Positions 1 to 64,000 of a stretch of DNA of 64,000 bases are shown piece by piece. Within the stretch, counting starts at the first letter, position 1; every line of letters starts with the position of its first letter. The translations under genes were made by a program, and so were the position numbers. The stretch is from Methylomonas aurea (GTDB lineage: Bacteria; Pseudomonadota; Gammaproteobacteria; Methylococcales; Methylomonadaceae): NCBI RefSeq assembly GCF_024505045.1, contig NZ_JANIBM010000002.1:124001-188000 (forward strand). Direction: 5' to 3'. The notes beneath the pieces are model-generated. The model saw only the letters and a list, made by a program, of their open reading frames with translations. It made no database searches and had not been told where the DNA came from.

Positions 1-2
1 TT

Positions 3-323
3 ATCGACCACGGCACCGGCGTCGTGATCGGCGAGACCGCCGTGATCGGCAGCCGGGTGCGGGTCTACCAGGCCGTGACGCTGGGCGCGAAACGCTTCGA
101 GAAAGACGACAACGGCATGCTGGTCAAGGGCAATGCCCGCCATCCTATCGTCGAGGATGATGTGGTGATTTATGCCGGCGCGACGATATTGGGCCGGATT
201 ACGATAGGCAAGGGCTCGATCATCGGCGGCAACGTCTGGTTGACCCACAGCGTGCCGCCGGGTAGCCATGTCAGCCAAGGCCAAACCCGCACCGAAATTT
301 TCGCCGCCGGCGGCGGAATTTGA
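3..323 (+). CDS. epsC: Serine O-acetyltransferase, C-terminal part (EpsC/CysE type, 5' truncated by window)
   Basis: Makes O-acetylserine from serine and acetyl-CoA, the carbon skeleton for cysteine. The reading frame is open to the left edge and starts mid-protein with I-D-H-G-T-G, whose His (bases 9-11) fits the catalytic His of the family. After it come left-handed beta-helix hexapeptides ([19 protein letters not shown]) and the typical G-N-A-R-H-P segment. The GTG at 24 is internal, not a start. It ends at TGA 321-323. Lying upstream of a family 2A encapsulin and its desulfurase, it probably supplies cysteine for that nanocompartment; this pairing is known for family 2A loci. Identity is firm, N-terminal extent unknown. 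Confidence 0.92.
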
Positions 324-505
324 AGTTTTTTATAAAAAAATCGGTTTAACCGAAAACTTTTTTACCGAACGCATTTTCAATGCGCTGCCAACAAAATTTT
401 ACGAAAAAACAACGAGATAAAATGAATTGGCTGCGCGTAACGCGTTTTCTTAATTTCGCTAAACGTTATTTTTAGATAAGCATATTCAGTAACTCGATAA
501 CGGCC

Positions 506-548
506 GCTGGTTCAGAGTCGGCGCGGCTTGACAGCCTTTCGAACCAGC
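506..548 (+). promoter_or_regulatory. Stem-loop in encapsulin leader
   Basis: GCTGGTTC at 506-513 pairs perfectly with GAACCAGC at 541-548. The 27-base loop holds a smaller hairpin (GGCT-TGAC-AGCC). The structure is visible in sequence; a regulatory role is inference. Confidence 0.45.
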
Positions 549-589
549 CAGTATCTTGATATTAATCATCCGCTGACCGGACCACCGGA

Positions 590-643
590 AGCCAATGAAT
601 CTTGACCGTTTTAATGACGGCCGAGGCTCATTGGCTTTTTTTT
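590..643 (+). terminator. Rho-independent terminator-like hairpin upstream of the encapsulin gene
   Basis: AGCCAATGA (590-598) pairs with TCATTGGCT (628-636), followed at once by an eight-T run (636-643). The loop contains a short inner stem (CCGT/ACGG). The form is that of an intrinsic terminator on the plus strand. Because it lies 105 bases before the encapsulin start and about 270 bases after the acetyltransferase stop, it may end a small RNA or act as an attenuator. Confidence 0.65.
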
Positions 644-748
644 GGCCTGAAGAAAAGTAATGTTCCGGGCCGGTTTCCGCTGCGGCGGATGCAAAAAAGA
701 ATCGCCACGGCGATTTTCAATTACCACTACACCACTTAGGGAGTTGTT

Positions 749-1666
749 ATGTCGGATATCCATGAAGCCCATACCGCGTTAGGCGACGTCGCCGCGCGCA
801 CTTTATCGAACGCCACCAAAACCGTGCCGATGATGGGCACGATTACGCCGCGCTGGCTGGTTCACCTGTTGCCTTGGGTACCGGTCGAAGCGGGTATTTA
901 TCGGGTCAACAAAGTTAAAAGCGAAACCAGCATTGCCGTCGATTGCTCCAGCCTGGACGAGAAAGTGCTGCCGCAAACCTTCGTCGATTACGAAGAGTGG
1001 GGCCGCGAATACCGCCTGAATGCGGTCAACACCGTATTGGACGTGCACACCCGCGTCGCCGACTTGTATAGCAGCCCGCACAACCAAATCCACGAGCAAT
1101 TGCGGCTGACCATCGAAACCGTCAAAGAGCGCCAGGAGAGCGAACTGATCAACAACGCCGAATACGGTCTGTTGAATAACGTCGCCGAGTCGCAAAAGGT
1201 CAAAACCCGCAAGGGCTCGCCAACCCCGGACGATCTGGACGAACTGATCGCCCGGGTCTGGAAGGAACCGGCGTTTTTCCTGGCGCATCCGCGCGCCATA
1301 GCCGCCTTCGGCCGTGAAGCCACCCGTCGCGGCACGCCGCCGCCGACCGTGTCTTTGTTCGGTTCGCAGTTCCTGACTTGGCGGGGATTGCCGTTGATTC
1401 CGACCGACAAGCTGAAAATCACCAACGGTAAAACCAACATCCTGTTGCTGCGTACCGGCGAAAGCCGCCAAGGCGTAGTCGGTTTGTACCAACCGAATCT
1501 GACCGACGAACTGAGCATGGGCTTGTCGGTCCGCTTCATGGGCATCAACCACAAAGCGATTGCGTCCTATTTGGTGTCGCTGTATTGCTCGCTGGCGATT
1601 TTGACCGACGATGCGATCGGCGTGCTCGAAAACGTCGAAGTGGACAACTACTATGACTACGCCTAA
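749..1666 (+). CDS. srpI: Family 2A encapsulin shell protein (SrpI type)
   Basis: Shell protein of an HK97-fold nanocompartment. The 305-residue length and the order of conserved blocks fit family 2A encapsulins such as SrpI of Synechococcus elongatus: an N-terminal arm with R-T-L-S-N-A-T-K-T, the segment T-P-R-W-L-V-H-L-L-P-W-V, an acidic P-x-T-F-V-D-Y-E-E-W motif, and an A-domain-like region ending N-Y-Y-D-Y-A. It begins at ATG 749 behind GGGAG. Its last 14 bases overlap the start of the next gene, so shell and cargo are almost certainly co-translated. Family members characterised so far enclose a cysteine desulfurase and are tied to sulfur starvation and sulfur storage. Identity is by recognition of the family, strengthened by the cargo neighbour. 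Confidence 0.93.
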   Translation: MSDIHEAHTALGDVAARTLSNATKTVPMMGTITPRWLVHLLPWVPVEAGIYRVNKVKSETSIAVDCSSLDEKVLPQTFVDYEEWGREYRLNAVNTVLDVHTRVADLYSSPHNQIHEQLRLTIETVKERQESELINNAEYGLLNNVAESQKVKTRKGSPTPDDLDELIARVWKEPAFFLAHPRAIAAFGREATRRGTPPPTVSLFGSQFLTWRGLPLIPTDKLKITNGKTNILLLRTGESRQGVVGLYQPNLTDELSMGLSVRFMGINHKAIASYLVSLYCSLAILTDDAIGVLENVEVDNYYDYA

Positions 1667-3458
1667 TCCGGATTTGGCCGCGTTGGCGCAACAAGCGTTG
1701 AATGGCGGCCCGGCGCCGGCCGGTCTGCCGGACGCGGCGGAACTGACCCGCTTGGCCAACCTGTACTTCAGCGCTACGCCGACGACCGACGGCGCAGCCA
1801 TCGACAACGTGCCGCCATCAGCGGCGGCGGCAGCGCCGTCGTTTCATTCGGTACCGGCCGGCTTTAACCGCCGTCCGGGCATCGACGACGGTTTTGTGCC
1901 CACGGCGCCGAGTGCGGCCGCGTTTGGCGAGCACTACAGCGATGCGATCGACAATGTCCCGCATTCGGCAGCCACTTTGGCGCCGGCCGCAAACGTAGCC
2001 TCCGGTTTCGAGCGGCTGCCCGGTATCGACCAAAATGCGCTGTCGGGCTTGGTGTCGCGTAGCTTCGGTCTGCCCGGCGAAGCGGAACTGAAACAAGCCT
2101 TGGCCGCCAAGCCTGGCAACTTGGTGGGTTCCAAACCGCCGGCAGCGGCTTCGTCGTTTTATTTTTTGCACGATTTGGCGGCATTGGGCAGAAATGCCGA
2201 TTTGACCTCGCTCGGTAACGCGCATCCGCCTTTCGACGTGCATGCAGTGCGCAAGGATTTTCCAATCCTCGCGGAACGCGTCAACGGCTATCCGCTGGCC
2301 TGGCTCGATAACGCCGCGACCACGCAAAAGCCGCAATGCGTGATCGACCGGATTTCCGAGTTTTATCGACACGAGAACTCGAATATCCACCGCGCCGCGC
2401 ATGAACTGGCGGCGCGGGCCACCGACGCTTACGAGGGTGCTCGGGATACCGTGGCGCGTTTCATCAATGCGTCGTCGGCCGACGATATCGTGTTCGTGCG
2501 CGGTTCCACCGAGGCGATCAATCTGGTCGCGCAAAGCTGGGGCCGGCAATTTATCGGCCAAGGCGACGAGATTGTCATCAGCTGGCTGGAGCATCACGCC
2601 AACATTGTGCCGTGGCAGCAGCTATGCCAGGAAACCGGCGCGGTATTGCGGGTGATTCCGGTCGACGACGACGGTCAGGTGATTTTGGCCGAGTACCAAA
2701 AATTGCTGAACGCCAAAACCAAGCTGGTATCGTTCACCCAGGTTTCGAACGCCTTGGGTACCGTAACGCCGGCGGCGGAAATGATCGAACTGGCGCATCG
2801 GGCGGGCGCCAAGGTGTTGCTGGACGGCGCGCAATCGGTGTCGCATTTGCGGGTCGATGTGCAAAGTCTGGACTGCGATTGGTTCGTGTTTTCCGGCCAC
2901 AAGATCTTCGGCCCGACCGGAATCGGCGTGTTGTACGGCAAGCCGGAATTGCTGGCAGCCACCCAGCCGTGGCAGGGCGGCGGCAACATGATCGAGGACG
3001 TCACCTTCGAGAAAACCGTCTACCAGCCGGCCCCGGCCAAATTCGAAGCCGGTACCGGCAACATCGCCGATGCGGTAGGTTTGGGCGCGGCGCTGGATTA
3101 TTTGAGCCGAATCGGCATCGAGAACGTGGCCCGTTACGAGCACGAGTTGCTGGAATACGGCATGCACGCGCTACGCATGATTCCGGGTTTGCGCTTGATC
3201 GGCACCGCGCCGGACAAAACCAGCGTGCTGTCGTTCGTACTGGCCGGCCATAGTACGCAGGATGTCGGCAAAGCCTTGAATGAAGCCGGCATCGCCGTGC
3301 GTTCCGGTCACCACTGCGCCCAGCCGATTCTGCGCCGGTTTGGCTTGGAAGCGACGGTCAGGCCTTCGCTGGCGTTCTACAACACCTACGAAGAAATCGA
3401 TCGCCTGGCGGCCGTGGTCAAACGCCTGCAGTGCTCTAAAACCCATTTCAGCGGTTAG
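1653..3458 (+). CDS. Encapsulin cargo cysteine desulfurase with N-terminal loading domain (SufS-like)
   Basis: PLP-dependent desulfurase (L-cysteine to alanine plus enzyme persulfide) fused to an N-terminal encapsulation region. I chose ATG 1653, which overlaps the shell gene stop; this gives 601 residues. Residues 1 to about 195 are Ala/Pro/Gly-rich and probably disordered. They carry an L-T-R-L-A-N-L-Y-F motif near 31-39 and two similar blocks (49-78 and 98-126: A-I-D-N-V-P ... P-G-I-D). The SufS-like catalytic part follows: the PLP lysine is in S-G-H-K (K417) and the active-site cysteine in S-G-H-H-C-A-Q-P (C555). About 195 residues longer than plain SufS, as expected for family 2A cargo. 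Its place inside the shell is inferred from homologues. Confidence 0.93.
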   Translation: MTTPNPDLAALAQQALNGGPAPAGLPDAAELTRLANLYFSATPTTDGAAIDNVPPSAAAAAPSFHSVPAGFNRRPGIDDGFVPTAPSAAAFGEHYSDAIDNVPHSAATLAPAANVASGFERLPGIDQNALSGLVSRSFGLPGEAELKQALAAKPGNLVGSKPPAAASSFYFLHDLAALGRNADLTSLGNAHPPFDVHAVRKDFPILAERVNGYPLAWLDNAATTQKPQCVIDRISEFYRHENSNIHRAAHELAARATDAYEGARDTVARFINASSADDIVFVRGSTEAINLVAQSWGRQFIGQGDEIVISWLEHHANIVPWQQLCQETGAVLRVIPVDDDGQVILAEYQKLLNAKTKLVSFTQVSNALGTVTPAAEMIELAHRAGAKVLLDGAQSVSHLRVDVQSLDCDWFVFSGHKIFGPTGIGVLYGKPELLAATQPWQGGGNMIEDVTFEKTVYQPAPAKFEAGTGNIADAVGLGAALDYLSRIGIENVARYEHELLEYGMHALRMIPGLRLIGTAPDKTSVLSFVLAGHSTQDVGKALNEAGIAVRSGHHCAQPILRRFGLEATVRPSLAFYNTYEEIDRLAAVVKRLQCSKTHFSG

Positions 3459-3463
3459 TTAAG

Positions 3464-3494
3464 AGCGGGACCGGGCAATCGCCCCGGTTCCGCT
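3464..3494. terminator. Hairpin between convergent genes
   Basis: Bases 3464-3475 pair with 3483-3494 over 12 base pairs with one G-T wobble and a seven-base loop. It sits between the desulfurase stop and the stop of the leftward EAL-like gene. There is no T-run, so it may act as a bidirectional RNA 3' end or a weak terminator. Confidence 0.45.
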
Positions 3495-3500
3495 TGCCAT

Positions 3501-4400
3501 TCACGAAAATGCGCGTCGGCTTTGGTAAGTCTCGGCCTTGCCGGCCAGATAGTCAGAATCGCGTTTATTCGCCGACGTCACCGGCAGCTCGAAATAGCGG
3601 CCTTGCACCAAGCTGAAGCCGCTTTGTCTGGCCAACGCCGCGCTGCGCTTGTCGGCGACATCCAATAGCAGGCTGCGGCCATTGACCGATGCGACCAGGC
3701 TGTTCAGTTGCTGGATTTTGCCCAGCAACTGGTTGTCTCTGACTTGATCCAAATGCTCGGCGGATAAGCCGACAAAATCCGGCGATACCCTCGAGATTAA
3801 TTCCAGCGCGGCTTTTTCCAGCGACTGGATGTCGAATTTCAACGCCAGCCGGTAACCGCGCCGTTGGTAATTTTCCAGACCTTTTTGCAAGGACGGAAAG
3901 AAGCGGGCGTAAGCGTTGCTGACGCTCAGCGCAATCGCCACGTTACTGGTTTGCAAGCCGCATTTGACGATGATTTCTTCGAAGTAAGCGCCGTGGTCCT
4001 CCTTCACGCCCAAAATATGCCGCGGATCGACGTAGAGAAATAGCAATTCGTCCAGATGCGACTGCGGCAGGTAATTCAGCATGTGCACGGTGCGGGTCAG
4101 CCGGTCGAAGTTGATCACCGAATCGCTGTTGTCGGGAGCTTGAGGCAGGCTGAGCAGACTGTCCAGCTCGTTACCCAACAGCGTCTGTACCGGATTCGCC
4201 GCGACCGTCAATTGCGCGATACGGCCGACGATATGCGATGTACGTAAGGTTTCCCGAATCGGCGCCAGGTTGCTGCCGACTTTTATGGGTCCAAACAAGC
4301 CGTGAACCTCGCCGTTTTCGAGTAAAAACGGCCGGTAACCTTCGTTATGTTCCTGCTCCAAACGGTCGTTAAAATATTCCACTAGTTGCTGCAAAGGCAT
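3501..4400 (-). CDS. Degenerate EAL-domain protein
   Basis: 299 residues. From about residue 115 on, the sequence follows the EAL phosphodiesterase fold: a beta strand L-F-L-Y-V-D-P, an A-L-S-V-S-N stretch in place of the usual N-x-S, a helix ending R-R-G-Y-R-L-A-L-K-F-D where catalytic members have G-x-x-x-A-L-D-D-F-G, then S-P-D-F-V-G-L-S in place of the K-I-D strand. No EAL, D-D-F-G or K-x-D motif survives, so c-di-GMP hydrolysis is unlikely. The N-terminal 110 residues do not match a domain I know. It could be a protein-binding regulator like YdiV. Starts at ATG 4400 and diverges from the ATPase operon. Confidence 0.6.
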   Translation of the reverse strand: MPLQQLVEYFNDRLEQEHNEGYRPFLLENGEVHGLFGPIKVGSNLAPIRETLRTSHIVGRIAQLTVAANPVQTLLGNELDSLLSLPQAPDNSDSVINFDRLTRTVHMLNYLPQSHLDELLFLYVDPRHILGVKEDHGAYFEEIIVKCGLQTSNVAIALSVSNAYARFFPSLQKGLENYQRRGYRLALKFDIQSLEKAALELISRVSPDFVGLSAEHLDQVRDNQLLGKIQQLNSLVASVNGRSLLLDVADKRSAALARQSGFSLVQGRYFELPVTSANKRDSDYLAGKAETYQSRRAFS

Positions 4401-4515
4401 GATCGCTTCCTCTCGAATAAAGTTGTAGAGCGGGCAAACAGCCGGATGGCACTATCCCGGCCGGCGCTATACCGAGCAATGTTAATGGCTGTTGTTTGTG
4501 AGATAAAACGATATT

Positions 4516-4530
4516 ATTAGAATTGCTAAT
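4516..4530. promoter_or_regulatory. Small inverted repeat in divergent promoter region
   Basis: ATTAG-AATTG-CTAAT in the AT-rich 221-base gap between the leftward EAL-like gene and the rightward ATPase operon. A possible operator for one or both; no protein can be assigned. Confidence 0.25.
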
Positions 4531-4603
4531 CTCAATTTTTGATAAATATGAGGCTGCAAGGCGCGCCGGTGCGGCGCTGGTGAAAAACCGGGCTTAGGAG
4601 TAG

Positions 4604-6477
<1,874 letters not shown>

Positions 6478-6479
6478 CC

Positions 6480-6758
6480 ATGAGTTTTCGCAATAAATTG
6501 ATCGAATTCACCCGGCGCGATGCGCGGCGCTTGCAGGAACAACGCCGGCAATCGGCGTCCTGGCTCGGTTTGTTGCTGTACGGTGGTACGCTGGGCCTGT
6601 TGTTTGTCGTGCCCATCGTCGCCGGCGCCTACCTGGGGCGTTGGCTGGATACGTTGGCGGACGGTTATTCGGTGCGCTGGACCGTCAGCCTGATCGTGTT
6701 GGGCATTGTGGTTGGTGCTTACAATGCGCTGCGGTTTTTACAGGAGCATTCGCGATGA
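6480..6758 (+). CDS. atpQ: AtpI/AtpQ-like small membrane protein of the N-ATPase
   Basis: 92 residues: a basic N-terminus (R-R-D-A-R-R), then two transmembrane helices, about 28-50 and 63-85, joined by a G-R-W-L-D-T loop. This is the AtpI-like 'Q' gene of N-ATPase operons, thought to help rotor assembly or Mg2+ entry. The stop overlaps the atpB start, so there is no room for the atpR gene that normally follows. Confidence 0.78.
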   Translation: MSFRNKLIEFTRRDARRLQEQRRQSASWLGLLLYGGTLGLLFVVPIVAGAYLGRWLDTLADGYSVRWTVSLIVLGIVVGAYNALRFLQEHSR

Positions 6759-7441
6759 CCGAGCCCGACCTTGCCTTGCATCTCGGACCGTTGGCGATCA
6801 GCGGCACGGTGTTGACCACCTGGGGCGTGATGGCCGGATTTACCTTGCTGGCGTTACTGCTGCGCTTGCCGGCGAAGGGCGGATTGGCGCGGCTGCATAC
6901 TGCGCTGGAGGCGGTGGTGGTGGCGATCGAAGGCGCAATCGGCGAGGTGCTGCCGGCAGCTGCGGTGCGACGGGTATTGCCGTTCGTCGCGACGCTGTGG
7001 CTGTTCGTGTTGGTCGCCAATCTGGTCGGCCTGATTCCGGGGTTGCATTCGCCAACCCGTGATTTATCGGCCACGGCCGCACTGGCGGTACTGGTGTTCG
7101 CCTCGACCCACTGGTTCGGCATTCGCGACCGCGGCCTGCGCAACCATCTGCGCCACTACATCGAACCCAGCGTGATCCTGCTACCGTTTCATATCATCAG
7201 CGAATTGACCAGGACGCTGGCCTTGGCGATTCGTTTGTTCGGCAACGTCATGAGTCTGGAAATGGCCGCGTTGCTGGTATTGCTGATCGCCGGCTTTTTG
7301 GTGCCGGTGCCGCTGTTAATGCTGCACGTGGTCGAAGCCGTGGTGCAGGCCTATATCTTCGGCATGCTGGCCTTGATTTACATCGCCGGCGCGCTGGAAC
7401 CCAACGAATCCGACACTTCAGCCACGGAGACTCCGTCATGA
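6755..7441 (+). CDS. atpB: N-type ATPase subunit a
   Basis: Stator channel subunit of the membrane sector. I chose ATG 6755, which overlaps the previous stop by four bases, giving 228 residues; an upstream in-frame start would only extend it into atpQ. It has several membrane helices and the essential arginine in L-A-I-R-L-F-G-N (R160), which faces the c-ring carboxylate. The last helix carries [12 protein letters not shown], a close match to the E/Q/Y residues of F-type subunit a. Ends in ATGA overlap with atpE. Confidence 0.93.
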
Positions 7442-7704
7442 CCGATTTACACCTGTTCAGCATCATCTCCACCGGCGTGGCCGGCTTGGTCATCGCCCTG
7501 GGCACGATGCTGCCGGCCATCGCGATGGGCAAGGCCATTGCCAGCGCGTTGGAGGCGCTGGCGCGGCAGCCGGAAGCGGAAAAAACCATCACCCGCACCT
7601 TATTTATCGGTTTGGCGATGATCGAATCGCTGGCGATTTATTGTCTGGTGGTGGCGTTGATCGTGCTGTTCCGCAATCCATTGCTGGAATATTTTCTGAG
7701 TTAG
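7438..7704 (+). CDS. atpE: N-type ATPase rotor subunit c
   Basis: 88-residue hairpin: helix 1 about 8-40, polar loop A-R-Q-P-E (42-46), helix 2 about 52-80. The ion-carrying carboxylate is E63 in M-I-E-S-L-A-I-Y. Set against the Ilyobacter tartaricus Na+ rotor, P26, S64 and Y68 are kept, but the position of ligand Q32 is M30, V63 is M61 and T67 is L65. This favours proton rather than sodium coupling (inference from alignment by eye). Overlaps atpB; 46 bases before atpF. Confidence 0.93.
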
Positions 7705-7750
7705 TCCGCCGAGTGATCGGTATCGCCCTCCAATCCACCGGACTTCAGCC

Positions 7751-8506
7751 ATGATGCAACTCGACTGGACCACGTTTATTTTGGAAATCCTCAATTTCCT
7801 GGTGCTGGTGTGGATACTGCAGCGTTTTCTGTACCGGCCGGTTTTGGCGTTACTGGACGCCCGCCAGCAACGCATCAACCAGCAAACCGAGCGCGCCGCG
7901 CAATTGCACGCCGAAGCCGAAGCCTTGCAAAGCCAGTACCAGGCGCGCCTGGCGGATTGGCAGCAACAACAGGATGCCGCGCGTCGGGCGTTGGAGGAAG
8001 AGTTGGCGCAACTGCGCAGCAGCGAATTGGACGCGCTGCGGAAAACTTTGGCCGACGAAGAAGCCAAGTTTCGGGTGCGCAATCAGGCGGCCACCGCGAC
8101 CCGCGAAGCCGCCTTGATCCGCGAAGCGGCGGCCAAGGCCTACGCCCAGACCGCAGCCATGCTGCAGCGGATGGCCGGACCGGATTTGACCGGACGCATC
8201 GTCGAGATTTTCCTGGAAGATTTGCGGCAGTTGCCGGAAGCGGAGCTCGCGGCATTGCATAAAGCGGCGGCAGCTCTGATCCAGGCGTCGGCGGTGACGA
8301 TAGCCAGCGCCCACCCGTTAACCGACGCCGATCAGAGCCGGCTCGGCCAAGCGTTGTCGGCGGCGGCCGGTCGCGAGCTGGCTTTCAACTTCTCCATCGA
8401 CCCGGCCTTGATCGCCGGCGTCCGCGCCGTAGTCGGCGAATGCCAGTTGCACGCCAATTTGGCCGACGAATTGGCCTTTTTCCGCCGCCAAACCAACCAT
8501 GACTGA
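7751..8506 (+). CDS. atpF: N-type ATPase subunit b with delta-like C-terminal domain
   Basis: 251 residues, against about 156 for a normal b subunit. One N-terminal membrane helix (about 8-28, ending Q-R-F-L-Y-R-P) is followed by a long Ala/Gln/Glu-rich coiled coil to about 130. The last part (about 175-245) reads like the C-terminal domain of the delta subunit: T-I-A-S-A-H-P-L-T ... D-P-A-L-I-A-G-V-R ... L-A-D-E-L-A-F. There is no separate atpH, so this fusion probably replaces it. ATG 7754 is also possible. The 3' end overlaps atpA. Confidence 0.88.
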
Positions 8507-9938
8507 GCCGAACACGTCCTATCGGTTCGGCTTACGCCTATCCGAACGCGGCTGCGTGGCCGGCATCGGCGACGGCATCGCCTGGATCCGCGGTCTGCCG
8601 TCGGCCCGGCTCGACGAATTGATCGGCTTCGACGACGGTAGTTCGGGTTTGGTATTCCAACTCGGCAAGGAAGTGTTGGGCGCGATCCTGCTGTCGCAGA
8701 GCCGCGGCGTCACCGCCGGCATGGCGGTACAGCACATCGGCCGTAAATTGGAGATCGGCGTCGGCGACGCCTTGCTCGGCCGGGTAGTCGATCCGCTGGG
8801 CAGTCCGCTGGACGGTTTGCCGGCGCCGCAAACCCGCCAGTTCCGGCCGTTGGAAGCGGCCGCACCGAGCATTATCGAACGCGATTTCGTCAGCGAGCCG
8901 TTTTATACCGGCAGCAAGATCGTCGATAGTCTGATCCCGATCGGCAAGGGCCAGCGCCAATTGATCATCGGCGACGATGGCGTCGGCAAAAGCGCCCTGG
9001 CCTTGGATGCGGTGTTGAACCAGCGCGGCCGCAATGTGTTGTGCGTCATGGTGTTGATCGGCCAACCGCGCTCGTCGGTGGCCGGCACCTTGGAAGCCTT
9101 GCGCGCCGGCGGCGCACTGGATTACACCGTGCTGGTGGTGGCCGAAGCCAACGCCTTGCCGGGCTTTCGTTATCTGGCGCCGTTTGCCGGCTGCGCGATC
9201 GCCGAGCACTGGATGCGGCTGGGCCGCGATACCCTGGTGGTCTACGACGATCTGACCCGTCACGCCCAATCCTACCGCGAGCTGTCGCTACTATTGCAGC
9301 GGCCGCCGGGCCGCGAAGCCTATCCGGGCGACATTTTTTATCTGCATTCGCGTTTGCTGGAACGCTCGACGGTGTTGAGCCTGCAACACGGCGGCGGCAG
9401 CATGACCGCGCTACCGATCATCGAAACCCGACAAGGCGAGTTGTCGGCTTACATCCCGACCAATCTGATTTCGATTACCGACGGCCAGATTTATTTCGAG
9501 AGCAAACTGTTTGCCGCCGGCATCCTGCCGGCGATCGATATCGGCCGCTCGGTGTCGCGGATCGGCGGCAAGGCCCAGCATCCGGCCATCAAAAACGCCG
9601 CTGCCCATATCCGGCTGGACTATCTGCAATTTCTGGAGCTGGAGCTATTTGCCCGCTTCGGCACCCGTCTGGAAGCCAGCGTCGAGGAAAAACTACAGCG
9701 CGGCCGGCTGTTGCGGGAAATTCTGAAGCAGGACCGCTTGCAGCCCTGGTCCGAACCGGCACATCTGGCTTGGTTGCTGGCTTACGGCGAAGGTATGCTG
9801 GCCGATCTCGCGCCGGAACAAGCGGCAGGAGTGTTGGCCTATCTGCAGCAACAACTGGCGGAGACCCGCTTGAGCTTGGATTCGCCGAAGCAGCAATGGC
9901 TGGCGGCGCTCAGGCAATGGCTGGCGGCTAAGCCATGA
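8499..9938 (+). CDS. atpA: N-type ATPase subunit alpha
   Basis: Non-catalytic nucleotide-binding subunit, 479 residues, about 25-35 shorter than ordinary alpha, mainly at the N-terminus that normally binds delta. P-loop G-D-D-G-V-G-K-S (K164), where ordinary alpha has G-D-R-Q-T-G-K-T. The arginine finger S-V-S-R-I-G-G is kept. V-Y-D-D-L-T-R-H-A and P-G-R-E-A-Y-P-G-D are classic alpha blocks. Overlaps atpF by eight bases and atpG by four. Confidence 0.92.
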
Positions 9939-10738
9939 GCCAGCGCCGCGAAGTCGAAGCCCGGCTGGCCTTGTTCGACGAATTGTCCGGCATCCTCGGC
10001 GCGATGCGCAGTTTCGCGTTGGCCGAATTGCGCAAGGTCGGCAAGCGCGAAGCCGGCCAGCAGTTGGTCGTAGAGTCGTTGCTGGCCGCTTTGCACGATT
10101 TGTCCGGCGCCTTGCCGGAAGCGTTTTATGCCGATACCGCCAAATCCCGCGCCGATATCTGGTTGTTGTTCGGCTCGGTGCGCGGCTTTTGCGGCAGTTT
10201 CAACGAAGACGTGCTGCGTTTTTGGCAGGGTGCGGCCGAGCTTGAAGCGCCGTTGATTTTGGTGGGCGAACGCCTGCATTGCCTATTCGACGGTCATGAA
10301 TCCGCCGTTTTTCTGGACGGCGCCGAGGGCGGGCTGGATGCGCCGGCGGCGATTGACCGGATTTTGGCGGCGCTCGCCGAACTGCGCGGCGATGGCGATT
10401 ATGGTTTGATGGTCTGCATCCGCGACGAGCAGGGCGCTCGCAGCCAGCGCTTGTGGCCGTTGCCACCCACTGCCTGCGGGAGTGTTCCGCTAGAACTGCC
10501 GTTGACTTATCAGCGTCCTGCCGCAGTTGCGATGGGCGTTGCCGAACAGTATTTGTTCCATATGCTGCTGGCGCTGATGTTGCGTGCGATTCGGGTCGAA
10601 AATCACATGCGCTTGATGCAGATGGAAACTGCACTGCGCCATCTCGAGCGCGGCGGCGAGGATTTGCAACGCCAGCGCAACCGCCTGCGGCAGGAGGAAA
10701 TCGTCGAGGAAATCGAGCTGATGGTCGGCCGGCGCTAG
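9935..10738 (+). CDS. atpG: N-type ATPase subunit gamma (divergent)
   Basis: 267-residue central shaft. Sequence similarity to ordinary gamma is low, but the layout fits: an N-terminal helix with L-S-G-I-L-G-A-M-R, a central Rossmann-like part with [11 protein letters not shown] (ordinary gamma has S-D-R-G-L-C-G-G-L-N), and a long basic C-terminal helix (R-A-I-R-V-E-N-H ... [11 protein letters not shown]). It is the last gene of the operon, the usual place in N-ATPases. Confidence 0.85.
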
Positions 10739-10838
10739 TCTGGCGATGCGCCGACTTGCCTATTTTTGCAGGTTGGTCGAGGAAACGGCGGCGGCAAACC
10801 CTCTGGTTGCCGATCCGCCGCCTAGTCTGCCTTGCGAA

Positions 10839-11969
10839 TTACGCCTGATGGGCTTGCACTGCCGCAGTCGATTTTCTCCGCCGGTTTGCCAACAGGCCCA
10901 ACAAACCCGAGCCCATCAACCAAAATGCCGGCGGTACCGGCACCGGCGCGACTGCATTCAGGTTAACCGCGCCGTTTTGTGCGCCGAGATAGGTGCCGAT
11001 TTCGGCTTCGGTCGGATTCGAGTCGCTGCCGGCCTTGGCTTCGTGGTTTTCCGGATCGTACTCGCCGGCATACTTGTAAAACTCGTAGCGGAAGATGACC
11101 GATTCGGCATTCTGGCCCAAAACGTTCTGGTAACCGGCTTCAAGTTTGCCGGCGTCCGGATTGCCCGGATCGGTTTGCAATAACTGCCATTCGATTTCGG
11201 TTTCGGCTTGTTCGATCACTTGGTTGCCGCCGATCAGTTCTTCGAGTTCAACTTCGCGTTCCAATTCGGTGCGGAACACTTTTACCCAGATCGCTTCGCC
11301 GAATTGGCCTTCTTGCTCGGCTTGCGGGGCGCGAATATCGGCCACGACCACCGGCTGCGGTTGCGGCTGACCAACCGGCGCAGGCTCGGCAGGGATCACG
11401 TTCCAGTTCGGTGCCGGCAGCACGACTTGACCGTTGCTTTTGGCCAAGGTGCCGGAATTGGAGCCGTCATCGAAAAGCCAGCTATACGTGGTTTTGCTGG
11501 CGTTCTTGCTGGTGCCGACGCCGAAATGGTCGCACGGGGTGCCGGCGTTATAGCCGACGCCGCCGCCGGTCCAGCAGTTGTCGCCGGGGGTGACGAAGGC
11601 GCCGCTCGGCGTGCCGAATAACCAGGATTGGCTGGCTGCATCCCAGGCGCTGGCATAGGTCACCCGAGTGCCGAAGATGCTGCCGTTGGCGTACTCGGTA
11701 ATGGTCGGTGCGCCATAACGCACGACCGCGTTGTTCGGGTCGAAACCGGTGCCGCTGGGAAAACCGCGACCGGCACCGCCGAAGGTGTCGGTAATGTCGC
11801 TACTGTGCAGGCCTTCGAGTTCGATTTCGAAGCCGTGGGCGGTATTGCCGGTATCGTTAACGACGTCGAAATTGCCTAGAAACCCGAGAACACTTGCCGA
11901 AGCAATATTGGGTAACAAGACTAAAGAAAAGGTAGTGGCATAAGCGCGGATTTTGAATTTTGTCGCCAT
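10839..11969 (-). CDS. VPLPA/PEP-CTERM sorted exported protein, unknown function
   Basis: 376 residues. A signal peptide (1 to about 25, ending A-S-A) leads into a Gly/Asn/Thr-rich exported domain with a Cys pair (D-N-C-W and T-P-C-D). The C-terminus is a sorting signal: V-P-V-P-P-A-F-W-L, then a Gly-rich membrane helix (G-S-G-L-L-G-L-L) and a basic tail N-R-R-R-K. Such tails are processed by exosortases; one is encoded at 49431-50945. The body matches no enzyme family I know. GGAG lies just before ATG 11969. Confidence 0.85.
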   Translation of the reverse strand: MATKFKIRAYATTFSLVLLPNIASASVLGFLGNFDVVNDTGNTAHGFEIELEGLHSSDITDTFGGAGRGFPSGTGFDPNNAVVRYGAPTITEYANGSIFGTRVTYASAWDAASQSWLFGTPSGAFVTPGDNCWTGGGVGYNAGTPCDHFGVGTSKNASKTTYSWLFDDGSNSGTLAKSNGQVVLPAPNWNVIPAEPAPVGQPQPQPVVVADIRAPQAEQEGQFGEAIWVKVFRTELEREVELEELIGGNQVIEQAETEIEWQLLQTDPGNPDAGKLEAGYQNVLGQNAESVIFRYEFYKYAGEYDPENHEAKAGSDSNPTEAEIGTYLGAQNGAVNLNAVAPVPVPPAFWLMGSGLLGLLANRRRKSTAAVQAHQA

Positions 11970-12060
11970 TATTGCTCCTGGTTGGCTAGGGCTTAACTAA
12001 AGCTGATCGTCTGCGGGACGATGGGATGCCTTATAGCAAACCAAGATGAATTCAACATGA

Positions 12061-12084
12061 AAACTGTGTTAATCCTCACAGTTT
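12061..12084 (-). terminator. Hairpin over the stop codon of the cytochrome b gene
   Basis: AAACTGTG (12061-12068) and CACAGTTT (12077-12084) form an eight-base-pair stem with an eight-base loop holding the stop codon. On the minus strand the stem is followed by only a few T residues, so a weak terminator at best. Confidence 0.35.
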
Positions 12085-12716
12085 GGCAATTTCGGTTTGC
12101 GTCCGGTGACCATGGCTTTCACCAAACCTTCCTTGTTTACTTTGCTGGAAATCACGACACCCAGTACATGGAGGGCGATCAATAGCAACATCAGATTGCT
12201 GGCGATCTCGTGAATTTCCTCCCAGAATTCCTCGGCCTCATCTTCAGCTTCAGCCGACTTGCCTTTGCCTTCTTCCTCCTCTTCGGCGTGGGCAGCGCTG
12301 ATTACGCTGAGCATTCGACTGTCCTGCGCCAACGGGCCGCGGCCTTCTTCGATGGCATAGACTTTCAAACCGCTGATTGTCACGACGAACAACGTGCTCA
12401 GCAGCGCCAGAACCATCCAGCCGCCGAGCGGATTGTGGCCCAGATAGTGTTTGGCGCTACCTTGTCGCAGTTGGGATACATAGCGAAACACGGCGGCTGG
12501 GGAACGCACGAATTGGCTGAATCGGGCATAGCGGCCGCCCACGAATCCCCAGATCAATCGGAGGCTGATCAAGCCCAGCACGGTGTAGCCGGCATAGATG
12601 TGCCAGTAATTGTCTTCTTCGCTGGTAACGTAAGCGACCGCGAATGCAACGACCAGCGACCAATGGAACACGCGGACGAAAATATCCCAAACCGCTACCG
12701 CATTGTCGTTTTGCAT
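12069..12716 (-). CDS. Cytochrome b561-type membrane protein
   Basis: 215 residues, four membrane helices (about 12-30, 37-58, 98-118, 170-190). Histidines fit for haem ligation: V-F-H-W (helix 1), Y-W-H-I-Y (helix 2) and the last helix (E-E-I-H, A-L-H-V). It belongs to the cytochrome b/b561 electron carrier group that accepts electrons for a periplasmic or membrane partner. Odd point: a long acidic linker before the last helix, with runs of Glu (A-H-A-E-E-E-E-E and D-E-A-E-E-F-W-E-E). No redox partner gene lies beside it. Divergent from the response regulator gene. Confidence 0.82.
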   Translation of the reverse strand: MQNDNAVAVWDIFVRVFHWSLVVAFAVAYVTSEEDNYWHIYAGYTVLGLISLRLIWGFVGGRYARFSQFVRSPAAVFRYVSQLRQGSAKHYLGHNPLGGWMVLALLSTLFVVTISGLKVYAIEEGRGPLAQDSRMLSVISAAHAEEEEEGKGKSAEAEDEAEEFWEEIHEIASNLMLLLIALHVLGVVISSKVNKEGLVKAMVTGRKPKLPNCED

Positions 12717-12850
12717 GGTTCAAGCTCCAGAATAGTTGAGGTATGGCCGGCATTTTAGCCAGGCGAAATGAAACCAATCTTAAAAATCACCGTATCGGCG
12801 GATAAACCATTACACTCTGAACCATTTTCAAGGGGGATGGGCGCCGCGTT

Positions 12851-13516
12851 ATGCGATTGTTGTTGGTGGAAGACGATCCGGGGCTGTCGAGATCGTTAAA
12901 ACTCGAGCTGGAAAGTGCCGGTTTTGCCGTCGATTGCGCGATGGACGGCGAAAGTGCCGAGTTCCTGGGCTCCACCGAATCCTACGACATCGTGATTCTG
13001 GATCTGGGCTTGCCGAAAATGCCCGGCCTGGAGGTGTTGCGGCGTTGGCGGCAGGCGGAAAACCATGTGCCGGTGATCGTGTTGACCGCCCGTGACGCCT
13101 GGCACGAGAAAGTCGACGGCTTCAAAGCCGGCGCCGACGACTACCTGGGTAAGCCGTTTCATATCGAAGAACTGTTGGCTCGGGTGCAGGCGCTGTTGAA
13201 GCGCTTTCACGGCCGGATGCAGCCGCAACTGGCCGGTTGCGGTTTAACGCTGGACGAAGATGCGCAAACGGTCAGCGTTAACGGCGGTCGCCCGGAACAA
13301 CTGACGGCGATCGAATTTCGCTTGCTGCGTTATTTCATGTTGCATCCCGGCAAAGTTTTGACCAGAACCCATTTGCTGGAACATATCTACCAATGCGACA
13401 GCGATCCGGCCAGCAACGTGATCGAGGTTTACGTCAACCGTTTGCGGCGCAAGTTGGGCAACGATCTGATCGCCACCCGCCGCGGCCAGGGTTACGTGTT
13501 CGGCGAGAAAGCCTGA
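12851..13516 (+). CDS. OmpR/PhoB-family response regulator (QseB/PmrA-like)
   Basis: 221 residues. The receiver domain has the acidic pair E7-D8-D9, the phosphoacceptor D51 (V-I-L-D-L-G-L-P) and a Y-L-G-K-P-F lysine motif where most relatives have L-T-K-P-F. The winged-helix DNA-binding domain runs from about 127 to 219 (L-T-A-I-E-F-R-L-L-R-Y ... V-I-E-V-Y-V-N-R-L-R-R-K-L). Its stop overlaps the kinase start (TGATG), so the two are translationally coupled. The target genes are unknown; the divergent cytochrome b gene is one candidate. Confidence 0.92.
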   Translation: MRLLLVEDDPGLSRSLKLELESAGFAVDCAMDGESAEFLGSTESYDIVILDLGLPKMPGLEVLRRWRQAENHVPVIVLTARDAWHEKVDGFKAGADDYLGKPFHIEELLARVQALLKRFHGRMQPQLAGCGLTLDEDAQTVSVNGGRPEQLTAIEFRLLRYFMLHPGKVLTRTHLLEHIYQCDSDPASNVIEVYVNRLRRKLGNDLIATRRGQGYVFGEKA

Positions 13517-14835
13517 TGTCGTTGCAACGCCGTTTGAATCGCGGCTTGATGTTGATTTTGAGTGCGGTGTTCGTCGGTCATTGGCTGGCGGCGGACTGGG
13601 TGATCCGCGCCGTCGCCGAAAAGCAGATGACCACGCGCTTACAACACGACGCCGACTCGTTGTTGGACACGTTGAAGCCTGACGGAGATGGCCGGCTGGA
13701 TTTCGACAGTTCCCACATCGGCACCGTTTACGGTCAGGCGTTTTCCGGCCATTATTTCGTGTTGCACATCGGCGACAAAACCTATTATTCCCAATCGTTG
13801 CAGGGCGAAACCTTGCCGATAGCCGCCTTGCCGGTCGACTCCGTGCAGTTGTTCCATTATAGCGATGGGCCGCAGCGGCAGCCGTTGCTGGTGTTGAACC
13901 GCGGCTTGCAGCGTTTGGGCTATCCGGTCAGTATCGCCATCGCCGAGGATCTGACCGACATCGGCCGCGACATCGATCATATCCGGCTGGCCTATTTGCT
14001 GTTGACGGTATTGGTGCTGCTACTTGCCATCGGTCTGCAAACCGCGGACGTACGGCGGGCATTGCATCCGATGCAGGCGGCGCGCGCCGAATTGGCGGAG
14101 ATTGCCGGCGGCCGCAAACAGCAAATCCAGACCCGGGTGCCGCTGGAAATCAAACCCTTGGTCAGGGAAGTCAACCGCCTGTTGCTGTTGGTCGAGCGGC
14201 GCCTGCACCAGTCGCGGACCGCAATCGGCAATCTGGCGCACTCGTTGAAAACGCCGTTGGCGATGCTGTTCAGACTGGCGGAACACCCCGATCTGAACGC
14301 TCACCCCGAATTGCGGCAACAGTTGCAGCAGCAAGCGCAAAAAATGCATGAACGTATCGAGCGCGAATTGAAGCGGGCCCGATTGTCCGGCAACTTGCAA
14401 TCGGCCAGCATGTTTAATCCGCAGGAAGAGCTGGATGTCTTGACCAAGCTGCTGCGCAACATTTATTCGGAAAAGCTGCTTGACTTTCAAATCAGTGCGC
14501 CGGATCGGCTGATCAATTTCGATAGGGAGGATATGTTGGAATTGATCGGCAATCTATTGGACAACGCTTGTAAGTGGGCCGCACGGCGTATCGTCGTCGA
14601 AATCGATTGCGCGCAGACCATGAGGATCAGCGTCGAGGACGACGGGCCGGGCTGCTCTGCAGCGGACATGCTGCAGCTCAGCCGGCGCGGCTTGCGCCTG
14701 GACGAAGCGGTGCAAGGCCATGGGCTGGGGCTGGCGATCGTGCGCGATATTGCCGAGTTTTACCGCGGAACCTTAGTCATCGAGCGCTCGCCGCGGCTCG
14801 GCGGTCTGCGCGTCAGCGTGCAATTCCCGAGCTGA
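13516..14835 (+). CDS. Sensor histidine kinase (QseC/PhoQ-like)
   Basis: Membrane sensor partner of the preceding regulator, 439 residues from ATG 13516. Membrane helix about 8-27, a periplasmic sensor of about 125 residues, second helix about 157-175, a HAMP-like linker, then the H-box A-H-S-L-K-T-P-L with phosphorylated H242. N-box L-I-G-N-L-L-D-N-A, G1 D-D-G-P-G-C and G2 G-H-G-L-G-L-A-I complete the ATPase domain. The signal sensed cannot be read from sequence. Confidence 0.92.
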   Translation: MSLQRRLNRGLMLILSAVFVGHWLAADWVIRAVAEKQMTTRLQHDADSLLDTLKPDGDGRLDFDSSHIGTVYGQAFSGHYFVLHIGDKTYYSQSLQGETLPIAALPVDSVQLFHYSDGPQRQPLLVLNRGLQRLGYPVSIAIAEDLTDIGRDIDHIRLAYLLLTVLVLLLAIGLQTADVRRALHPMQAARAELAEIAGGRKQQIQTRVPLEIKPLVREVNRLLLLVERRLHQSRTAIGNLAHSLKTPLAMLFRLAEHPDLNAHPELRQQLQQQAQKMHERIERELKRARLSGNLQSASMFNPQEELDVLTKLLRNIYSEKLLDFQISAPDRLINFDREDMLELIGNLLDNACKWAARRIVVEIDCAQTMRISVEDDGPGCSAADMLQLSRRGLRLDEAVQGHGLGLAIVRDIAEFYRGTLVIERSPRLGGLRVSVQFPS

Positions 14836-14852
14836 ACGCCGGCAGCGGCGGG

Positions 14853-14858
14853 TATAAT
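14853..14858 (+). promoter_or_regulatory. Candidate -10 box for argH
   Basis: A perfect TATAAT lies 35 bases before the argH ATG and just after the kinase stop. No good -35 box is found at 17 bases, so the site is tentative. Confidence 0.4.
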
Positions 14859-14892
14859 TGGCCTTTTTTGTTCGATCAATCTGCCGAGTATC

Positions 14893-16284
14893 ATGACCAC
14901 CGTTAATTCCGAAAAACTCTCCAGCGCCCGTTTTGCCGAAGCCACCGACGCCTTCGTCGAGGAATTCACCGCATCGGTCAATTTCGACCAACGTATGGCG
15001 CAACAAGATATCCAAGGCTCGCTGGCGCATGCGGCGATGCTATGCAAGATCGGTATTCTGACCGAGCAGGAATTGGCGGATATCCGCAACGGTTTGGCCC
15101 AGATCAGCGGCGAGATCACGCGCGGCGAATTCGTTTGGTCGGTAAAGCAGGAAGACGTGCACATGAACATCGAAGCGCGTTTGACCGATCTGATCGGCAT
15201 CGCCGGCAAGAAGCTGCATACCGGCCGTTCCCGCAACGACCAGGTGGCGACCGACATTCGTTTGTATCTGCGCGACGAAATCGGCAACATCCTCGGCCAA
15301 TTGCAGCGCTTGCAGTTGGCATTGTTGGACAAGGCCGAGCAGGAAGCCGATACCATCATGCCCGGCTTCACCCATTTGCAGGTGGCGCAACCGGTCACTT
15401 TCGGCCACCACTTGATGGCCTGGTTCGAGATGCTGAGCCGCGACCGCGAGCGTTTTCTGGATTGCGCCAAGCGCCTGAACGTGATGCCGTTGGGCGCGGC
15501 CGCGTTGGCCGGTACCAGCTACCCGCTGGATCGTTTTATGACCGCCGAGTTGTTGGGCTTCAGCCGGCCGTCGAATAACTCGCTGGACTCGGTCAGCGAC
15601 CGCGATTTCGCGATCGAATTCGCCGCCGCCGGCAGCGTGTTGATGATGCACTTATCGCGGTTTTCCGAGGAGTTGGTGTTGTGGGCCAGCGCCCAGTTCG
15701 ATTTCATCGACATTCCGGATGCCTTCTGCACCGGCTCGTCGATCATGCCGCAAAAGAAAAATCCGGACGTGCCGGAATTGGTGCGCGGTAAATCCGGCCG
15801 GGTGGCCGGGCATTTGATTTCGTTGTTGATGCTGATGAAAAGCCAGCCTTTGGCTTACAACAAAGATAACCAGGAAGACAAGGAACCGCTGTTCGACACC
15901 GCCGATACTTTGGTCAATTGCCTGCGCGCCTTTGCCGACATGATGCCTCACGTTAAAGCCAAGCGCGAGAATATGTACCAATCCGCCAAGCGCGGTTTTG
16001 CGACGGCAACCGATTTGGCGGATTACTTGGTGCGCAAGGGCATGGCGTTTCGCGATGCGCACGAAGTGGTCGGCCAAGCCGTACGCTTGGGTTTGAACAG
16101 CGGCCGGGATTTGTCGGAATTGACCTTGGCCGAGTTGCAAGGGTTTTCCGCCGCTATCGGCGCCGATGTCTTCGATATTCTTTCCCTGGAAGGTTCGGTC
16201 GCCGCTCGTTCCCTGATCGGCGGCACGGCTCCGGAGACGGTACGTAAGGCAATCTGTGAAGCAAGACACCAAATAACCGGATAA
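14893..16284 (+). CDS. argH: Argininosuccinate lyase
   Basis: Last step of arginine synthesis: splits argininosuccinate into arginine and fumarate. 463 residues, the usual length. The fumarase/lyase signature [12 protein letters not shown] is present, as are [13 protein letters not shown] and T-H-L-Q-V-A-Q-P-V. Start at ATG 14893 behind the -10-like sequence, independent of the two-component pair upstream. Confidence 0.97.
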
Positions 16285-16315
16285 TTAGCCTGGAAATAAG
16301 CGGCCTAGCTGCTAA

Positions 16316-16342
16316 CCTTCCGGCATCGTTTTTTACGGAAGG
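16316..16342 (+). promoter_or_regulatory. Hairpin that hides the ribosome binding site of the GTPase operon
   Basis: CCTTCCG (16316-16322) pairs with CGGAAGG (16336-16342) around a 13-base loop holding six T residues. The 3' arm is the Shine-Dalgarno sequence (GGAAGG) of the gene starting at ATG 16348. Pairing would block ribosome entry, so translation may be controlled. The pairing is seen; the control is inference. Confidence 0.5.
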
Positions 16343-16347
16343 TGGCT

Positions 16348-17052
16348 ATGGCCGTTTTTCACTCCATTTTGGTTACCGACAGCCAAGCCGAGACCGCGGC
16401 GAACCGCAGCCTCTGGCTGGACGGCGAACTGGCGAGTTTTGGCTACGTCCCCGATTCGGATGCGGCGCTGGCCGTGTTGTCGGTCAAAGTGCACCGCAAA
16501 CCGCACGATCTGACGGCGCATTTGCGCCGCATCCATCATTGCTACCAACAACGCCACTCGGCGGCGCTGTATGCCGCTGTGCTGGATTTGTCGATCGTCT
16601 TGCAAGGCAAGGGCGAGGCGCTCAGGCGGCGGATGCTTAACGCCAGCCGGATTCGTTTGGAACCACGCGATTTCCAAATTTTGTCGGCTTTGGAGCGACA
16701 CGATCCGCGCCAAATCGGCAACCGCTACTCGTTACTGGCCAGCGGAATCCAGGGCCGTAGCGATCTGCTCGCGCCGCTAGCAACGCAATCCGAATCGAAC
16801 CACGATCCGTTGGCGTTGGCTAACGACTTTATCGAATACAGCCAATTGGATCAGGCCATGGATGTGCTGGAACACGCGGTCGGCCTCTATCCGCAGCGCG
16901 GCGAACTGCAAACGGCGTTATTGGAACTGTACCGCTCCACCGCCAGCCGCGAGCGCTTTCAAACCGCTTGGCGCACCTTCAACGAATTGGCCGTACCGTT
17001 GGTTGGCGACTGGCAATCGGTGGCAGACTATTTCGACCGGCAGGCGTCATGA
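16348..17052 (+). CDS. TPR-like protein heading the GTPase operon, unknown function
   Basis: 234 residues, cytosolic (no signal or membrane helix). ATG 16348 fits the GGAAGG site better than the GTG at 16342. The C-terminal 90 residues look like tetratricopeptide/FimV-C-type helices (D-P-L-A-L-A-N-D-F-I ... A-M-D-V-L-E-H-A-V-G-L-Y-P, then L-L-E-L-Y-R-S). The N-terminal 140 residues are helical with many His/Arg and match no family I know. Its stop overlaps the next start (ATGA). A scaffold role in the GTPase module is inferred from context only. Confidence 0.65.
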   Translation: MAVFHSILVTDSQAETAANRSLWLDGELASFGYVPDSDAALAVLSVKVHRKPHDLTAHLRRIHHCYQQRHSAALYAAVLDLSIVLQGKGEALRRRMLNASRIRLEPRDFQILSALERHDPRQIGNRYSLLASGIQGRSDLLAPLATQSESNHDPLALANDFIEYSQLDQAMDVLEHAVGLYPQRGELQTALLELYRSTASRERFQTAWRTFNELAVPLVGDWQSVADYFDRQAS

Positions 17053-18272
17053 ATAAAACCGCAAAAACCGCCCATCCTTATCGGATTGCGTTGCACGGCA
17101 TGGACAGCCGCACCAGCAAGACCATGGAAATGTATTTGAAGGGCCCGTGCCGCGGCGCGGCCGTGGTCGCCGCCGCCGATGAAGCCCAAATCGATATGAT
17201 CGACGCCGACCACGCCAAGGCGCGGGAAATTTTGGACCAGCGTAAGGCTGCGGCGCCTGGCCGGCCGATCATCCTGCTGTCGCTGCAGACCCTGCAGATC
17301 GATAACACTTTCTTCATCAAAAAACCGGTCAGTGCCGAACAGATACTCGGCGTGCTGGACAAAATCGGGCCGTTATTGAAAGCGGCAGAGAACAAACCGG
17401 AGCCGGCACCGGCCACGCCTGCAAAACCGCAGTCGGCGCCAGCGTCTGCACCTGCGGCCAAAACCGTTCTCGACGTCTACGTCAAGCCGGCCAAACCGAC
17501 CAAACCCATCGATAACGCCGAACGGCAAAAGACCGCCAAACACCAATCGGCGATGCAACTCAACGAAGGCGGTTTTACCGCGTTTTTGGGTACGGTCGGC
17601 GATATCGACTTTGACGACGAGGCGCAATTGCCCACCGCTTGTTACGATCCGCGCCAGTTTTTCCTGGGTTATGTGCAGTCGGCCGCCAAGACCGCCGGTC
17701 TGCAGGCAAGGCCGTTGCGGCTCAGCTCGATCTGGAAGCCGCTATATCTATTCCCCGAGCAGAATGAAGTCTGGCTCGATGCCGACGACAAACAATTGCG
17801 CGCCTTTGCCGGGGTTGCGTTCAAACCCGGCACGGCCAACAACATGAGTTTGTCGGCCCTGGACCCGGCAGCCGCCGCTGCGGAGCGGGCGCCGGAGAAG
17901 TATCAGGATTTGCAAGCCTTTATCTGGAAACTGGCGATCTGGACTTCGAAAGGGCGGTTCCCGATCGGATTGGATATCGAGCGGCCGGTGTTCCTGCAAC
18001 GTTGGCCCAATTTCACCCGCTTGGTGATCACGCCGGATGCGATGCGGATCGCCGCGCTGCTGGTGAAGACCCCGACTGCGCCGAGCGCGGTTTGCCGGGT
18101 ACTGAACGTCAAGCCGCAATACGTGTTCGTGTTTATCAGCGCTTGCCATGCCATAGGTATCTTGCGCCAGAGCGAGCGCGAAGCCGATGTGGTGATCGCC
18201 GCACCCGTGCCGGAAAAGCCGAAAAACGAAGGGTTGTTACGCAAAATTCTCAGTAAATTGCGCGGTGCCTAG
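17049..18272 (+). CDS. Pseudo-receiver protein with C-terminal winged-helix-like domain
   Basis: 407 residues from ATG 17049. Residues 10 to about 115 resemble a response-regulator receiver: M-I-D-A-D-H, then R-P-I-I-L-L-S and F-I-K-K-P-V-S-A-E-Q, which matches the beta5 K-P end; but no clear D-D pocket or phosphoacceptor is seen. An Ala/Pro/Lys linker (about 115-165) follows. The C-terminal half has W-K-P-L-Y-L-F and ends in a helix-turn-helix-like section (M-R-I-A-A-L-L-V-K-T-P-T-A ... Y-V-F-V-F-I-S-A-C-H-A-I-G). Packed between the TPR-like protein and the GTPase. Probably a signalling adaptor; function not known. Confidence 0.6.
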   Translation: MNKTAKTAHPYRIALHGMDSRTSKTMEMYLKGPCRGAAVVAAADEAQIDMIDADHAKAREILDQRKAAAPGRPIILLSLQTLQIDNTFFIKKPVSAEQILGVLDKIGPLLKAAENKPEPAPATPAKPQSAPASAPAAKTVLDVYVKPAKPTKPIDNAERQKTAKHQSAMQLNEGGFTAFLGTVGDIDFDDEAQLPTACYDPRQFFLGYVQSAAKTAGLQARPLRLSSIWKPLYLFPEQNEVWLDADDKQLRAFAGVAFKPGTANNMSLSALDPAAAAAERAPEKYQDLQAFIWKLAIWTSKGRFPIGLDIERPVFLQRWPNFTRLVITPDAMRIAALLVKTPTAPSAVCRVLNVKPQYVFVFISACHAIGILRQSEREADVVIAAPVPEKPKNEGLLRKILSKLRGA

Positions 18273-18293
18273 CCGCTCTCAGCAGGAATTCCG

Positions 18294-18830
18294 ATGAGCC
18301 AATATAAAATCATTTTCACCGGGCCGGTCGGCGCCGGAAAAACCACTGCGATCAACGCCATCAGCGACACGCCGCCCGTGAAAACCGACGCGGCGGCCAG
18401 CGACATGACCAAGAACCGCAAAGCCTCGACCACGGTGGCGATGGATTACGGCGTGATGAATCTGGCCGGCGGCGAAAAGATCCATTTGTACGGCACGCCG
18501 GGTCAGGAACGCTTCGATTTCATGTGGGACATTCTGGTCAACGGCGGTATCGGCTTGATTTTGCTGTTAGATAACACCCGCGCCGACCCGTTTCAGGATA
18601 TGAAGTTCTTTCTAGATGCGTTCAGTAAATTTATCAACGACACCAGTCTGGCCATCGGCGTCACGCAAATGGATTTGAGCAACCGCCCGACCATCGACGA
18701 TTACCACTCGCGCTTGCAGGAATTCGGCATCAAGCCGCCGGTATTTGCTGTGGATGCCCGCGAAAAGAACGACGTGTCGCTGCTGGTGCAGGCCTTGTTG
18801 TATTCGCTGGATCCCGGTTTGGCGGAGTAG
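18294..18830 (+). CDS. Ras/MglA-like small GTPase
   Basis: 178 residues. P-loop G-P-V-G-A-G-K-T-T (10-18, K16), G3-type motif Y-G-T-P-G-Q-E-R-F where Ras has D-T-A-G-Q, and G4-type T-Q-M-D. It belongs to the prokaryotic Ras-like group that includes MglA, the polarity switch for gliding and type IV pili in Myxococcus. The change of Asp to Gly in the G3 box is common in this group. Two downstream genes encode possible (18835) and clear (19526) roadblock-fold partners, as with MglB. It should act as a cytosolic GTP/GDP switch; the downstream target is unknown. Confidence 0.85.
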   Translation: MSQYKIIFTGPVGAGKTTAINAISDTPPVKTDAAASDMTKNRKASTTVAMDYGVMNLAGGEKIHLYGTPGQERFDFMWDILVNGGIGLILLLDNTRADPFQDMKFFLDAFSKFINDTSLAIGVTQMDLSNRPTIDDYHSRLQEFGIKPPVFAVDAREKNDVSLLVQALLYSLDPGLAE

Positions 18831-18834
18831 TGCC

Positions 18835-19479
18835 ATGGAGCGTTTCACACTGGTCGAAGGCCTGTTTTTATATCCGACGCCGGCCGGGGCTTATTACGCG
18901 GTAGCTTATCCGGATTCCGACAAACCCCGGCGTTTTTTGCTGCGCCTGTTGCAGCAGGCGCAGACGCCGGCGCTGGCGTTGCCACCGTTGCAAAGCCTGA
19001 TGGAGATCGAAGACGAACAGAAAGCCTTGGAAATGTTGCTGCATTGCCAGAAGTTAGGCTGGGTGCAGGGTGTGGATACGCCGTTGCAGGCGCCGGCCGG
19101 TGCGCTGGAGGACGTATTGCCCGGCTTGCTGGCCGCGATATCCGAATCCGGCAAGGTGCTGCTGGCGGACGACCAGGGTTTTTATCTGGCCTGCAGCGGC
19201 TTTCCGCACGAGACGGCCGAAGAATTGTCGGCCTTGAGCGCCGAATTGGCCACCGTGCACAAACGCCGCTCCGGCTTATTGAGCAACAACATGGGCATCG
19301 CCAGCCACGCCTGGGCGATTGTCGATGCCTTCGGCGCCAGCCAGATCGGCTTCTGGCCGATTTTCGTCGGCGGCCGCCGTTTCGTGCTGGCCATTGCCGG
19401 CACGCCCCATTTCAATCAGGCCGAATTCGTCAGTTTGGCCTGGATTCTGACGACCCGGTACGTCAAAAAGGGCGATTAG
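18835..19479 (+). CDS. GTPase-associated protein, possibly roadblock-like
   Basis: 214 residues from ATG 18835, two bases after the GTPase stop. The N-terminal half (V-E-G-L-F-L-Y-P-T-P and a helix E-D-E-Q-K-A-L-E-M-L-L-H-C-Q-K-L-G-W) looks like a small winged or helical domain. The second half (V-L-L-A-D-D-Q-G-F-Y-L-A-C-S-G-F ... R-F-V-L-A-I-A-G) has the strand pattern of a Roadblock/LC7 fold. The fold call is by eye and uncertain. The tight spacing supports action with the GTPase. Confidence 0.55.
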   Translation: MERFTLVEGLFLYPTPAGAYYAVAYPDSDKPRRFLLRLLQQAQTPALALPPLQSLMEIEDEQKALEMLLHCQKLGWVQGVDTPLQAPAGALEDVLPGLLAAISESGKVLLADDQGFYLACSGFPHETAEELSALSAELATVHKRRSGLLSNNMGIASHAWAIVDAFGASQIGFWPIFVGGRRFVLAIAGTPHFNQAEFVSLAWILTTRYVKKGD

Positions 19480-19525
19480 TTTTGCCCGACTCCCTTGTCA
19501 ATTTTACTTTTAGGAGATACCCATT

Positions 19526-19888
19526 ATGAAAGCAGATATGCTGACCTCGGTGTTGACCGAGCTGAATGGCACTTCGGCTGATATTGAAGCATCGGGCGTG
19601 ATATCTACGGACGGTTTAATGATGGCCTCGGTATTGCCGGCCGGCATGGATGAAGACCGCGTCGGCGCGATGAGTGCGGCGATGCTGTCCCTCGGCGACC
19701 GGACCGCGCAGGAACTGAGCCGGGGCAATCTGGAGCAGGTGTTGATCAAAGGCGCGCGCGGCTATGTGCTGATGACTTACGCCGGCAGCGAAGCCGTATT
19801 GACGGTGCTGGCCAAGCCCAACGCCAAATTGGGCCTGATCTTTCTCGACGTCAAGCGCGCGGCTGAAAGCATTTCCGAAATGCTGTGA
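19526..19888 (+). CDS. Roadblock/LC7-domain protein (MglB-like)
   Basis: 120 residues, one Roadblock/LC7 domain: an N-terminal helix, S-G-V-I-S-T-D-G-L-M-M-A-S, a long helix with A-A-M-L-S-L-G-D-R-T-A-Q-E-L, then the strands G-Y-V-L-M-T-Y-A-G and A-V-L-T-V-L-A. Such proteins bind Ras-like GTPases and in Myxococcus (MglB) stimulate GTP hydrolysis. An AGGAG site precedes ATG 19526. The best-supported partner of the GTPase two genes upstream. Confidence 0.85.
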   Translation: MKADMLTSVLTELNGTSADIEASGVISTDGLMMASVLPAGMDEDRVGAMSAAMLSLGDRTAQELSRGNLEQVLIKGARGYVLMTYAGSEAVLTVLAKPNAKLGLIFLDVKRAAESISEML

Positions 19889-19915
19889 TCCCGAAACCAT
19901 GCTACGGAGCCGATC

Positions 19916-20392
19916 ATGATTAGCGATATGAAACCCGAGGATATCGTCGGAGACTACCGGGAGACCGTGTTGACGTTCTACGACGGAACTCGCCGCAAAG
20001 TGTTGTATACCGAACTGGAAACCCCGTATCCGGACGGCAAACTGATCGTTTCGACCACGACGCCGGAGGGGGTGATCCGCCAGGTGAACCGGGCATTCGT
20101 CGAGATGTCCGGCTACAGCGAAGCCGAACTGATCGGTGCGCCGCACAATATTCTGCGCCATCCGGACATGCCGGCGGCGGCGTTCAAGGATTTGTGGGAG
20201 ACGGTCCAGCGCGGCGAAAAATGGCAGGGTTACGTCAAAAATCTGCGCAAGGACGGCGGTTATTACTGGGTCAAGGCCACGGTGATCCCCAACGTGCGCG
20301 GCGGCAAGGTGGTGGGTTATACCTCGGTCCGGCGCAAGCCGTCGCGGACCAGGGTCGACGAATGCGCCAAACTCTATCCGACCTTACGTTAA
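19916..20392 (+). CDS. Stand-alone Aer-type PAS sensor protein
   Basis: 158 residues, one PAS domain (about 38-140), no membrane helix or signalling domain. The sequence follows the N-terminal PAS of the aerotaxis receptor Aer closely: V-N-R-A-F-V-E-M-S-G-Y, R-H-P-D-M-P-A-A-A-F-K-D-L-W, G-Y-V-K-N-L-R-K-D-G-G-Y-Y-W-V and a terminal L-Y-P motif. In Aer this domain binds FAD and reads the redox state. FAD binding here is inferred. The first 37 residues (F-Y-D-G-T-R-R-K-V) are extra. ATG 19928 is an alternative start. Confidence 0.82.
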   Translation: MISDMKPEDIVGDYRETVLTFYDGTRRKVLYTELETPYPDGKLIVSTTTPEGVIRQVNRAFVEMSGYSEAELIGAPHNILRHPDMPAAAFKDLWETVQRGEKWQGYVKNLRKDGGYYWVKATVIPNVRGGKVVGYTSVRRKPSRTRVDECAKLYPTLR

Positions 20393-20403
20393 CGGAGCCC
20401 GCC

Positions 20404-21150
20404 ATGACATTCCTGTTTACCGTCAGTCCCGATTTCGCTCCGGACCGCCTGTCAGGCTGGTATATCTTCAACACCTGGCTGCAAAAACAAACCGGTACCG
20501 CGATCCATCTGGAAATGTACAACCATTACCAGCAACTGCATCAAGCCATCGAGGCCGATAAAATCGACCTGATTTACGCCAATCCTTACGACGCGGCGAT
20601 GCTGGTCAGAAACAAAGGTTTTTTGCCGTTGGCCAAGGCTCAGGGCCAGGCGGACGAAGCCATCATCGCCGTCAATGCCGACAGTTCGGTACGAGACGTC
20701 GCCGATTTGCAAGCCAATAGCCGGGTGGCGTTTACCGACGATCCCGACGTGCGGCTGATGGGCATGATTATGTTGGAGCCGGCCGACCTCGATGCCGGCA
20801 ACATTGTCCCGGTTTTGGCGGACACCCATGTGCTGGTGGCGAAACATTTGCTGAAAGGCGAAGCGGACGCCGGTATCATTCTGGCCGAAGCCTACGACAA
20901 TTTGTCCGGCGTGATTCGCAAGCAGTTACGGGTGCTAGTCCGCAGCCAGATCAGCGTGATCCACCATGCGTTGATGGTCGGCCCGCGTTTGCAGGCAAAG
21001 CGCGGCGAATGGCGCCAGGTGCTGTTGGATATGGCGGCGGACGAGAAGGGCAGAGGCGTCCTGGCCGCGTTGGGCTTCGACGGCTGGCAAACGATAGACG
21101 ACGAGGAAATGGAATTCATGATCGACTTGATGGATACGCTAAATACCTGA
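20404..21150 (+). CDS. PhnD-like substrate-binding-fold protein without signal peptide
   Basis: 248 residues from ATG 20404, 11 bases after the PAS gene. It matches the PhnD/phosphonate-binding family of type 2 periplasmic binding proteins: a W-L-Q-K-Q-T-G start, the D-L-I-Y-A-N-P-Y-D-A-A hinge strand, A-D-L-Q-A-N-S-R-V-A-F and a closing A-L-G-F-D-G-W motif. No signal peptide and no ABC permease or ATPase nearby, so transport is unlikely. It is probably a cytosolic ligand sensor of the GTPase module (inference). Confidence 0.7.
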   Translation: MTFLFTVSPDFAPDRLSGWYIFNTWLQKQTGTAIHLEMYNHYQQLHQAIEADKIDLIYANPYDAAMLVRNKGFLPLAKAQGQADEAIIAVNADSSVRDVADLQANSRVAFTDDPDVRLMGMIMLEPADLDAGNIVPVLADTHVLVAKHLLKGEADAGIILAEAYDNLSGVIRKQLRVLVRSQISVIHHALMVGPRLQAKRGEWRQVLLDMAADEKGRGVLAALGFDGWQTIDDEEMEFMIDLMDTLNT

Positions 21151-21179
21151 CCTCAAATTCAGGAAGGAAAACGGCAACG

Positions 21180-21779
21180 ATGACGACAGTGACCACAGTG
21201 GATATTTTGCGGCACGGCGAGGCCCGCGGCGGCTCCCGTTACCGCGGTATAACCGACGATGCGTTGACCGAGCGCGGCTGGCGGCAAATGTACCGGCAAT
21301 GCGGCGAACTGCATTGGGACGTCGTGGTCAGCTCGCCGCTGCGCCGTTGCCGTTCATTCGCGGCGGCCTGGTGCGAACAGCAGCAGGCCGAGTTGCGCGT
21401 CGATCCGGCCTGGGCCGAATACGACTTCGGCGTCTGGGATGGTCTGAGTGCGGATCAGATCGAGAGCCAATGGCCCGGCGCCTTGTCGGCGTTTTACCGC
21501 GATCCCGAGCGCTACCCGCCGCCCAAGGCGGAAAATTTCCGCGACTTCAACCGCCGCGTCCAGGTCGCCTGGGATAAATTGCTGGCCGATGGTGCCGGCA
21601 AGAAGGTGTTGCTGGTCAGCCATGCCGGCATCGTGCGCAGCTTGTTCAGCCATTGTCTGCAACTGCCGGCAAGGAACGCCTTCCAAATCGAGATTCCGCA
21701 GGCCGGGTTGACCCGGTTTACGGCATTCGATAGCGAAGACGGCCGTTACCTACAGTTTAACTTCCACCGACCGGGTTGA
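21180..21779 (+). CDS. Histidine-phosphatase superfamily protein
   Basis: 199 residues from ATG 21180 behind AGGAAGGAAAA. The phosphohistidine motif is L-R-H-G-E-A (H12); a second catalytic His lies in V-S-H-A-G-I-V-R-S, and Y-D-F-G-V-W-D-G-L fits the family block. Best likeness is to alpha-ribazole phosphatase/broad phosphatases (CobC type), but no cobalamin genes lie nearby, so the substrate is open. Last gene in the GTPase operon; 43 bases before cyaA. Confidence 0.8.
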   Translation: MTTVTTVDILRHGEARGGSRYRGITDDALTERGWRQMYRQCGELHWDVVVSSPLRRCRSFAAAWCEQQQAELRVDPAWAEYDFGVWDGLSADQIESQWPGALSAFYRDPERYPPPKAENFRDFNRRVQVAWDKLLADGAGKKVLLVSHAGIVRSLFSHCLQLPARNAFQIEIPQAGLTRFTAFDSEDGRYLQFNFHRPG

Positions 21780-21786
21780 TTTCTTT

Positions 21787-21792
21787 TATACT
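21787..21792 (+). promoter_or_regulatory. Candidate -10 box before cyaA
   Basis: TATACT lies in the 43-base gap between the phosphatase stop and the GTG of cyaA. There is no good -35 box, so read-through from the upstream operon is equally possible. Confidence 0.25.
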
Positions 21793-21822
21793 GAAGAGCC
21801 ATTCCGAATTTGGCGCGCCGCA

Positions 21823-24621
21823 GTGACGAACCGATTCCTTCCAATCCGCTTGGGCGCCCCCGGCGAAGAAATCAGTAAAAAAGATCTGCATGCGGTGACG
21901 CAGCGTTTCAAATATTTCAACCAACAGCGATTGCAGCACGTGCAGAGTCTGTTGCAGCCGCGGCAGCAGGATTTTCTGAAATTACTGCCGCTATTATTCC
22001 ATCAAAACCATCCTTTATTGCCCGGCTTCGTCTCTTCGGAAACCCCGGCCGGAATTCCGGACTACGCGCCGAGCAAACAGACCGTCGACGTCGCCAAGCA
22101 ATTTTCCAAGGGGTTTGCTTATAAGCGCAAGGCGTTGCGGCAATATCCGATTCACGCCATATTTCTGATGGGCAGCGTCGGCAGCATGGCTTTTTCCAAG
22201 GAAAGCGATATCGACATCTGGTTATGTCATGACGCTAATTTAATGGGCGACGAGTTGGAGGAGTTGCGGCAAAAAACCAGAGAGGTCGAAAAATGGGCGG
22301 CATCGTTGAAAATCGAAGCGCATTTTTTTCTGGTCGTTGCCGAGCAATTCATGCGCGGCGAGAATACGCCGATTTCCAAGGAAAGCAGCGGCGAAACCCA
22401 GCACTATCTGTTGTTGGAAGAATTTTACCGCACGTCGATTTACGTCGTCGGGCGCACGCCGGTCTGGTGGTTGGTACCGCCAGACCAGGAGCGTCACTAC
22501 GGCCAATACGTGCAGCACTTGCTGGAGAACCGTTTCGTCGCCGAAGCCGATGTACTCGATTTTGGCGATCTGAACCAAATGCCGACAGCGGAATTCGTCA
22601 GCGCGACGCTGTGGCATATTTTTAAATCCCTGACCTCGCCGCATAAATCGCTGTTGAAGCTGTTATTGATGGAGAGCTATGCCAGCGAGTTTCCGCATCC
22701 GCAATGGCTGTGCCTGGCCCTTAAACAAGCCGTTTACCGCGGCGAGTTCAGCGTCGAAAGCCTGGATCCGTATTTGCTGATGTACAGCAAGGTCGACGCC
22801 TACTTGCGCCAAGGCGGCTTTGCCCAGCGCCTGGATCTGATCCGCGAGTGTTTTTACATGAAGATCATGGCCGGTTCCGGGCCGATCCTGGAAAACCGGG
22901 TGCGGCAAATGCGCGAAAACTTTATGCAACAAGTCGCCGAACAATGGCAGTGGCCGGACGACATGCTGGACGGCCTGGCCAGCCAACGTTACTGGGACAT
23001 CAAGCGCGCCAACAGCGAGCACGCCGTGATTCGCGACCAGTTGCAACAGTGCTTGCGCATGATCATCAAATTCACCGGCTTGCCGGTCGACCAGGCCCAG
23101 CGCGAAAACCGGGATTTACGCCTGATCGGCCGCAAGCTGCGCGCCGCGCTGGACCAGCGCCCCGGCAAAATCGAAATATTGACGACGCGCGGTGCGGTCC
23201 ACACCACGCCGGATTTGTTGGTGGCCAAGGAAGCCGTTGCCGAAGACGCTCCTCCGGTCTGGCGGTTATACAGCGACAGAAATGTCGCGCAGCAGGCAGC
23301 CGAACACAGCGCCATCAAGCAGGGCGACAGTTTGTTGGAAATACTGAGTTGGGCGGTGCTGAACGGTTTGTATAAAAAAACCTTGAATTTGCAGGTTGCG
23401 GCGGCAAACCTGAAATTGGCCGGCAACGATTTGTACCAGTTGTTCAACGAGTTGAACGCTTTTTTTCAGGCGCGTTTGCCGAGCGCCGACAGCGGCTTGG
23501 ATGCCTTCGCCGCGCCGAACCGGCTGTCGGCCGCGCTGTTGCTGGTCAATCTCGGCGAAAGCCTGGCCATGGATACCAACAGCCAGCAATTGGTCATGAG
23601 CGAGCGTTCGGACCCGCTGAGTTACGGCGAGACCCGCCAATGCTTCGTACAATCGGTTTATAAGCTGTCGGTGTCGAGTTGGGGCGAGGCGACCTTGCAG
23701 TATTACGTCGGGCTGGAGGGCCTGCTCAACTGCTTGTTGGACATCTTGCATAATGGCGGACCGCAAATCGCGGCCGATTCGCTAAAGGTGTTATGTTACA
23801 CGCCGGTGCGCGGCCGCAGTATCGTGTTGCGTACCGAGTCCTTGTTCAACAATCTGTTGAAGTGCTTTGTTGCCGCCGGTGCCGGCGCCCAGCGTTATAT
23901 CATCCCGGCCGAGACCGGTTACAGTCTGTTTCAATACAATAACGGCCGTTTGGGCTATTTTCGTTTGGATAACGCCAACCAACTGATTCAGGAGCTTTCT
24001 AAGCCGCAGCCGCAGTTTTCCGCGGTGCTGTTTGATGCTTACGTGTTGGAACAAACTTACATCCCGGTGTTGTACCGCCACAACCTGGCCGACACGGTGC
24101 AGGTCTTTTACCACGCTACCAGCAAACATGTGGCGGTTTACGTGCTGGACGAAAAAGGCTCGTTGTTCGTCCGCCAGCATAATAATGCCAATCCGGAACA
24201 CGTATTGAACCACTACTCGCTGTTTCTCGGCACCTTGCTGGCCCAAGCGCAGGTGCCGGAAGGCATCGGTGTGCGTTTTTACGAGATTCAAAAGAACTCG
24301 GCCGGGGTCGTGTCCTGCCAAGCCGTGCAGGTCAAGGTGGGCGCCAGCGTGTTCGACTTGCGCGTCAGGATCGTCGGCGAGGCGGGCGGCGGCATCGCGG
24401 TCTATTGCAACGAACGCCGGTTCGCGATCGACGGCGCGGAAAGCTTAAAGGCGGTGCGTAGCGAGATCCTAGGTTATCGCAACAGCCATGACGATTATCC
24501 GTTTCACATCACCGAAATAGACGCGCCTTGCCGGGTTCTGGGCGCCGAACATAGCGAAGAACTGCAGACGCTGCATTTTCTGCATTACAAGCAAAAAATG
24601 GAGGATAAGTTAAACATTTAA
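21823..24621 (+). CDS. cyaA: Class I adenylate cyclase
   Basis: Makes cAMP from ATP. 932 residues, somewhat longer than the E. coli enzyme (848). Starts at GTG 21823. The N-terminal catalytic half has the nucleotidyltransferase block F-L-M-G-S-V-G-S-M-A-F-S-K-E-S-D-I-D-I-W, whose two Asp residues bind metal, and class I blocks such as L-L-L-E-E-F-Y-R-T-S and V-W-W-L-V-P-P. The C-terminal half is the regulatory part of the family. In the same direction as the GTPase operon, which may set its expression. No CRP gene in the window. Confidence 0.95.
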   Translation: MTNRFLPIRLGAPGEEISKKDLHAVTQRFKYFNQQRLQHVQSLLQPRQQDFLKLLPLLFHQNHPLLPGFVSSETPAGIPDYAPSKQTVDVAKQFSKGFAYKRKALRQYPIHAIFLMGSVGSMAFSKESDIDIWLCHDANLMGDELEELRQKTREVEKWAASLKIEAHFFLVVAEQFMRGENTPISKESSGETQHYLLLEEFYRTSIYVVGRTPVWWLVPPDQERHYGQYVQHLLENRFVAEADVLDFGDLNQMPTAEFVSATLWHIFKSLTSPHKSLLKLLLMESYASEFPHPQWLCLALKQAVYRGEFSVESLDPYLLMYSKVDAYLRQGGFAQRLDLIRECFYMKIMAGSGPILENRVRQMRENFMQQVAEQWQWPDDMLDGLASQRYWDIKRANSEHAVIRDQLQQCLRMIIKFTGLPVDQAQRENRDLRLIGRKLRAALDQRPGKIEILTTRGAVHTTPDLLVAKEAVAEDAPPVWRLYSDRNVAQQAAEHSAIKQGDSLLEILSWAVLNGLYKKTLNLQVAAANLKLAGNDLYQLFNELNAFFQARLPSADSGLDAFAAPNRLSAALLLVNLGESLAMDTNSQQLVMSERSDPLSYGETRQCFVQSVYKLSVSSWGEATLQYYVGLEGLLNCLLDILHNGGPQIAADSLKVLCYTPVRGRSIVLRTESLFNNLLKCFVAAGAGAQRYIIPAETGYSLFQYNNGRLGYFRLDNANQLIQELSKPQPQFSAVLFDAYVLEQTYIPVLYRHNLADTVQVFYHATSKHVAVYVLDEKGSLFVRQHNNANPEHVLNHYSLFLGTLLAQAQVPEGIGVRFYEIQKNSAGVVSCQAVQVKVGASVFDLRVRIVGEAGGGIAVYCNERRFAIDGAESLKAVRSEILGYRNSHDDYPFHITEIDAPCRVLGAEHSEELQTLHFLHYKQKMEDKLNI

Positions 24622-24678
24622 CTTCCAGCGCATTGTGCCGATAACCGTGCGGTAACCATCCGGCCGGGGAGGCTCGCC

Positions 24679-25758
24679 ATGATCATCGATAAATCCGCAA
24701 TCAACTTGAGCAGCCAACACCTGCTGCATCAAGCCGTTAGTACCAAAACCTCGTTGCAGGTCTGGTCCGGCCGAGAGTCGGAGCCTGACGCAGTCAACGA
24801 GAAAAATCCGGTTTCGCCAGGCGCCGAGGTGTCGAGACGGGCGGTCGGCGACACCCTGCAACTCAGCAGTGCGGCGCGAACTGCCGCCAGCCGCACCCAG
24901 CCGATCGATCCGGAAAGTCGGCTGGATTCGCAACACAGTCTGACCTTGCAAATCATCAAGCGCATCTTTAAGGAAATCACCGGTCGCGATTTCGTTTTAT
25001 TTTCGCCCGATCAATTACAGATCGACGGCCAAGCCACCGAGCCGCAACCCCCGGCGCCGGATTCGGCGGCAGTCGAATCGGCGTCCAGTCGGGGCGGTTT
25101 GGTTTACCGGCAAACTGTGGCCTATGCCGAGAGCGAGACGCTGAGTTTCGAGGCCGAGGGGACGATAAAAACCAAAGACGGCCAAAGCCTGAGTTTTAGC
25201 GTTTCGATGTCGATCAGTCGCAGTTTTTATCAGGAATCGAATCTGGAAATCCGAGCCGGCGATGCCGTCAAGACCGATCCGTTGGTGATCAATTTCGACG
25301 GCAACGCTGCCGAGTTGAGCAACACCCGGTTTCAATTCGATATCGATGCCGACGGTCGCCTGGAGCAAATTGCCGCTCTCAAATCCGGCAGCGGCATGTT
25401 GGCTTTGGATAGGAACGAAGATGGGGTGATCAACGACGGCTCCGAGCTGTTCGGACCGGCCAGCGGTAACGGCTTTACTGACCTTGCCGCCTACGACGAG
25501 GACGGTAACCAGTTTATCGATGCCGGCGATGCCGTTTACCAACGTTTGCGGATCTGGCAACGCTACGACGACGGCAGCCAGCAATTGCTGGCCCTGGGCG
25601 ACAAGAATATCGGCGCGATTTACCTCGGTCATCTGGCTACACCGTTTGAATACAAAGACGAAGACAACCGCACTAAGGCGGAAGCGGCAGCCACCGGCCT
25701 TTACTTCACCGAGCAAGGTCGGGCCGGTACCGTGCAAGAACTGAATTTCGTGGTCTGA
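24679..25758 (+). CDS. Protein with EF-hand-like calcium loops, unknown function
   Basis: 359 residues; GGGGAGG precedes ATG 24679. No classic signal peptide. The N-terminal part is low-complexity and then helical (L-T-L-Q-I-I-K-R-I-F-K-E-I-T-G). The C-terminal part holds three acidic calcium-type loops: D-I-D-A-D-G-R-L, D-R-N-E-D-G-V-I-N-D-G-S-E-L-F-G and D-E-D-G-N-Q-F-I-D-A-G-D. The order G-S-E-L-F-G ... G-F-T-D-L-A ... L-R-I-W is found in C-terminal regions of large RTX/VCBS-type proteins of aquatic gammaproteobacteria. Role unknown; may be secreted without a signal peptide. Confidence 0.65.
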   Translation: MIIDKSAINLSSQHLLHQAVSTKTSLQVWSGRESEPDAVNEKNPVSPGAEVSRRAVGDTLQLSSAARTAASRTQPIDPESRLDSQHSLTLQIIKRIFKEITGRDFVLFSPDQLQIDGQATEPQPPAPDSAAVESASSRGGLVYRQTVAYAESETLSFEAEGTIKTKDGQSLSFSVSMSISRSFYQESNLEIRAGDAVKTDPLVINFDGNAAELSNTRFQFDIDADGRLEQIAALKSGSGMLALDRNEDGVINDGSELFGPASGNGFTDLAAYDEDGNQFIDAGDAVYQRLRIWQRYDDGSQQLLALGDKNIGAIYLGHLATPFEYKDEDNRTKAEAAATGLYFTEQGRAGTVQELNFVV

Positions 25759-26039
25759 GCCGGCTGTTTCGATCCTACTATCCGCTAAACCGGCTCTGCT
25801 GGGCACGCTGCCGTTGCCGAATCGGAAATTGGACTAAACTTGGTTTGTGAGGAAATTCTGACGTACCGCATGCGGTTTTTCGTATGACGAGGAACGGCAT
25901 ATAGCTGATTCTTGGTTTGCCGTTTTCGGGAGCATGGCGATTCGGGAGGAAATTTCCCCGTTTCCGTCGTTGCCGTTCGGACTGAGAATGTTTCGGCCGG
26001 TGCGGGCAATTCAACGCCAAACCAATAGCCAGTTACCGT

Positions 26040-28025
26040 ATGAAACAGCCAATAGTCGGATTGCTGCTAATCGTAATCAGCCAAACGGGTTCGGGAGCGC
26101 CAGACGTAAAGGATGCACTGGAACTGAATGTGGAGGACCTGCTTAGCGTCGAAGTCACTTCGGTTTCCAAGAAGGCGCAAGCGCTGAACGATTCGGCTGC
26201 CGCAGTATTCGTCATTACTCAGGAAGATATCAAGCGCTCCGGCGTGACCAGCATCCCCGAAGCGCTGCGCATGGCGCCGGGCATGGATGTCTCCAGAATC
26301 GATTCCAACAAATGGGCCGTCAGCACCCGCGGCTTCAACGGCCGCTTCGCCAATAAATTACTGGTGCTGATCGACGGCCGCAATACCTACACCCGCTCGT
26401 TTTCCGGCGTGTATTGGGAAAATCAGGACGTGATGCTGGAAGACGTCGAGCGTATCGAAGTCATACGCGGTCCGGGGGCTACGCTGTGGGGCGCGAATGC
26501 GGTGAACGGCGTCATCAACATCATCACCAAACATTCCGCCAAGACTCAGGGCGCATTGCTGGTGGCGGGCGGCGGCACCGAAGAACGCGGTTTCGGCGGC
26601 TTTCGTTACGGCGGACGGCTCAACGAAGACACTAGCGGTCGGGTCTACGTTAAAGGCTTTAACCGAGACGCCAACAGCCGCGCCGATGCCGAGCCGGCCG
26701 GCGACTCGTGGGATAAGGCTCAGGGCGGCTTCAGGCTGGATTCGCGCTTCTCGCTACAGGACGAGTTAACCGTCCAAGGCGATTTGTACCACAGCACCAT
26801 CAACCAGACCTTGGCGATTCCGCAAATCGCCGCACCTTACCAAAACCGGTTCGGCGACCAGGGCGACGCTTACGGCGGTAACGTCTTGAGCCGCTGGCAG
26901 CATACAATTTCCACCCGTTCGGACTATTCGCTGCAACTCTATTACGACTACTACCGGCGCAACGAAGCCTGGTTCAGCGAGGGGCGCGATACGTTGGATT
27001 TGGATTTCCAGCACCGCTTTGGTCTATTCGACAGCCATGAGGTGATTTGGGGCTTCGGCTACCAGTACACCCACGACCACACCGAAGCCGGAAGCTTGTT
27101 GAGGTTAAGTCCCGCCAGCCGCAACGACCAATTGTTCAGCAGCTTTATCCAGGACGAAATCGAATTGATCGGCAATACTTTATGGCTGACCTTGGGCTCC
27201 AAATTCGAACACAACGACTACAGCGGATTCGAAGGCCAACCGACCGCGCGTTTGATGTGGGCGCCGCACTCGCAGCACCGGTTTTGGGCCGCGGTATCGC
27301 GTGCGGTCAGAACGCCGTCGCGCGCGGAACAAAACATGTCGATCTTGCAAACCGTGCAGCCGCCGCCAGGATTTTTTCCTGCTGTCGCGGTGTATCTGAA
27401 CGGAGAGCGAAGCTACCGGGCCGAGGACGTCATCGCCTATGAATTAGGTTATCGAACTACGTTCATCAAAGCGTTATCGCTCGATGTTACGGCGTTTTAT
27501 AACGATTACGATAATTTGCGCAACGCCTCGCAAGGCGCGGGCACGTTTGATCCGGTGAGTGGCGTCGTTGTAGTGCCGTTGGCGCTAAATAACAACTTTC
27601 AAGCCAAAACCTACGGCTACGAAATCGCGGCGGTCTGGCAAATGCTGGATTGGTGGCGGTGGGATGCCAATTACAGCCTGCTAAAATCCGATTTTGCCAC
27701 CACAACCAACTTTATCGCGGCGGCCGGCCCGCAACAACGCCTCAGCCTGCGCAGCGCCTTGAGCTGGCGCAAAGATTTGGATTTCGATCTGTGGTTGCGC
27801 TATGTCGACAGCAACGCCGCCGTCGGCGTATTCGGCTTGCAGCAAATCGACGATTACGTGACGATGGATGTACGTTTGGCCTGGCGCCCGGCATTGAATT
27901 TGGAATTGTCTGTGGTCGGGCAGAATCTGCTTAGCGACAGCCATTTGCAGTTCAGGCAGGAGAACCAAACCTTACCCACGTTTATCGACCGCGGCATGTA
28001 CGGGAAAGTGGCCTGGAACTTCTAG
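26040..28025 (+). CDS. TonB-dependent outer membrane receptor
   Basis: 661 residues. Signal peptide (1 to about 19), a short N-terminal segment, a plug domain (about 45-155: A-V-F-V-I-T-Q-E-D-I-K-R-S-G ... E-R-I-E-V-I-R-G-P-G-A-T-L-W-G-A-N-A-V-N-G-V-I-N-I), then a 22-strand barrel ending in Y-G-K-V-A-W-N-F with terminal Phe. The 281-base gap upstream holds a 7-base inverted repeat (25757-25763/25790-25796) but no riboswitch I recognise. Next to a YfiR-like gene and a hybrid kinase, so it may import or sense a ligand for that pathway. Ligand unknown. Confidence 0.92.
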   Translation: MKQPIVGLLLIVISQTGSGAPDVKDALELNVEDLLSVEVTSVSKKAQALNDSAAAVFVITQEDIKRSGVTSIPEALRMAPGMDVSRIDSNKWAVSTRGFNGRFANKLLVLIDGRNTYTRSFSGVYWENQDVMLEDVERIEVIRGPGATLWGANAVNGVINIITKHSAKTQGALLVAGGGTEERGFGGFRYGGRLNEDTSGRVYVKGFNRDANSRADAEPAGDSWDKAQGGFRLDSRFSLQDELTVQGDLYHSTINQTLAIPQIAAPYQNRFGDQGDAYGGNVLSRWQHTISTRSDYSLQLYYDYYRRNEAWFSEGRDTLDLDFQHRFGLFDSHEVIWGFGYQYTHDHTEAGSLLRLSPASRNDQLFSSFIQDEIELIGNTLWLTLGSKFEHNDYSGFEGQPTARLMWAPHSQHRFWAAVSRAVRTPSRAEQNMSILQTVQPPPGFFPAVAVYLNGERSYRAEDVIAYELGYRTTFIKALSLDVTAFYNDYDNLRNASQGAGTFDPVSGVVVVPLALNNNFQAKTYGYEIAAVWQMLDWWRWDANYSLLKSDFATTTNFIAAAGPQQRLSLRSALSWRKDLDFDLWLRYVDSNAAVGVFGLQQIDDYVTMDVRLAWRPALNLELSVVGQNLLSDSHLQFRQENQTLPTFIDRGMYGKVAWNF

Positions 28026-28055
28026 ACTATTAATGCCACGAACCTTCGATTACTT

Positions 28056-28631
28056 TTGCGAACGGTTAATTACTTGTTATCGCTGCTAAATGTGGTGAAC
28101 GCTATCCGAGTCTGTAGGTTGGCGCTGTTAGCTTCGGCGGCAAGCGTATGTTCGGCGGCACCGGCGGTCTTGGAACAATATTCGGTGTTTGCGGCTTTGA
28201 CGCTGAATTTCGCCCGCTTTACCCAGTGGCCGGTGAACGCCTTTGCCGATTCGAGTTCCGGTCTGAACGTTTGTCTGGCGGGAGATAACGTTTTACTGCA
28301 ATCGTTCGAGTCGATCGACGGCAAGAGCGTCGGCAACCGCTTAATTAATATCGTCAATTCCGAGAGGTTGCGTAATTTGAACCAATGCCAGATTTTGTTC
28401 ATCGGGGAATTGTCCAATAACGTGCTGTTGCAGGTATTTCTCGATATTAAAAACCAGCCGGTTTTGACGATCGGCGAGGACGCGGATTTTGTCGCTAGCG
28501 GCGGCATGGTGGCCATGGTGAATGTCGACGGCAAAATCCAGTTGCATGTCAACTTGGCCGCCGTCAAGGCCTCGGATTTAAACATCAGTTCCAACCTGCT
28601 GCGGTTGGCGAAAATTGTCGGAGACCGTTAG
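28056..28631 (+). CDS. YfiR-family periplasmic protein
   Basis: About 190 residues. Signal peptide, then the YfiR/DUF4154 pattern: [41 protein letters not shown] and [18 protein letters not shown]. In Pseudomonas, YfiR sits in the periplasm and represses the cyclase YfiN. The start is uncertain (TTG 28056 or GTG 28092); neither has a good ribosome site. The downstream kinase begins 10 bases after the stop and is the likely partner. Confidence 0.85.
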
Positions 28632-28641
28632 GAGAGCGGGC

Positions 28642-31600
28642 ATGGTCAGATGGTTTAATGATGCGCCGATCAAAATCAAGTTAGTGTCGATCATGGCGTT
28701 GATTGCGATGATGACGCTATTTCTGGCAACCACGGCGATCATCATCAACGAATATTTTGCGAAGAAGAAGGAAACCGAGCAGCAATTGGTTTTGGTGGCC
28801 AATATTATCGCCTCGAACATTTCTGCTGCGCTGGTATTCGGCGATATGACGGCGGCCAACACCATGCTGGAAAGTATGCGGACGCGGGAAAGCATCCTGA
28901 ATGCCGAGTTGTACAACAAACAGGGCGAGCTGTTTGCCGACTACCATTCCGGCAAAGCCGGGATCAGCCACTGGGATGCGGAACGAACTCTGGCTTTATT
29001 GAAACAGGCCAAGAATCCGGACGCCGGCGGCAGCCTGTTCGATTCCGTCACCGGCGCCGTGGCGCATTGGTACGACAGGCTGTTTCCGTACAACCGCGAC
29101 GCGGATGGCGCTGCTGCCGACAGAGACGTGTTCCGCTACGACGCCGATAACAATCTGCACTTCGTACGGCGGATCGAGCTGGATGGCGAAATGGTCGGCG
29201 TATTACATTTGGTGGACGACCAAAGCGGCTTTTACGCCATCCTGAAAACCTTTTATTTAATCATCGGCTTGATCGTGCTGTTCACAATGCTTTGTATCAG
29301 CGCATTGACTTCCAAGATGCAGCATATCTTTTTGGCACCGTTATTGAAGTTGATGGAAGCCATGCAGTCGGTCGGTCACGAAAAAAGCTTTTCCCACCGC
29401 ATCAACAAGACCAGTTCCGACGAGTTCGGCGATCTAGCCGATGTCTACAACACCATGCTCGCCGAAATTCAGTTCCGCGACGACCAATTGGCGATGCACC
29501 GCGATTCGCTGGAGCAGCAAGTACTGGAGCGGACCCGGCAATTGGCCGAAAAAAACCGAGAACTGAACAGCAGCGTCGCCGAAGCCTTGGCTGCCAAGGA
29601 GCAGGCGGAGCAGGCCAGCAAGGCCAAGTCGCAGTTTTTGGCGACGATGAGCCACGAGATCAGAACACCGATGAACGGCGTGTTGGGGATGACCGAGCTG
29701 TTAATGGCGTCCGGATTGAACGAGCGGCAAAAACGTTTCGCCGAAACCGCGTATCGCTCGGCCAATTCGCTGCTCGGCATCATCAATAACATTCTGGATT
29801 TTTCCAAAATCGAAGCCGGTAAATTGCAACTGATTTTGCAGGAGTTCGATTTGCGGCCGATGCTGGAAGAAACCGTCGAGTTGTTGGCCGACCAGGCGCA
29901 CCGCAAGGGTGTGGAATTGATTTTGAACATGCCCCACGATCTGAATTACATCGTGCAGGGCGACGCCGAGCGTTTGCGCCAGGTGCTGGTCAATTTGCTC
30001 AGCAATGCGATCAAGTTTACCGAGCGCGGAGATGTCCAGCTCAAGGTTGGCCGAGTTGAAGGTGGCGCTGCCGAAAACAGGGTTCGGCTATTGTTCGAGG
30101 TGATCGACACCGGCATCGGCGTGCCGGACGAACGCCAAATCGAGATCTTCGAAAGCTTCACTCAATCGGACGGCAGCATCACCCGACGTTATGGCGGCAC
30201 CGGTTTGGGATTGACCATCTCCAAGCAATTGGTGGAACTGATGGCCGGCGAACTGCAACTGGAAAGCCGAGTCGGCGCCGGCTCGCGGTTTTACTTCAGC
30301 CTGGAATTCGGTCTGGGGATCCAAGCCGCCATCGCTCGGGCAGACACCGCGGATTTGCATGGCGTCAATATTCTGGTGGTCGACGATAACGCCACCAATC
30401 GCGATATTCTAACTTCGCAGTTGGCGTTGTGGGGCGCCAACGCCACTAGCGTCGACAGCGGGCCGCGGGCGTTGAAAATGCTGTTGGAAGCGGCCGCGGT
30501 GCAGCAACCGTTTCAGCTGGCCTTGCTGGATTGGCACCTGCCTATCATGGATGGCTTGTCGTTGGCCAAAGCGATTCAAACCGACCGGCGGATTCCCAAG
30601 CCCGCCATCATCATGCTCAGCTCGGAAAACGTCAGTTTCCAATCCGAACGCAGCTACGAATACGGCATCAGTTTTTTTCTGAACAAACCGGTGTTTCAGC
30701 AACGGCTATTGAACTGTCTGCGCGTGACTTTGGCGCAGGACAAGGTGGTCGAGCCGGAGCTGTCGCAAACCGGCAAACCGGTTTGCGCCACCCGCTTGCG
30801 CGGGCGGATTCTGGTTGCCGAAGACAATTTAGTGAACCAGGAAGTCGTAAAAAGCTTCCTGGAGCACATGGGGTGCCGCGCGGATGTGGTAGACAACGGT
30901 GAAGCGGCCGTAATCGCCGCTGGCCGCTGCGATTACGACTTGATTTTGATGGATTGCCACATGCCGGTCATGGACGGGTTCAGCGCCACGCTCAAACTGC
31001 GCGAACACGAAACCGCAGCCGGCAAGCGCCGGGTTCCGGTGATCGCATTGACCGCCGACGTGCAGAAAGGCATTCAAGGTCAATGCCTGGCGGCGGGGAT
31101 GGACGGCTATCTGAGCAAGCCTTTCAGCAAAGACCAGTTGCGCACGCTGTTGCTGGCTTGGTTAGCTGCAGGCGGAACGCCGCGAGTCGATAGCCCGGTC
31201 GCACCGGGAGCACTTCCGGCGCCGACGGAGCTGAGCCCTATCTGCCATGCCGATACTGCCGAATTGCGAGAAATCGTCGATGCCCAAGGTGTCAGTTTGT
31301 TCGATAAAGCGGTGGCTTTGTACCTGCAAACCGCGGCGGAACAGGCCGAAAAACTGCGCCAGGCGATCGCGGCGGCCGACCTTCAAACCGTGGCGAATAC
31401 TGCGCATGCGTTGAAATCGGCCAGCGCCAATTTGGGGGCGCGGGAGTTCGCCAAAATCTGTCTGGCGCTTGAGACTGCCGGGCGCCAGGGCGCCGCGGAT
31501 AAAGTTGGGGGATTGCTAGCCGCCTTCGAGCGGCAATTGCCGGAAGTCTTGGCCGAACTGCGCCATTTGGCCGCTACCGGTCCGACCGAATCGGCGGCTG

Positions 31601-33735
31601 CAGATGGCAAGAGGGACGCCGCCGGGTCGGCCAGTGCCGCAGTGCGCTTGCTACTGGTAGACGATGATCCTAACTTCCGGCTGATTACCGGCGAGCAATT
31701 GAGATCGGCCGGCTTTCGGGTCGAGGAGGCGTGCAGCGGCGAACAGGCCTTGGAGATGTTGCAACGCGAGATTCCGGACCTGGTGATTCTGGACGCGATC
31801 ATGGGCGGCATCGACGGATTCGAAACCTGCGCCCGGATGTCGGCCTTAGCCGAGATGACCGACGTGCCGATCATCATGTCCACCGGTCTGGACGATATCG
31901 AATCGATCAACCGCGCCTTCAAAGCTGGGGCAGCGGATTTCGTCATCAAGCCGCTGAATCACGTGGTGTTGATCCACCACATCAAGTTTTTGCTGCGTTC
32001 GTATCGGGATACCGCCGAGTTACGTAACAGCAAGCAGCAGTTGTCCGCAGCCCAGCGCATTGCCGGCTTGGGTTACTGGACCTGGGATGCCAAACAGGAC
32101 AAATTCGAGATTTCGCCTTATCTAGCCGAATTGTGCCGCGCCAGCCCGGGCTATTTTCAGGGCCAATTGGGCAAGTACCTGGATTTGATCGACGTTGCCG
32201 ATCGGGACAAAGTGGAGGAGGTGGTTAATGCCGCCGTCGAAGGTAAGGGGGCCTGTATCGAATACCGGCTGCTGAGCGAAAGCGAAGACCCTATCACTGT
32301 GCGCCAGGATACGGCGTTGATCAATAGCGGCGCGCAAAGTTATGTTACCGGTACGGTTCAGGATATATCCAAACAGAAGGAATCGGAAAAAATCATTCAC
32401 CAATTGGCATATTTCGACGAGCTGACCGGCTTGGCCAGCAGGGTGCATTACCACTCCCGGATGCAGCAAACCATCAAAGCCGCGGCGCGGGCGCAACAGG
32501 AGTTTGCGTTCCTGTTTTTGGACTTGGACGAATTTAAATACGTCAACGACAGCTTCGGCCATAACGTCGGCGACCAGTTTCTGAAAGCCATCGCCCAGCG
32601 GATCCAGAGCGTGGTGCGCGAGGAAGACTTTGCCGCACGGCTGGGCGGCGACGAATTTTGCATCATCGTCAACGCTATTACCGACGAATTCCAGGCCATG
32701 GACATTGCCGAACGTTGCTTGCAGGAAATCAACCGGCCGTTGATTTTGAGCGGCCACCACCTGAAGCCAAGGGTCAGCATCGGTATCGCCATTTATCCGA
32801 AAGACGGCGACAACGAGCACGATCTGATGAAGGCGGCCGATACGGCGATGTATTCGGCCAAAACCGCCGGCAAACAGCGTTACGCCTATTACCGGCCGGA
32901 AATGACCGGTTTAGCGATCAAGCGTCTGCAGGACGAACAAATGTTGCGCGATGCTTTGGAACTGGGCCAGTTCGAATTGCATTATCAGCCCCAGGTGGGC
33001 ATGTTGGACGGCCGCATGGTCGGTATCGAAGCCTTGGCTCGTTGGCGCCACCCGCAGCGGGGCATGATCGGACCAAGCGAATTCATTCCGCTGGCCGAGA
33101 CGCTGGGATTGATCGGCAAGATCGACGAATGGGCGATCCGTAGCGCCTGTTTGCAGTTGTTGAATTGGCGTAGCCAAGGTCTGCCGATGTTGACGATGGC
33201 CGTCAACGTCGCCGCCAGCCATTTCCGCGATCCCCAGTTTATCGGTTCGCTACGCGATATCTTGCAACAGACCGGTATGCCCGCCGAGTACCTGCAACTG
33301 GAAGTTACCGAAAGTGCGATGCAAAACCCGGCCGATATGGACGTATTCCGCAGAGTTAAGGAAATCGGCGTGAAAATCGCCATCGACGATTTCGGTACCG
33401 GTTATTCGTCGCTGGTGGCGTTAAAGCAAATGCCGGTCGACTGCTTGAAAATCGACCGCATATTCGTGCAGGACGTATTGATCAATCCGCAAACCCCGAT
33501 TCTGCTCGGAACCATCATCGGTATGGCGCATGCGATGCAATTCTGCCTGGTCGCCGAAGGGGTGGAAACCATAGACCAGGCGCTGGTTATGAGCGGTTTG
33601 GGCTGCCAGATCGTACAAGGTTTTCTGTTCAGCGCTCCGCAGCCGGCCGCGGCATTACCAGCCTTGTTTCGAAAGGACTTTCGTTTGGAATTCGTCGACG
33701 CCAGACCTGGCACGTATATTTCACCCGACAACTGA
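28642..33735 (+). CDS. Hybrid histidine kinase with three receivers, HPt, PAS, GGDEF and EAL domains
   Basis: 1697 residues from ATG 28642 (GGAG upstream). Order: membrane helix about 16-38, periplasmic sensor, helix about 206-228, HAMP, coiled coil, HisKA (M-S-H-E-I-R-T-P, H338), HATPase (to about 565), receiver 1 (D630), receiver 2 (D771), HPt (A-H-A-L-K-S, H922), receiver 3 (D1051), PAS (about 1135-1245), GGDEF (1335-1339, with an upstream R-E-E-D inhibitory site) and EAL (E-A-L at 1463-1465, D-D-F-G-T-G-Y and K-I-D kept). Both cyclase and phosphodiesterase motifs are intact. Follows YfiR, like a much-extended YfiN. Makes or breaks c-di-GMP under phosphorelay control. Confidence 0.92.
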
Positions 33736-33737
33736 CT

Positions 33738-34604
33738 ATGCCCAGAATCGAATTGCCGGCTTGCTTTGCCGATGCGAGACAATTGCCGGCCTTGCCCCAC
33801 GACGTTCACCATCTGATCAAAGCCCTGGCCAACGATGGTCTGGATTATGCCGGCCTGGCGCAAGTGCTGGAGGCGCATCCCACGATCTGCTCGCGACTGA
33901 TCGCACTGGCCAATTCGGCCTGGATCAACAACAACGGCGAGCCGGTGACCTCAATCGAGCGCACCTGCTTCAAACTGGGTTTGAATATCGTCCGTGGCGT
34001 AAGTATAGGCTTGGCGGTGATGAAGCCGTTCAACGTCAACCAATGCCGCGGCTTCGACATCCGGCGTTACTGGGTCAGCAGTATGCTGGCGGCGCAAGCG
34101 GCCGGCGATTTGGCGCGGGCGTTGGCACTGCAGGATGCCGAGGTTAACGAGACTTTCGTGCAAACTGCGCATACCGCCGGTATTTTGCATAATTTGGGGC
34201 TATTGTGCCTGGCGGATACGATGGCCTTGCAGACTCAGGAAGCATTGCAACTGAAACGGGCCAATCCACAATTGCATCTGAACCAGGTTTTGCGCAAAAC
34301 CGCCGGCACCGACTATTGCGAGATCGGCGCCTATCTGGCCCAGTACTGGGGCATCCCGGAGGTTCTGGCCACGGCTATCGAACACCACCGCCACTCCGGT
34401 TACCGCGGCGATCATTGGAAGCTGGCGCAGATGGTCGGTGCCGCCACGCGGATGGTAGGTGCGTTATTCAAGGACGAGGAAATGCCGTCATTGGGCATGC
34501 TGGAGGCGCTGGCAATCTCGGAAAATGCCGCACAGCGTTGCTTCGCCAATTTACAAACCGAATATGCCAAGACCAAAGAATTGGCCAGGGTTTTGTTCGG
34601 GTAG
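33738..34604 (+). CDS. HDOD-domain signalling protein
   Basis: 288 residues, starting two bases after the hybrid kinase stop. HDOD domain pattern: L-P-A-L-P-H-D-V-H-H-L-I-K-A-L, S-R-L-I-A-L-A-N-S-A-W, I-E-R-T-C-F-K-L-G-L-N-I-V-R-G-V and H-T-A-G-I-L-H-N-L-G-L, with A-I-E-H-H-R-H-S-G-Y near residue 215. HDOD proteins are non-catalytic HD-fold relatives that act in signal transduction, often with c-di-GMP networks. Probably co-expressed with the kinase. Confidence 0.88.
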   Translation: MPRIELPACFADARQLPALPHDVHHLIKALANDGLDYAGLAQVLEAHPTICSRLIALANSAWINNNGEPVTSIERTCFKLGLNIVRGVSIGLAVMKPFNVNQCRGFDIRRYWVSSMLAAQAAGDLARALALQDAEVNETFVQTAHTAGILHNLGLLCLADTMALQTQEALQLKRANPQLHLNQVLRKTAGTDYCEIGAYLAQYWGIPEVLATAIEHHRHSGYRGDHWKLAQMVGAATRMVGALFKDEEMPSLGMLEALAISENAAQRCFANLQTEYAKTKELARVLFG

Positions 34605-34793
34605 GCTACCGTTCCGGGTTATCCGTAAATATCTGAGAAAGCGCCGGAACAGATCGATCAACGGCTCGGTGTCCTGTTTCCGACTCGACTGGGCGATTAC
34701 ATGACCCCTGTTTCAGCGGGGGGCGTGTTCTGTGGTCAGATATGATTGACTAGATATGGAACGGCTGAACACAATATTTCATTGTAGCTCGCT

Positions 34794-36647
34794 TTATTTT
34801 AAATGGTTGCGTACCGCTGGAAATTGTTCGAGCACGCAATAAGCCCAGCGTTTATTCGGTATGATATTTTCGTTGGTTAAATATTTGTTTTTTTTCCAGG
34901 AAGAAAAGGCGGGGGACTGGTTCAGCCAACGCCAAATAGGAATGGTGAATCCGGTTTTAGGGCGGTTTACGATGTGATCTTCCAATTTAACGGCCAGTGA
35001 TTGAGGCAATATTTCTTTTTTGTTCCCCAACTTGCCGGTTGCCGCGAAGCCAACCAGATTGGAAAGCAAAATGTGATCCACCAGCGGCACGCGAATTTCC
35101 AAAGAGTGAGCCATTCCTATCCAGTCGGTATCGCGCAACAATTGATTCCGCATGTATTTCTTTGATTCCAGAGCTACGATTTTTCCGAAATCGGATTCAA
35201 TGTCGTCTATTGACTCGAAGCTACTGGCTTCCGAAAGTTTAGCTAAGCCGGCCTTTAATATATCCCTGTCAATAATATTTGAAATTTCCCAGGGCATAAA
35301 TAACCCTTTATGAATCTGGTAAGCAGACGTAATATTTCTGCTCATGTTCAAATAATCGGAGTTGTTCGGATTTAATTTTTTAAAGTTTTTAGCAATAAAA
35401 GAATGGATATGAAAGAATAAACCATTAATTGCTGGGCTTGAATTGTATGGCGATAATTTATTTAGAGTTTGCGGAATTGTTTCGAATGTGTTGTAGCCGC
35501 CCAGCATCTCATCTCCGCCCAAACCGGATAGAACGACCTTCAACCCGTTAGCTTTAGCAGCTTTGCTGACTAGCCAAGTGTTGATGCCGTCGATAGTCGG
35601 TTGATCCATCGCTTCCAGAAACATTGCTAATTCGGCTTCGACTTCGGACATGCTAGAGGTGACGACTTGGTGATTTACGCCCAGTCTTGACGCTATTTCC
35701 CTGGCAACGGGCGCTTCGTCTAACGACCTCCCGTTGAATTCTTCGAAAGCGAGCGTTATAGCGCTTACGGACTCTGAAGCAAGTTCTTGCGCCAGGCCGG
35801 TAATCGTTGCGGAGTCGAGCCCCGCCGACAAAAAAGTGCCGACAGGAACGTCGGCAACCATGTGCGCTTTGACGGAGTCGATAATGGCCGACTTAGCCAA
35901 TCCCTTGGCTTGATCCGGATGAATAGCAGAGGCCGCCGCATAAGATGAGTTTATGGAGTTATTGATGTTCCAATATTGATGTAGGCGTTGACGGCCTAAA
36001 TAATCGATTTCGAGTACGTGTCCTGCAGGCAACACCTTTATGTCTTCATAAAAAGTAAGGGGCTCGGATATGCTGCCCCAAAGTAGAAAACTTACTAATG
36101 CAGCCGGATTGATTGACAAATCGATAGCGTTCCCCGCTAATAGAGCTTGTACCTGACTCGCAAAACGAAATACACCATTCCTATTTGAATAATAAACCGG
36201 CTTTATACCGTAAGGATCACGTGCAACTATAAGCTTCTTGTTACGGTTATCCCATAGCGCAAATGCGAACATCCCACGTAATTGGTTAACCATTTCGACG
36301 CCGATATGCTGGTATAAACGAAGCAGAACTTCTGTATCGCTATGGCTTCGAAAAACAAAGCCTTTTGATTCTAAATCCTTTCTTAATTCGTTGTGATTGT
36401 ATATTTCACCATTGAATGTAATCGATAAGTCACCCTCCGACGTGTGCATGGGCTGAGCTCCCAATTCGGAAAGTTCGATTATCGCCAAACGCCGATGTCC
36501 AAATCCGACATTACCGCAGTCCGATATCCAAAGGCCGGCACCGTCAGGCCCTCTGTTATACATAGAATCGCGAGTCAGGAGTATTTCGTTGGCGTTAATT
36601 CCGTGATTATTGCCACCGTGGAGAAAAATACCGTTAATTCCGCACAT
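34794..36647 (-). CDS. asnB: Glutamine-hydrolysing asparagine synthase-type amidotransferase
   Basis: 617 residues. Nucleophile Cys2 (M-C-G-I-N-G-I), N-terminal glutaminase domain (R-G-P-D-G-A-G, F-N-G-E-I-Y-N-H), C-terminal synthetase domain with the ATP-pyrophosphatase loop (F-L-S-A-G-L-D-S-A-T) and L-S-G-L-G-G-D-E-M-L-G-G-Y. In polysaccharide loci such enzymes are often thought to amidate a sugar acid rather than free aspartate, so the true substrate is open. Downstream-most gene of the leftward locus; its start is two bases from the next gene's stop. Confidence 0.9.
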   Translation of the reverse strand: MCGINGIFLHGGNNHGINANEILLTRDSMYNRGPDGAGLWISDCGNVGFGHRRLAIIELSELGAQPMHTSEGDLSITFNGEIYNHNELRKDLESKGFVFRSHSDTEVLLRLYQHIGVEMVNQLRGMFAFALWDNRNKKLIVARDPYGIKPVYYSNRNGVFRFASQVQALLAGNAIDLSINPAALVSFLLWGSISEPLTFYEDIKVLPAGHVLEIDYLGRQRLHQYWNINNSINSSYAAASAIHPDQAKGLAKSAIIDSVKAHMVADVPVGTFLSAGLDSATITGLAQELASESVSAITLAFEEFNGRSLDEAPVAREIASRLGVNHQVVTSSMSEVEAELAMFLEAMDQPTIDGINTWLVSKAAKANGLKVVLSGLGGDEMLGGYNTFETIPQTLNKLSPYNSSPAINGLFFHIHSFIAKNFKKLNPNNSDYLNMSRNITSAYQIHKGLFMPWEISNIIDRDILKAGLAKLSEASSFESIDDIESDFGKIVALESKKYMRNQLLRDTDWIGMAHSLEIRVPLVDHILLSNLVGFAATGKLGNKKEILPQSLAVKLEDHIVNRPKTGFTIPIWRWLNQSPAFSSWKKNKYLTNENIIPNKRWAYCVLEQFPAVRNHLK

Positions 36648-36649
36648 GG

Positions 36650-37840
36650 TTAAGAATCAATTTGAATTTTGTTTCTATAAATTTCGAGAATTCTATTTGC
36701 AATATTCGACCATTTGTAAGCGGCAGGAGATTGCTTTATGGTTGAGTCGTCAAATTCAATCTGATGGGTTAGATAACGTTCAAGCGCATCCTTAATGCCA
36801 TAGGCATCGACATCATTAACATAAAATCCGTTTTCGCCTTCTTTAACGTAGTCAGACATCCCACCTTGTTTAGAGGTGAGGACGGGCGTCCCGCAGGCAT
36901 TCGCTTCAAGAAAGACAATGCCGAAACCTTCAAAATTTTTCGGCTCAGCATAGGACACTAAAATAAATAGCCCGGCTTTTCTGTAATATTCCAGTAATTC
37001 GTCCAAAGTCTTCCTGCCTTCTATAAAAACTCTGTCTTCAAGGCGATTTAGCTTAATTAGAGAATCAAGCTCATCTTTATAGTTTCCTGTATTGTTGCCG
37101 CTGATAATAACGTATTTAAAGTGAAATCTATCTTTAAGCAAAGCAAACGCTTTGATTACATTATGAATATTCTTGATGCGGTCATGTTCGTCAATTCTGG
37201 AAACTGTTAAAAATAGATGGGTGTCTTTTTTAACGTTGTGCTCTGCGAAGAAGTTTTCAGAAACACCGGGGGGCACCACGCTGACATTTGAGGATGCGGA
37301 TGGAAATTTTTGAGCGAACATCGTTCTAGTAAACTGGCTTACTGTAATTACTTGTTTTGCCTTTTTTAAAGCAAAAGAAAAAATAATTTTATTGAATAAC
37401 AGCTCGGTGTGCTCCCAATAAAAATTTAGCCTATTTTTTACCGAATCTGGTAATCGCCATAAGAGATGTTGATCGAGAAGTTTTTTGCCCGGTAAATTAT
37501 ATCGAATGCTAAAACTAAAAATATCGTCACCATGAGTTGTGACAAAAACGTTTTTTTTATGGAACGATAAAGGTGCGTAATATAAAAAAAGCGAGTGCCA
37601 TAAGTCCATGTCAAAATTGTTTAAGAGCGCCAGATCTTTCTTTAAATCATGGGTTAGTATTGGATGAAGAATGTAGCTATCATCATTCAATGCCCCTTCT
37701 ACAGAAAAGACGTGCACTTCGAATCCTTTTTCGGCATAGGCCTTAGCTAATTCGTAGCAGTAAATGTTTGCGCCACCTATCACTGGCAGAAAGTATGGAG
37801 CTATGAGCCCAATTTTTTTAAAAGGATAATTGTGTTGCAT
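36650..37840 (-). CDS. Glycosyltransferase family 4 (GT-B)
   Basis: 396 residues. N-terminal G-G-A-N-I-Y-C-Y-E-L-A acceptor-side loop; C-terminal donor domain with L-T-V-S-R-I-D-E-H-D-R-I-K-N, V-F-I-E-G-R and E-G-F-G-I-V-F-L-E-A-N-A-C-G-T-P-V, the E-x7-E motif of retaining GT4 enzymes. Strongly AT-rich coding, unlike genes before 34.6 kb. Adds a sugar to the surface polysaccharide; donor and acceptor unknown. Confidence 0.88.
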   Translation of the reverse strand: MQHNYPFKKIGLIAPYFLPVIGGANIYCYELAKAYAEKGFEVHVFSVEGALNDDSYILHPILTHDLKKDLALLNNFDMDLWHSLFLYYAPLSFHKKNVFVTTHGDDIFSFSIRYNLPGKKLLDQHLLWRLPDSVKNRLNFYWEHTELLFNKIIFSFALKKAKQVITVSQFTRTMFAQKFPSASSNVSVVPPGVSENFFAEHNVKKDTHLFLTVSRIDEHDRIKNIHNVIKAFALLKDRFHFKYVIISGNNTGNYKDELDSLIKLNRLEDRVFIEGRKTLDELLEYYRKAGLFILVSYAEPKNFEGFGIVFLEANACGTPVLTSKQGGMSDYVKEGENGFYVNDVDAYGIKDALERYLTHQIEFDDSTIKQSPAAYKWSNIANRILEIYRNKIQIDS

Positions 37841-37910
37841 ATTCTGAGCAAAGTCCTATGTTAGCAGATATTATTGATAGCGTTATTCCAAGTGAATAAC
37901 CTTGAAAAGA

Positions 37911-39317
37911 TCATTGCCGATTTTGTGATAAAAGGTGACCTATTTTGTGAGCTAACTTTCTGAGAATTCGGTAGGCAAGGCTATTAAGTATCTTGTTGGC
38001 CAGATTTTCGACACGATTAAATCGATCATAAAGCTCTTCTAGTCGGAGGCCTAGATATGCATGCTCTTCTATGGCATTCCTAAGTAATACGATTAAATAG
38101 TTAGGTCTTGATTTTGCAGGTCTGCTCAGTACCTTGTCATAAACATCCATCAACTTGTCAATTGACTGTTTTGCTTCATAGTTTCCATCGACAATTTTGT
38201 ATGCGTTTTCACAAATATTTTGTGCTAATGAAGAGTCGCTTAAAAGTACTAAAATATTTCTGGCTAGTGCCTCAAAATCTCCGACTTCAATTAATAAGCC
38301 GGATACATGGTCCTTGATCACATTTTCTACAATACCGCCACATTTTGTAGCTACTGCCGCACAACGGCAAGCCATGGCTTCTAACAAGACATACGGTCCA
38401 CCCTCGGAAAAAGAAGTTAAAGCAAAAACGTTAGATTGACGAAGTATTTCAGGTATGTCGGAACGGAAGCCAAGAAAATGCAAATTATTTTCAATTTTTA
38501 ACTGGTCAATTCGTGAAATAAGGCGCTGGTAATAATGTGGTTCATCAATTGAGCCAACTATTATAAAATGCGTGTTCTGTCTCGCTTGTAGTACGATATA
38601 AGCAGCTTCGAGTAGGATATCAAAACCTTTGTCGGGATCTATCCGTCCTATGGAAACAACTATTGAGCAATCTTCGGGTAAGCCTAGTTCTTTACGAATG
38701 TCTGATTTTATACTTGATGATTTTTCGTAAATATCTAATTCCAGGCCGACATTAATGACGCTTAAATTAGAATCGGGAATGCAGGGGGTTAGCGTATTTG
38801 CTGTAGCCTCGGAAACAGCAATTACATGATCGGAGATGTCATTAATTAAACATGCAAAATTATTCGCCGATAGGTTTAGGCGTTGAAATAGCGGTTGCGC
38901 ATCAGAGAAAGGTATATGGACTACTAAAATATGGTGAATACCTTTTTCTAGCGCGGCTAGGGCGCCGTCGAAAAAAATATTTGAATTGGTATGTACTAAA
39001 CTGATGTTATATTTGTCAATAATATCCTTTATGGCATTAATTCTTGTGGCGGTTTCTGACAAAAAAACATGCCAAGATTTGCTAGGCATCAGCCAACCAT
39101 ATTTCAGTTTGACAACGACAGAAACCACATTAATTTTATCTAGGGCAAGCCTAAAGTCTCCGTCATCGGGCAGTAATACTATTGGGTTATATAGGTTTCT
39201 ATCTAAGTGACGCATTACGCTTAATAGGTAAACCTCTCCCCCACCTATACTGCTGCTGCTAGAAATGTAAAGTATATTGATAGGGTGTTTGATTTTTGAG
39301 ACTTTTGCGATGTTCAT
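37911..39317 (-). CDS. Glycosyltransferase family 4 (GT-B)
   Basis: 468 residues, 70 bases before the previous gene. It has the I-G-G-G-E-V-Y-L-L-S-V-M-R-H-L opening, V-S-I-G-R-I-D-P-D-K-G-F-D and S-F-S-E-G-G-P-Y-V-L-L-E-A-M-A-C-R donor site. An extra C-terminal helical tail of about 75 residues (E-E-H-A-Y-L-G-L-R-L-E-E-L-Y) may bind the membrane or a partner. AT-rich. Confidence 0.88.
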   Translation of the reverse strand: MNIAKVSKIKHPINILYISSSSSIGGGEVYLLSVMRHLDRNLYNPIVLLPDDGDFRLALDKINVVSVVVKLKYGWLMPSKSWHVFLSETATRINAIKDIIDKYNISLVHTNSNIFFDGALAALEKGIHHILVVHIPFSDAQPLFQRLNLSANNFACLINDISDHVIAVSEATANTLTPCIPDSNLSVINVGLELDIYEKSSSIKSDIRKELGLPEDCSIVVSIGRIDPDKGFDILLEAAYIVLQARQNTHFIIVGSIDEPHYYQRLISRIDQLKIENNLHFLGFRSDIPEILRQSNVFALTSFSEGGPYVLLEAMACRCAAVATKCGGIVENVIKDHVSGLLIEVGDFEALARNILVLLSDSSLAQNICENAYKIVDGNYEAKQSIDKLMDVYDKVLSRPAKSRPNYLIVLLRNAIEEHAYLGLRLEELYDRFNRVENLANKILNSLAYRILRKLAHKIGHLLSQNRQ

Positions 39318-39377
39318 TATATTATGCGTTCACTATACATTTTAGTTTATCAGCGAGTTTGATGTATATTGCCCAAT

Positions 39378-40547
39378 CTACACAGTTTTTTTGCCAAAGC
39401 GCCAAGTAATATTTTTTTCGATAAAATATCTGAAATTATCTAATAGCATAAGGTGCAGTATTGCAGTTTGGGAGAATCTATTAAAATTGTGCTTTTGTTG
39501 TATATGTCTCGTAAAAACAGACATATATCCTGGCAATTTTGTCTCAATTGAGTGTTGTTCTTTTACTTCTTGCTGAGCATTTTCTATTAGCTTGGACGTG
39601 GCTTGGCGGTTTTCCAGCAATTGGGTCATCGCCTTAACCCATGAGCATGGATTGTCAGACGCAAGGAGGCCGTTGTGTTGGTCAATAACGGATAAATTAT
39701 ATGGAAGACGATCGCTGTATATACCCGGAATGCCAGCGGCGGAGTATTCCAGCCATTTAATATTGCTTTTACAGTTATTATAGTTTGTTTCGACCAGAGG
39801 TATTAATGCTGCATGTGCTTCTATTTTTTTTAGCTGAGTCGCATAATTTGTGTAGTTTGGCTGGAATTCAATAATCTCAATGGATGGATTGCCGCGCAGT
39901 TTTTCGGGTGTGTCACCAAAAAAGATAAACTTTACTTTTTCTTTGTATAGGTTAATTATATCTAAAATAGGCCCTTCTATAATTGCCCAGTCTCTTTGAT
40001 GGCTTGGGGTTCCTGATATTAAAAAATTAAAATGGCTAGAGCGTTCTCTTGGTTTCGAATAAAACAAGTCAAAATTAATAATATTCTGGTTGACGAAAAT
40101 AGGTCTTCCGGTATGCTTTGCGAGCTCGATTTTCAACTGATCGGTTGAGACTGTAATGGCATCTGCTTCTTTTAAAATCCATTTTATATAAGGGGAGAAT
40201 TGTTTGTATTCCGGGCGATGTTCTTTGGAGACATTAAGAAACAAGTCATCCAAGTCATAAATTATGGGTTTTCCCGAGTTTATTAGGAACCTAAGGGTGC
40301 TCTCGGTATATTTAGAAGGAAACATTCTGTGTATAACGATCAAGTCCGCTTTATATGCGACTTCATGGTTAAATACATATCCTTTTTTTTTCTTGATGCC
40401 CGCCCATACAACATTCCAATTGTTCGCTCGTATTGGATCGACTATTCTTATCATCGAGCATGAGAAAACATCAGGCTCATATGAATAAACCGCTACAGTT
40501 GGTGTTTTAATTGTGTGATTATTTGTGCCTACTGTCATGTTTTTCAA
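39378..40547 (-). CDS. Glycosyltransferase-like protein, paralogue A
   Basis: 389 residues, GT-B-like. Features: Y-D-L-D-D-L-F, W-I-L-K-E-A-D-A-I-T-V-S-T, R-D-W-A-I-I-E, F-F-G-D-T-P-E and the donor-side S-N-I-K-W-L-E-Y-S-A-A-G-I-P-G. It is clearly related to its upstream neighbour at 40637-41773 through the whole length, so the pair arose by tandem duplication. Donor sugar unknown. AT-rich. The start may be the first Met or the fourth codon. Confidence 0.82.
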   Translation of the reverse strand: MKNMTVGTNNHTIKTPTVAVYSYEPDVFSCSMIRIVDPIRANNWNVVWAGIKKKKGYVFNHEVAYKADLIVIHRMFPSKYTESTLRFLINSGKPIIYDLDDLFLNVSKEHRPEYKQFSPYIKWILKEADAITVSTDQLKIELAKHTGRPIFVNQNIINFDLFYSKPRERSSHFNFLISGTPSHQRDWAIIEGPILDIINLYKEKVKFIFFGDTPEKLRGNPSIEIIEFQPNYTNYATQLKKIEAHAALIPLVETNYNNCKSNIKWLEYSAAGIPGIYSDRLPYNLSVIDQHNGLLASDNPCSWVKAMTQLLENRQATSKLIENAQQEVKEQHSIETKLPGYMSVFTRHIQQKHNFNRFSQTAILHLMLLDNFRYFIEKNITWRFGKKTV

Positions 40548-40636
40548 TGGCTTAATGGATCAATTAATATGGTTGCGACTTTTTGCTTTGTATGCTTGGT
40601 GCTGCTTTAGAGCGAATGCAAAACTTGGTTTTCAGA

Positions 40637-41773
40637 TTATTTAAATCGCCAAGTTACATTTCGTTCAATCCAACGGTTCACGTTATTCTTTATGTGGTTT
40701 TGATAAACGGGCAACATCGAAAATCTACTAGGCTTATGGCTTTTTCCAACAACGCTGCCGATGGTGGAGGAGAAATCTTTTGCCGAGCTTTCAACAGAAT
40801 ATTGTGTTCTGACCAACTCTTGTGCATTTTCTGCCATCATATTTGCTTGAACTGGATTTTCAATAAGTTTCACCATAGCGTTAAACCAAGAGGTTGAATC
40901 ATTTTTAACCAATAAACCGGTTTGTTCATGGCTGATGCATGTGTTGTAAGGAGTTATATCGCTGTATGCTCCGGGAATTCCTGCTGCAGAATACTCTAGC
41001 CACTTAATATTGCTTTTCTTTTGATTGAAGCTCGTGTTTTCCAAAGGTGTCAAGGCTGCATCAATACCGAGCCCCTTTAGCTGTGAGGCGTAGTCTACGT
41101 AATTAGGTTGAAAGGGTATTACATTAACCGAATCGTGATGTGCTAAATTTTTAGGCGTGTCGCCAAAAAATACAATATTTACTTGTTCCTTATATTTATT
41201 CAGCAGCATAATTAATGCTTCTTCTATAATAGCCCAATCTTTTTGATGTGTTGATGTTCCAGATACCAGAAACTTGAAGCTCTCGTTTCGAGGTTTTGGG
41301 CGCTGCATAAACAAATCAAAATTTATGAGATTTGGCTTTACTTGTATTGGTTTGCTAGTATATTTCGAGATGGCTTCCTTTAGTGGCTTGGTTGAGACAG
41401 TAATTATATCCGCTTCCTTTAATATCCATTTGATGAAAGGATCGTGTCTTTTGAAGCTGTAATGGCTCGGGTGGTTTCTAGGGAGTTCAAGCAGCAAATC
41501 ATCTAGTTCATAAACTATAGGTTTTTGTAGCTCTAAAATGGATTTGAGGATTTTTTCTGTTGACTCGGAAGGAAATTGTCTCTGGATTATTATTACATCG
41601 GCCTGCCTTGCAAGTTCAATATCGAATGATTCCTTTTTGTTAATCTGTTTTCCCCATAGTAAATTCCAGTTATCTGCTCGCAGCGGATCCAAAATCCTGA
41701 TAGTTGCGCATGCGCCTGTTTCATGGTCCCCGGAATATACAGTTGCAGTTGGGCGGTTACTATGTGTTGACAT
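40637..41773 (-). CDS. Glycosyltransferase-like protein, paralogue B
   Basis: 378 residues. It shares with paralogue A the blocks I-R-I-L-D-P-L-R-A-D-N-W-N, Y-E-L-D-D-L-L, W-I-L-K-E-A-D, D-W-A-I-I-E, F-F-G-D-T-P and S-N-I-K-W-L-E-Y-S-A-A-G-I-P-G. The start overlaps the 3' end of the methyltransferase gene by 14 bases, so they are translated together. The two paralogues may add consecutive, similar residues to the glycan. Confidence 0.82.
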   Translation of the reverse strand: MSTHSNRPTATVYSGDHETGACATIRILDPLRADNWNLLWGKQINKKESFDIELARQADVIIIQRQFPSESTEKILKSILELQKPIVYELDDLLLELPRNHPSHYSFKRHDPFIKWILKEADIITVSTKPLKEAISKYTSKPIQVKPNLINFDLFMQRPKPRNESFKFLVSGTSTHQKDWAIIEEALIMLLNKYKEQVNIVFFGDTPKNLAHHDSVNVIPFQPNYVDYASQLKGLGIDAALTPLENTSFNQKKSNIKWLEYSAAGIPGAYSDITPYNTCISHEQTGLLVKNDSTSWFNAMVKLIENPVQANMMAENAQELVRTQYSVESSAKDFSSTIGSVVGKSHKPSRFSMLPVYQNHIKNNVNRWIERNVTWRFK

Positions 41774-42812
41774 CGGACACTCTTCGTAAAAATATCGCTG
41801 CTCTTCCTGCTTGTTCTGTTTTGTTCACATAGTCAGATAATACCTTGAACTTATGCATTTCATCTTCGCTAAATAAAGAACTATTTATATTGACTAAAGG
41901 TGAATTTTTATCATTTAAAGGGATTCCTCGAGCATACATTTCGCTACCATAAAATTCGAATGCAGTAGTATCGTATTGGATATCAAATATTTCTAACCCA
42001 ACTTTACTTGCAAGAAATTTAAAGCTTTTTATAGAATGGAGATAGAGATGTCTTGGTGGATCAAGCTCAACCCAGTTGGTTTTGTACTGGTTCCATACAT
42101 AAGATGAAACTAACGGAATTCTAATTAAGCAAACGCCATCCAATGTAAGGTGATTTTTGATCTCGGCTAGCGTTTCTTCTTGATTAGGAATATGTTCCAA
42201 TGAATGATGCAGTGTTATAAAGGTAAATTTACCTGGTACATCGCATAATTCTTTTTTTATGATTTTAATGTCTCCGTATTCTTGATCTTTTGGAATAAGT
42301 GGATCTATACCAAGCAGTCTGCTGAAGCCCAATTCCCTGAGGTGCGTTAGCCAGTGTGAATAAATTCCGCATCCTACATCTAGGATAGGGTCTTTAAAGC
42401 TTTTCAACCCAGCTGTTGTGAGAATTCGACCAACAGAAGATACATCGTTTGGCGTTCCATGCAATGCATCCGGTAGGTTAACGAAATGTTTTATTAGGTT
42501 ATTTAATTTAAAGTTACGTTGGAAAATTGCAGTTTCTATTCTTTTTTTTTGTAGAATATGAGTAATCCAGCTGCTACCATTGGATGCGGTTGCCGGGGGA
42601 ATATGTGGCGTATAATTCGACGGATAATACTTTTCGATATTATTTGGAATTGTCTTGATTTGAAGGCATTCGCAAGCAGCGCATTGAAAATATTCAAATT
42701 CTTCGCCAGTGCCAAACATCATTTCATGACAAGTGTATGTAGTATGGGTGTCGATACTATCGCAGATACGGCATTTATTTAAGAAGGTCGTCATTATTTT
42801 ACTGTTGTTCAA
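41760..42812 (-). CDS. SAM-dependent methyltransferase with N-terminal zinc-finger-like motif
   Basis: 350 residues. N-terminal C-R-I-C ... C-A-A-C-E-C cysteine set (zinc-binding type seen in sugar methyltransferases), then a Rossmann domain with I-L-D-V-G-C-G (SAM site) and H-H-S-L-E-H-I-P-N. Ten bases downstream of the ABC ATPase gene. It may cap or modify the polysaccharide; caps of this kind set chain length in Wzm/Wzt systems, so a terminator role is plausible but unproved. Confidence 0.85.
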   Translation of the reverse strand: MNNSKIMTTFLNKCRICDSIDTHTTYTCHEMMFGTGEEFEYFQCAACECLQIKTIPNNIEKYYPSNYTPHIPPATASNGSSWITHILQKKRIETAIFQRNFKLNNLIKHFVNLPDALHGTPNDVSSVGRILTTAGLKSFKDPILDVGCGIYSHWLTHLRELGFSRLLGIDPLIPKDQEYGDIKIIKKELCDVPGKFTFITLHHSLEHIPNQEETLAEIKNHLTLDGVCLIRIPLVSSYVWNQYKTNWVELDPPRHLYLHSIKSFKFLASKVGLEIFDIQYDTTAFEFYGSEMYARGIPLNDKNSPLVNINSSLFSEDEMHKFKVLSDYVNKTEQAGRAAIFLRRVSDVNT

Positions 42813-42821
42813 CTAGATAAA

Positions 42822-44054
42822 TCAAATTGCAGCGGTGTTAGCATCCGTTTGCTCCCATTTAGCATCCAGAGCAAAAAAACCATCGCGAATAGTAATGGGT
42901 ATCTTGCCAATTACCTGAAAATGCTTCATGTTTTCACCATAAAATATTGTTCTTGCCGATTTTCCACTTGTTATTCCGAAACGGATCGAATATATGCCAG
43001 GCAAAAGCGGTAATTGTTTAATATTACACGTGATTTCTGTGATTCCTCGGGGGATGCGTTCAATGTTTATTTGTTCTTCACTGTTATGGGTTGTTAGGTA
43101 TAAGAAATCTGTCGTATGAAATCCAAAACCAAAAGTCAGGTCTTCAATTTCATGTATTACATTTATTTTGAAATGGATTGAGCAATCTTTCTTATATGTA
43201 AGGTCTTCGGTTCTTTTTCCGAATTCGTTACAAAAATACAATTCCATTAAATCTATTTCACCTGAGCCTATGGATTTAGAGCTGGAAAGTTCCATGGTGT
43301 CCTTTATTTTTTTGTCACTTTGTTCGTAGAAGCGATCACAAACTTTCTGAGGATCGCCTTCCATGTGAATTACACCATGATCAAGCAATATTACTCGATT
43401 ACAAAGGCGCTGAATTTGACGTATATTATGACTCACCAATAGTACGGTTCTGCCTTGTCTTTTTATTAAGTCTTCCATTCGATCAAAGCATTTTCTTTGA
43501 AAGGATAGGTCACCAACTGCTAATACCTCGTCGACAATCAAAATGTCCGCTTCCATGCTAGTAGCAATAGAAAATCCCAGCTTGACTGTCATTCCGGAGC
43601 TGTATCGCTTAACCGGTGTGTCGATAAACTGCTCCAATTCTGAAAAGTCGATTATTTCATCCAGTTTTTGTTGAATAACTCTTTTTGGGATACCTAAGAT
43701 TGCTCCATTTAAGAATATATTTTCTCTCCCTGTTAGTTCAGGGTTGACGCCTGCGCCGACCTCAATTAATGGTGCGACACTGCCTCGTACAATAACTTCG
43801 CCCTTTGTCGGCTTGCTGATGTTGGCCAAGTGTTTGAGCAAGGTGCTTTTGCCGGCGCCATTATGTCCGATAATGCCTACCACTTCGCCTTCTTCGATTT
43901 GGAAGCTGACATCGTCCAAAGCTTTGAATCGTTCGCGCTCGAGCGTGGGCTGAAAGGTTAGGCGTCTGAGGGCGTTTAATGCTGTTTCCTTGGCACTGGT
44001 CAAATGGCCCAGTTGATATTCCTTAGTGAGGTGGTTGACTTCTATGATGGCCAT
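42822..44054 (-). CDS. wzt: Polysaccharide ABC exporter ATPase with carbohydrate-binding C-terminus (Wzt type)
   Basis: 410 residues. Walker A G-H-N-G-A-G-K-S-T (K69), signature Y-S-S-G-M-T-V-K-L-G-F-S, Walker B I-L-I-V-D-E-V-L-A-V-G-D. The 150-residue C-terminal extension after about residue 255 is a beta-rich domain like those of Wzt that read the finished, capped glycan. Sits next to the permease gene and the methyltransferase, which fits a cap-recognition export route. Confidence 0.93.
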   Translation of the reverse strand: MAIIEVNHLTKEYQLGHLTSAKETALNALRRLTFQPTLERERFKALDDVSFQIEEGEVVGIIGHNGAGKSTLLKHLANISKPTKGEVIVRGSVAPLIEVGAGVNPELTGRENIFLNGAILGIPKRVIQQKLDEIIDFSELEQFIDTPVKRYSSGMTVKLGFSIATSMEADILIVDEVLAVGDLSFQRKCFDRMEDLIKRQGRTVLLVSHNIRQIQRLCNRVILLDHGVIHMEGDPQKVCDRFYEQSDKKIKDTMELSSSKSIGSGEIDLMELYFCNEFGKRTEDLTYKKDCSIHFKINVIHEIEDLTFGFGFHTTDFLYLTTHNSEEQINIERIPRGITEITCNIKQLPLLPGIYSIRFGITSGKSARTIFYGENMKHFQVIGKIPITIRDGFFALDAKWEQTDANTAAI

Positions 44055-44104
44055 AAACTGAAATTAGTGTGATTTTATACGACGAATGCTTTCTGACTTC
44101 TCTG

Positions 44105-44923
44105 CTAGATAACGTCAGCAAACCAGCTTTCGGCTCGCTTAAAGAACCAATAACTGATAGGCAAAAATGCCAGCGTTAGAATCAATCCGGGATAAAGTGC
44201 GCCAAAATCGGGTTCGGTAGCTTTGATCAATACGCGTTGGAATCCGTCAATAATCCCAACCAAAGGATTAAGGGTGTAGAGCATATATAACCTATCGGAC
44301 CATTCGCCGGCGGCTTGCTCAATCAATAATTTTTTTTGAACGAGACTCAAAGGGTAAATGACCGGCGAACCATACATCAGTAAAGATAACGCTATGGGTA
44401 TAGCTTGCGCTACGTCGCGATAGTACACGTTCATAGCGGCGCCAAAAAAGCTTATGGTAAGAGCCACAACCATCGTATACAGGATAAAAGCCGGTACCCA
44501 CCATATGTAAGCGCTGGGAATTATTCGGTAGTAAACCATCATTCCGGCCAATATGCCAAAGCTGATAGCGAGTTCTACCAACTTAGTTACCATAGCGGTT
44601 AACGGAAATATTTCGCGAGGGAAATATATCTTTTTGATTAATGCCGCATTTGAGGTGACGCTATTGACACCTTCCGAAACCGATTCCTGAAAAAAGACCC
44701 AGGGTATTAGTGCCGCAAAAGTAATCAACGGGTAAGGAATGCTACCGGTTTCAATGCCTATAAAGCCCTTCATTAATGTGAATACTAACATTAACATCAC
44801 CGGCTTTAATACCGCCCACAAAATTCCAAGATAAGCTTGTTTGTAACGAATGACTATATTTTTGTAGGTGAGAGCTGCAATCAGCTCTCTGTATAAGTAT
44901 AAATTATAAGCTATTCGAAGCAT
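44105..44923 (-). CDS. wzm: Polysaccharide ABC exporter permease (Wzm type)
   Basis: 272 residues, ABC-2 family, six predicted membrane helices. Typical entry sequence L-T-Y-K-N-I-V-I-R-Y-K-Q-A-Y-L-G-I-L-W-A-V-L-K-P. Forms the inner membrane channel with the ATPase gene 50 bases downstream. Confidence 0.92.
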   Translation of the reverse strand: MLRIAYNLYLYRELIAALTYKNIVIRYKQAYLGILWAVLKPVMLMLVFTLMKGFIGIETGSIPYPLITFAALIPWVFFQESVSEGVNSVTSNAALIKKIYFPREIFPLTAMVTKLVELAISFGILAGMMVYYRIIPSAYIWWVPAFILYTMVVALTISFFGAAMNVYYRDVAQAIPIALSLLMYGSPVIYPLSLVQKKLLIEQAAGEWSDRLYMLYTLNPLVGIIDGFQRVLIKATEPDFGALYPGLILTLAFLPISYWFFKRAESWFADVI

Positions 44924-44964
44924 ACGGCAATTGAATATAAAAGGTCTTGTTTTGATTGAAAAGG

Positions 44965-45558
44965 TTATTTCTGAATTTTATCGAGGCGCTTTAATAATGG
45001 TTTAGAATTTGGTTTGAATTTTAGTCCGTTTTTTAGAGTTTCTATTGCTTCTTTTTTAAGGTTTAATTTAACTTGTATGTCGCTTAATGCCGCATGTGGA
45101 AGCCAAACGTTGGGATTTAAATCAATGCTTTTCTTATAATAATCGATTGCCGATTTGTAGTCTTCCTGTGCCTCGCTTGCTTTACCTATATCGTAAAGTA
45201 ACTTAGGGCTGAGAGGGTGTTTGGGATTGAAGTGGTGGTTAAGAGGATAGCTCATTTCATTGATCGCGCCCTTGAGTAAACTACTTCTTTCTGTTTTGTC
45301 GAATGTTTTCCATGCCTTGTTATATTTATTAAGGCCAAAGCAATAATGATGAATTCCGTCGAACCCCGATAAAAGTTTGTCCCACCGCTGTGCCTTGGCT
45401 GTTCCTTCTAAGTCTGGTTTTATAAATTTTGCACAATAATCAGGTAATGCCATGATATCCATATCAATTGTATTGGTATCGGCGCTAGCTGTCTTTGATG
45501 CTAAAAAAATAGCTGCAAAAGAAAATAATTTAGCGATGCGGGATATATGTGATTTCAT
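44965..45558 (-). CDS. Exported TPR-repeat protein
   Basis: 197 residues with a signal peptide (1 to about 26, ending A-S-A). C-terminal tetratricopeptide repeats from about residue 108: S-E-A-Q-E-D-Y-K-S-A-I-D-Y-Y-K-K-S-I-D-L-N-P-N and a following A-I-E-T-L-K-N-G-L-K-F-K-P. The N-terminal half has P-D-Y-C-A-K-F. Probably periplasmic, perhaps a scaffold for polysaccharide assembly; function not known. AT-rich. Confidence 0.75.
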   Translation of the reverse strand: MKSHISRIAKLFSFAAIFLASKTASADTNTIDMDIMALPDYCAKFIKPDLEGTAKAQRWDKLLSGFDGIHHYCFGLNKYNKAWKTFDKTERSSLLKGAINEMSYPLNHHFNPKHPLSPKLLYDIGKASEAQEDYKSAIDYYKKSIDLNPNVWLPHAALSDIQVKLNLKKEAIETLKNGLKFKPNSKPLLKRLDKIQK

Positions 45559-45705
45559 TAAAGAAAATGCCTTCTGTCAAATTGCTATATTGATTATTTT
45601 TTTTAACTTGGCTGACAATTATTTCCTGTTTTTGGTATTTGCCGGATTACATATTCTTTATCTGATTGGTTAATTGCTGAAAGAATACCTTTTCAATGAT
45701 GTGAA

Positions 45706-46953
45706 TTAAAATGTGGATGGCATTTGCTTTTTAAGAATTTTATCATATAAGGTTTGTACTTTTTCTTTATGGGCGTATACTGAAAATATTCTAAAGGCCT
45801 TCTTGTTTGCGTTATCTCCTAGCCGGTGAGCTAAATCAGGCTTGGCGTGCAACTCTTGAATTACAGATGCCAGCTCCATATTGTCCCCCGGTTTGAAAAG
45901 CATGCCCGTTTCATAGTGTGCTAACATTTCGGCGGCACCGCCATGATTTGGACCGACTATAGGACGTTTAATGGCCATCGCTTCTATTACTACCGTGCCT
46001 AACGGCTCCGGATTGGTTGATGCTGATACTACAATATCAAGTCCGTTATAAACCGTCTCCATCTTGTCTATATGGCCGGTAAAAACGACGATATTTTCCA
46101 GGCCTTCGGTTGTTACACGTTGCCTCAATTTATTTTCATATTCTATACAGTCTACCGGAGTGCCACCGATAATCGGCATTTTTAGGTTTGGGATTTTTTC
46201 CTTCAGGTTTTTTGCTGCATCGATAAAAAGATCCTGCCCTTTCCAAGGAATCAATAAGCCAACCAAGCCGACAACATAGGCGTCTTCCGGGATATCGTAT
46301 TGCTGTCTGAACAACCGTCCATCTGCTGTTAAGTCGAGTTTGTCCAGGTTTATCCCGTCATATACGACCTGCATTTTTTGATCGGGAACGAATAATAAAT
46401 CCCGCATCCGTTCAGCAACCCAATTTGAAACAGGAATAAAGAAATCCGGTAATCGGTAAAAGAATTTCGCGGCCTCGAAAGGTACGGGGTTACCCCTAAT
46501 ATGGCAGATACTGGGGATGCCAAGCATTTTCGCAACTAATAATGCGGCTCGATTACAAACCGGATCGTTGTTGGCGTGGATTAAATCGGCATCAAAACGC
46601 CACGCGGTCCATAGTAACGATATGAAAAATGGAAGAAAATTAAAAATATCGTCGGCCCTGGCAATAATCTGAGTGGCTATGAAGTTTAATGCCGGATTTT
46701 GATTGATAACCTTAGCCGTTTCAAGTTTAGTACGCCACGCTACCGTATCAAAATGTCGATCGGGTATATGTTTCCAAAGGGCGTCTTGGCCGATTTCTTC
46801 ATATTGCGGTCCGGTTCTGCCGGTAATGACCATCGGCAGATACAGGGAACGGTCCAAGTGTCGGACCAAATGGCGTAGACAGATTATGGCGCCACCGTAA
46901 CCGATGCCATTTTCGACATACAAAATCCGTTTTGGATTAGGTCCGTTGTTCAT
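45706..46953 (-). CDS. Glycosyltransferase family 4 (GT-B)
   Basis: 415 residues from ATG 46953 (M-N-N-G-P-N-P-K-R-I-L-Y), where family similarity begins. A longer start at 47067 would overlap the next gene by 65 bases. Donor site: V-G-L-L-I-P-W-K-G-Q-D-L and N-P-E-P-L-G-T-V-V-I-E-A-M-A. Also G-I-G-Y-G-G-A at the acceptor loop. Function in glycan chain assembly; sugar unknown. Confidence 0.87.
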   Translation of the reverse strand: MNNGPNPKRILYVENGIGYGGAIICLRHLVRHLDRSLYLPMVITGRTGPQYEEIGQDALWKHIPDRHFDTVAWRTKLETAKVINQNPALNFIATQIIARADDIFNFLPFFISLLWTAWRFDADLIHANNDPVCNRAALLVAKMLGIPSICHIRGNPVPFEAAKFFYRLPDFFIPVSNWVAERMRDLLFVPDQKMQVVYDGINLDKLDLTADGRLFRQQYDIPEDAYVVGLVGLLIPWKGQDLFIDAAKNLKEKIPNLKMPIIGGTPVDCIEYENKLRQRVTTEGLENIVVFTGHIDKMETVYNGLDIVVSASTNPEPLGTVVIEAMAIKRPIVGPNHGGAAEMLAHYETGMLFKPGDNMELASVIQELHAKPDLAHRLGDNANKKAFRIFSVYAHKEKVQTLYDKILKKQMPSTF

Positions 46954-47002
46954 ACTGCTTATGTTGTCCAGCGACAAAAAATGAATAATACATAATGTGG
47001 TT

Positions 47003-47950
47003 CTAACTAATTCTTTGTTTAAATTTTCGTATTCGAAGGACGAGGAGTCGCGGTAAGCTTGATGCAATCAAATAGGCAAATGAGCGCCATGTTAATTGTT
47101 GTTTTAAGCTTGATACGAATGCGTTTCTCGCCAAATTGGATTTGTAGGTGGCGAAATACCAATATCCTAAATTCCAAAACGCGTCCGCAACCAACTGATT
47201 TGGGTCAAGGCCTTGGTGTTTTAGTTGTTGTTCTGAAAACGTGCGAATCGAATCCATTACTTTGGTCAGATCTAGGAGCATGCTTTCGTTGGCAGAGGTT
47301 GCGTTCTTCCCGTGTTGCCGGCGTAGCATTAAGCGTTGCGGCAAACAACCGATGGGGTGATAGGTAGCTATTTTTGCCCACAACTCCAAATCTTCGCCAA
47401 AGCGGATATCGGCATTGAATCCGCCCGCGGCAATCAAGATATCCCGCTTTGCCAATACGGTCCCGGTCGGTATGAAGTTTTTGGTAACCAATCTGGCTAG
47501 GGCATTAGGTATCGCTTGACCTGCTAAATCCTGGAAGCCCTCCAACATGCCGTGCTTTGCTAACACCGATTCCGTGATTATATGGTCGTTATTATCGATC
47601 TCCGCCATGTCTCCGGCCACTAATACGAGTTCCGGATATTTTTCCAATATTGCTTTTTGTAAGGCGATTTTGTCTGCGGTCCATTGGTCGTCGGCATCCA
47701 AGAATGCGATCCAATCTCCCGTCGCCAGTTCTATGCCTTTGTTGCGGGCCGCGGAGGGGCCTTGATTGGCTTGCTTGTAATAGACAATATTTCCAGGCAA
47801 TGCGCGTACGACTGCTTCGGTTTCGTCGGTTGAACCATCGTCGACAATGATGATTTCCGCGACGGGTTTTGTCTGGGCCTGAATACTGGCAACGGCGGCA
47901 TTGACGAACTTGGCGCTGTTGTAAGCTGGAATGACGGCGCTGATTTTCAT
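47003..47950 (-). CDS. Glycosyltransferase family 2 (GT-A)
   Basis: 315 residues. N-terminal S-A-V-I-P-A-Y-N-S-A, I-I-V-D-D-G-S-T-D-E-T and metal-binding F-L-D-A-D-D-Q-W (D-x-D motif) are classic GT2. The C-terminal part is helical. Base composition rises back toward the GC-rich chromosome here, close to the right edge of the AT-rich stretch. Confidence 0.92.
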   Translation of the reverse strand: MKISAVIPAYNSAKFVNAAVASIQAQTKPVAEIIIVDDGSTDETEAVVRALPGNIVYYKQANQGPSAARNKGIELATGDWIAFLDADDQWTADKIALQKAILEKYPELVLVAGDMAEIDNNDHIITESVLAKHGMLEGFQDLAGQAIPNALARLVTKNFIPTGTVLAKRDILIAAGGFNADIRFGEDLELWAKIATYHPIGCLPQRLMLRRQHGKNATSANESMLLDLTKVMDSIRTFSEQQLKHQGLDPNQLVADAFWNLGYWYFATYKSNLARNAFVSSLKQQLTWRSFAYLIASSLPRLLVLRIRKFKQRIS

Positions 47951-47962
47951 TACCTTTCTTCG

Positions 47963-49210
47963 CTACCTTTGTTTAAGGCCGGTTCTGCAGATTATCCAAG
48001 CAGGAAAACATAAGCCCGTCGCATACCCAAGCAAGGCTAATTTTCGATGGCGATAGTATAGCCTATATAAGAACGCGCCCAGTTTTCGGTGGACACCAGC
48101 CATTGTTAAGCCGGGCCAATGTTTTTCATTAAAGCGATTGATAACTTCAGGAGATCGATCCAATAACGATTCCGCGAGTTCGGCCGATGATAAAAAACGG
48201 ATTCGTGGGAATCTATCAATAATGTTCGATATGAGCTGATCCAGGCCGGCAATCGCATCGTTGCATTCCGTTTCGGAACGGGTGAAGTTGTAACGATGAG
48301 TCGAGATACTGATCGGCGCTGCTTGCAGATAAGCGATTTCAGCCTCTGCCAAGGCGCCGGCTACGGTGTTTTTACCGTCAACGGGTTCGTACATAACATT
48401 GCGGACCAAATAAACTTGGCCGACGCGGTTCTTGGTACCGACGCGGATAATTGGGGGATCCTGCAGATAGCGGCCAGATCGGTCGCGGCCGGTGCAACGG
48501 TAGCCTGCCGTTTGAATTGCGCTGATATGCTGAGTGTTCCAGTGTTCTTCGATATTGTCGTTCCATAGATAGCAGGGCGCGACAGTACTGACGCTTGGCG
48601 CGCCGAACATGCTTTGGAAACTGGCGGTCGCTAGTTCGACGATGTTTTGCGCTTCGGCGGAATCGAGTTGTGAGGTCGGCAATGTGCTACCGTCGACGTA
48701 ATGGCCTTGCAGCGGCGAATCCAACGATTCCCAATCCCACCAGTCGGAGCTGGATTTGGCCGCGGCTAAGCGCGGGTCGTTTTGCCGTAATAATCGGGCG
48801 AAACCGGCACCGTTCAGATGTTCCAGTCCGTGCAGTTGGGGAGTCAGCAGATCCCGGGCGATGCCGTCTTTCAACGTTTGGTAGATTACTGGAAAATCGG
48901 CATCCAGCATTTTTCGGCGATATTCGCCGTCCACGGCAGTTTTTTCTAAATCGGGTACGGCCAACACCATGTCGGCAGTCAGGACTGCGTTGCGGCCCAC
49001 GGCGTCTCTATGCCGTGCCAACATACCTAGCAACTGTTTAAGTCGGTCGGCATGAAACTCGCCGCCGGGGCCCCAATCGTCGCTCTCAATCAGTAGCGGA
49101 GTGTCGGCAAAATAGGCCTCGTTCCAGGTCGCAATGAATAGTTCCTTTTTCCAAAACCACAAGCAGGCGATGCAGGCCGACCAGAAAACCAAAATAAACA
49201 GAATTGCCAT
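47963..49210 (-). CDS. Membrane-anchored polysaccharide deacetylase-like protein
   Basis: 415 residues. One N-terminal membrane helix (about 3-20), then a domain with E-S-D-D-W-G-P-G-G (D44, D45), Q-L-H-G-L-E-H-L and S-I-S-T-H-R-Y-N-F. The spacing of an Asp pair, an H-G-x-E-H motif and a late H-R-Y-N fits the NodB/polysaccharide deacetylase fold, though strict NodB motifs (T-F-D-D, H-x3-H) are altered. A second hydrophobic stretch lies near the C-terminus. Probably trims acetyl groups from the glycan at the outer face of the inner membrane; unproved. First gene of the leftward locus. Confidence 0.65.
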   Translation of the reverse strand: MAILFILVFWSACIACLWFWKKELFIATWNEAYFADTPLLIESDDWGPGGEFHADRLKQLLGMLARHRDAVGRNAVLTADMVLAVPDLEKTAVDGEYRRKMLDADFPVIYQTLKDGIARDLLTPQLHGLEHLNGAGFARLLRQNDPRLAAAKSSSDWWDWESLDSPLQGHYVDGSTLPTSQLDSAEAQNIVELATASFQSMFGAPSVSTVAPCYLWNDNIEEHWNTQHISAIQTAGYRCTGRDRSGRYLQDPPIIRVGTKNRVGQVYLVRNVMYEPVDGKNTVAGALAEAEIAYLQAAPISISTHRYNFTRSETECNDAIAGLDQLISNIIDRFPRIRFLSSAELAESLLDRSPEVINRFNEKHWPGLTMAGVHRKLGAFLYRLYYRHRKLALLGYATGLCFPAWIICRTGLKQR

Positions 49211-49430
49211 ATTTTCAATCGATAATTAAAGTGCCGTAGCAGCAACCTGTAACGCGCTACACTTTCATCCTAGCAGAGATTCCCGGTCTCGCCGAGCGGC
49301 GACGGCCTCGGCAGCGGGTGCGGAGCGCATTGTGCGGCCAATTTGGGTGTTATGAATCGTCTATTTGTTCAATCCGGGGTGGTGATGCAAAAAATAAGTG
49401 GTTTAGATAATAGAACGGCGGAGAGATTTT

Positions 49431-50945
49431 ATGACCGATAGGATTGGTTTACCGCAACATTGGCGTAAGCCGCTGGCCGGTGTGTTGGTGGTTACGATGT
49501 TTTCGCTAGCGGTGTTCGTGGAAACATGGACGTCAATCGTTGCAATTTGGTCGCGTTCTGAGACCTTTACCCATGGTTATTTGGTCGCACCGACCAGCTT
49601 ATGGCTGATTTGGTTGCACCGGCAGCAATATCGTAATTTGCAGGCGGATTTCAGTTGGGTTGGCCTGCTTTTCTCGGTAGCGGGTGGCTTTCTGTGGTTG
49701 GTGGCGGATTTAGTCCACGTCTTGGTGGTGCAGCAATGGGCGGTGGTTGCAATCCTGGCCAGCAGCCTGTGGGCGGTGCTGGGGACCGGCGTGGTATCGA
49801 GCATGTTGTTTCCGATTCTGTTTTTATTTCTGATGGTGCCATTCGGCGAAGCTTTTATTCCGCCGCTGATGGACTATACCGCGACCTTTGTCGTCACGTT
49901 ACTGCGATTGACCGGGATCAGCGTTTACCGGGAAGGCTTATTCTTTACGTTGACCTCAGGGAATTGGTCGGTGGTAGAGGGCTGCAGCGGATTACGCTAT
50001 CTGATTGCGTCGTTTACCTTGGGAACGGTTTACGCTTACCTGAATTACACCAGCTATAAAAAACGCGCAGTTTTTATCGCTGTTTCCTTTCTGGCGCCGA
50101 TCATCGCAAACGGATTTCGAGCCTATATGATCGTAATGATTGGCCATTTAAGTAGCATGAAACTCGCGACCGGCGTGGATCACATCGTCTATGGCTGGGT
50201 ATTTTTCGGGATCGTCATGTTTGCACTGTTTTATATCGGCTCGTTTTGGCACGACGCGCCAGACAGTCCGGAAACCAGCGTGCAGGAAGAAGCGCAGGCC
50301 GACGCCGAAATCGCTTCCGAGCCTCGTTATCACTGGTTCGGTTTAGCGGTGATCTTGTTTTGCCTGTCGGTATGGCCGCCGATTTCTCATGGTCTGTCCG
50401 GATTGCAAAATAGCAATGTGATGGTGCCGGAGCGATTCAGTCAACCGCGCCTCGATACTTGGCAGCCGGCGGAAGCTCCGGACTGGGGGTGGGAGCCCAA
50501 CTTCCAAGGAGTGGTCGCCGAAGCGAGGACCTTTCTGAAAAACGGGCAAGCCGTCGTCGGCCTCTACTTCGCCAATTTTGGCGACGAAAGCCAAGGCGGA
50601 GAATTGGTAAACTCGCAGAACTATTTGGTCCCGCAAAAACATAAGGTTTGGCGGATACTGCGCGACAGCGATCATCCGTTCGCACCGGCATCCGGTCACT
50701 TCGCCGTTGTCGAGGAGGCGGTATTGAACAGTAGCCAGCGCGATTTATTGGTATGGCGCTGGTACCGAATTGGCGATAAAACTACCAACAATGCTTATCT
50801 GGCCAAATGGTGGCAATTGGTCAAGCGTCTGAGCGGCGATTCGGCTCCGGAATTACTAGTCGTGATCTATACCGAAGTCGTAAATCAAGATTTCGATACG
50901 GCGCGGGATAATTTAGGCCAAATAGCCCAGGCCTGCTGCAGTTGA
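49431..50945 (+). CDS. Exosortase fused to EpsI domain
   Basis: 504 residues. The first part (about 10-280) is a multi-helix exosortase with the proposed catalytic set: Cys185 in V-E-G-C-S-G-L-R-Y, Arg230 in N-G-F-R-A-Y and His239 in M-I-G-H-L. Residues about 300-500 are an EpsI-type domain ([14 protein letters not shown]). Exosortases cut PEP-CTERM-type tails of exported proteins; a matching tail is at the end of the 10839-11969 product. It may be XrtA (polysaccharide-linked) or XrtD (VPLPA-specific, also long); I cannot tell which. Divergent from the glycan locus, in line with manC. Confidence 0.88.
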
Positions 50946-51069
50946 GTTTTGGCAATCCGGCAGCCGCTGTCCGAGCCGTCTTGGCCCGCTGGGCGTCAGC
51001 GCTTGACGGTGTTAGCGGCGCGGATGTTAGACTAGCAATACCCTTGTTTAAATTTGTGAAGGAAAACTT

Positions 51070-52470
51070 ATGATACCGGTAATTTTGTCAGGCGGTTCCG
51101 GAACCCGGCTTTGGCCATTGTCGCGCGGCCAATACCCCAAACAATTTTTGCCTTTGGTTTCCGGTGCGACAATGATTCAGGAAACCATGCTCAGGCTGGA
51201 CGGATTGGCCGGTTTGCAACCGCCCATCGCGGTGTGTAACGAAGACCATCGTTTTATGATGGCCGAACAAATGCGGGAGATCGGTATCAAGCCGGCGGCC
51301 ATCATCCTGGAGCCGGTCGGCAAAAATACCGCGCCGGCTGTGGCGATGGCTGCGTTGAGCGCAGGTTCCGAGGACGATATTTTGCTGATTTTGCCGGCGG
51401 ACCATGTCGTCGCCGATCGGCAGTCGTTTCATCGCGCGGTCGTTCAGGCCGAACAACTGGCGAAGCAGGATTTGTTAGTCACCTTCGGCATTGTCGCCAA
51501 CGAGCCCGAGACCGGTTACGGCTATATCAAACGCGGCACCGTGCGTTACGGCGAGGCTTTTAAAGTCGATGCCTTTGTCGAGAAACCGGATCTGCAGACT
51601 GCGCAACGCTATCTGGAGAGCGGCGAATATTTTTGGAACAGCGGTATGTTCGCGTTCAAGGCTGGTTGTTTCTTGCGCGAATTGGAAAAATTCAATCCGC
51701 AAATGCTGGCAGTATGTCGGGAAGCATTGAAAGCAGCCAAACCTGACCTGGACTTCGTGCGGTTGGACAAAGAGATTTTTGCAACATGCCCGTCCGATTC
51801 TATTGATTATGCCGTAATGGAAAAAACCGACAAAGCGGCGGTTATTCCGTTAGACGCTGGCTGGAACGATGTCGGTTCGTGGTCGGCACTGTGGGACGTC
51901 ACCGCCAAGGACGACACCGGCAATGCCATCAAAGGCGACGTATTGACGGTGGATACGCGTAATTCCTACATTCATTCCGGCAACAAATTGGTGGCCGTGA
52001 TCGGCGTCGACAATCTGATCGTGGTCGAGACCGACGATGCGGTGATGATTGCTGCCAAAGACCGGGTGCAAGACGTCAAGGATATCGTTGACCAACTGAA
52101 AAAAGCCAAACGTAGCGAAGCCAACGTCCACCGCAAGGTTTACCGGCCTTGGGGACATTACGACTTGGTCGATAGCGGCGACCGGCACCAAACCAAACGC
52201 ATCGTGGTCAAGCCCGGCGCGAAATTGTCGGTGCAGAAACATCACCATCGTGCCGAACACTGGGTTGTGGTGAAAGGTACCGCCTGGGTCGAAAAGAACG
52301 GCGAAAAAATTTTGGTGTCGGAAAACGAATCGATCTATATCCCGCTCGGTGTGGTTCACAGCTTGGAGAACCCGGGAGTGATCCCTCTGGAAATGGTCGA
52401 AGTCCAGTCCGGCAGCTATCTGGGCGAAGACGATATCGTGCGCTACGAAGACCAGTACGGGCGAATATAG
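51070..52470 (+). CDS. manC: Mannose-1-phosphate guanylyltransferase / mannose-6-phosphate isomerase
   Basis: Bifunctional enzyme supplying GDP-mannose, 466 residues. N-terminal nucleotidyltransferase: V-I-L-S-G-G-S-G-T-R-L-W-P-L-S-R and F-V-E-K-P-D. C-terminal cupin isomerase (about 350-460): R-P-W-G-H-Y, G-A-K-L-S-V-Q-K-H-H-H-R-A-E-H-W. GGA lies before ATG 51070. The product feeds the neighbouring glycan locus. A possible promoter is TTGACG (51003) with TAGACT (51028), but the spacing of 19 is poor. Confidence 0.95.
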   Translation: MIPVILSGGSGTRLWPLSRGQYPKQFLPLVSGATMIQETMLRLDGLAGLQPPIAVCNEDHRFMMAEQMREIGIKPAAIILEPVGKNTAPAVAMAALSAGSEDDILLILPADHVVADRQSFHRAVVQAEQLAKQDLLVTFGIVANEPETGYGYIKRGTVRYGEAFKVDAFVEKPDLQTAQRYLESGEYFWNSGMFAFKAGCFLRELEKFNPQMLAVCREALKAAKPDLDFVRLDKEIFATCPSDSIDYAVMEKTDKAAVIPLDAGWNDVGSWSALWDVTAKDDTGNAIKGDVLTVDTRNSYIHSGNKLVAVIGVDNLIVVETDDAVMIAAKDRVQDVKDIVDQLKKAKRSEANVHRKVYRPWGHYDLVDSGDRHQTKRIVVKPGAKLSVQKHHHRAEHWVVVKGTAWVEKNGEKILVSENESIYIPLGVVHSLENPGVIPLEMVEVQSGSYLGEDDIVRYEDQYGRI

Positions 52471-52511
52471 CGCCGTTAAGCCACATTCTCGATTAAAAAT
52501 TCCCATCGACG

Positions 52512-52530
52512 CCGCGCCGGTCTGGCGCGG
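52512..52530. repeat. GC-rich hairpin between manC and the CorA gene
   Basis: CCGCGCC (52512-52518) and GGCGCGG (52524-52530) with a five-base loop. No T-run follows, so it may be a weak RNA 3' end or a leader element of the magnesium transporter gene. Confidence 0.3.
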
Positions 52531-52582
52531 TGACCTGCCTAACATCCGATAACGTTCGGTATTCGTTTTCCCGGAGTTGCCC

Positions 52583-53860
52583 TTGTCCCTGCAAACGGTC
52601 AACGACCTTTTGAAAAAACACAAGCTCGTCGAAGGCATGCTGCAAAACCAGCCGATGCCGCGGCGCAAGTTGATTACTGCTCTGGTGCAAAAACAACACA
52701 TGGTCGAGTTGCGCAGCCTGTTGGCGCGACTGACTGCCATCGAAATAGGCCAAATTTTGCATGCCTTGGAGTTGGACGATGCGCGTTTGGTGTGGGAGCA
52801 GGTAGAGGAAAACCGGCAGGACGACGTACTGTGGGAGCTTTCCGATACCTTGCGCGAACAATTGGTCGGCGATCGCGAGCCGCATTGCGGCGTCGGCCAA
52901 ATGAGTGCATTCGAATTGGTCGAGGGCCGTTTATCCAAAGTAGCCATTACCTGCCGCCACGATTTGTACGAAATCAAACCGATCTGGATTGACCTATTGG
53001 CGCCAACCAAGGCCCAGCGCCAATTGATCGGCCAGCATTTCGGCTTGGAATTGCCCGACCCGCTGGATCTGACCGACCTTGAGGCTAGCGCCCGTTTCTA
53101 TGTCGAAGACCAGCATGAAATCCACATCCATTCGGATTTTCTGTTGGACAGGGAAGGGAAATCGCGCAGCGTGCCGGTGGCCTTTGTTTTGTCGGGCGAC
53201 ATGCTGTTCTCAGTGCGTAACGAGGAGTTGCCGGTATTTCGGCTACAGCGCTTAAGGGCGCGAACCCAGCCTGGATTCGTGACTGATTCCAAGGATATGC
53301 TATTAGATTTATACGGTGCCGAAGCGGAATATTCCGCCGACGCGCTGGAAAATATTTACGCACAACTGGAAAGCGTCAGTAAAAAAGTACTGAGCCAGGA
53401 TATCAGCGACGAAGAAGCGGCCGAGATATTGACCGATATTGCCGAAGAAGAGGATTTGAACGGCCGAATTCGGAGGAATATGTTGGATACGCAACGCGCC
53501 GTGTCGTTTTTAATCCGGCGTAAATTGTTGAATCCGACGCAGTTGGAAGACGCTCAGCAGATTTTGCGCGATATAGAATCCTTGAATAGCCATACCGCAT
53601 TTCTGTTCGACAAAATCAATTTCTTGATGGATGCCACGGTTGGTTTTATTAATATCAATCAGAACAAGGTCATAAAAATCTTTTCGGTCGCATCGGTAGC
53701 GATGCTGCCGCCTACCTTGATCGCCAGCATTTACGGTATGAATTTCGAATATATGCCGGAATTGAAATGGATGCTGGGCTATCCGTTTGCGTTGGGGCTG
53801 ATGACGATTTCCGTACTCTTGCCCTATCTATATTTCAGGCGTAAAGGCTGGCTTCGATAA
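52583..53860 (+). CDS. corA: CorA-type magnesium transporter with extra N-terminal domain
   Basis: Mg2+/Co2+ channel. I chose TTG 52583, six bases after GGAG, giving 425 residues, about 110 more than E. coli CorA. The C-terminal two-helix pore has Y-G-M-N (G-M-N at 385-387) and a basic end F-R-R-K-G-W. The cytosolic CorA funnel domain comes before it. Residues about 10-95 are an added helical domain (L-L-A-R-L-T-A-I-E-I-G-Q-I-L-H-A-L) that looks like the N domain of the MgtE transporters. If so, this is a CorA with an MgtE-style Mg2+ sensor. Confidence 0.88.
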   Translation: MSLQTVNDLLKKHKLVEGMLQNQPMPRRKLITALVQKQHMVELRSLLARLTAIEIGQILHALELDDARLVWEQVEENRQDDVLWELSDTLREQLVGDREPHCGVGQMSAFELVEGRLSKVAITCRHDLYEIKPIWIDLLAPTKAQRQLIGQHFGLELPDPLDLTDLEASARFYVEDQHEIHIHSDFLLDREGKSRSVPVAFVLSGDMLFSVRNEELPVFRLQRLRARTQPGFVTDSKDMLLDLYGAEAEYSADALENIYAQLESVSKKVLSQDISDEEAAEILTDIAEEEDLNGRIRRNMLDTQRAVSFLIRRKLLNPTQLEDAQQILRDIESLNSHTAFLFDKINFLMDATVGFININQNKVIKIFSVASVAMLPPTLIASIYGMNFEYMPELKWMLGYPFALGLMTISVLLPYLYFRRKGWLR

Positions 53861-54015
53861 GAATTTCGGGTTACATCACAATTTGTGGGCTGAAAACCAC
53901 AAACTGCGACAAAATGCCACATTTAAAATCGACAATTCGCCAACTATGATTTACCTAACTTTTTCGGTTTGGTTTGACAGCTAAAAGTTGCGTTATATTT
54001 CTTCCTATTGCTCTG

Positions 54016-54048
54016 AGGCGATTATCCTGTGGTAATCGCCTTTTTTTT
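54016..54048 (+). terminator. Strong rho-independent terminator
   Basis: AGGCGATTA (54016-54024) and TAATCGCCT (54033-54041) form a perfect nine-base-pair stem with an eight-base loop, then eight T residues (54041-54048). Works on the plus strand, 156 bases after the CorA stop. A TTGACA at 53974-53979 lies just upstream, so it might instead end a very short RNA. Confidence 0.85.
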
Positions 54049-54059
54049 GGCCGAAGAAA

Positions 54060-55310
54060 TTAATCGACCGGTTTGAATTTAACCAATTTCACTGCGTTGT
54101 CGTCGCGTTTGACGATTTCCATCACGTGGCCATCCAGTTTGATGCTGGTACCGGGTTCGGGGATGGTTTCCATATATTCGATAATCAAGCCGTTCAAGGT
54201 TTTTGGGCCTTCGGTCGGCAAATCCCATTGGGTGACCCGGTTCAGTTCGCGGATGGTAACGCCGGCGTCGACCAAATAGCTGCCGTCTTTCTGCGCTTTT
54301 ATGTCCGGCTCCTCCAGTACCAATTCCCCGACGATTTCCTGTAACAAATCATCAAGCGTAACCAGACCCAGTACGTCGCCGTATTCGTCGACCACCAGGC
54401 CAATGCGCAATTTTTCCGCCTTGAAAATCTGCATTTGTTTGTGAATCGAGGTGCTGGCCGGAATGAAAAACGGCTTGGCCAAACTGTTGACGATGCTTTG
54501 CTTGTCCAATGTCGAGTGGCTGATGCGGGACAGGGCGGTACGGATGTGCAAAAAACCGATGACCCGGTCGATATTCTTCTTGTAAACCGGCAACCTCGTA
54601 TGCGGGCTGTCTTGCAGCTGGCGGATAATGTCCTCTATCGATTCTTCCAAATCGATGCCGACAATATCGTTACGGTGCGTCATGATGTCGGTTACGCTAG
54701 CTGACTCAAGATCCAGAATACTCATCAGCATATTTCGGTAGCGGACCGGCAGTTGGTGGTTGGCTTGCGACACCAAGCTTTTCAATTCGTCTTTGTTCAA
54801 AGGTTCGGCTGTCGCCTCCATCATATTGGCTTTGATACCGAAAATCCGCAGCAAGCCATTCGATATCAAGTTGATGGCCCATACCACCGGGTAAAACAGT
54901 TTTAGCAAAGGGAGGTAGACCCAGGATGAGCAGAAAGCCAACAATTCCGGTTTCAGCGTGCCCAGGGTTTTCGGCGTTACCTCGGAAAACACCAGAATGG
55001 CCAGCGTTAACAAAGCCATGGCGGCCGGGATGGCCTGGTTACCTCCGACACGGATCGCAATCACGGTGGTCAGCGCGGCGGCAAGGATGTTGACGAAATT
55101 GTTGCCGATCAGGATCAGGCCAAGCAGACGCTCCGGCCTCTTAAGAAGTTGATGTGTTTTAACGGCGCCTTTGTGCTTTTTTTTGACTAAATGCTGCAAC
55201 CGGTAACGGTTTAGCGTCATCAACGCGGTTTCGGAGCCCGAGAAAAATGCGGATATTACCAATAATACCGCCAGTATACCGAATAGTATACTCAGGGAGA
55301 TGTCGTTCAA
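54060..55310 (-). CDS. CNNM/CorC-family membrane protein with CBS domains
   Basis: 416 residues. N-terminal DUF21/CNNM membrane domain (four helices to about 180, with F-F-S-G-S-E-T-A-L-M and V-F-S-E-V-T-P-K-T), a CBS pair (about 205-325: D-I-M-T-H-R-N, G-L-V-V-D-E-Y-G-D-V-L-G-L-V-T-L-D-D), and a C-terminal CorC/HlyC domain (G-P-K-T-L-N-G-L). Members are linked to Mg2+ efflux and Mg/Co resistance. Convergent with the CorA-like gene, so two magnesium proteins face each other. Confidence 0.92.
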   Translation of the reverse strand: MNDISLSILFGILAVLLVISAFFSGSETALMTLNRYRLQHLVKKKHKGAVKTHQLLKRPERLLGLILIGNNFVNILAAALTTVIAIRVGGNQAIPAAMALLTLAILVFSEVTPKTLGTLKPELLAFCSSWVYLPLLKLFYPVVWAINLISNGLLRIFGIKANMMEATAEPLNKDELKSLVSQANHQLPVRYRNMLMSILDLESASVTDIMTHRNDIVGIDLEESIEDIIRQLQDSPHTRLPVYKKNIDRVIGFLHIRTALSRISHSTLDKQSIVNSLAKPFFIPASTSIHKQMQIFKAEKLRIGLVVDEYGDVLGLVTLDDLLQEIVGELVLEEPDIKAQKDGSYLVDAGVTIRELNRVTQWDLPTEGPKTLNGLIIEYMETIPEPGTSIKLDGHVMEIVKRDDNAVKLVKFKPVD

Positions 55311-55463
55311 AACAAACGTACTCAGATTTGTGCAACAAGACTTTAGTTTCTATGCTGGGTAAAATTTGTCAAGCCGAAAACTGCCAGCCTATCGGAAGCA
55401 TTTGTCCGGGATTGAACTAAACTACATCAACTTGACGGTGCAATCGGCTGAAATTTTGCGATT

Positions 55464-55492
55464 TTGACAATCCCCAGGTTCGATGCTTAACT
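55464..55492 (+). promoter_or_regulatory. Candidate sigma-70 promoter of the FleQ-like gene
   Basis: A perfect TTGACA (55464-55469) is followed after 17 bases by TTAACT (55487-55492). It lies 57 bases before the ATG of the activator gene. The -10 is weak. Confidence 0.45.
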
Positions 55493-55548
55493 TAAAAATC
55501 GGTTGGCTCCTCCCTTCGTACATATAAGTAGTTTCAGAGAATATAAGC

Positions 55549-56961
55549 ATGGCTTTGCCGGAAATTTTGCTGGTAGACGATAACCCTAACCGCGCGCAAC
55601 AGGTGGAAACGGTGCTCCGGTTTTTGGAATACCGTGTGGTAACGGTTAGCGTCAGCGAATATGAAGCGGCATTCAACGAACGCGAAGCTTTCGCTGCGGT
55701 ATTCGTCGGCAGCGGCGAACGCCAAGCCAGCCTGATCAAGGCAATTGCCGATTCCTTCGGCGAGACGCCGCTGATCTTGTTGGCAGAACAAGGTAGTAGC
55801 CAGCCTTTGCTGAGCAGCATTCAGCAATTGGTCAGCAAAGTGGTCGAATGGCCGACCGTGTATCCGGTTCTGATCGATATACTGGACGAACTACCGCGCT
55901 CGGAATCCTCTCCTAAAAAACCGCAAGCCAACAAAGGACTGGCCGGTATCAGTAAGGCAGTACAAAAAACTCGCGAATTGATTGATCAAGTGGCCAAATC
56001 CGACGCCACGGTGTTGATCCTGGGTGAATCCGGCACCGGTAAGGAGGTAGTGGCCCAAGCCCTGCACCGGGCGTCACCGCGCCGGGACCGGCCGTTTGTG
56101 CCGGTCAATTGCGGCGCAATTCCGGGCGAATTGCTGGAAAGCGAATTGTTCGGCCATGAGAAAGGGGCATTTACCGGAGCTCTGACCTCTCGCCAGGGTC
56201 GGTTCGAAATGGCCGAAGGCGGCACATTATTTCTGGACGAGATCGGCGATATGCCGATGCCGATGCAGGTCAAACTGCTTCGCGTACTTCAGGAACGCAC
56301 CTTCGAGCGGGTAGGCAGCAACAAAACCATTCACTGCGACGTGCGGATCATCGCTGCGACCCATCGCCATCTCGAACAGGAAATAGCGGAAAAACGCTTT
56401 CGTGAGGATTTGTTTTACCGCTTGAATGTGTTTCCGATCGAAGTGCCGGCATTACGCGAGCGGGCCGAAGACATCCCGTATTTGATCAACGATTTGATCG
56501 CCAGAATGGAAGCGGCAAACCGCGGTAGCGTCACTTTAACGCCCCGTGCCATTGCCGTTCTGATGCAGCATAATTGGCCCGGCAACGTGCGCGAACTGTC
56601 CAACCTCATCGAGCGTTTGGCGATCATTAGCCCCGATTCGCCGGTGGACGTCGCCGATTTGCCGGAAAAATTCCAGGCTTACGAGGTGCCCGATACCGTG
56701 CTACTTCAGCTTCCTGAGCCCGAAATCCACGTAGTTCGTCCGGCGACGCGAGAGGCCTTGGCCAAGCCAATTCCCGGGGCGCCCAGTGTGCAACTGCCGG
56801 AGCAGGGCATCGATTTAAAAGAATATTTGACCGACTTGGAAAACGAGCTCATTCGCCAGGCCTTAGAAGAGTGCAACGGCGTGGTGGCGCATGCCGCCAA
56901 ATTGCTGAACATGCGTAGAACTACGCTGGTGGAAAAATTGCGCAAAGTAGAGTCAGCTTGA
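55549..56961 (+). CDS. FleQ-like sigma-54-dependent activator
   Basis: 470 residues. The N-terminal receiver-like FleQ domain (1 to about 115) keeps V-D-D-N but has V-F-V-G-S-G where the phosphoacceptor should be, so it is probably not phosphorylated. AAA+ domain about 130-370: Walker A G-E-S-G-T-G-K-E (K165), G-A-F-T-G-A (206-211) for sigma-54 contact, and L-F-L-D-E-I-G-D (Walker B). C-terminal Fis-type helix-turn-helix ([13 protein letters not shown]). FleQ proteins bind c-di-GMP and switch flagellar and exopolysaccharide genes; both a glycan locus and c-di-GMP enzymes are in this window. Confidence 0.88.
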
Positions 56962-57059
56962 CCGGTTTTCGGGGGGCGCAGCTTAGGCTATTCGGTACCA
57001 CGGTTGCCCCCGGTTGGATGGTAGACTAAGGTTTTACTATCCGATTTGCCCTGTTCACC

Positions 57060-58301
57060 ATGCCCGACTCCAGCATACCGGTACCGCCATGTGCCGAATT
57101 CAACTCTAGCCGCGGGATTATTCCTGAGATATTGGACTACGCCGGTGAAATTCGCGCTTGGCGCCGGCGCATCCACGCTCAACCCGAGCTGTGCTACGAG
57201 GAATTCGCGACGGCCGATTTCGTTACCGAAAAACTGGCGGAATGGGGGATACCGCTGCATCGAGGATTAGGCAAAACCGGCGTGGTCGGTATTATCAAAT
57301 CCGGTACCTCACCAAAAGCGATAGGTCTCAGGGCCGACATGGATGCGTTGCCGATCCATGAGCAAAATCGTTTTCCACACGCCTCTATTTATCCAGGCAA
57401 AATGCACGCATGCGGTCACGACGGCCATACCGCAATGCTGCTGGCCGCGGCTCGGTATTTGGCCAAGCAGCGGAATTTCGACGGTACCATTTATTTGATT
57501 TTTCAACCGGCGGAAGAGGGCGGCGGTGGCGGCGACGCCATGATTCGCGACGGCTTGTTCGACCGCTTCCCGATGCAGGCCGTGTTCGGCATGCATAATT
57601 GGCCGGGTTTGCCGACGGGCAGTTTTGCGGTCAGTCCGGGACCGGTCATGGCGTCATTGAATACGTTCCGTATCTTGGTAAACGGCAAAGGCTGCCACGC
57701 GGCGCTACCGCACTTGGGCCTGGACCCGACGCCGGTCGCCGCCCAAATCATTCTGGCGCTGCAGACCATTTTGACCCGAAATCTGAATCCGCTGGATGCG
57801 GGGTTGATATCTGTGACGATGATGCACATCGGCGAAGCCACTAATGTCATTGCCGAGTGCTGTGAACTGGCCGGTACGGTGCGAACGTTTTCCGGCGAAC
57901 TGCTGGATATGATAGAAGCGCGGATGGCCGCAATTGTGCGCCATACCTGCCTCGCGCACGGCATGGAGGGCCATTTCGAATTGACCCGCAGCTATCCGCC
58001 CACGGTAAACCATGCGGAATCGGTCGCCGTGTCTCGGCAAGTCATGGCCGGCATTGTCGGCAACGAACAGGTGTTCGACCAGCAGCCGACCATGGGGGCG
58101 GAGGATTTCGCTTTCATGTTACAGCGCGTACCCGGCAGCTATTGTTTCATCGGCAACGGCGATGGCGGCCACCGCGTGCCGGACCACGGTGCCGGTCCCT
58201 GTACCCTGCACAACGCCAGTTACGACTTCAACGACGATATTTTGCCGTTGGGCGCCAGTTACTGGGTCAGATTGGCCGAAAACTGCCTGGCGCCGGCCTG
58301 A
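57060..58301 (+). CDS. M20-family amidohydrolase (hippurate/N-acyl-amino-acid hydrolase type)
   Basis: 413 residues. Di-metal site residues are visible: A-C-G-H-D-G-H-T-A-M (near 120), P-A-E-E-G-G-G-G (near 150) and M-G-A-E-D-F-A-F-M near the end. R-A-D-M-D-A-L-P-I is the usual family block. Cuts N-acyl or N-carbamoyl groups from amino acids; the exact substrate cannot be read. Cytosolic. Context gives no pathway. Confidence 0.9.
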   Translation: MPDSSIPVPPCAEFNSSRGIIPEILDYAGEIRAWRRRIHAQPELCYEEFATADFVTEKLAEWGIPLHRGLGKTGVVGIIKSGTSPKAIGLRADMDALPIHEQNRFPHASIYPGKMHACGHDGHTAMLLAAARYLAKQRNFDGTIYLIFQPAEEGGGGGDAMIRDGLFDRFPMQAVFGMHNWPGLPTGSFAVSPGPVMASLNTFRILVNGKGCHAALPHLGLDPTPVAAQIILALQTILTRNLNPLDAGLISVTMMHIGEATNVIAECCELAGTVRTFSGELLDMIEARMAAIVRHTCLAHGMEGHFELTRSYPPTVNHAESVAVSRQVMAGIVGNEQVFDQQPTMGAEDFAFMLQRVPGSYCFIGNGDGGHRVPDHGAGPCTLHNASYDFNDDILPLGASYWVRLAENCLAPA

Positions 58302-58421
58302 CAGATGGATGACATATCCGCACAAACGCTTGACAATTCTGTCAGTGCCGGGTGAGTTCGGTCATTGCGCCGGCGCCTGAAGCCGGGTGCAAGCGTTTGA
58401 TTGGCAATAACACTCAATCGA

Positions 58422-58688
58422 ATGGCTCGGGCTATGCTGCGCCAAGGTTTGATTTCCTCAAACCCAATGGTGATCGCCATGCAAGCACTGAACGAAATGA
58501 CCGAACTTGGCTACGCCCGGACCATGTTCATCGAAAACCTCAGCCACCAATTCATCGCCGTAACCGGTTGCGGCGTCTATGCCTACTTGGACCCGTTGGA
58601 TGTCAACGACTTGTTCAACAATTACGTCAGCGATACGCTGCCAATCGACGCGTTTATCCGCCAATGCGTGAAGGACGTGTTGAAGTGA
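58422..58688 (+). CDS. Small hypothetical protein
   Basis: About 88 residues if started at ATG 58422; other Met codons at 58434, 58467 and 58479 are possible and none has a good ribosome site. It reads A-L-N-E-M-T-E-L-G-Y-A-R-T-M-F-I-E-N-L-S-H-Q-F ... D-V-N-D-L-F-N-N-Y-V-S-D. I do not recognise a family. Codon use is like its neighbours and the frame is clean, which favours a real gene. Confidence 0.5.
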   Translation: MARAMLRQGLISSNPMVIAMQALNEMTELGYARTMFIENLSHQFIAVTGCGVYAYLDPLDVNDLFNNYVSDTLPIDAFIRQCVKDVLK

Positions 58689-58756
58689 ATTTTTGCTGTT
58701 ACGTAGGCGAGGTATTCCGGCAGCCGTCCAGTCCGGTCTACCTCGATCCCCGCTGC

Positions 58757-59518
58757 TCAGTTGCGGGCAAAGGACAATTGGTATCCCGCCAGAAATACCT
58801 GCTTTTCCAGCGTCTCGCTGATCGTAGGAACCGACACCTTTCGGCTGCTGGTTGCGATCAATACCAGATGCCATTCCTCGCCTGAGTCGTTCTTAGCCAT
58901 CGAAATCGAGCCTTCCGCTAAGCGGTAGCCCATGCTTTCGGCGAGCTGTTCCAAATCGGTTTGGCGGGGATGATGGCCGGCCTTAAAATGCAGCAGCACC
59001 GCAATTGCGTGGCGCGACGGAAGGACGGTTTCGATCCAGCCACCCCAGATCATCGTAGCCGAAGCAATCAAGGTCAACATTATCGCCGCTAAATAAAACC
59101 CGGCACCGCACAAAATACCGATCGCGGATGAGGCCCAAATCGACGCTGCCGTGGTTAGGCCGCTGATGTTGAGGCCTTCCTTCATGATGACGCCGGCGCC
59201 CAGAAAACCGATACCGGTGACGATGCCTTGAATCACCCGGGTCGGATCGGCCGTCGCCGTCAGCGGCAATAAGCCGCCGAACCAGAATTGCGGGTAACCG
59301 ACGATGACCGTGACCGCCGCCGAGGCCATACATACCAAACCGTAGGTGCGCATGCCGGCGGCGCGCCCGTGGTAAGAGCGTTCGTAACCGACTAACATGC
59401 CCAACAACAACGCGCCGATGATGTTCATTAAAATGACGGCGCTGGCCTCGATTTGCGCGGTAGACCAATACGAGATCAGGCGGTCGGGGGAGATCGGATT
59501 CATAAACTGGTCAGCCAT
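58757..59518 (-). CDS. MgtC/SapB-family membrane protein
   Basis: 253 residues. Five membrane helices in the first 165 residues with the family blocks L-L-G-M-L-V-G-Y-E-R, G-M-R-T-Y-G-L-V and G-I-G-F-L-G-A-G-V-I-M-K-E-G, then a soluble C-terminal domain (about 175-253) of ACT-like pattern. MgtC proteins help growth at low Mg2+ and can modulate the ATP synthase in Salmonella; here they share a window with an N-ATPase. Its start is 11 bases after the gspD stop, so it may be read from the secretion operon. Confidence 0.9.
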   Translation of the reverse strand: MADQFMNPISPDRLISYWSTAQIEASAVILMNIIGALLLGMLVGYERSYHGRAAGMRTYGLVCMASAAVTVIVGYPQFWFGGLLPLTATADPTRVIQGIVTGIGFLGAGVIMKEGLNISGLTTAASIWASSAIGILCGAGFYLAAIMLTLIASATMIWGGWIETVLPSRHAIAVLLHFKAGHHPRQTDLEQLAESMGYRLAEGSISMAKNDSGEEWHLVLIATSSRKVSVPTISETLEKQVFLAGYQLSFARN

Positions 59519-59529
59519 ATGCGGCCGCG

Positions 59530-61818
59530 TTACTGTACGCTGGGTTCGACCTTCTCGACCTCGGCCTCGAAAGGTTCTTGGAAATAAATGCCGGACAATT
59601 TGCGTTTGAACTCCAGCGTAATATCTTGTGCGTCTTGGCGGCTTTTCATGACTCTGGGCGTCAACAAAACCACCAGCTCGGTTTTGTCTTTATTTCGGGT
59701 AGTGCCGCCGAATAACGGGCCTATCAGCGGAATTTCATGCAGTAACGGCACGCCGTCGCGCAGATAGTCGTTATTTTCCTTGATTAAACCGCCGAGCACG
59801 ATGGTCTCGCCGCTTTGCACCGCAACGCTACTCTCTATTTCGCGTTTCTGGATAGTGGGCGAGTCTATTGTATCGCTGGTAGTGGTTTTGATGGCTTGAT
59901 TAACGCTTTGCAAAATATCCATTAACACTAAGCCCCCAGCATTGACCCGCGGGCGAACCGACAGGTTGACACCTGTATCAATCATTTGTATCGAGCTGGT
60001 TTGAATAGGGGTGCTGTTAGCTCCGCCTGCGGTTAAATTGGTGGATACCGATGAACGGATTGGAACTGAATCACCGACTTTGATGGATGCTTCCTGGTTG
60101 TTTAGCACCATTAAAGATGGCGAGGAAATTACGTTGACGTTGTTGTTTTTTGCGCTGGCATTCAGTACTGCCTGAATATCTTTCGATCCGCTGGAAAAGG
60201 CATAAGTAAATCCGCCTGTCGAAAAAGCTTTTGCCGCTTCTTTTGTAAGATCCAGGACATCCAGGCCTTGGGCCGATCCACCGGTAATTTGATTTGTCCC
60301 GCCATTATTGTGGCTGAAATACCATTGAAGACCATATTTCAAGTCATCGTTCAGTGTTACCTCGACGATCGTCGCATCGATCAAGACCTGCAACGGTAAC
60401 ACATCCAACTGTTTCAACACCCGTTGAATCACCGCATATTCCTGCGCGGTAGCGACGACAATCAGCGCGTTATTGCCTTCGTCGGCGAGGATTTTGACGT
60501 TCGGCATTTCGTTATTGCCACCGCCGCTGCTACCGATCCCGCCGCTTAAACTGCCGCCGAGTGCGCCGGAACTGCGATTGGCGGAGCGGTCGGTACGGTC
60601 ACTCAGGGTCCGTTCGCTAGCGGAATCCTGCTGCCGGTTGGTGCCGGTGCTGCCGCCCATGCTGCTGGTGCTCGACGAAGTGCCGCCGGAGCTTTTGTTG
60701 GTTGCGGACAGCGATTTGCGGCCCGAAGCGATCGAGGCCTTGCTGCTGCGTTGGACGCCGCTGCCGAAAATACCGCTCAAGGTATCGGCCAGATCAGCGG
60801 CGCTGACATGCTGGCAGCGGTAGACGTTGACGCCGCCCGCTGCAGCCGGATTGATCCGGTCCAGGCGCAACACCCAGTTTTCGATGTCTTTCAGATAATT
60901 GGCCTGGTGGGTGATGGCCAGCACCGCATTCAGGCGTTCGATTTCGATAAACCGAAAGAAACTGGCGTCGTCTTCCTTCGATGTCTTGTTATTGAAAATC
61001 TGTTCCAGTTCTTCGATGATTTTGCCGGCACTGACGTTGGCCGGAGTGAACAACGCAAACGAGCTGCCCTTCATGATATCGACGTCGAAAGTATTGACCA
61101 CCTCCATCGCCCGCGCGATTTCGTTGCCGGAACCGGCCACCAGCAAAATATTGCGGTTAGGATCGACGTGCAGCACCGATTTTTCCGGCATCAGCGGCTT
61201 CAGTATCTCGGACAGTTCGGTGGCGGCGACGTTTTTGACCGGGATGATCCTGACCTGGTAACCGTTCGGCATCCTGGCGCTGGTCAGCGAGTTGATCGAA
61301 CTGCTGTACAAGGCTTCGTTGGCCGGTTTGATCAGATACATCCCGCCTTGTTCGGTCAGCGCGGCGTTATTCAGGCCCAGCAGCATGTCCAGGGTCGGCA
61401 GCAGTTCTTCCTTGGTCAGCGGCTTGGACGTTTGCAAGGTGACTTTGCCGGTAACCTGCGGACTGATCGTGTAATTGCGGCCCATGATGTCGCTCAGAAT
61501 CACTTTGGCGACTTCGCCGAGATCGGCATCGTCGAAATTCAGGCTGTATTCGCCTTTGGCGCCGGATTTGGCGGCGGTGCTGGGCGTATTGTGCGCGGTG
61601 ATGCTGGCTTCGCCGTTCGGGAACAATTCGACCTTGGTGGTGCGGTTCTCGGCGGATTTATCCGCATTCGCCAGTTCCGGAATGGGTTGGTCGTCGCCGA
61701 TCCTATGGTTGCCGGCAATCGGCAACTTCTGGTGCAACTGCGGGCCGATATACTCGCAGCCGGCCATGGACAGCGCCAACACCAACATCGGGGGAACGCC
61801 AATTTTGTTAGTTGTCAT
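59530..61818 (-). CDS. gspD: Type II secretion secretin
   Basis: 762 residues from ATG 61818. A lipoprotein signal (lipobox S-M-A-G-C near residue 21) targets it to the outer membrane. N-terminal N0-N3 domains (F-D-D-A-D-L-G-E-V-A-K-V-I, Y-Q-V-R-I-I-P-V-K-N-V-A-A-T-E-L) and a C-terminal secretin core (V-P-L-L-H-E-I-P-L-I-G-P-L-F-G). A long Ser/Gly-rich insert sits in the N3 region (about 365-450). The start overlaps the end of the gspC-like gene. Confidence 0.95.
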   Translation of the reverse strand: MTTNKIGVPPMLVLALSMAGCEYIGPQLHQKLPIAGNHRIGDDQPIPELANADKSAENRTTKVELFPNGEASITAHNTPSTAAKSGAKGEYSLNFDDADLGEVAKVILSDIMGRNYTISPQVTGKVTLQTSKPLTKEELLPTLDMLLGLNNAALTEQGGMYLIKPANEALYSSSINSLTSARMPNGYQVRIIPVKNVAATELSEILKPLMPEKSVLHVDPNRNILLVAGSGNEIARAMEVVNTFDVDIMKGSSFALFTPANVSAGKIIEELEQIFNNKTSKEDDASFFRFIEIERLNAVLAITHQANYLKDIENWVLRLDRINPAAAGGVNVYRCQHVSAADLADTLSGIFGSGVQRSSKASIASGRKSLSATNKSSGGTSSSTSSMGGSTGTNRQQDSASERTLSDRTDRSANRSSGALGGSLSGGIGSSGGGNNEMPNVKILADEGNNALIVVATAQEYAVIQRVLKQLDVLPLQVLIDATIVEVTLNDDLKYGLQWYFSHNNGGTNQITGGSAQGLDVLDLTKEAAKAFSTGGFTYAFSSGSKDIQAVLNASAKNNNVNVISSPSLMVLNNQEASIKVGDSVPIRSSVSTNLTAGGANSTPIQTSSIQMIDTGVNLSVRPRVNAGGLVLMDILQSVNQAIKTTTSDTIDSPTIQKREIESSVAVQSGETIVLGGLIKENNDYLRDGVPLLHEIPLIGPLFGGTTRNKDKTELVVLLTPRVMKSRQDAQDITLEFKRKLSGIYFQEPFEAEVEKVEPSVQ

Positions 61819-62419
61819 TGAGTGTCTCGGGTATTTCATTAGGTGCTTGTTCAATCGGTCTGGCATTGACGTTGGCCGGCACCGGGGGCCGGGGCGCGGG
61901 TTTACCGGGCGGCGGTTTGATTTGCGGCCGCGGTTTGCGCAGCAGTACCGGCTTTTCCTGGCCGGCTTGTTGCAGTATTACTCGGTCGGCCAGAATCTGT
62001 TTCAGTTGCCAGCCGGAAATGCTTTGTTCTTCGCCGATCTTCAGGAATTTCCTGGCTTCGTTGCGCTTGCTGAACAACGCGACCACTTTGCCGCCCTTGT
62101 CGTAAATGCCGATCAGCGACCAGTCGTCGATCTGGCTGGTATCGCTGTTTTGTAAGGCGTCGTTGGTTTTTGCCTCTGCGATCGGTCGCCGGCCCTCGAT
62201 GAAGATCGGCCGCTCGACGATATCGTTGAAACTGTCGGCGCTGGCTGGCGCAGCGGCAATCGCCGGTAGTTGTTCGGCTTGGAACTCGACTTGTTCACGG
62301 GCGGCCAGTTGTTGTTCGAGCTGTTGCGCGGCATAGCGGCTGACCGCCAATTCGCCAATCAACCCGGCGCCGAGCGCGCCACAGGCAAATAACTGCAGGC
62401 GTAACAATTTCCGGTTCAT
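61808..62419 (-). CDS. Type II secretion GspC-like protein lacking a PDZ domain
   Basis: 203 residues. One N-terminal membrane helix (about 7-26), a Gln-rich linker, then a homology region (I-V-E-R-P-I-F, W-S-L-I-G-I-Y, A-L-F-S-K, G-E-E-Q-S-I-S-G-W-Q-L-K-Q-I) like GspC/PilP. A Pro-rich tail replaces the PDZ domain. Couples inner membrane platform and secretin. Some annotations call this form GspN. Overlaps gspM by four bases and gspD by 11. Confidence 0.75.
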   Translation of the reverse strand: MNRKLLRLQLFACGALGAGLIGELAVSRYAAQQLEQQLAAREQVEFQAEQLPAIAAAPASADSFNDIVERPIFIEGRRPIAEAKTNDALQNSDTSQIDDWSLIGIYDKGGKVVALFSKRNEARKFLKIGEEQSISGWQLKQILADRVILQQAGQEKPVLLRKPRPQIKPPPGKPAPRPPVPANVNARPIEQAPNEIPETLNDN

Positions 62420-62994
62420 GGTGCTTTGGCCCGCATGAAGCTGACGACTTGAAAGCTCACATTCAATTGCGAGCTCGGTTCCAGTTTGTTATTGCTGCGA
62501 TTGCGAGTGCCGCGCACCGGCGAGATGTCAAGCTGGTCCACCAACAGCAACGGCACGTTGCTTTCCAGTGTGTGCAAAACCGCCCGTAGCGCTTCCATGC
62601 TGCAAGTCATCCGCACCTTGACCAGAATCCGCATGAAGCCGTCTTCGGCTTTGCCCGGCAGGCCCTGGGTACTGGTCAGTTGGCCGCCGGCATCCGTCAC
62701 GGCGGTTTTGATGATGTTCTGCAATTCCGCCGACGCCAGCGATTCGGTATCGCTATCGCTCAAATAGCCTTGTTCTTGAAATTGCTGGTGCAAAAAATCG
62801 AGATTCTGGGCGACGCTGTCGCGGCGGGCGGCGATGGTTTGCTGGCGTTGCAGCCGGAACAGCAATTTGTCTTTTTGTTCGCGGTAGTCGAGCCAGCTAT
62901 TGAATAGCGGCAACAACACGGCCAGCGTTATGACGAACACGACGGCCGCCAACAGCCCCAGGGCCAGCCAGCGCTGGTAGCGGGCGTCATTCAT
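62416..62994 (-). CDS. gspM: Type II secretion inner membrane protein GspM
   Basis: 192 residues from ATG 62994, which overlaps the gspL stop by eight bases; an upstream frame extension to 63048 reads as gspL in another frame. One membrane helix (about 13-32), coiled coil (about 35-75), then a small ferredoxin-like domain (D-I-S-P-V-R-G near the end). Part of the L-M-C platform. Confidence 0.82.
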   Translation of the reverse strand: MNDARYQRWLALGLLAAVVFVITLAVLLPLFNSWLDYREQKDKLLFRLQRQQTIAARRDSVAQNLDFLHQQFQEQGYLSDSDTESLASAELQNIIKTAVTDAGGQLTSTQGLPGKAEDGFMRILVKVRMTCSMEALRAVLHTLESNVPLLLVDQLDISPVRGTRNRSNNKLEPSSQLNVSFQVVSFMRAKAP

Positions 62995-64000
62995 GCGGGG
63001 GCTCCCCGGCGCTGTCGCTGTTTTCCGCCTCCGGGTTTTCCGCCGCATCCGGCGCCGCGTCGACTGGCACGGCGGCGACGTCCATGCTGATCTGAAACCG
63101 TTCCCGTCCGGTGGCCTTGTCCTGGGTCAATGGCGAGACGAAGCTGACATTGCTGAAGTAGCGCGAGGCTTCCAGCACGCCGATCAATGACGATGCGGCC
63201 GGCGACTGGCCCTGAATCTGCAGGCGTTTTTCGGCGTATTGAAAATGGGTCAGCCAGGTATCGTCCTTCAGTAATATGCTGAGTTCGTTCAAGACCGCGA
63301 CCAGCGACGGCGCATCGGATTTTATGCCGATCAGGCGCTGGGTTTGCTCGCGTAGCGCGTCGATTTCGCTTTGCTGGGCTTCGATCAGAGTGGTTTCTTT
63401 CTCCAGCGTTTTCAATTGCCGTTTCAAGGCGTCCACGGCTTCGCCTTCCTGCCAGACCGGCCAGACCAGGACGGCGGCCAGCAGAAGGAACAAAATGATA
63501 TTCAGGCTCCAATGTATCGCCCGCACCCAAGTGTTCGGCCGAGGGCGGAATTGCTCAGGCAACAAAGTGTAGCGCGGAGCGCTCGCGGGATGGATGGTCG
63601 GTGCCTGAGAGAAATCCACAGCAGCGGGCTGCACGCCCAAGGCTTGCAGACGGGCCAGATAGTCGTCCAGCAGCGTTTCCGGGGTTAAAACCAGTAATAC
63701 TTCAATTTGGCCGAATTCGGTTTTGCCCAAGACGCTTGCGGCGAAATAGGCTTGTTCGGCATTGAACGGGGTATAGCGGTCCAACTCGAAACCGACCACT
63801 TGTTGCAGATTTTCTTGGGCGGCGGCAGGGAGAAACAGGCGTCTTTGCAGAGCTTGTCCGGGGTTGAGACGTAATAGGCAATCGGCCTTTTCCAGTTCGG
63901 GATTTGCGTTTTTTAGCTGTCGGTAGGCATCGGCCGCGTTGGCGTCAAGTTGCCAGCTAGCGGTTTGCCCAGGGCCTGACTCACGGTGAAATGCTATCCG
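62987..64000 (-). CDS. gspL: Type II secretion GspL/PilN-like protein (N-terminus beyond window)
   Basis: The frame is open from the stop at 62987 to the right edge, so at least 337 residues are present; the GTG at 63799 is internal. Visible: the end of an actin-like cytoplasmic domain (L-L-R-L-N-P-G-Q-A ... L-P-A-A-A-Q-E-N-L-Q-Q-V-V-G-F-E-L-D-R-Y-T-P-F is continuous across 63799), a membrane helix (S-L-N-I-I-L-F-L-L-L-A-A-V), a coiled coil and a periplasmic ferredoxin-like PilN domain. The acidic tail (N-P-E-A-E-N-S-D) is unusual. First visible gene of the leftward secretion operon. Confidence 0.85.
   Translation of the reverse strand, partial: RIAFHRESGPGQTASWQLDANAADAYRQLKNANPELEKADCLLRLNPGQALQRRLFLPAAAQENLQQVVGFELDRYTPFNAEQAYFAASVLGKTEFGQIEVLLVLTPETLLDDYLARLQALGVQPAAVDFSQAPTIHPASAPRYTLLPEQFRPRPNTWVRAIHWSLNIILFLLLAAVLVWPVWQEGEAVDALKRQLKTLEKETTLIEAQQSEIDALREQTQRLIGIKSDAPSLVAVLNELSILLKDDTWLTHFQYAEKRLQIQGQSPAASSLIGVLEASRYFSNVSFVSPLTQDKATGRERFQISMDVAAVPVDAAPDAAENPEAENSDSAGEPPHE

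Follow-up and report, generated by a model that had tools for sequence, protein, structure and literature searches.

Which signals set the state of a bacterial MglA-type GTPase, and what does the GTPase then act on? To our knowledge, the on/off control of these proteins is largely open outside Myxococcus. The question is raised by an operon in the methane-eating bacterium Methylomonas aurea, a compact, conserved gene set built around a Ras-like switch of a known, little-studied bacterial class. In this operon and its relatives, candidate inputs whose chemistry is known (flavin PAS, haem protoglobin, binding protein) adjoin the roadblock and GTPase genes.

Gene content and fit to Group 3 MglA systems

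We analyzed a window of 64,000 nucleotides (NZ_JANIBM010000002.1, positions 124,001 to 188,000), in which all eight ORFs listed by the first-pass annotation were confirmed on the plus strand, with order and coordinates as first described (Table 1). Gaps between them run from -4 to 46 bases; from g1 through to the adenylate cyclase gene beyond g8, they are -4, 21, 4, 46, 27, 11, 29, and 43 bases. Scans for promoters and terminators returned about as many sites as shuffled sequence did (2 vs. 3.7 and 15 vs. 12.5, respectively). Our Pfam scan covered nine proteins, g1–g8 and the adenylate cyclase.

Table 1. Genes of the M. aurea locus, numbered from the first letter of the window.
Gene	Position	Strand	Product and features
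g1	16348..17052	+	234 aa; C-terminal half of TPR type; regularly opens the unit
g2	17049..18272	+	407 aa; atypical receiver ~10-115, low-confidence linker, C-terminal domain with terminal HTH-like helix triplet, basic last helix 396-406
g3	18294..18830	+	178 aa, MglA-family GTPase
g4	18835..19479	+	214 aa; predicted N-terminal helical (winged-helix-like) domain and predicted C-terminal roadblock fold
g5	19526..19888	+	120 aa, Roadblock/LC7 protein
g6	19916..20392	+	158 aa, stand-alone Aer-type PAS; probable FAD/redox sensor
g7	20404..21150	+	248 aa, apparently leaderless PhnD-like substrate-binding protein; probable cytosolic ligand sensor
g8	21180..21779	+	histidine phosphatase (branch 1); lineage-specific neighbor, outside conserved unit
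class I adenylate cyclase	21823..24621	+	lineage-specific neighbor downstream of g8; Pfam PF01295, 4e-106

The GTPase g3, which is the sole match of our GTPase profile in its own genome, matched PF03029 and Ras in Pfam and carries the motifs GPVGAGKTT (G1), GTPGQERF (G3; YGTPGQ), TQMD (G4), and VDAR (G5). T68, Q125, and R156 were invariant across 32 aligned members, and a wider table of 62 rows held some exceptions to the motifs, in distant rows. The accessible text of Wuichet & Sogaard-Andersen 2014 (PMC4316618) describes Group 3 MglA systems as having an MglA-type G3 without the catalytic Asp, a G4 without Lys, and a G5 with DAR, together with a receiver-like/winged-helix protein and one or two coupled MglB proteins, in beta/gamma-Proteobacteria; Neisseria is a genus named for the group. 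The motifs of g3 show this pattern. A roadblock protein coupled to the GTPase was identified by Pfam in g5 (Robl_LC7, 2.3e-16; PDB 7f8m, E 8.7e-27), and a second is predicted in g4, where Robl_LC7 fell below threshold with no other Pfam match, and where structure prediction and a fold search both point to the roadblock fold. For g2, which had no Pfam match, structure prediction and a fold search spanning residues 6–119 likewise support a receiver-like N-terminus; at its C-terminus, where the Group 3 description places a winged helix, the model contains a helix triplet (329–369), with HTH_20 weakly matched in 4 of 31 aligned members and FleQ in one. In a Neisseria record we found a protein 57.7% identical to g3, with relatives of g1, g2, g4, and g5 alongside.

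The core operon fits a Group 3 MglA system. The first-pass annotation had proposed a switch operon around a Ras/MglA-like GTPase, with a Roadblock/LC7 protein, a possible second roadblock partner, and a pseudo-receiver, and these assignments were borne out by Pfam for g3 and g5 and by predicted folds for g2 and g4. Its further view, that no pathway of such a composition was known, does not hold for the core: Group 3 MglA systems of this composition were reported in 2014 (PMC4316618), and the available part of a Snodgrassella study treats the same core composition as an mgl operon (PMC11112851). New here are the TPR-type g1 as regular first gene, the predicted architecture of g4 as a roadblock protein with an additional N-terminal domain, and single-domain sensors that adjoin the roadblock gene and vary between lineages. 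Neither a regular TPR-type g1 nor exchangeable PAS, PhnD-like, or protoglobin sensors appear in the accessible portions of the Group 3 descriptions (PMC4316618, PMC11112851).

For g1, Pfam gave weak TPR-type matches and nothing else, with TPR_19 found at E ≤ 0.01 in 7 of 28 aligned members, and profiles of g1 and g2 had no significant match among PDB sequences. The end helix of g2 has a net charge of +4.4 and a mean moment of 0.60, compared with 0.38–0.43 for four other operon proteins, and its amphipathicity was no higher than when the same residues were shuffled (z 0.73; 0.12–0.99 for the four other proteins), so that a membrane-targeting function for this helix is no more than hinted at.

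Distribution of the core and its sensor genes

The gene order g1–g5 is repeated in many numbered gammaproteobacterial families, and this recurrence is itself the argument that g1–g5 is a real module. For the nearest set we kept the best 80 of 510 relatives, a list that includes the laboratory methanotrophs Methylomonas sp. LW13 and Methylotuvimicrobium buryatense 5G; the majority, though not all, carry Methylococcales names, and enough flank was available at 56 of the 80 loci. Within it the core was complete in 53 of 56 loci, g4 and g5 being missing from the other three (L043, L075, and L076), and g1 was present in 54. A class-wide set was chosen by hand from better-scoring matches and includes one locus from the family of M. 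aurea itself (L117) and three found via g4 (L157–L159); the core was complete in 25 of the 50 class-wide loci with enough flank, a fraction that, given this selection, does not describe a random sample. Sixteen of the remaining 25 have g2, g3, and g5 and lack g1 and g4. Across the phylum, g4 was detected in 4 of 299 genomes, its own included. In a survey of the flanks of 28 loci, no neighbor family was common to more than three, the protoglobin cluster (4 loci) aside.

The g6 protein, in which Pfam found PAS families only (PAS_3), aligned over residues 32–156 with the PAS domain of an aerotaxis receptor (PDB 8dik, E 1.6e-36), and across 23 aligned members its RHP(D)MP, W, and VKN motifs vary little or not at all. 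By sequence, g6 shares the FAD-type PAS domain of the Aer receptor, whereas it lacks the HAMP and MCP signaling domains. In g7, the Phosphonate-bd match (E 6e-47) places profile position 1 at residue 5, a start shared by 24 aligned members. Judged from this fold start, g7 differs from the binding proteins of PhnD-type ABC transporters in having no periplasmic leader, and no transporter gene partner was found by Pfam among the nine scanned proteins. The 16 strongest g7 relatives (369 genomes; E at most 1.9e-70) all lie within a g1–g7-type operon, one of which is without the GTPase, and four weaker relatives in three genomes (E 2.9e-57 to 3.6e-39) lie outside it, the line between strong and weak having been set after the list was seen.

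The first-pass annotation's pairing of an Aer-type PAS with a leaderless PhnD-like protein recurs: both are present in 52 of the 53 nearest loci with a complete core (from the best 80 of 510 relatives, mostly Methylococcales) and in 10 of 25 in the class-wide set. Protoglobin genes occur in 5 of 56 nearest loci (same best 80 of 510) and 4 of 50 class-wide loci, three times without the PAS and PhnD-like proteins; PF11563 was confirmed in the four tested (L024, L073, L120, and L145), of which L073 lies outside these counts. All three sensor types are absent from the span searched in 11 of the 25 class-wide cores. A CZB gene is present in locus L126, and an MCP gene adjoins g5 in L132.

Methylacidiphilum has a protein in which a globin is linked to a roadblock domain (HGbRL; PMC4476040). 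According to the accessible part of that report, HGbRL likewise combines a globin sensor with a roadblock domain, but it belongs to another globin class and is a fusion, whereas the protoglobins here are separate genes. We found no literature on protoglobin together with roadblock proteins, and, by title and abstract start, no publication on PAS or PhnD-like sensor genes in MglA/roadblock operons, in searches of mainly open-access papers.

Comparison with related switches

The conservons (CvnA-D; Group 2 MglA) resemble the operon in their GTPase, to which g3 is 37.6% identical over 97% (Streptomyces), and in their roadblock partner (7.7e-20). They differ from it in having a CvnA-type kinase, no kinase family being present among the nine scanned proteins. 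DUF742 (CvnC) had no sequence match in g2 or g4, singly or across relatives, and with neither a CvnA kinase nor DUF742 detected by sequence, we rejected membership in the conservons. A two-component pair was seen further upstream, beyond argH (12851-14835, by eye).

Myxococcus MglA/MglB with SgmX (TPR) and FrzS (pseudo-receiver) comprises the same types of parts. The M. aurea genes form one operon, the match to an MglA whose structure is known is weak, and what g1 has in common with SgmX is a TPR-type region. In plasmid clusters of Thermus and Deinococcus, our profiles matched a GTPase and a roadblock protein, and the protein preceding the GTPase has a basic amphipathic end, comparable to the basic last helix of g2. 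This protein (DUF4388 in Thermus, a hypothetical protein in Deinococcus) stands where the receiver-like g2 would be, and the g1 and g4 profiles had no match in these stretches. The Thermus plasmid order is DUF4388-GTPase-roadblock-protoglobin.

A proposed sensor-gated switch and its alternatives

Sequence or predicted fold establishes the g3 GTPase, the two roadblock proteins, the pseudo-receiver, the Aer-like PAS, the PhnD-like fold, and the conserved order of the genes. Our best reading is that the operon encodes a G-protein switch without a kinase, gated by redox state and a ligand, which would work through its TPR and pseudo-receiver proteins. The stand-alone sensors would act on the roadblock proteins, with FAD-PAS or protoglobin responding to redox or O2 and the PhnD-like protein to a cytosolic ligand; g4 and g5 would determine which nucleotide g3 carries; g3-GTP would bind g1; and g3-GTP/g1 together with g2, which its last helix may anchor to the membrane, would control a surface apparatus at the cell pole, with type IV pili the likeliest candidate. 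We put forward this mechanism tentatively, at somewhat short of an even chance; it builds on the conserved unit at 16348-21150, a Group 3 MglA-type module (g1–g5) with a sensor cassette (g6–g7). Possible, though on balance doubtful, is a wider generalization in which single-domain sensors (FAD-PAS, protoglobin, cytosolic binding protein, zinc-binding CZB) would be swapped at one slot around a hub of GTPase and roadblock pair, such that oxygen, redox, and metabolites would gate surface behavior through an MglA-SgmX-FrzS-like trio, with no kinase involved.

Precedent for a pilus output comes from Myxococcus, where, in the accessible text, a GTPase, a TPR protein, and a pseudo-receiver act on type IV pili (PMC12632262; see also PMC7519303). 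In Snodgrassella, the available part of the study reports that an orphan mglB mutant altered soft-agar spreading and that mglB-1, -2, and -3 aid colonization (PMC11112851); the spreading allele sits in an orphan roadblock gene, outside the operon. We detected pilT in 66/66 carriers and 243/303 non-carriers (p 2e-6). Among genomes of at least 2 Mb it was found in 65/65 carriers and 55/59 sampled non-carriers (p 0.049, a value that ignores kinship), and at 2.5 Mb or more also in 38/38 sampled non-carriers. The association is thus largely one of genome size, and the argument from pilT is permissive only. Our Pfam scan of nine genes in the window turned up no pilus gene, and pilB/pilC-like ORFs lie beside the core in one of 28 mapped loci (L120). 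Also weighing against the proposed mechanism are the class-wide cores with none of the three sensor types, the operon that has no GTPase, the limited likeness of g1 to SgmX, and the shuffling result for the g2 end helix.

A transcriptional role, in which the GTPase controls g2 and the C-terminal winged helix of g2 binds DNA, strikes us as unlikely. Such DNA binding was suggested, and the winged-helix fold predicted, in the accessible text of the Group 3 description (PMC4316618), and the helix triplet and the HTH_20 and FleQ matches in g2 point the same way; however, the putative recognition helix (356–369) averages 0.10 K+R per sequence and is 73% hydrophobic across 31 sequences, unlike a DNA-reading helix, and g4 bears a domain of similar appearance, which would suit a role in protein contact. 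That g6 and g7 form a sensing pair of their own, sharing only the transcript, would accord with the absence of g6 from 15 of 25 class-wide cores and with the weaker g7 relatives located elsewhere, but it is quite unlikely given that the strongest relatives are inside the operon and that protoglobin occupies a similar place.

Swimming is a very unlikely target. The Aer-type PAS and the MCP and CZB genes noted above would suit an aerotaxis-like input to the flagellum, as would fliF matches in 42 of 66 carriers, but the other 24 have no such match, and fliF was also found in 39 of 80 sampled non-carriers, so there is little association. The first-pass annotation had, finally, expected all eight genes to travel together and had named cAMP among the outputs. 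The expectation held for g1–g7 in most of the nearest loci and failed for g8 (His_Phos_1 in Pfam): although the class I adenylate cyclase gene follows g8 closely on the same strand, of the 57 loci where 7 kb or more of downstream sequence was available, phosphatase and cyclase adjoin the unit in only 10, each of which is named Methylomonas. Because these are Methylomonas-type neighbors, cAMP has lost its main support, and we rejected it as an output, its control by the module through the cyclase being highly improbable.

If the G-protein switch proposed above is right, exchangeable oxygen/redox and ligand sensors would make the input of such switches visible, and, as the hosts are culturable methanotrophs with oxygen as co-substrate, what a roadblock-GTPase switch senses becomes directly testable. 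One genome (L184) keeps g1, g2, and g4–g7 and is missing the GTPase, a natural experiment on the remaining parts by themselves.

Conservation of the operon and its core

Eight closely spaced, same-strand genes were present as the first-pass annotation had noted, in a 4.8 Mb Methylomonas assembly of 93 contigs. They encode a TPR-type protein (g1), a pseudo-receiver protein (g2), an MglA-family GTPase (g3; 99% identical to its counterpart in Methylomonas koyamae SM2), an N-terminal helical domain joined to a roadblock fold (g4), a Roadblock/LC7 protein (g5), an Aer-type PAS protein (g6), a leaderless PhnD-like protein (g7) and a histidine phosphatase (g8).

Coordinates of the operon and other features (first three rows, positions in the window; other rows, positions in each locus)
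Feature	Position	Strand	Remarks
Eight-gene set	16348-21779	+	Inter-gene spacing -4 to 46 bases
Class I adenylate cyclase	Starts 43 bases past g8		
Low-GC stretch	36001-46000		GC 0.38-0.39 against 0.46-0.64 in the remaining window; probably an acquired island
L174 (G000:C23), same genome	6468-7345	minus	Orphan roadblock gene (Robl_LC7), then a second, weakly roadblock-like ORF; EAL-like and transmembrane-looking ORFs nearby (by eye)
L184 (G146:C67:26001-42000)	7819-13117	minus	g1-g2-g4-g5-g6-g7, GTPase gene missing; g4 and g5 separated by an additional PhnD-like gene
L047	11232-15061		Insert separating g4 from g5: SpoIIE phosphatase that also has a PAS and a kinase-like ATPase domain, and STAS-PhnD fusion
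L138	7505-9136	minus	408-aa FIST-like ORF (by eye) immediately past g5
L064	11215-14260		Order g5, g7, 300-aa ORF (5'-nucleotidase-like by eye), g6
L120	10943-14684	one strand	Past g5: protoglobin, PilB-type ATPase with MshEN domain, PilC-like ORF (by eye)

Among the best 80 of 510 relatives, the majority named Methylococcales, 56 had at least 2.6 kb upstream and at least 5 kb downstream of the GTPase. In these 56 nearest loci we found g1 in 54, g2 in 56, g4 and g5 in 53 each, and g6 and g7 in 52 each. Not all eight genes travel together, because g8, and with it the adenylate cyclase, lay downstream in only 10/57 loci; argH lay upstream in 9/64. In an evenly drawn sample of 369 gammaproteobacterial genomes, 66 carried the GTPase (E<=1e-15), and of 50 class-wide loci with enough flank, selected by hand from the better matches and thus non-random, 25 had complete g1-g5, while 16 of the remaining 25 had g2, g3 and g5 without g1 and g4. 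From these counts, we concluded that the conserved unit is the five-gene core, plus a reduced g2-g3-g5 form. At L051, L055, L058 and L059 the 120-aa g5 was duplicated within the operon. Clusters L141, L146 and L148 each held two GTPases, both with GxxGAGK[ST] P-loops, alongside g2-like and roadblock genes, and are possible GTPase pairs.

Relation to described systems

In Group 3 MglA systems, as defined by Wuichet & Sogaard-Andersen (PMC4316618, excerpts), MglA is accompanied by a receiver/winged-helix protein and by either a single MglB or a pair of them; these systems are nearly restricted to beta/gamma-Proteobacteria, and have a G4 motif often without Lys and a DAR G5. Motifs and predicted folds gave the same picture here (receiver-like protein, G4 without Lys, DAR G5, two roadblocks), and judged by motifs and gene composition the core is of this known but little-studied kind. 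In the C-terminal domain of g2, a possible winged helix, the model has a helix triplet (329-369), and HTH_20 matched weakly in 4 of 31 aligned members. The parts, folds and genomic linkage of the suggested signalling switch were borne out, but the idea that its composition was undescribed was not. What are new are the TPR partner g1 as a regular member, the two-domain roadblock g4 and, above all, exchangeable operon-linked sensors.

The Snodgrassella mgl operon has been assigned to Group 3 in a study that reports a change in soft-agar spreading caused by an orphan mglB allele and a contribution of mglB-1, -2 and -3 to gut colonisation (PMC11112851, excerpts). Neisseria is also named for Group 3 in the excerpts, and an N. 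gonorrhoeae record (L179) carries g1-g5 relatives in the same order but with broken frames; since g1, g2, g3 and g4 are each split across more than one open frame, this operon has probably decayed. The GTPase g3 shares 37.6% identity over 97% with a conservon GTPase and resembles MglA of known structure less closely, but the operon lacks the kinase and DUF742 protein of conservons. A Thermus plasmid has consecutive DUF4388, GTPase, roadblock and protoglobin genes.

Occupants of the proposed sensor position

The g6-g7 cassette accompanied 52/53 complete cores in the nearest loci and 10/25 class-wide, where one further core had g7 without g6, and 11/25 lacked PAS, PhnD-like protein and protoglobin alike. 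Protoglobin genes (5/56 nearest, 4/50 class-wide loci) lay in the g4-g5 gap, in the g5-g6 gap or directly past g5, and at L120, L123 and L125 occurred without g6 and g7; the Pfam family was confirmed in 4/4 genes tested (L024, L073, L145, L120). A CZB gene (L126) and an MCP gene (L132) were also located in this part of the operon. The L047 insertion is perhaps a partner-switching input into this slot, and the L138 ORF perhaps a further sensor.

Relatives of g7 occurred at 20 places across the 369 genomes. The 16 strongest (E<=1.9e-70) were all within this operon type: 14 adjoining the GTPase, one at L185, where the contig begins inside g4, and one at L184, where the GTPase is missing. Four weaker places, in three genomes, were outside it. 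No GTPase was found at E<=0.01 in the whole L184 genome (98% complete).

Proposed mechanism and output

By analogy with roadblock proteins elsewhere, g4 and g5 may set the nucleotide state of g3, and gene position and exchange suggest that g6, g7 or protoglobin would signal redox/O2 and the presence of a ligand to the roadblocks. A Methylacidiphilum protein in which globin and roadblock domains are fused (PMC4476040, excerpts) independently hints at such sensor-roadblock contact. Myxococcus MglA in its GTP form binds SgmX, a TPR protein that then docks on the FrzS pseudo-receiver and activates pili (PMC12632262, excerpts); g3, g1 and g2 correspond in kind to these three proteins, and might by analogy act likewise on pili.

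The presumed recognition helix in g2 is poor in basic residues (0.10 per sequence) and 73% hydrophobic, which weakens the alternative that the operon regulates transcription through this protein. Output to pili is compatible with the co-occurrence of pilT (66/66 GTPase carriers vs 243/303 non-carriers), yet hardly supported by it, because large-genome non-carriers nearly all have pilT too (at least 2 Mb: 65/65 carriers vs 55/59 sampled non-carriers; at least 2.5 Mb: 38/38 sampled non-carriers). Flagella are dispensable for GTPase carriers, since only 42/66 had fliF (vs 39/80 sampled non-carriers).
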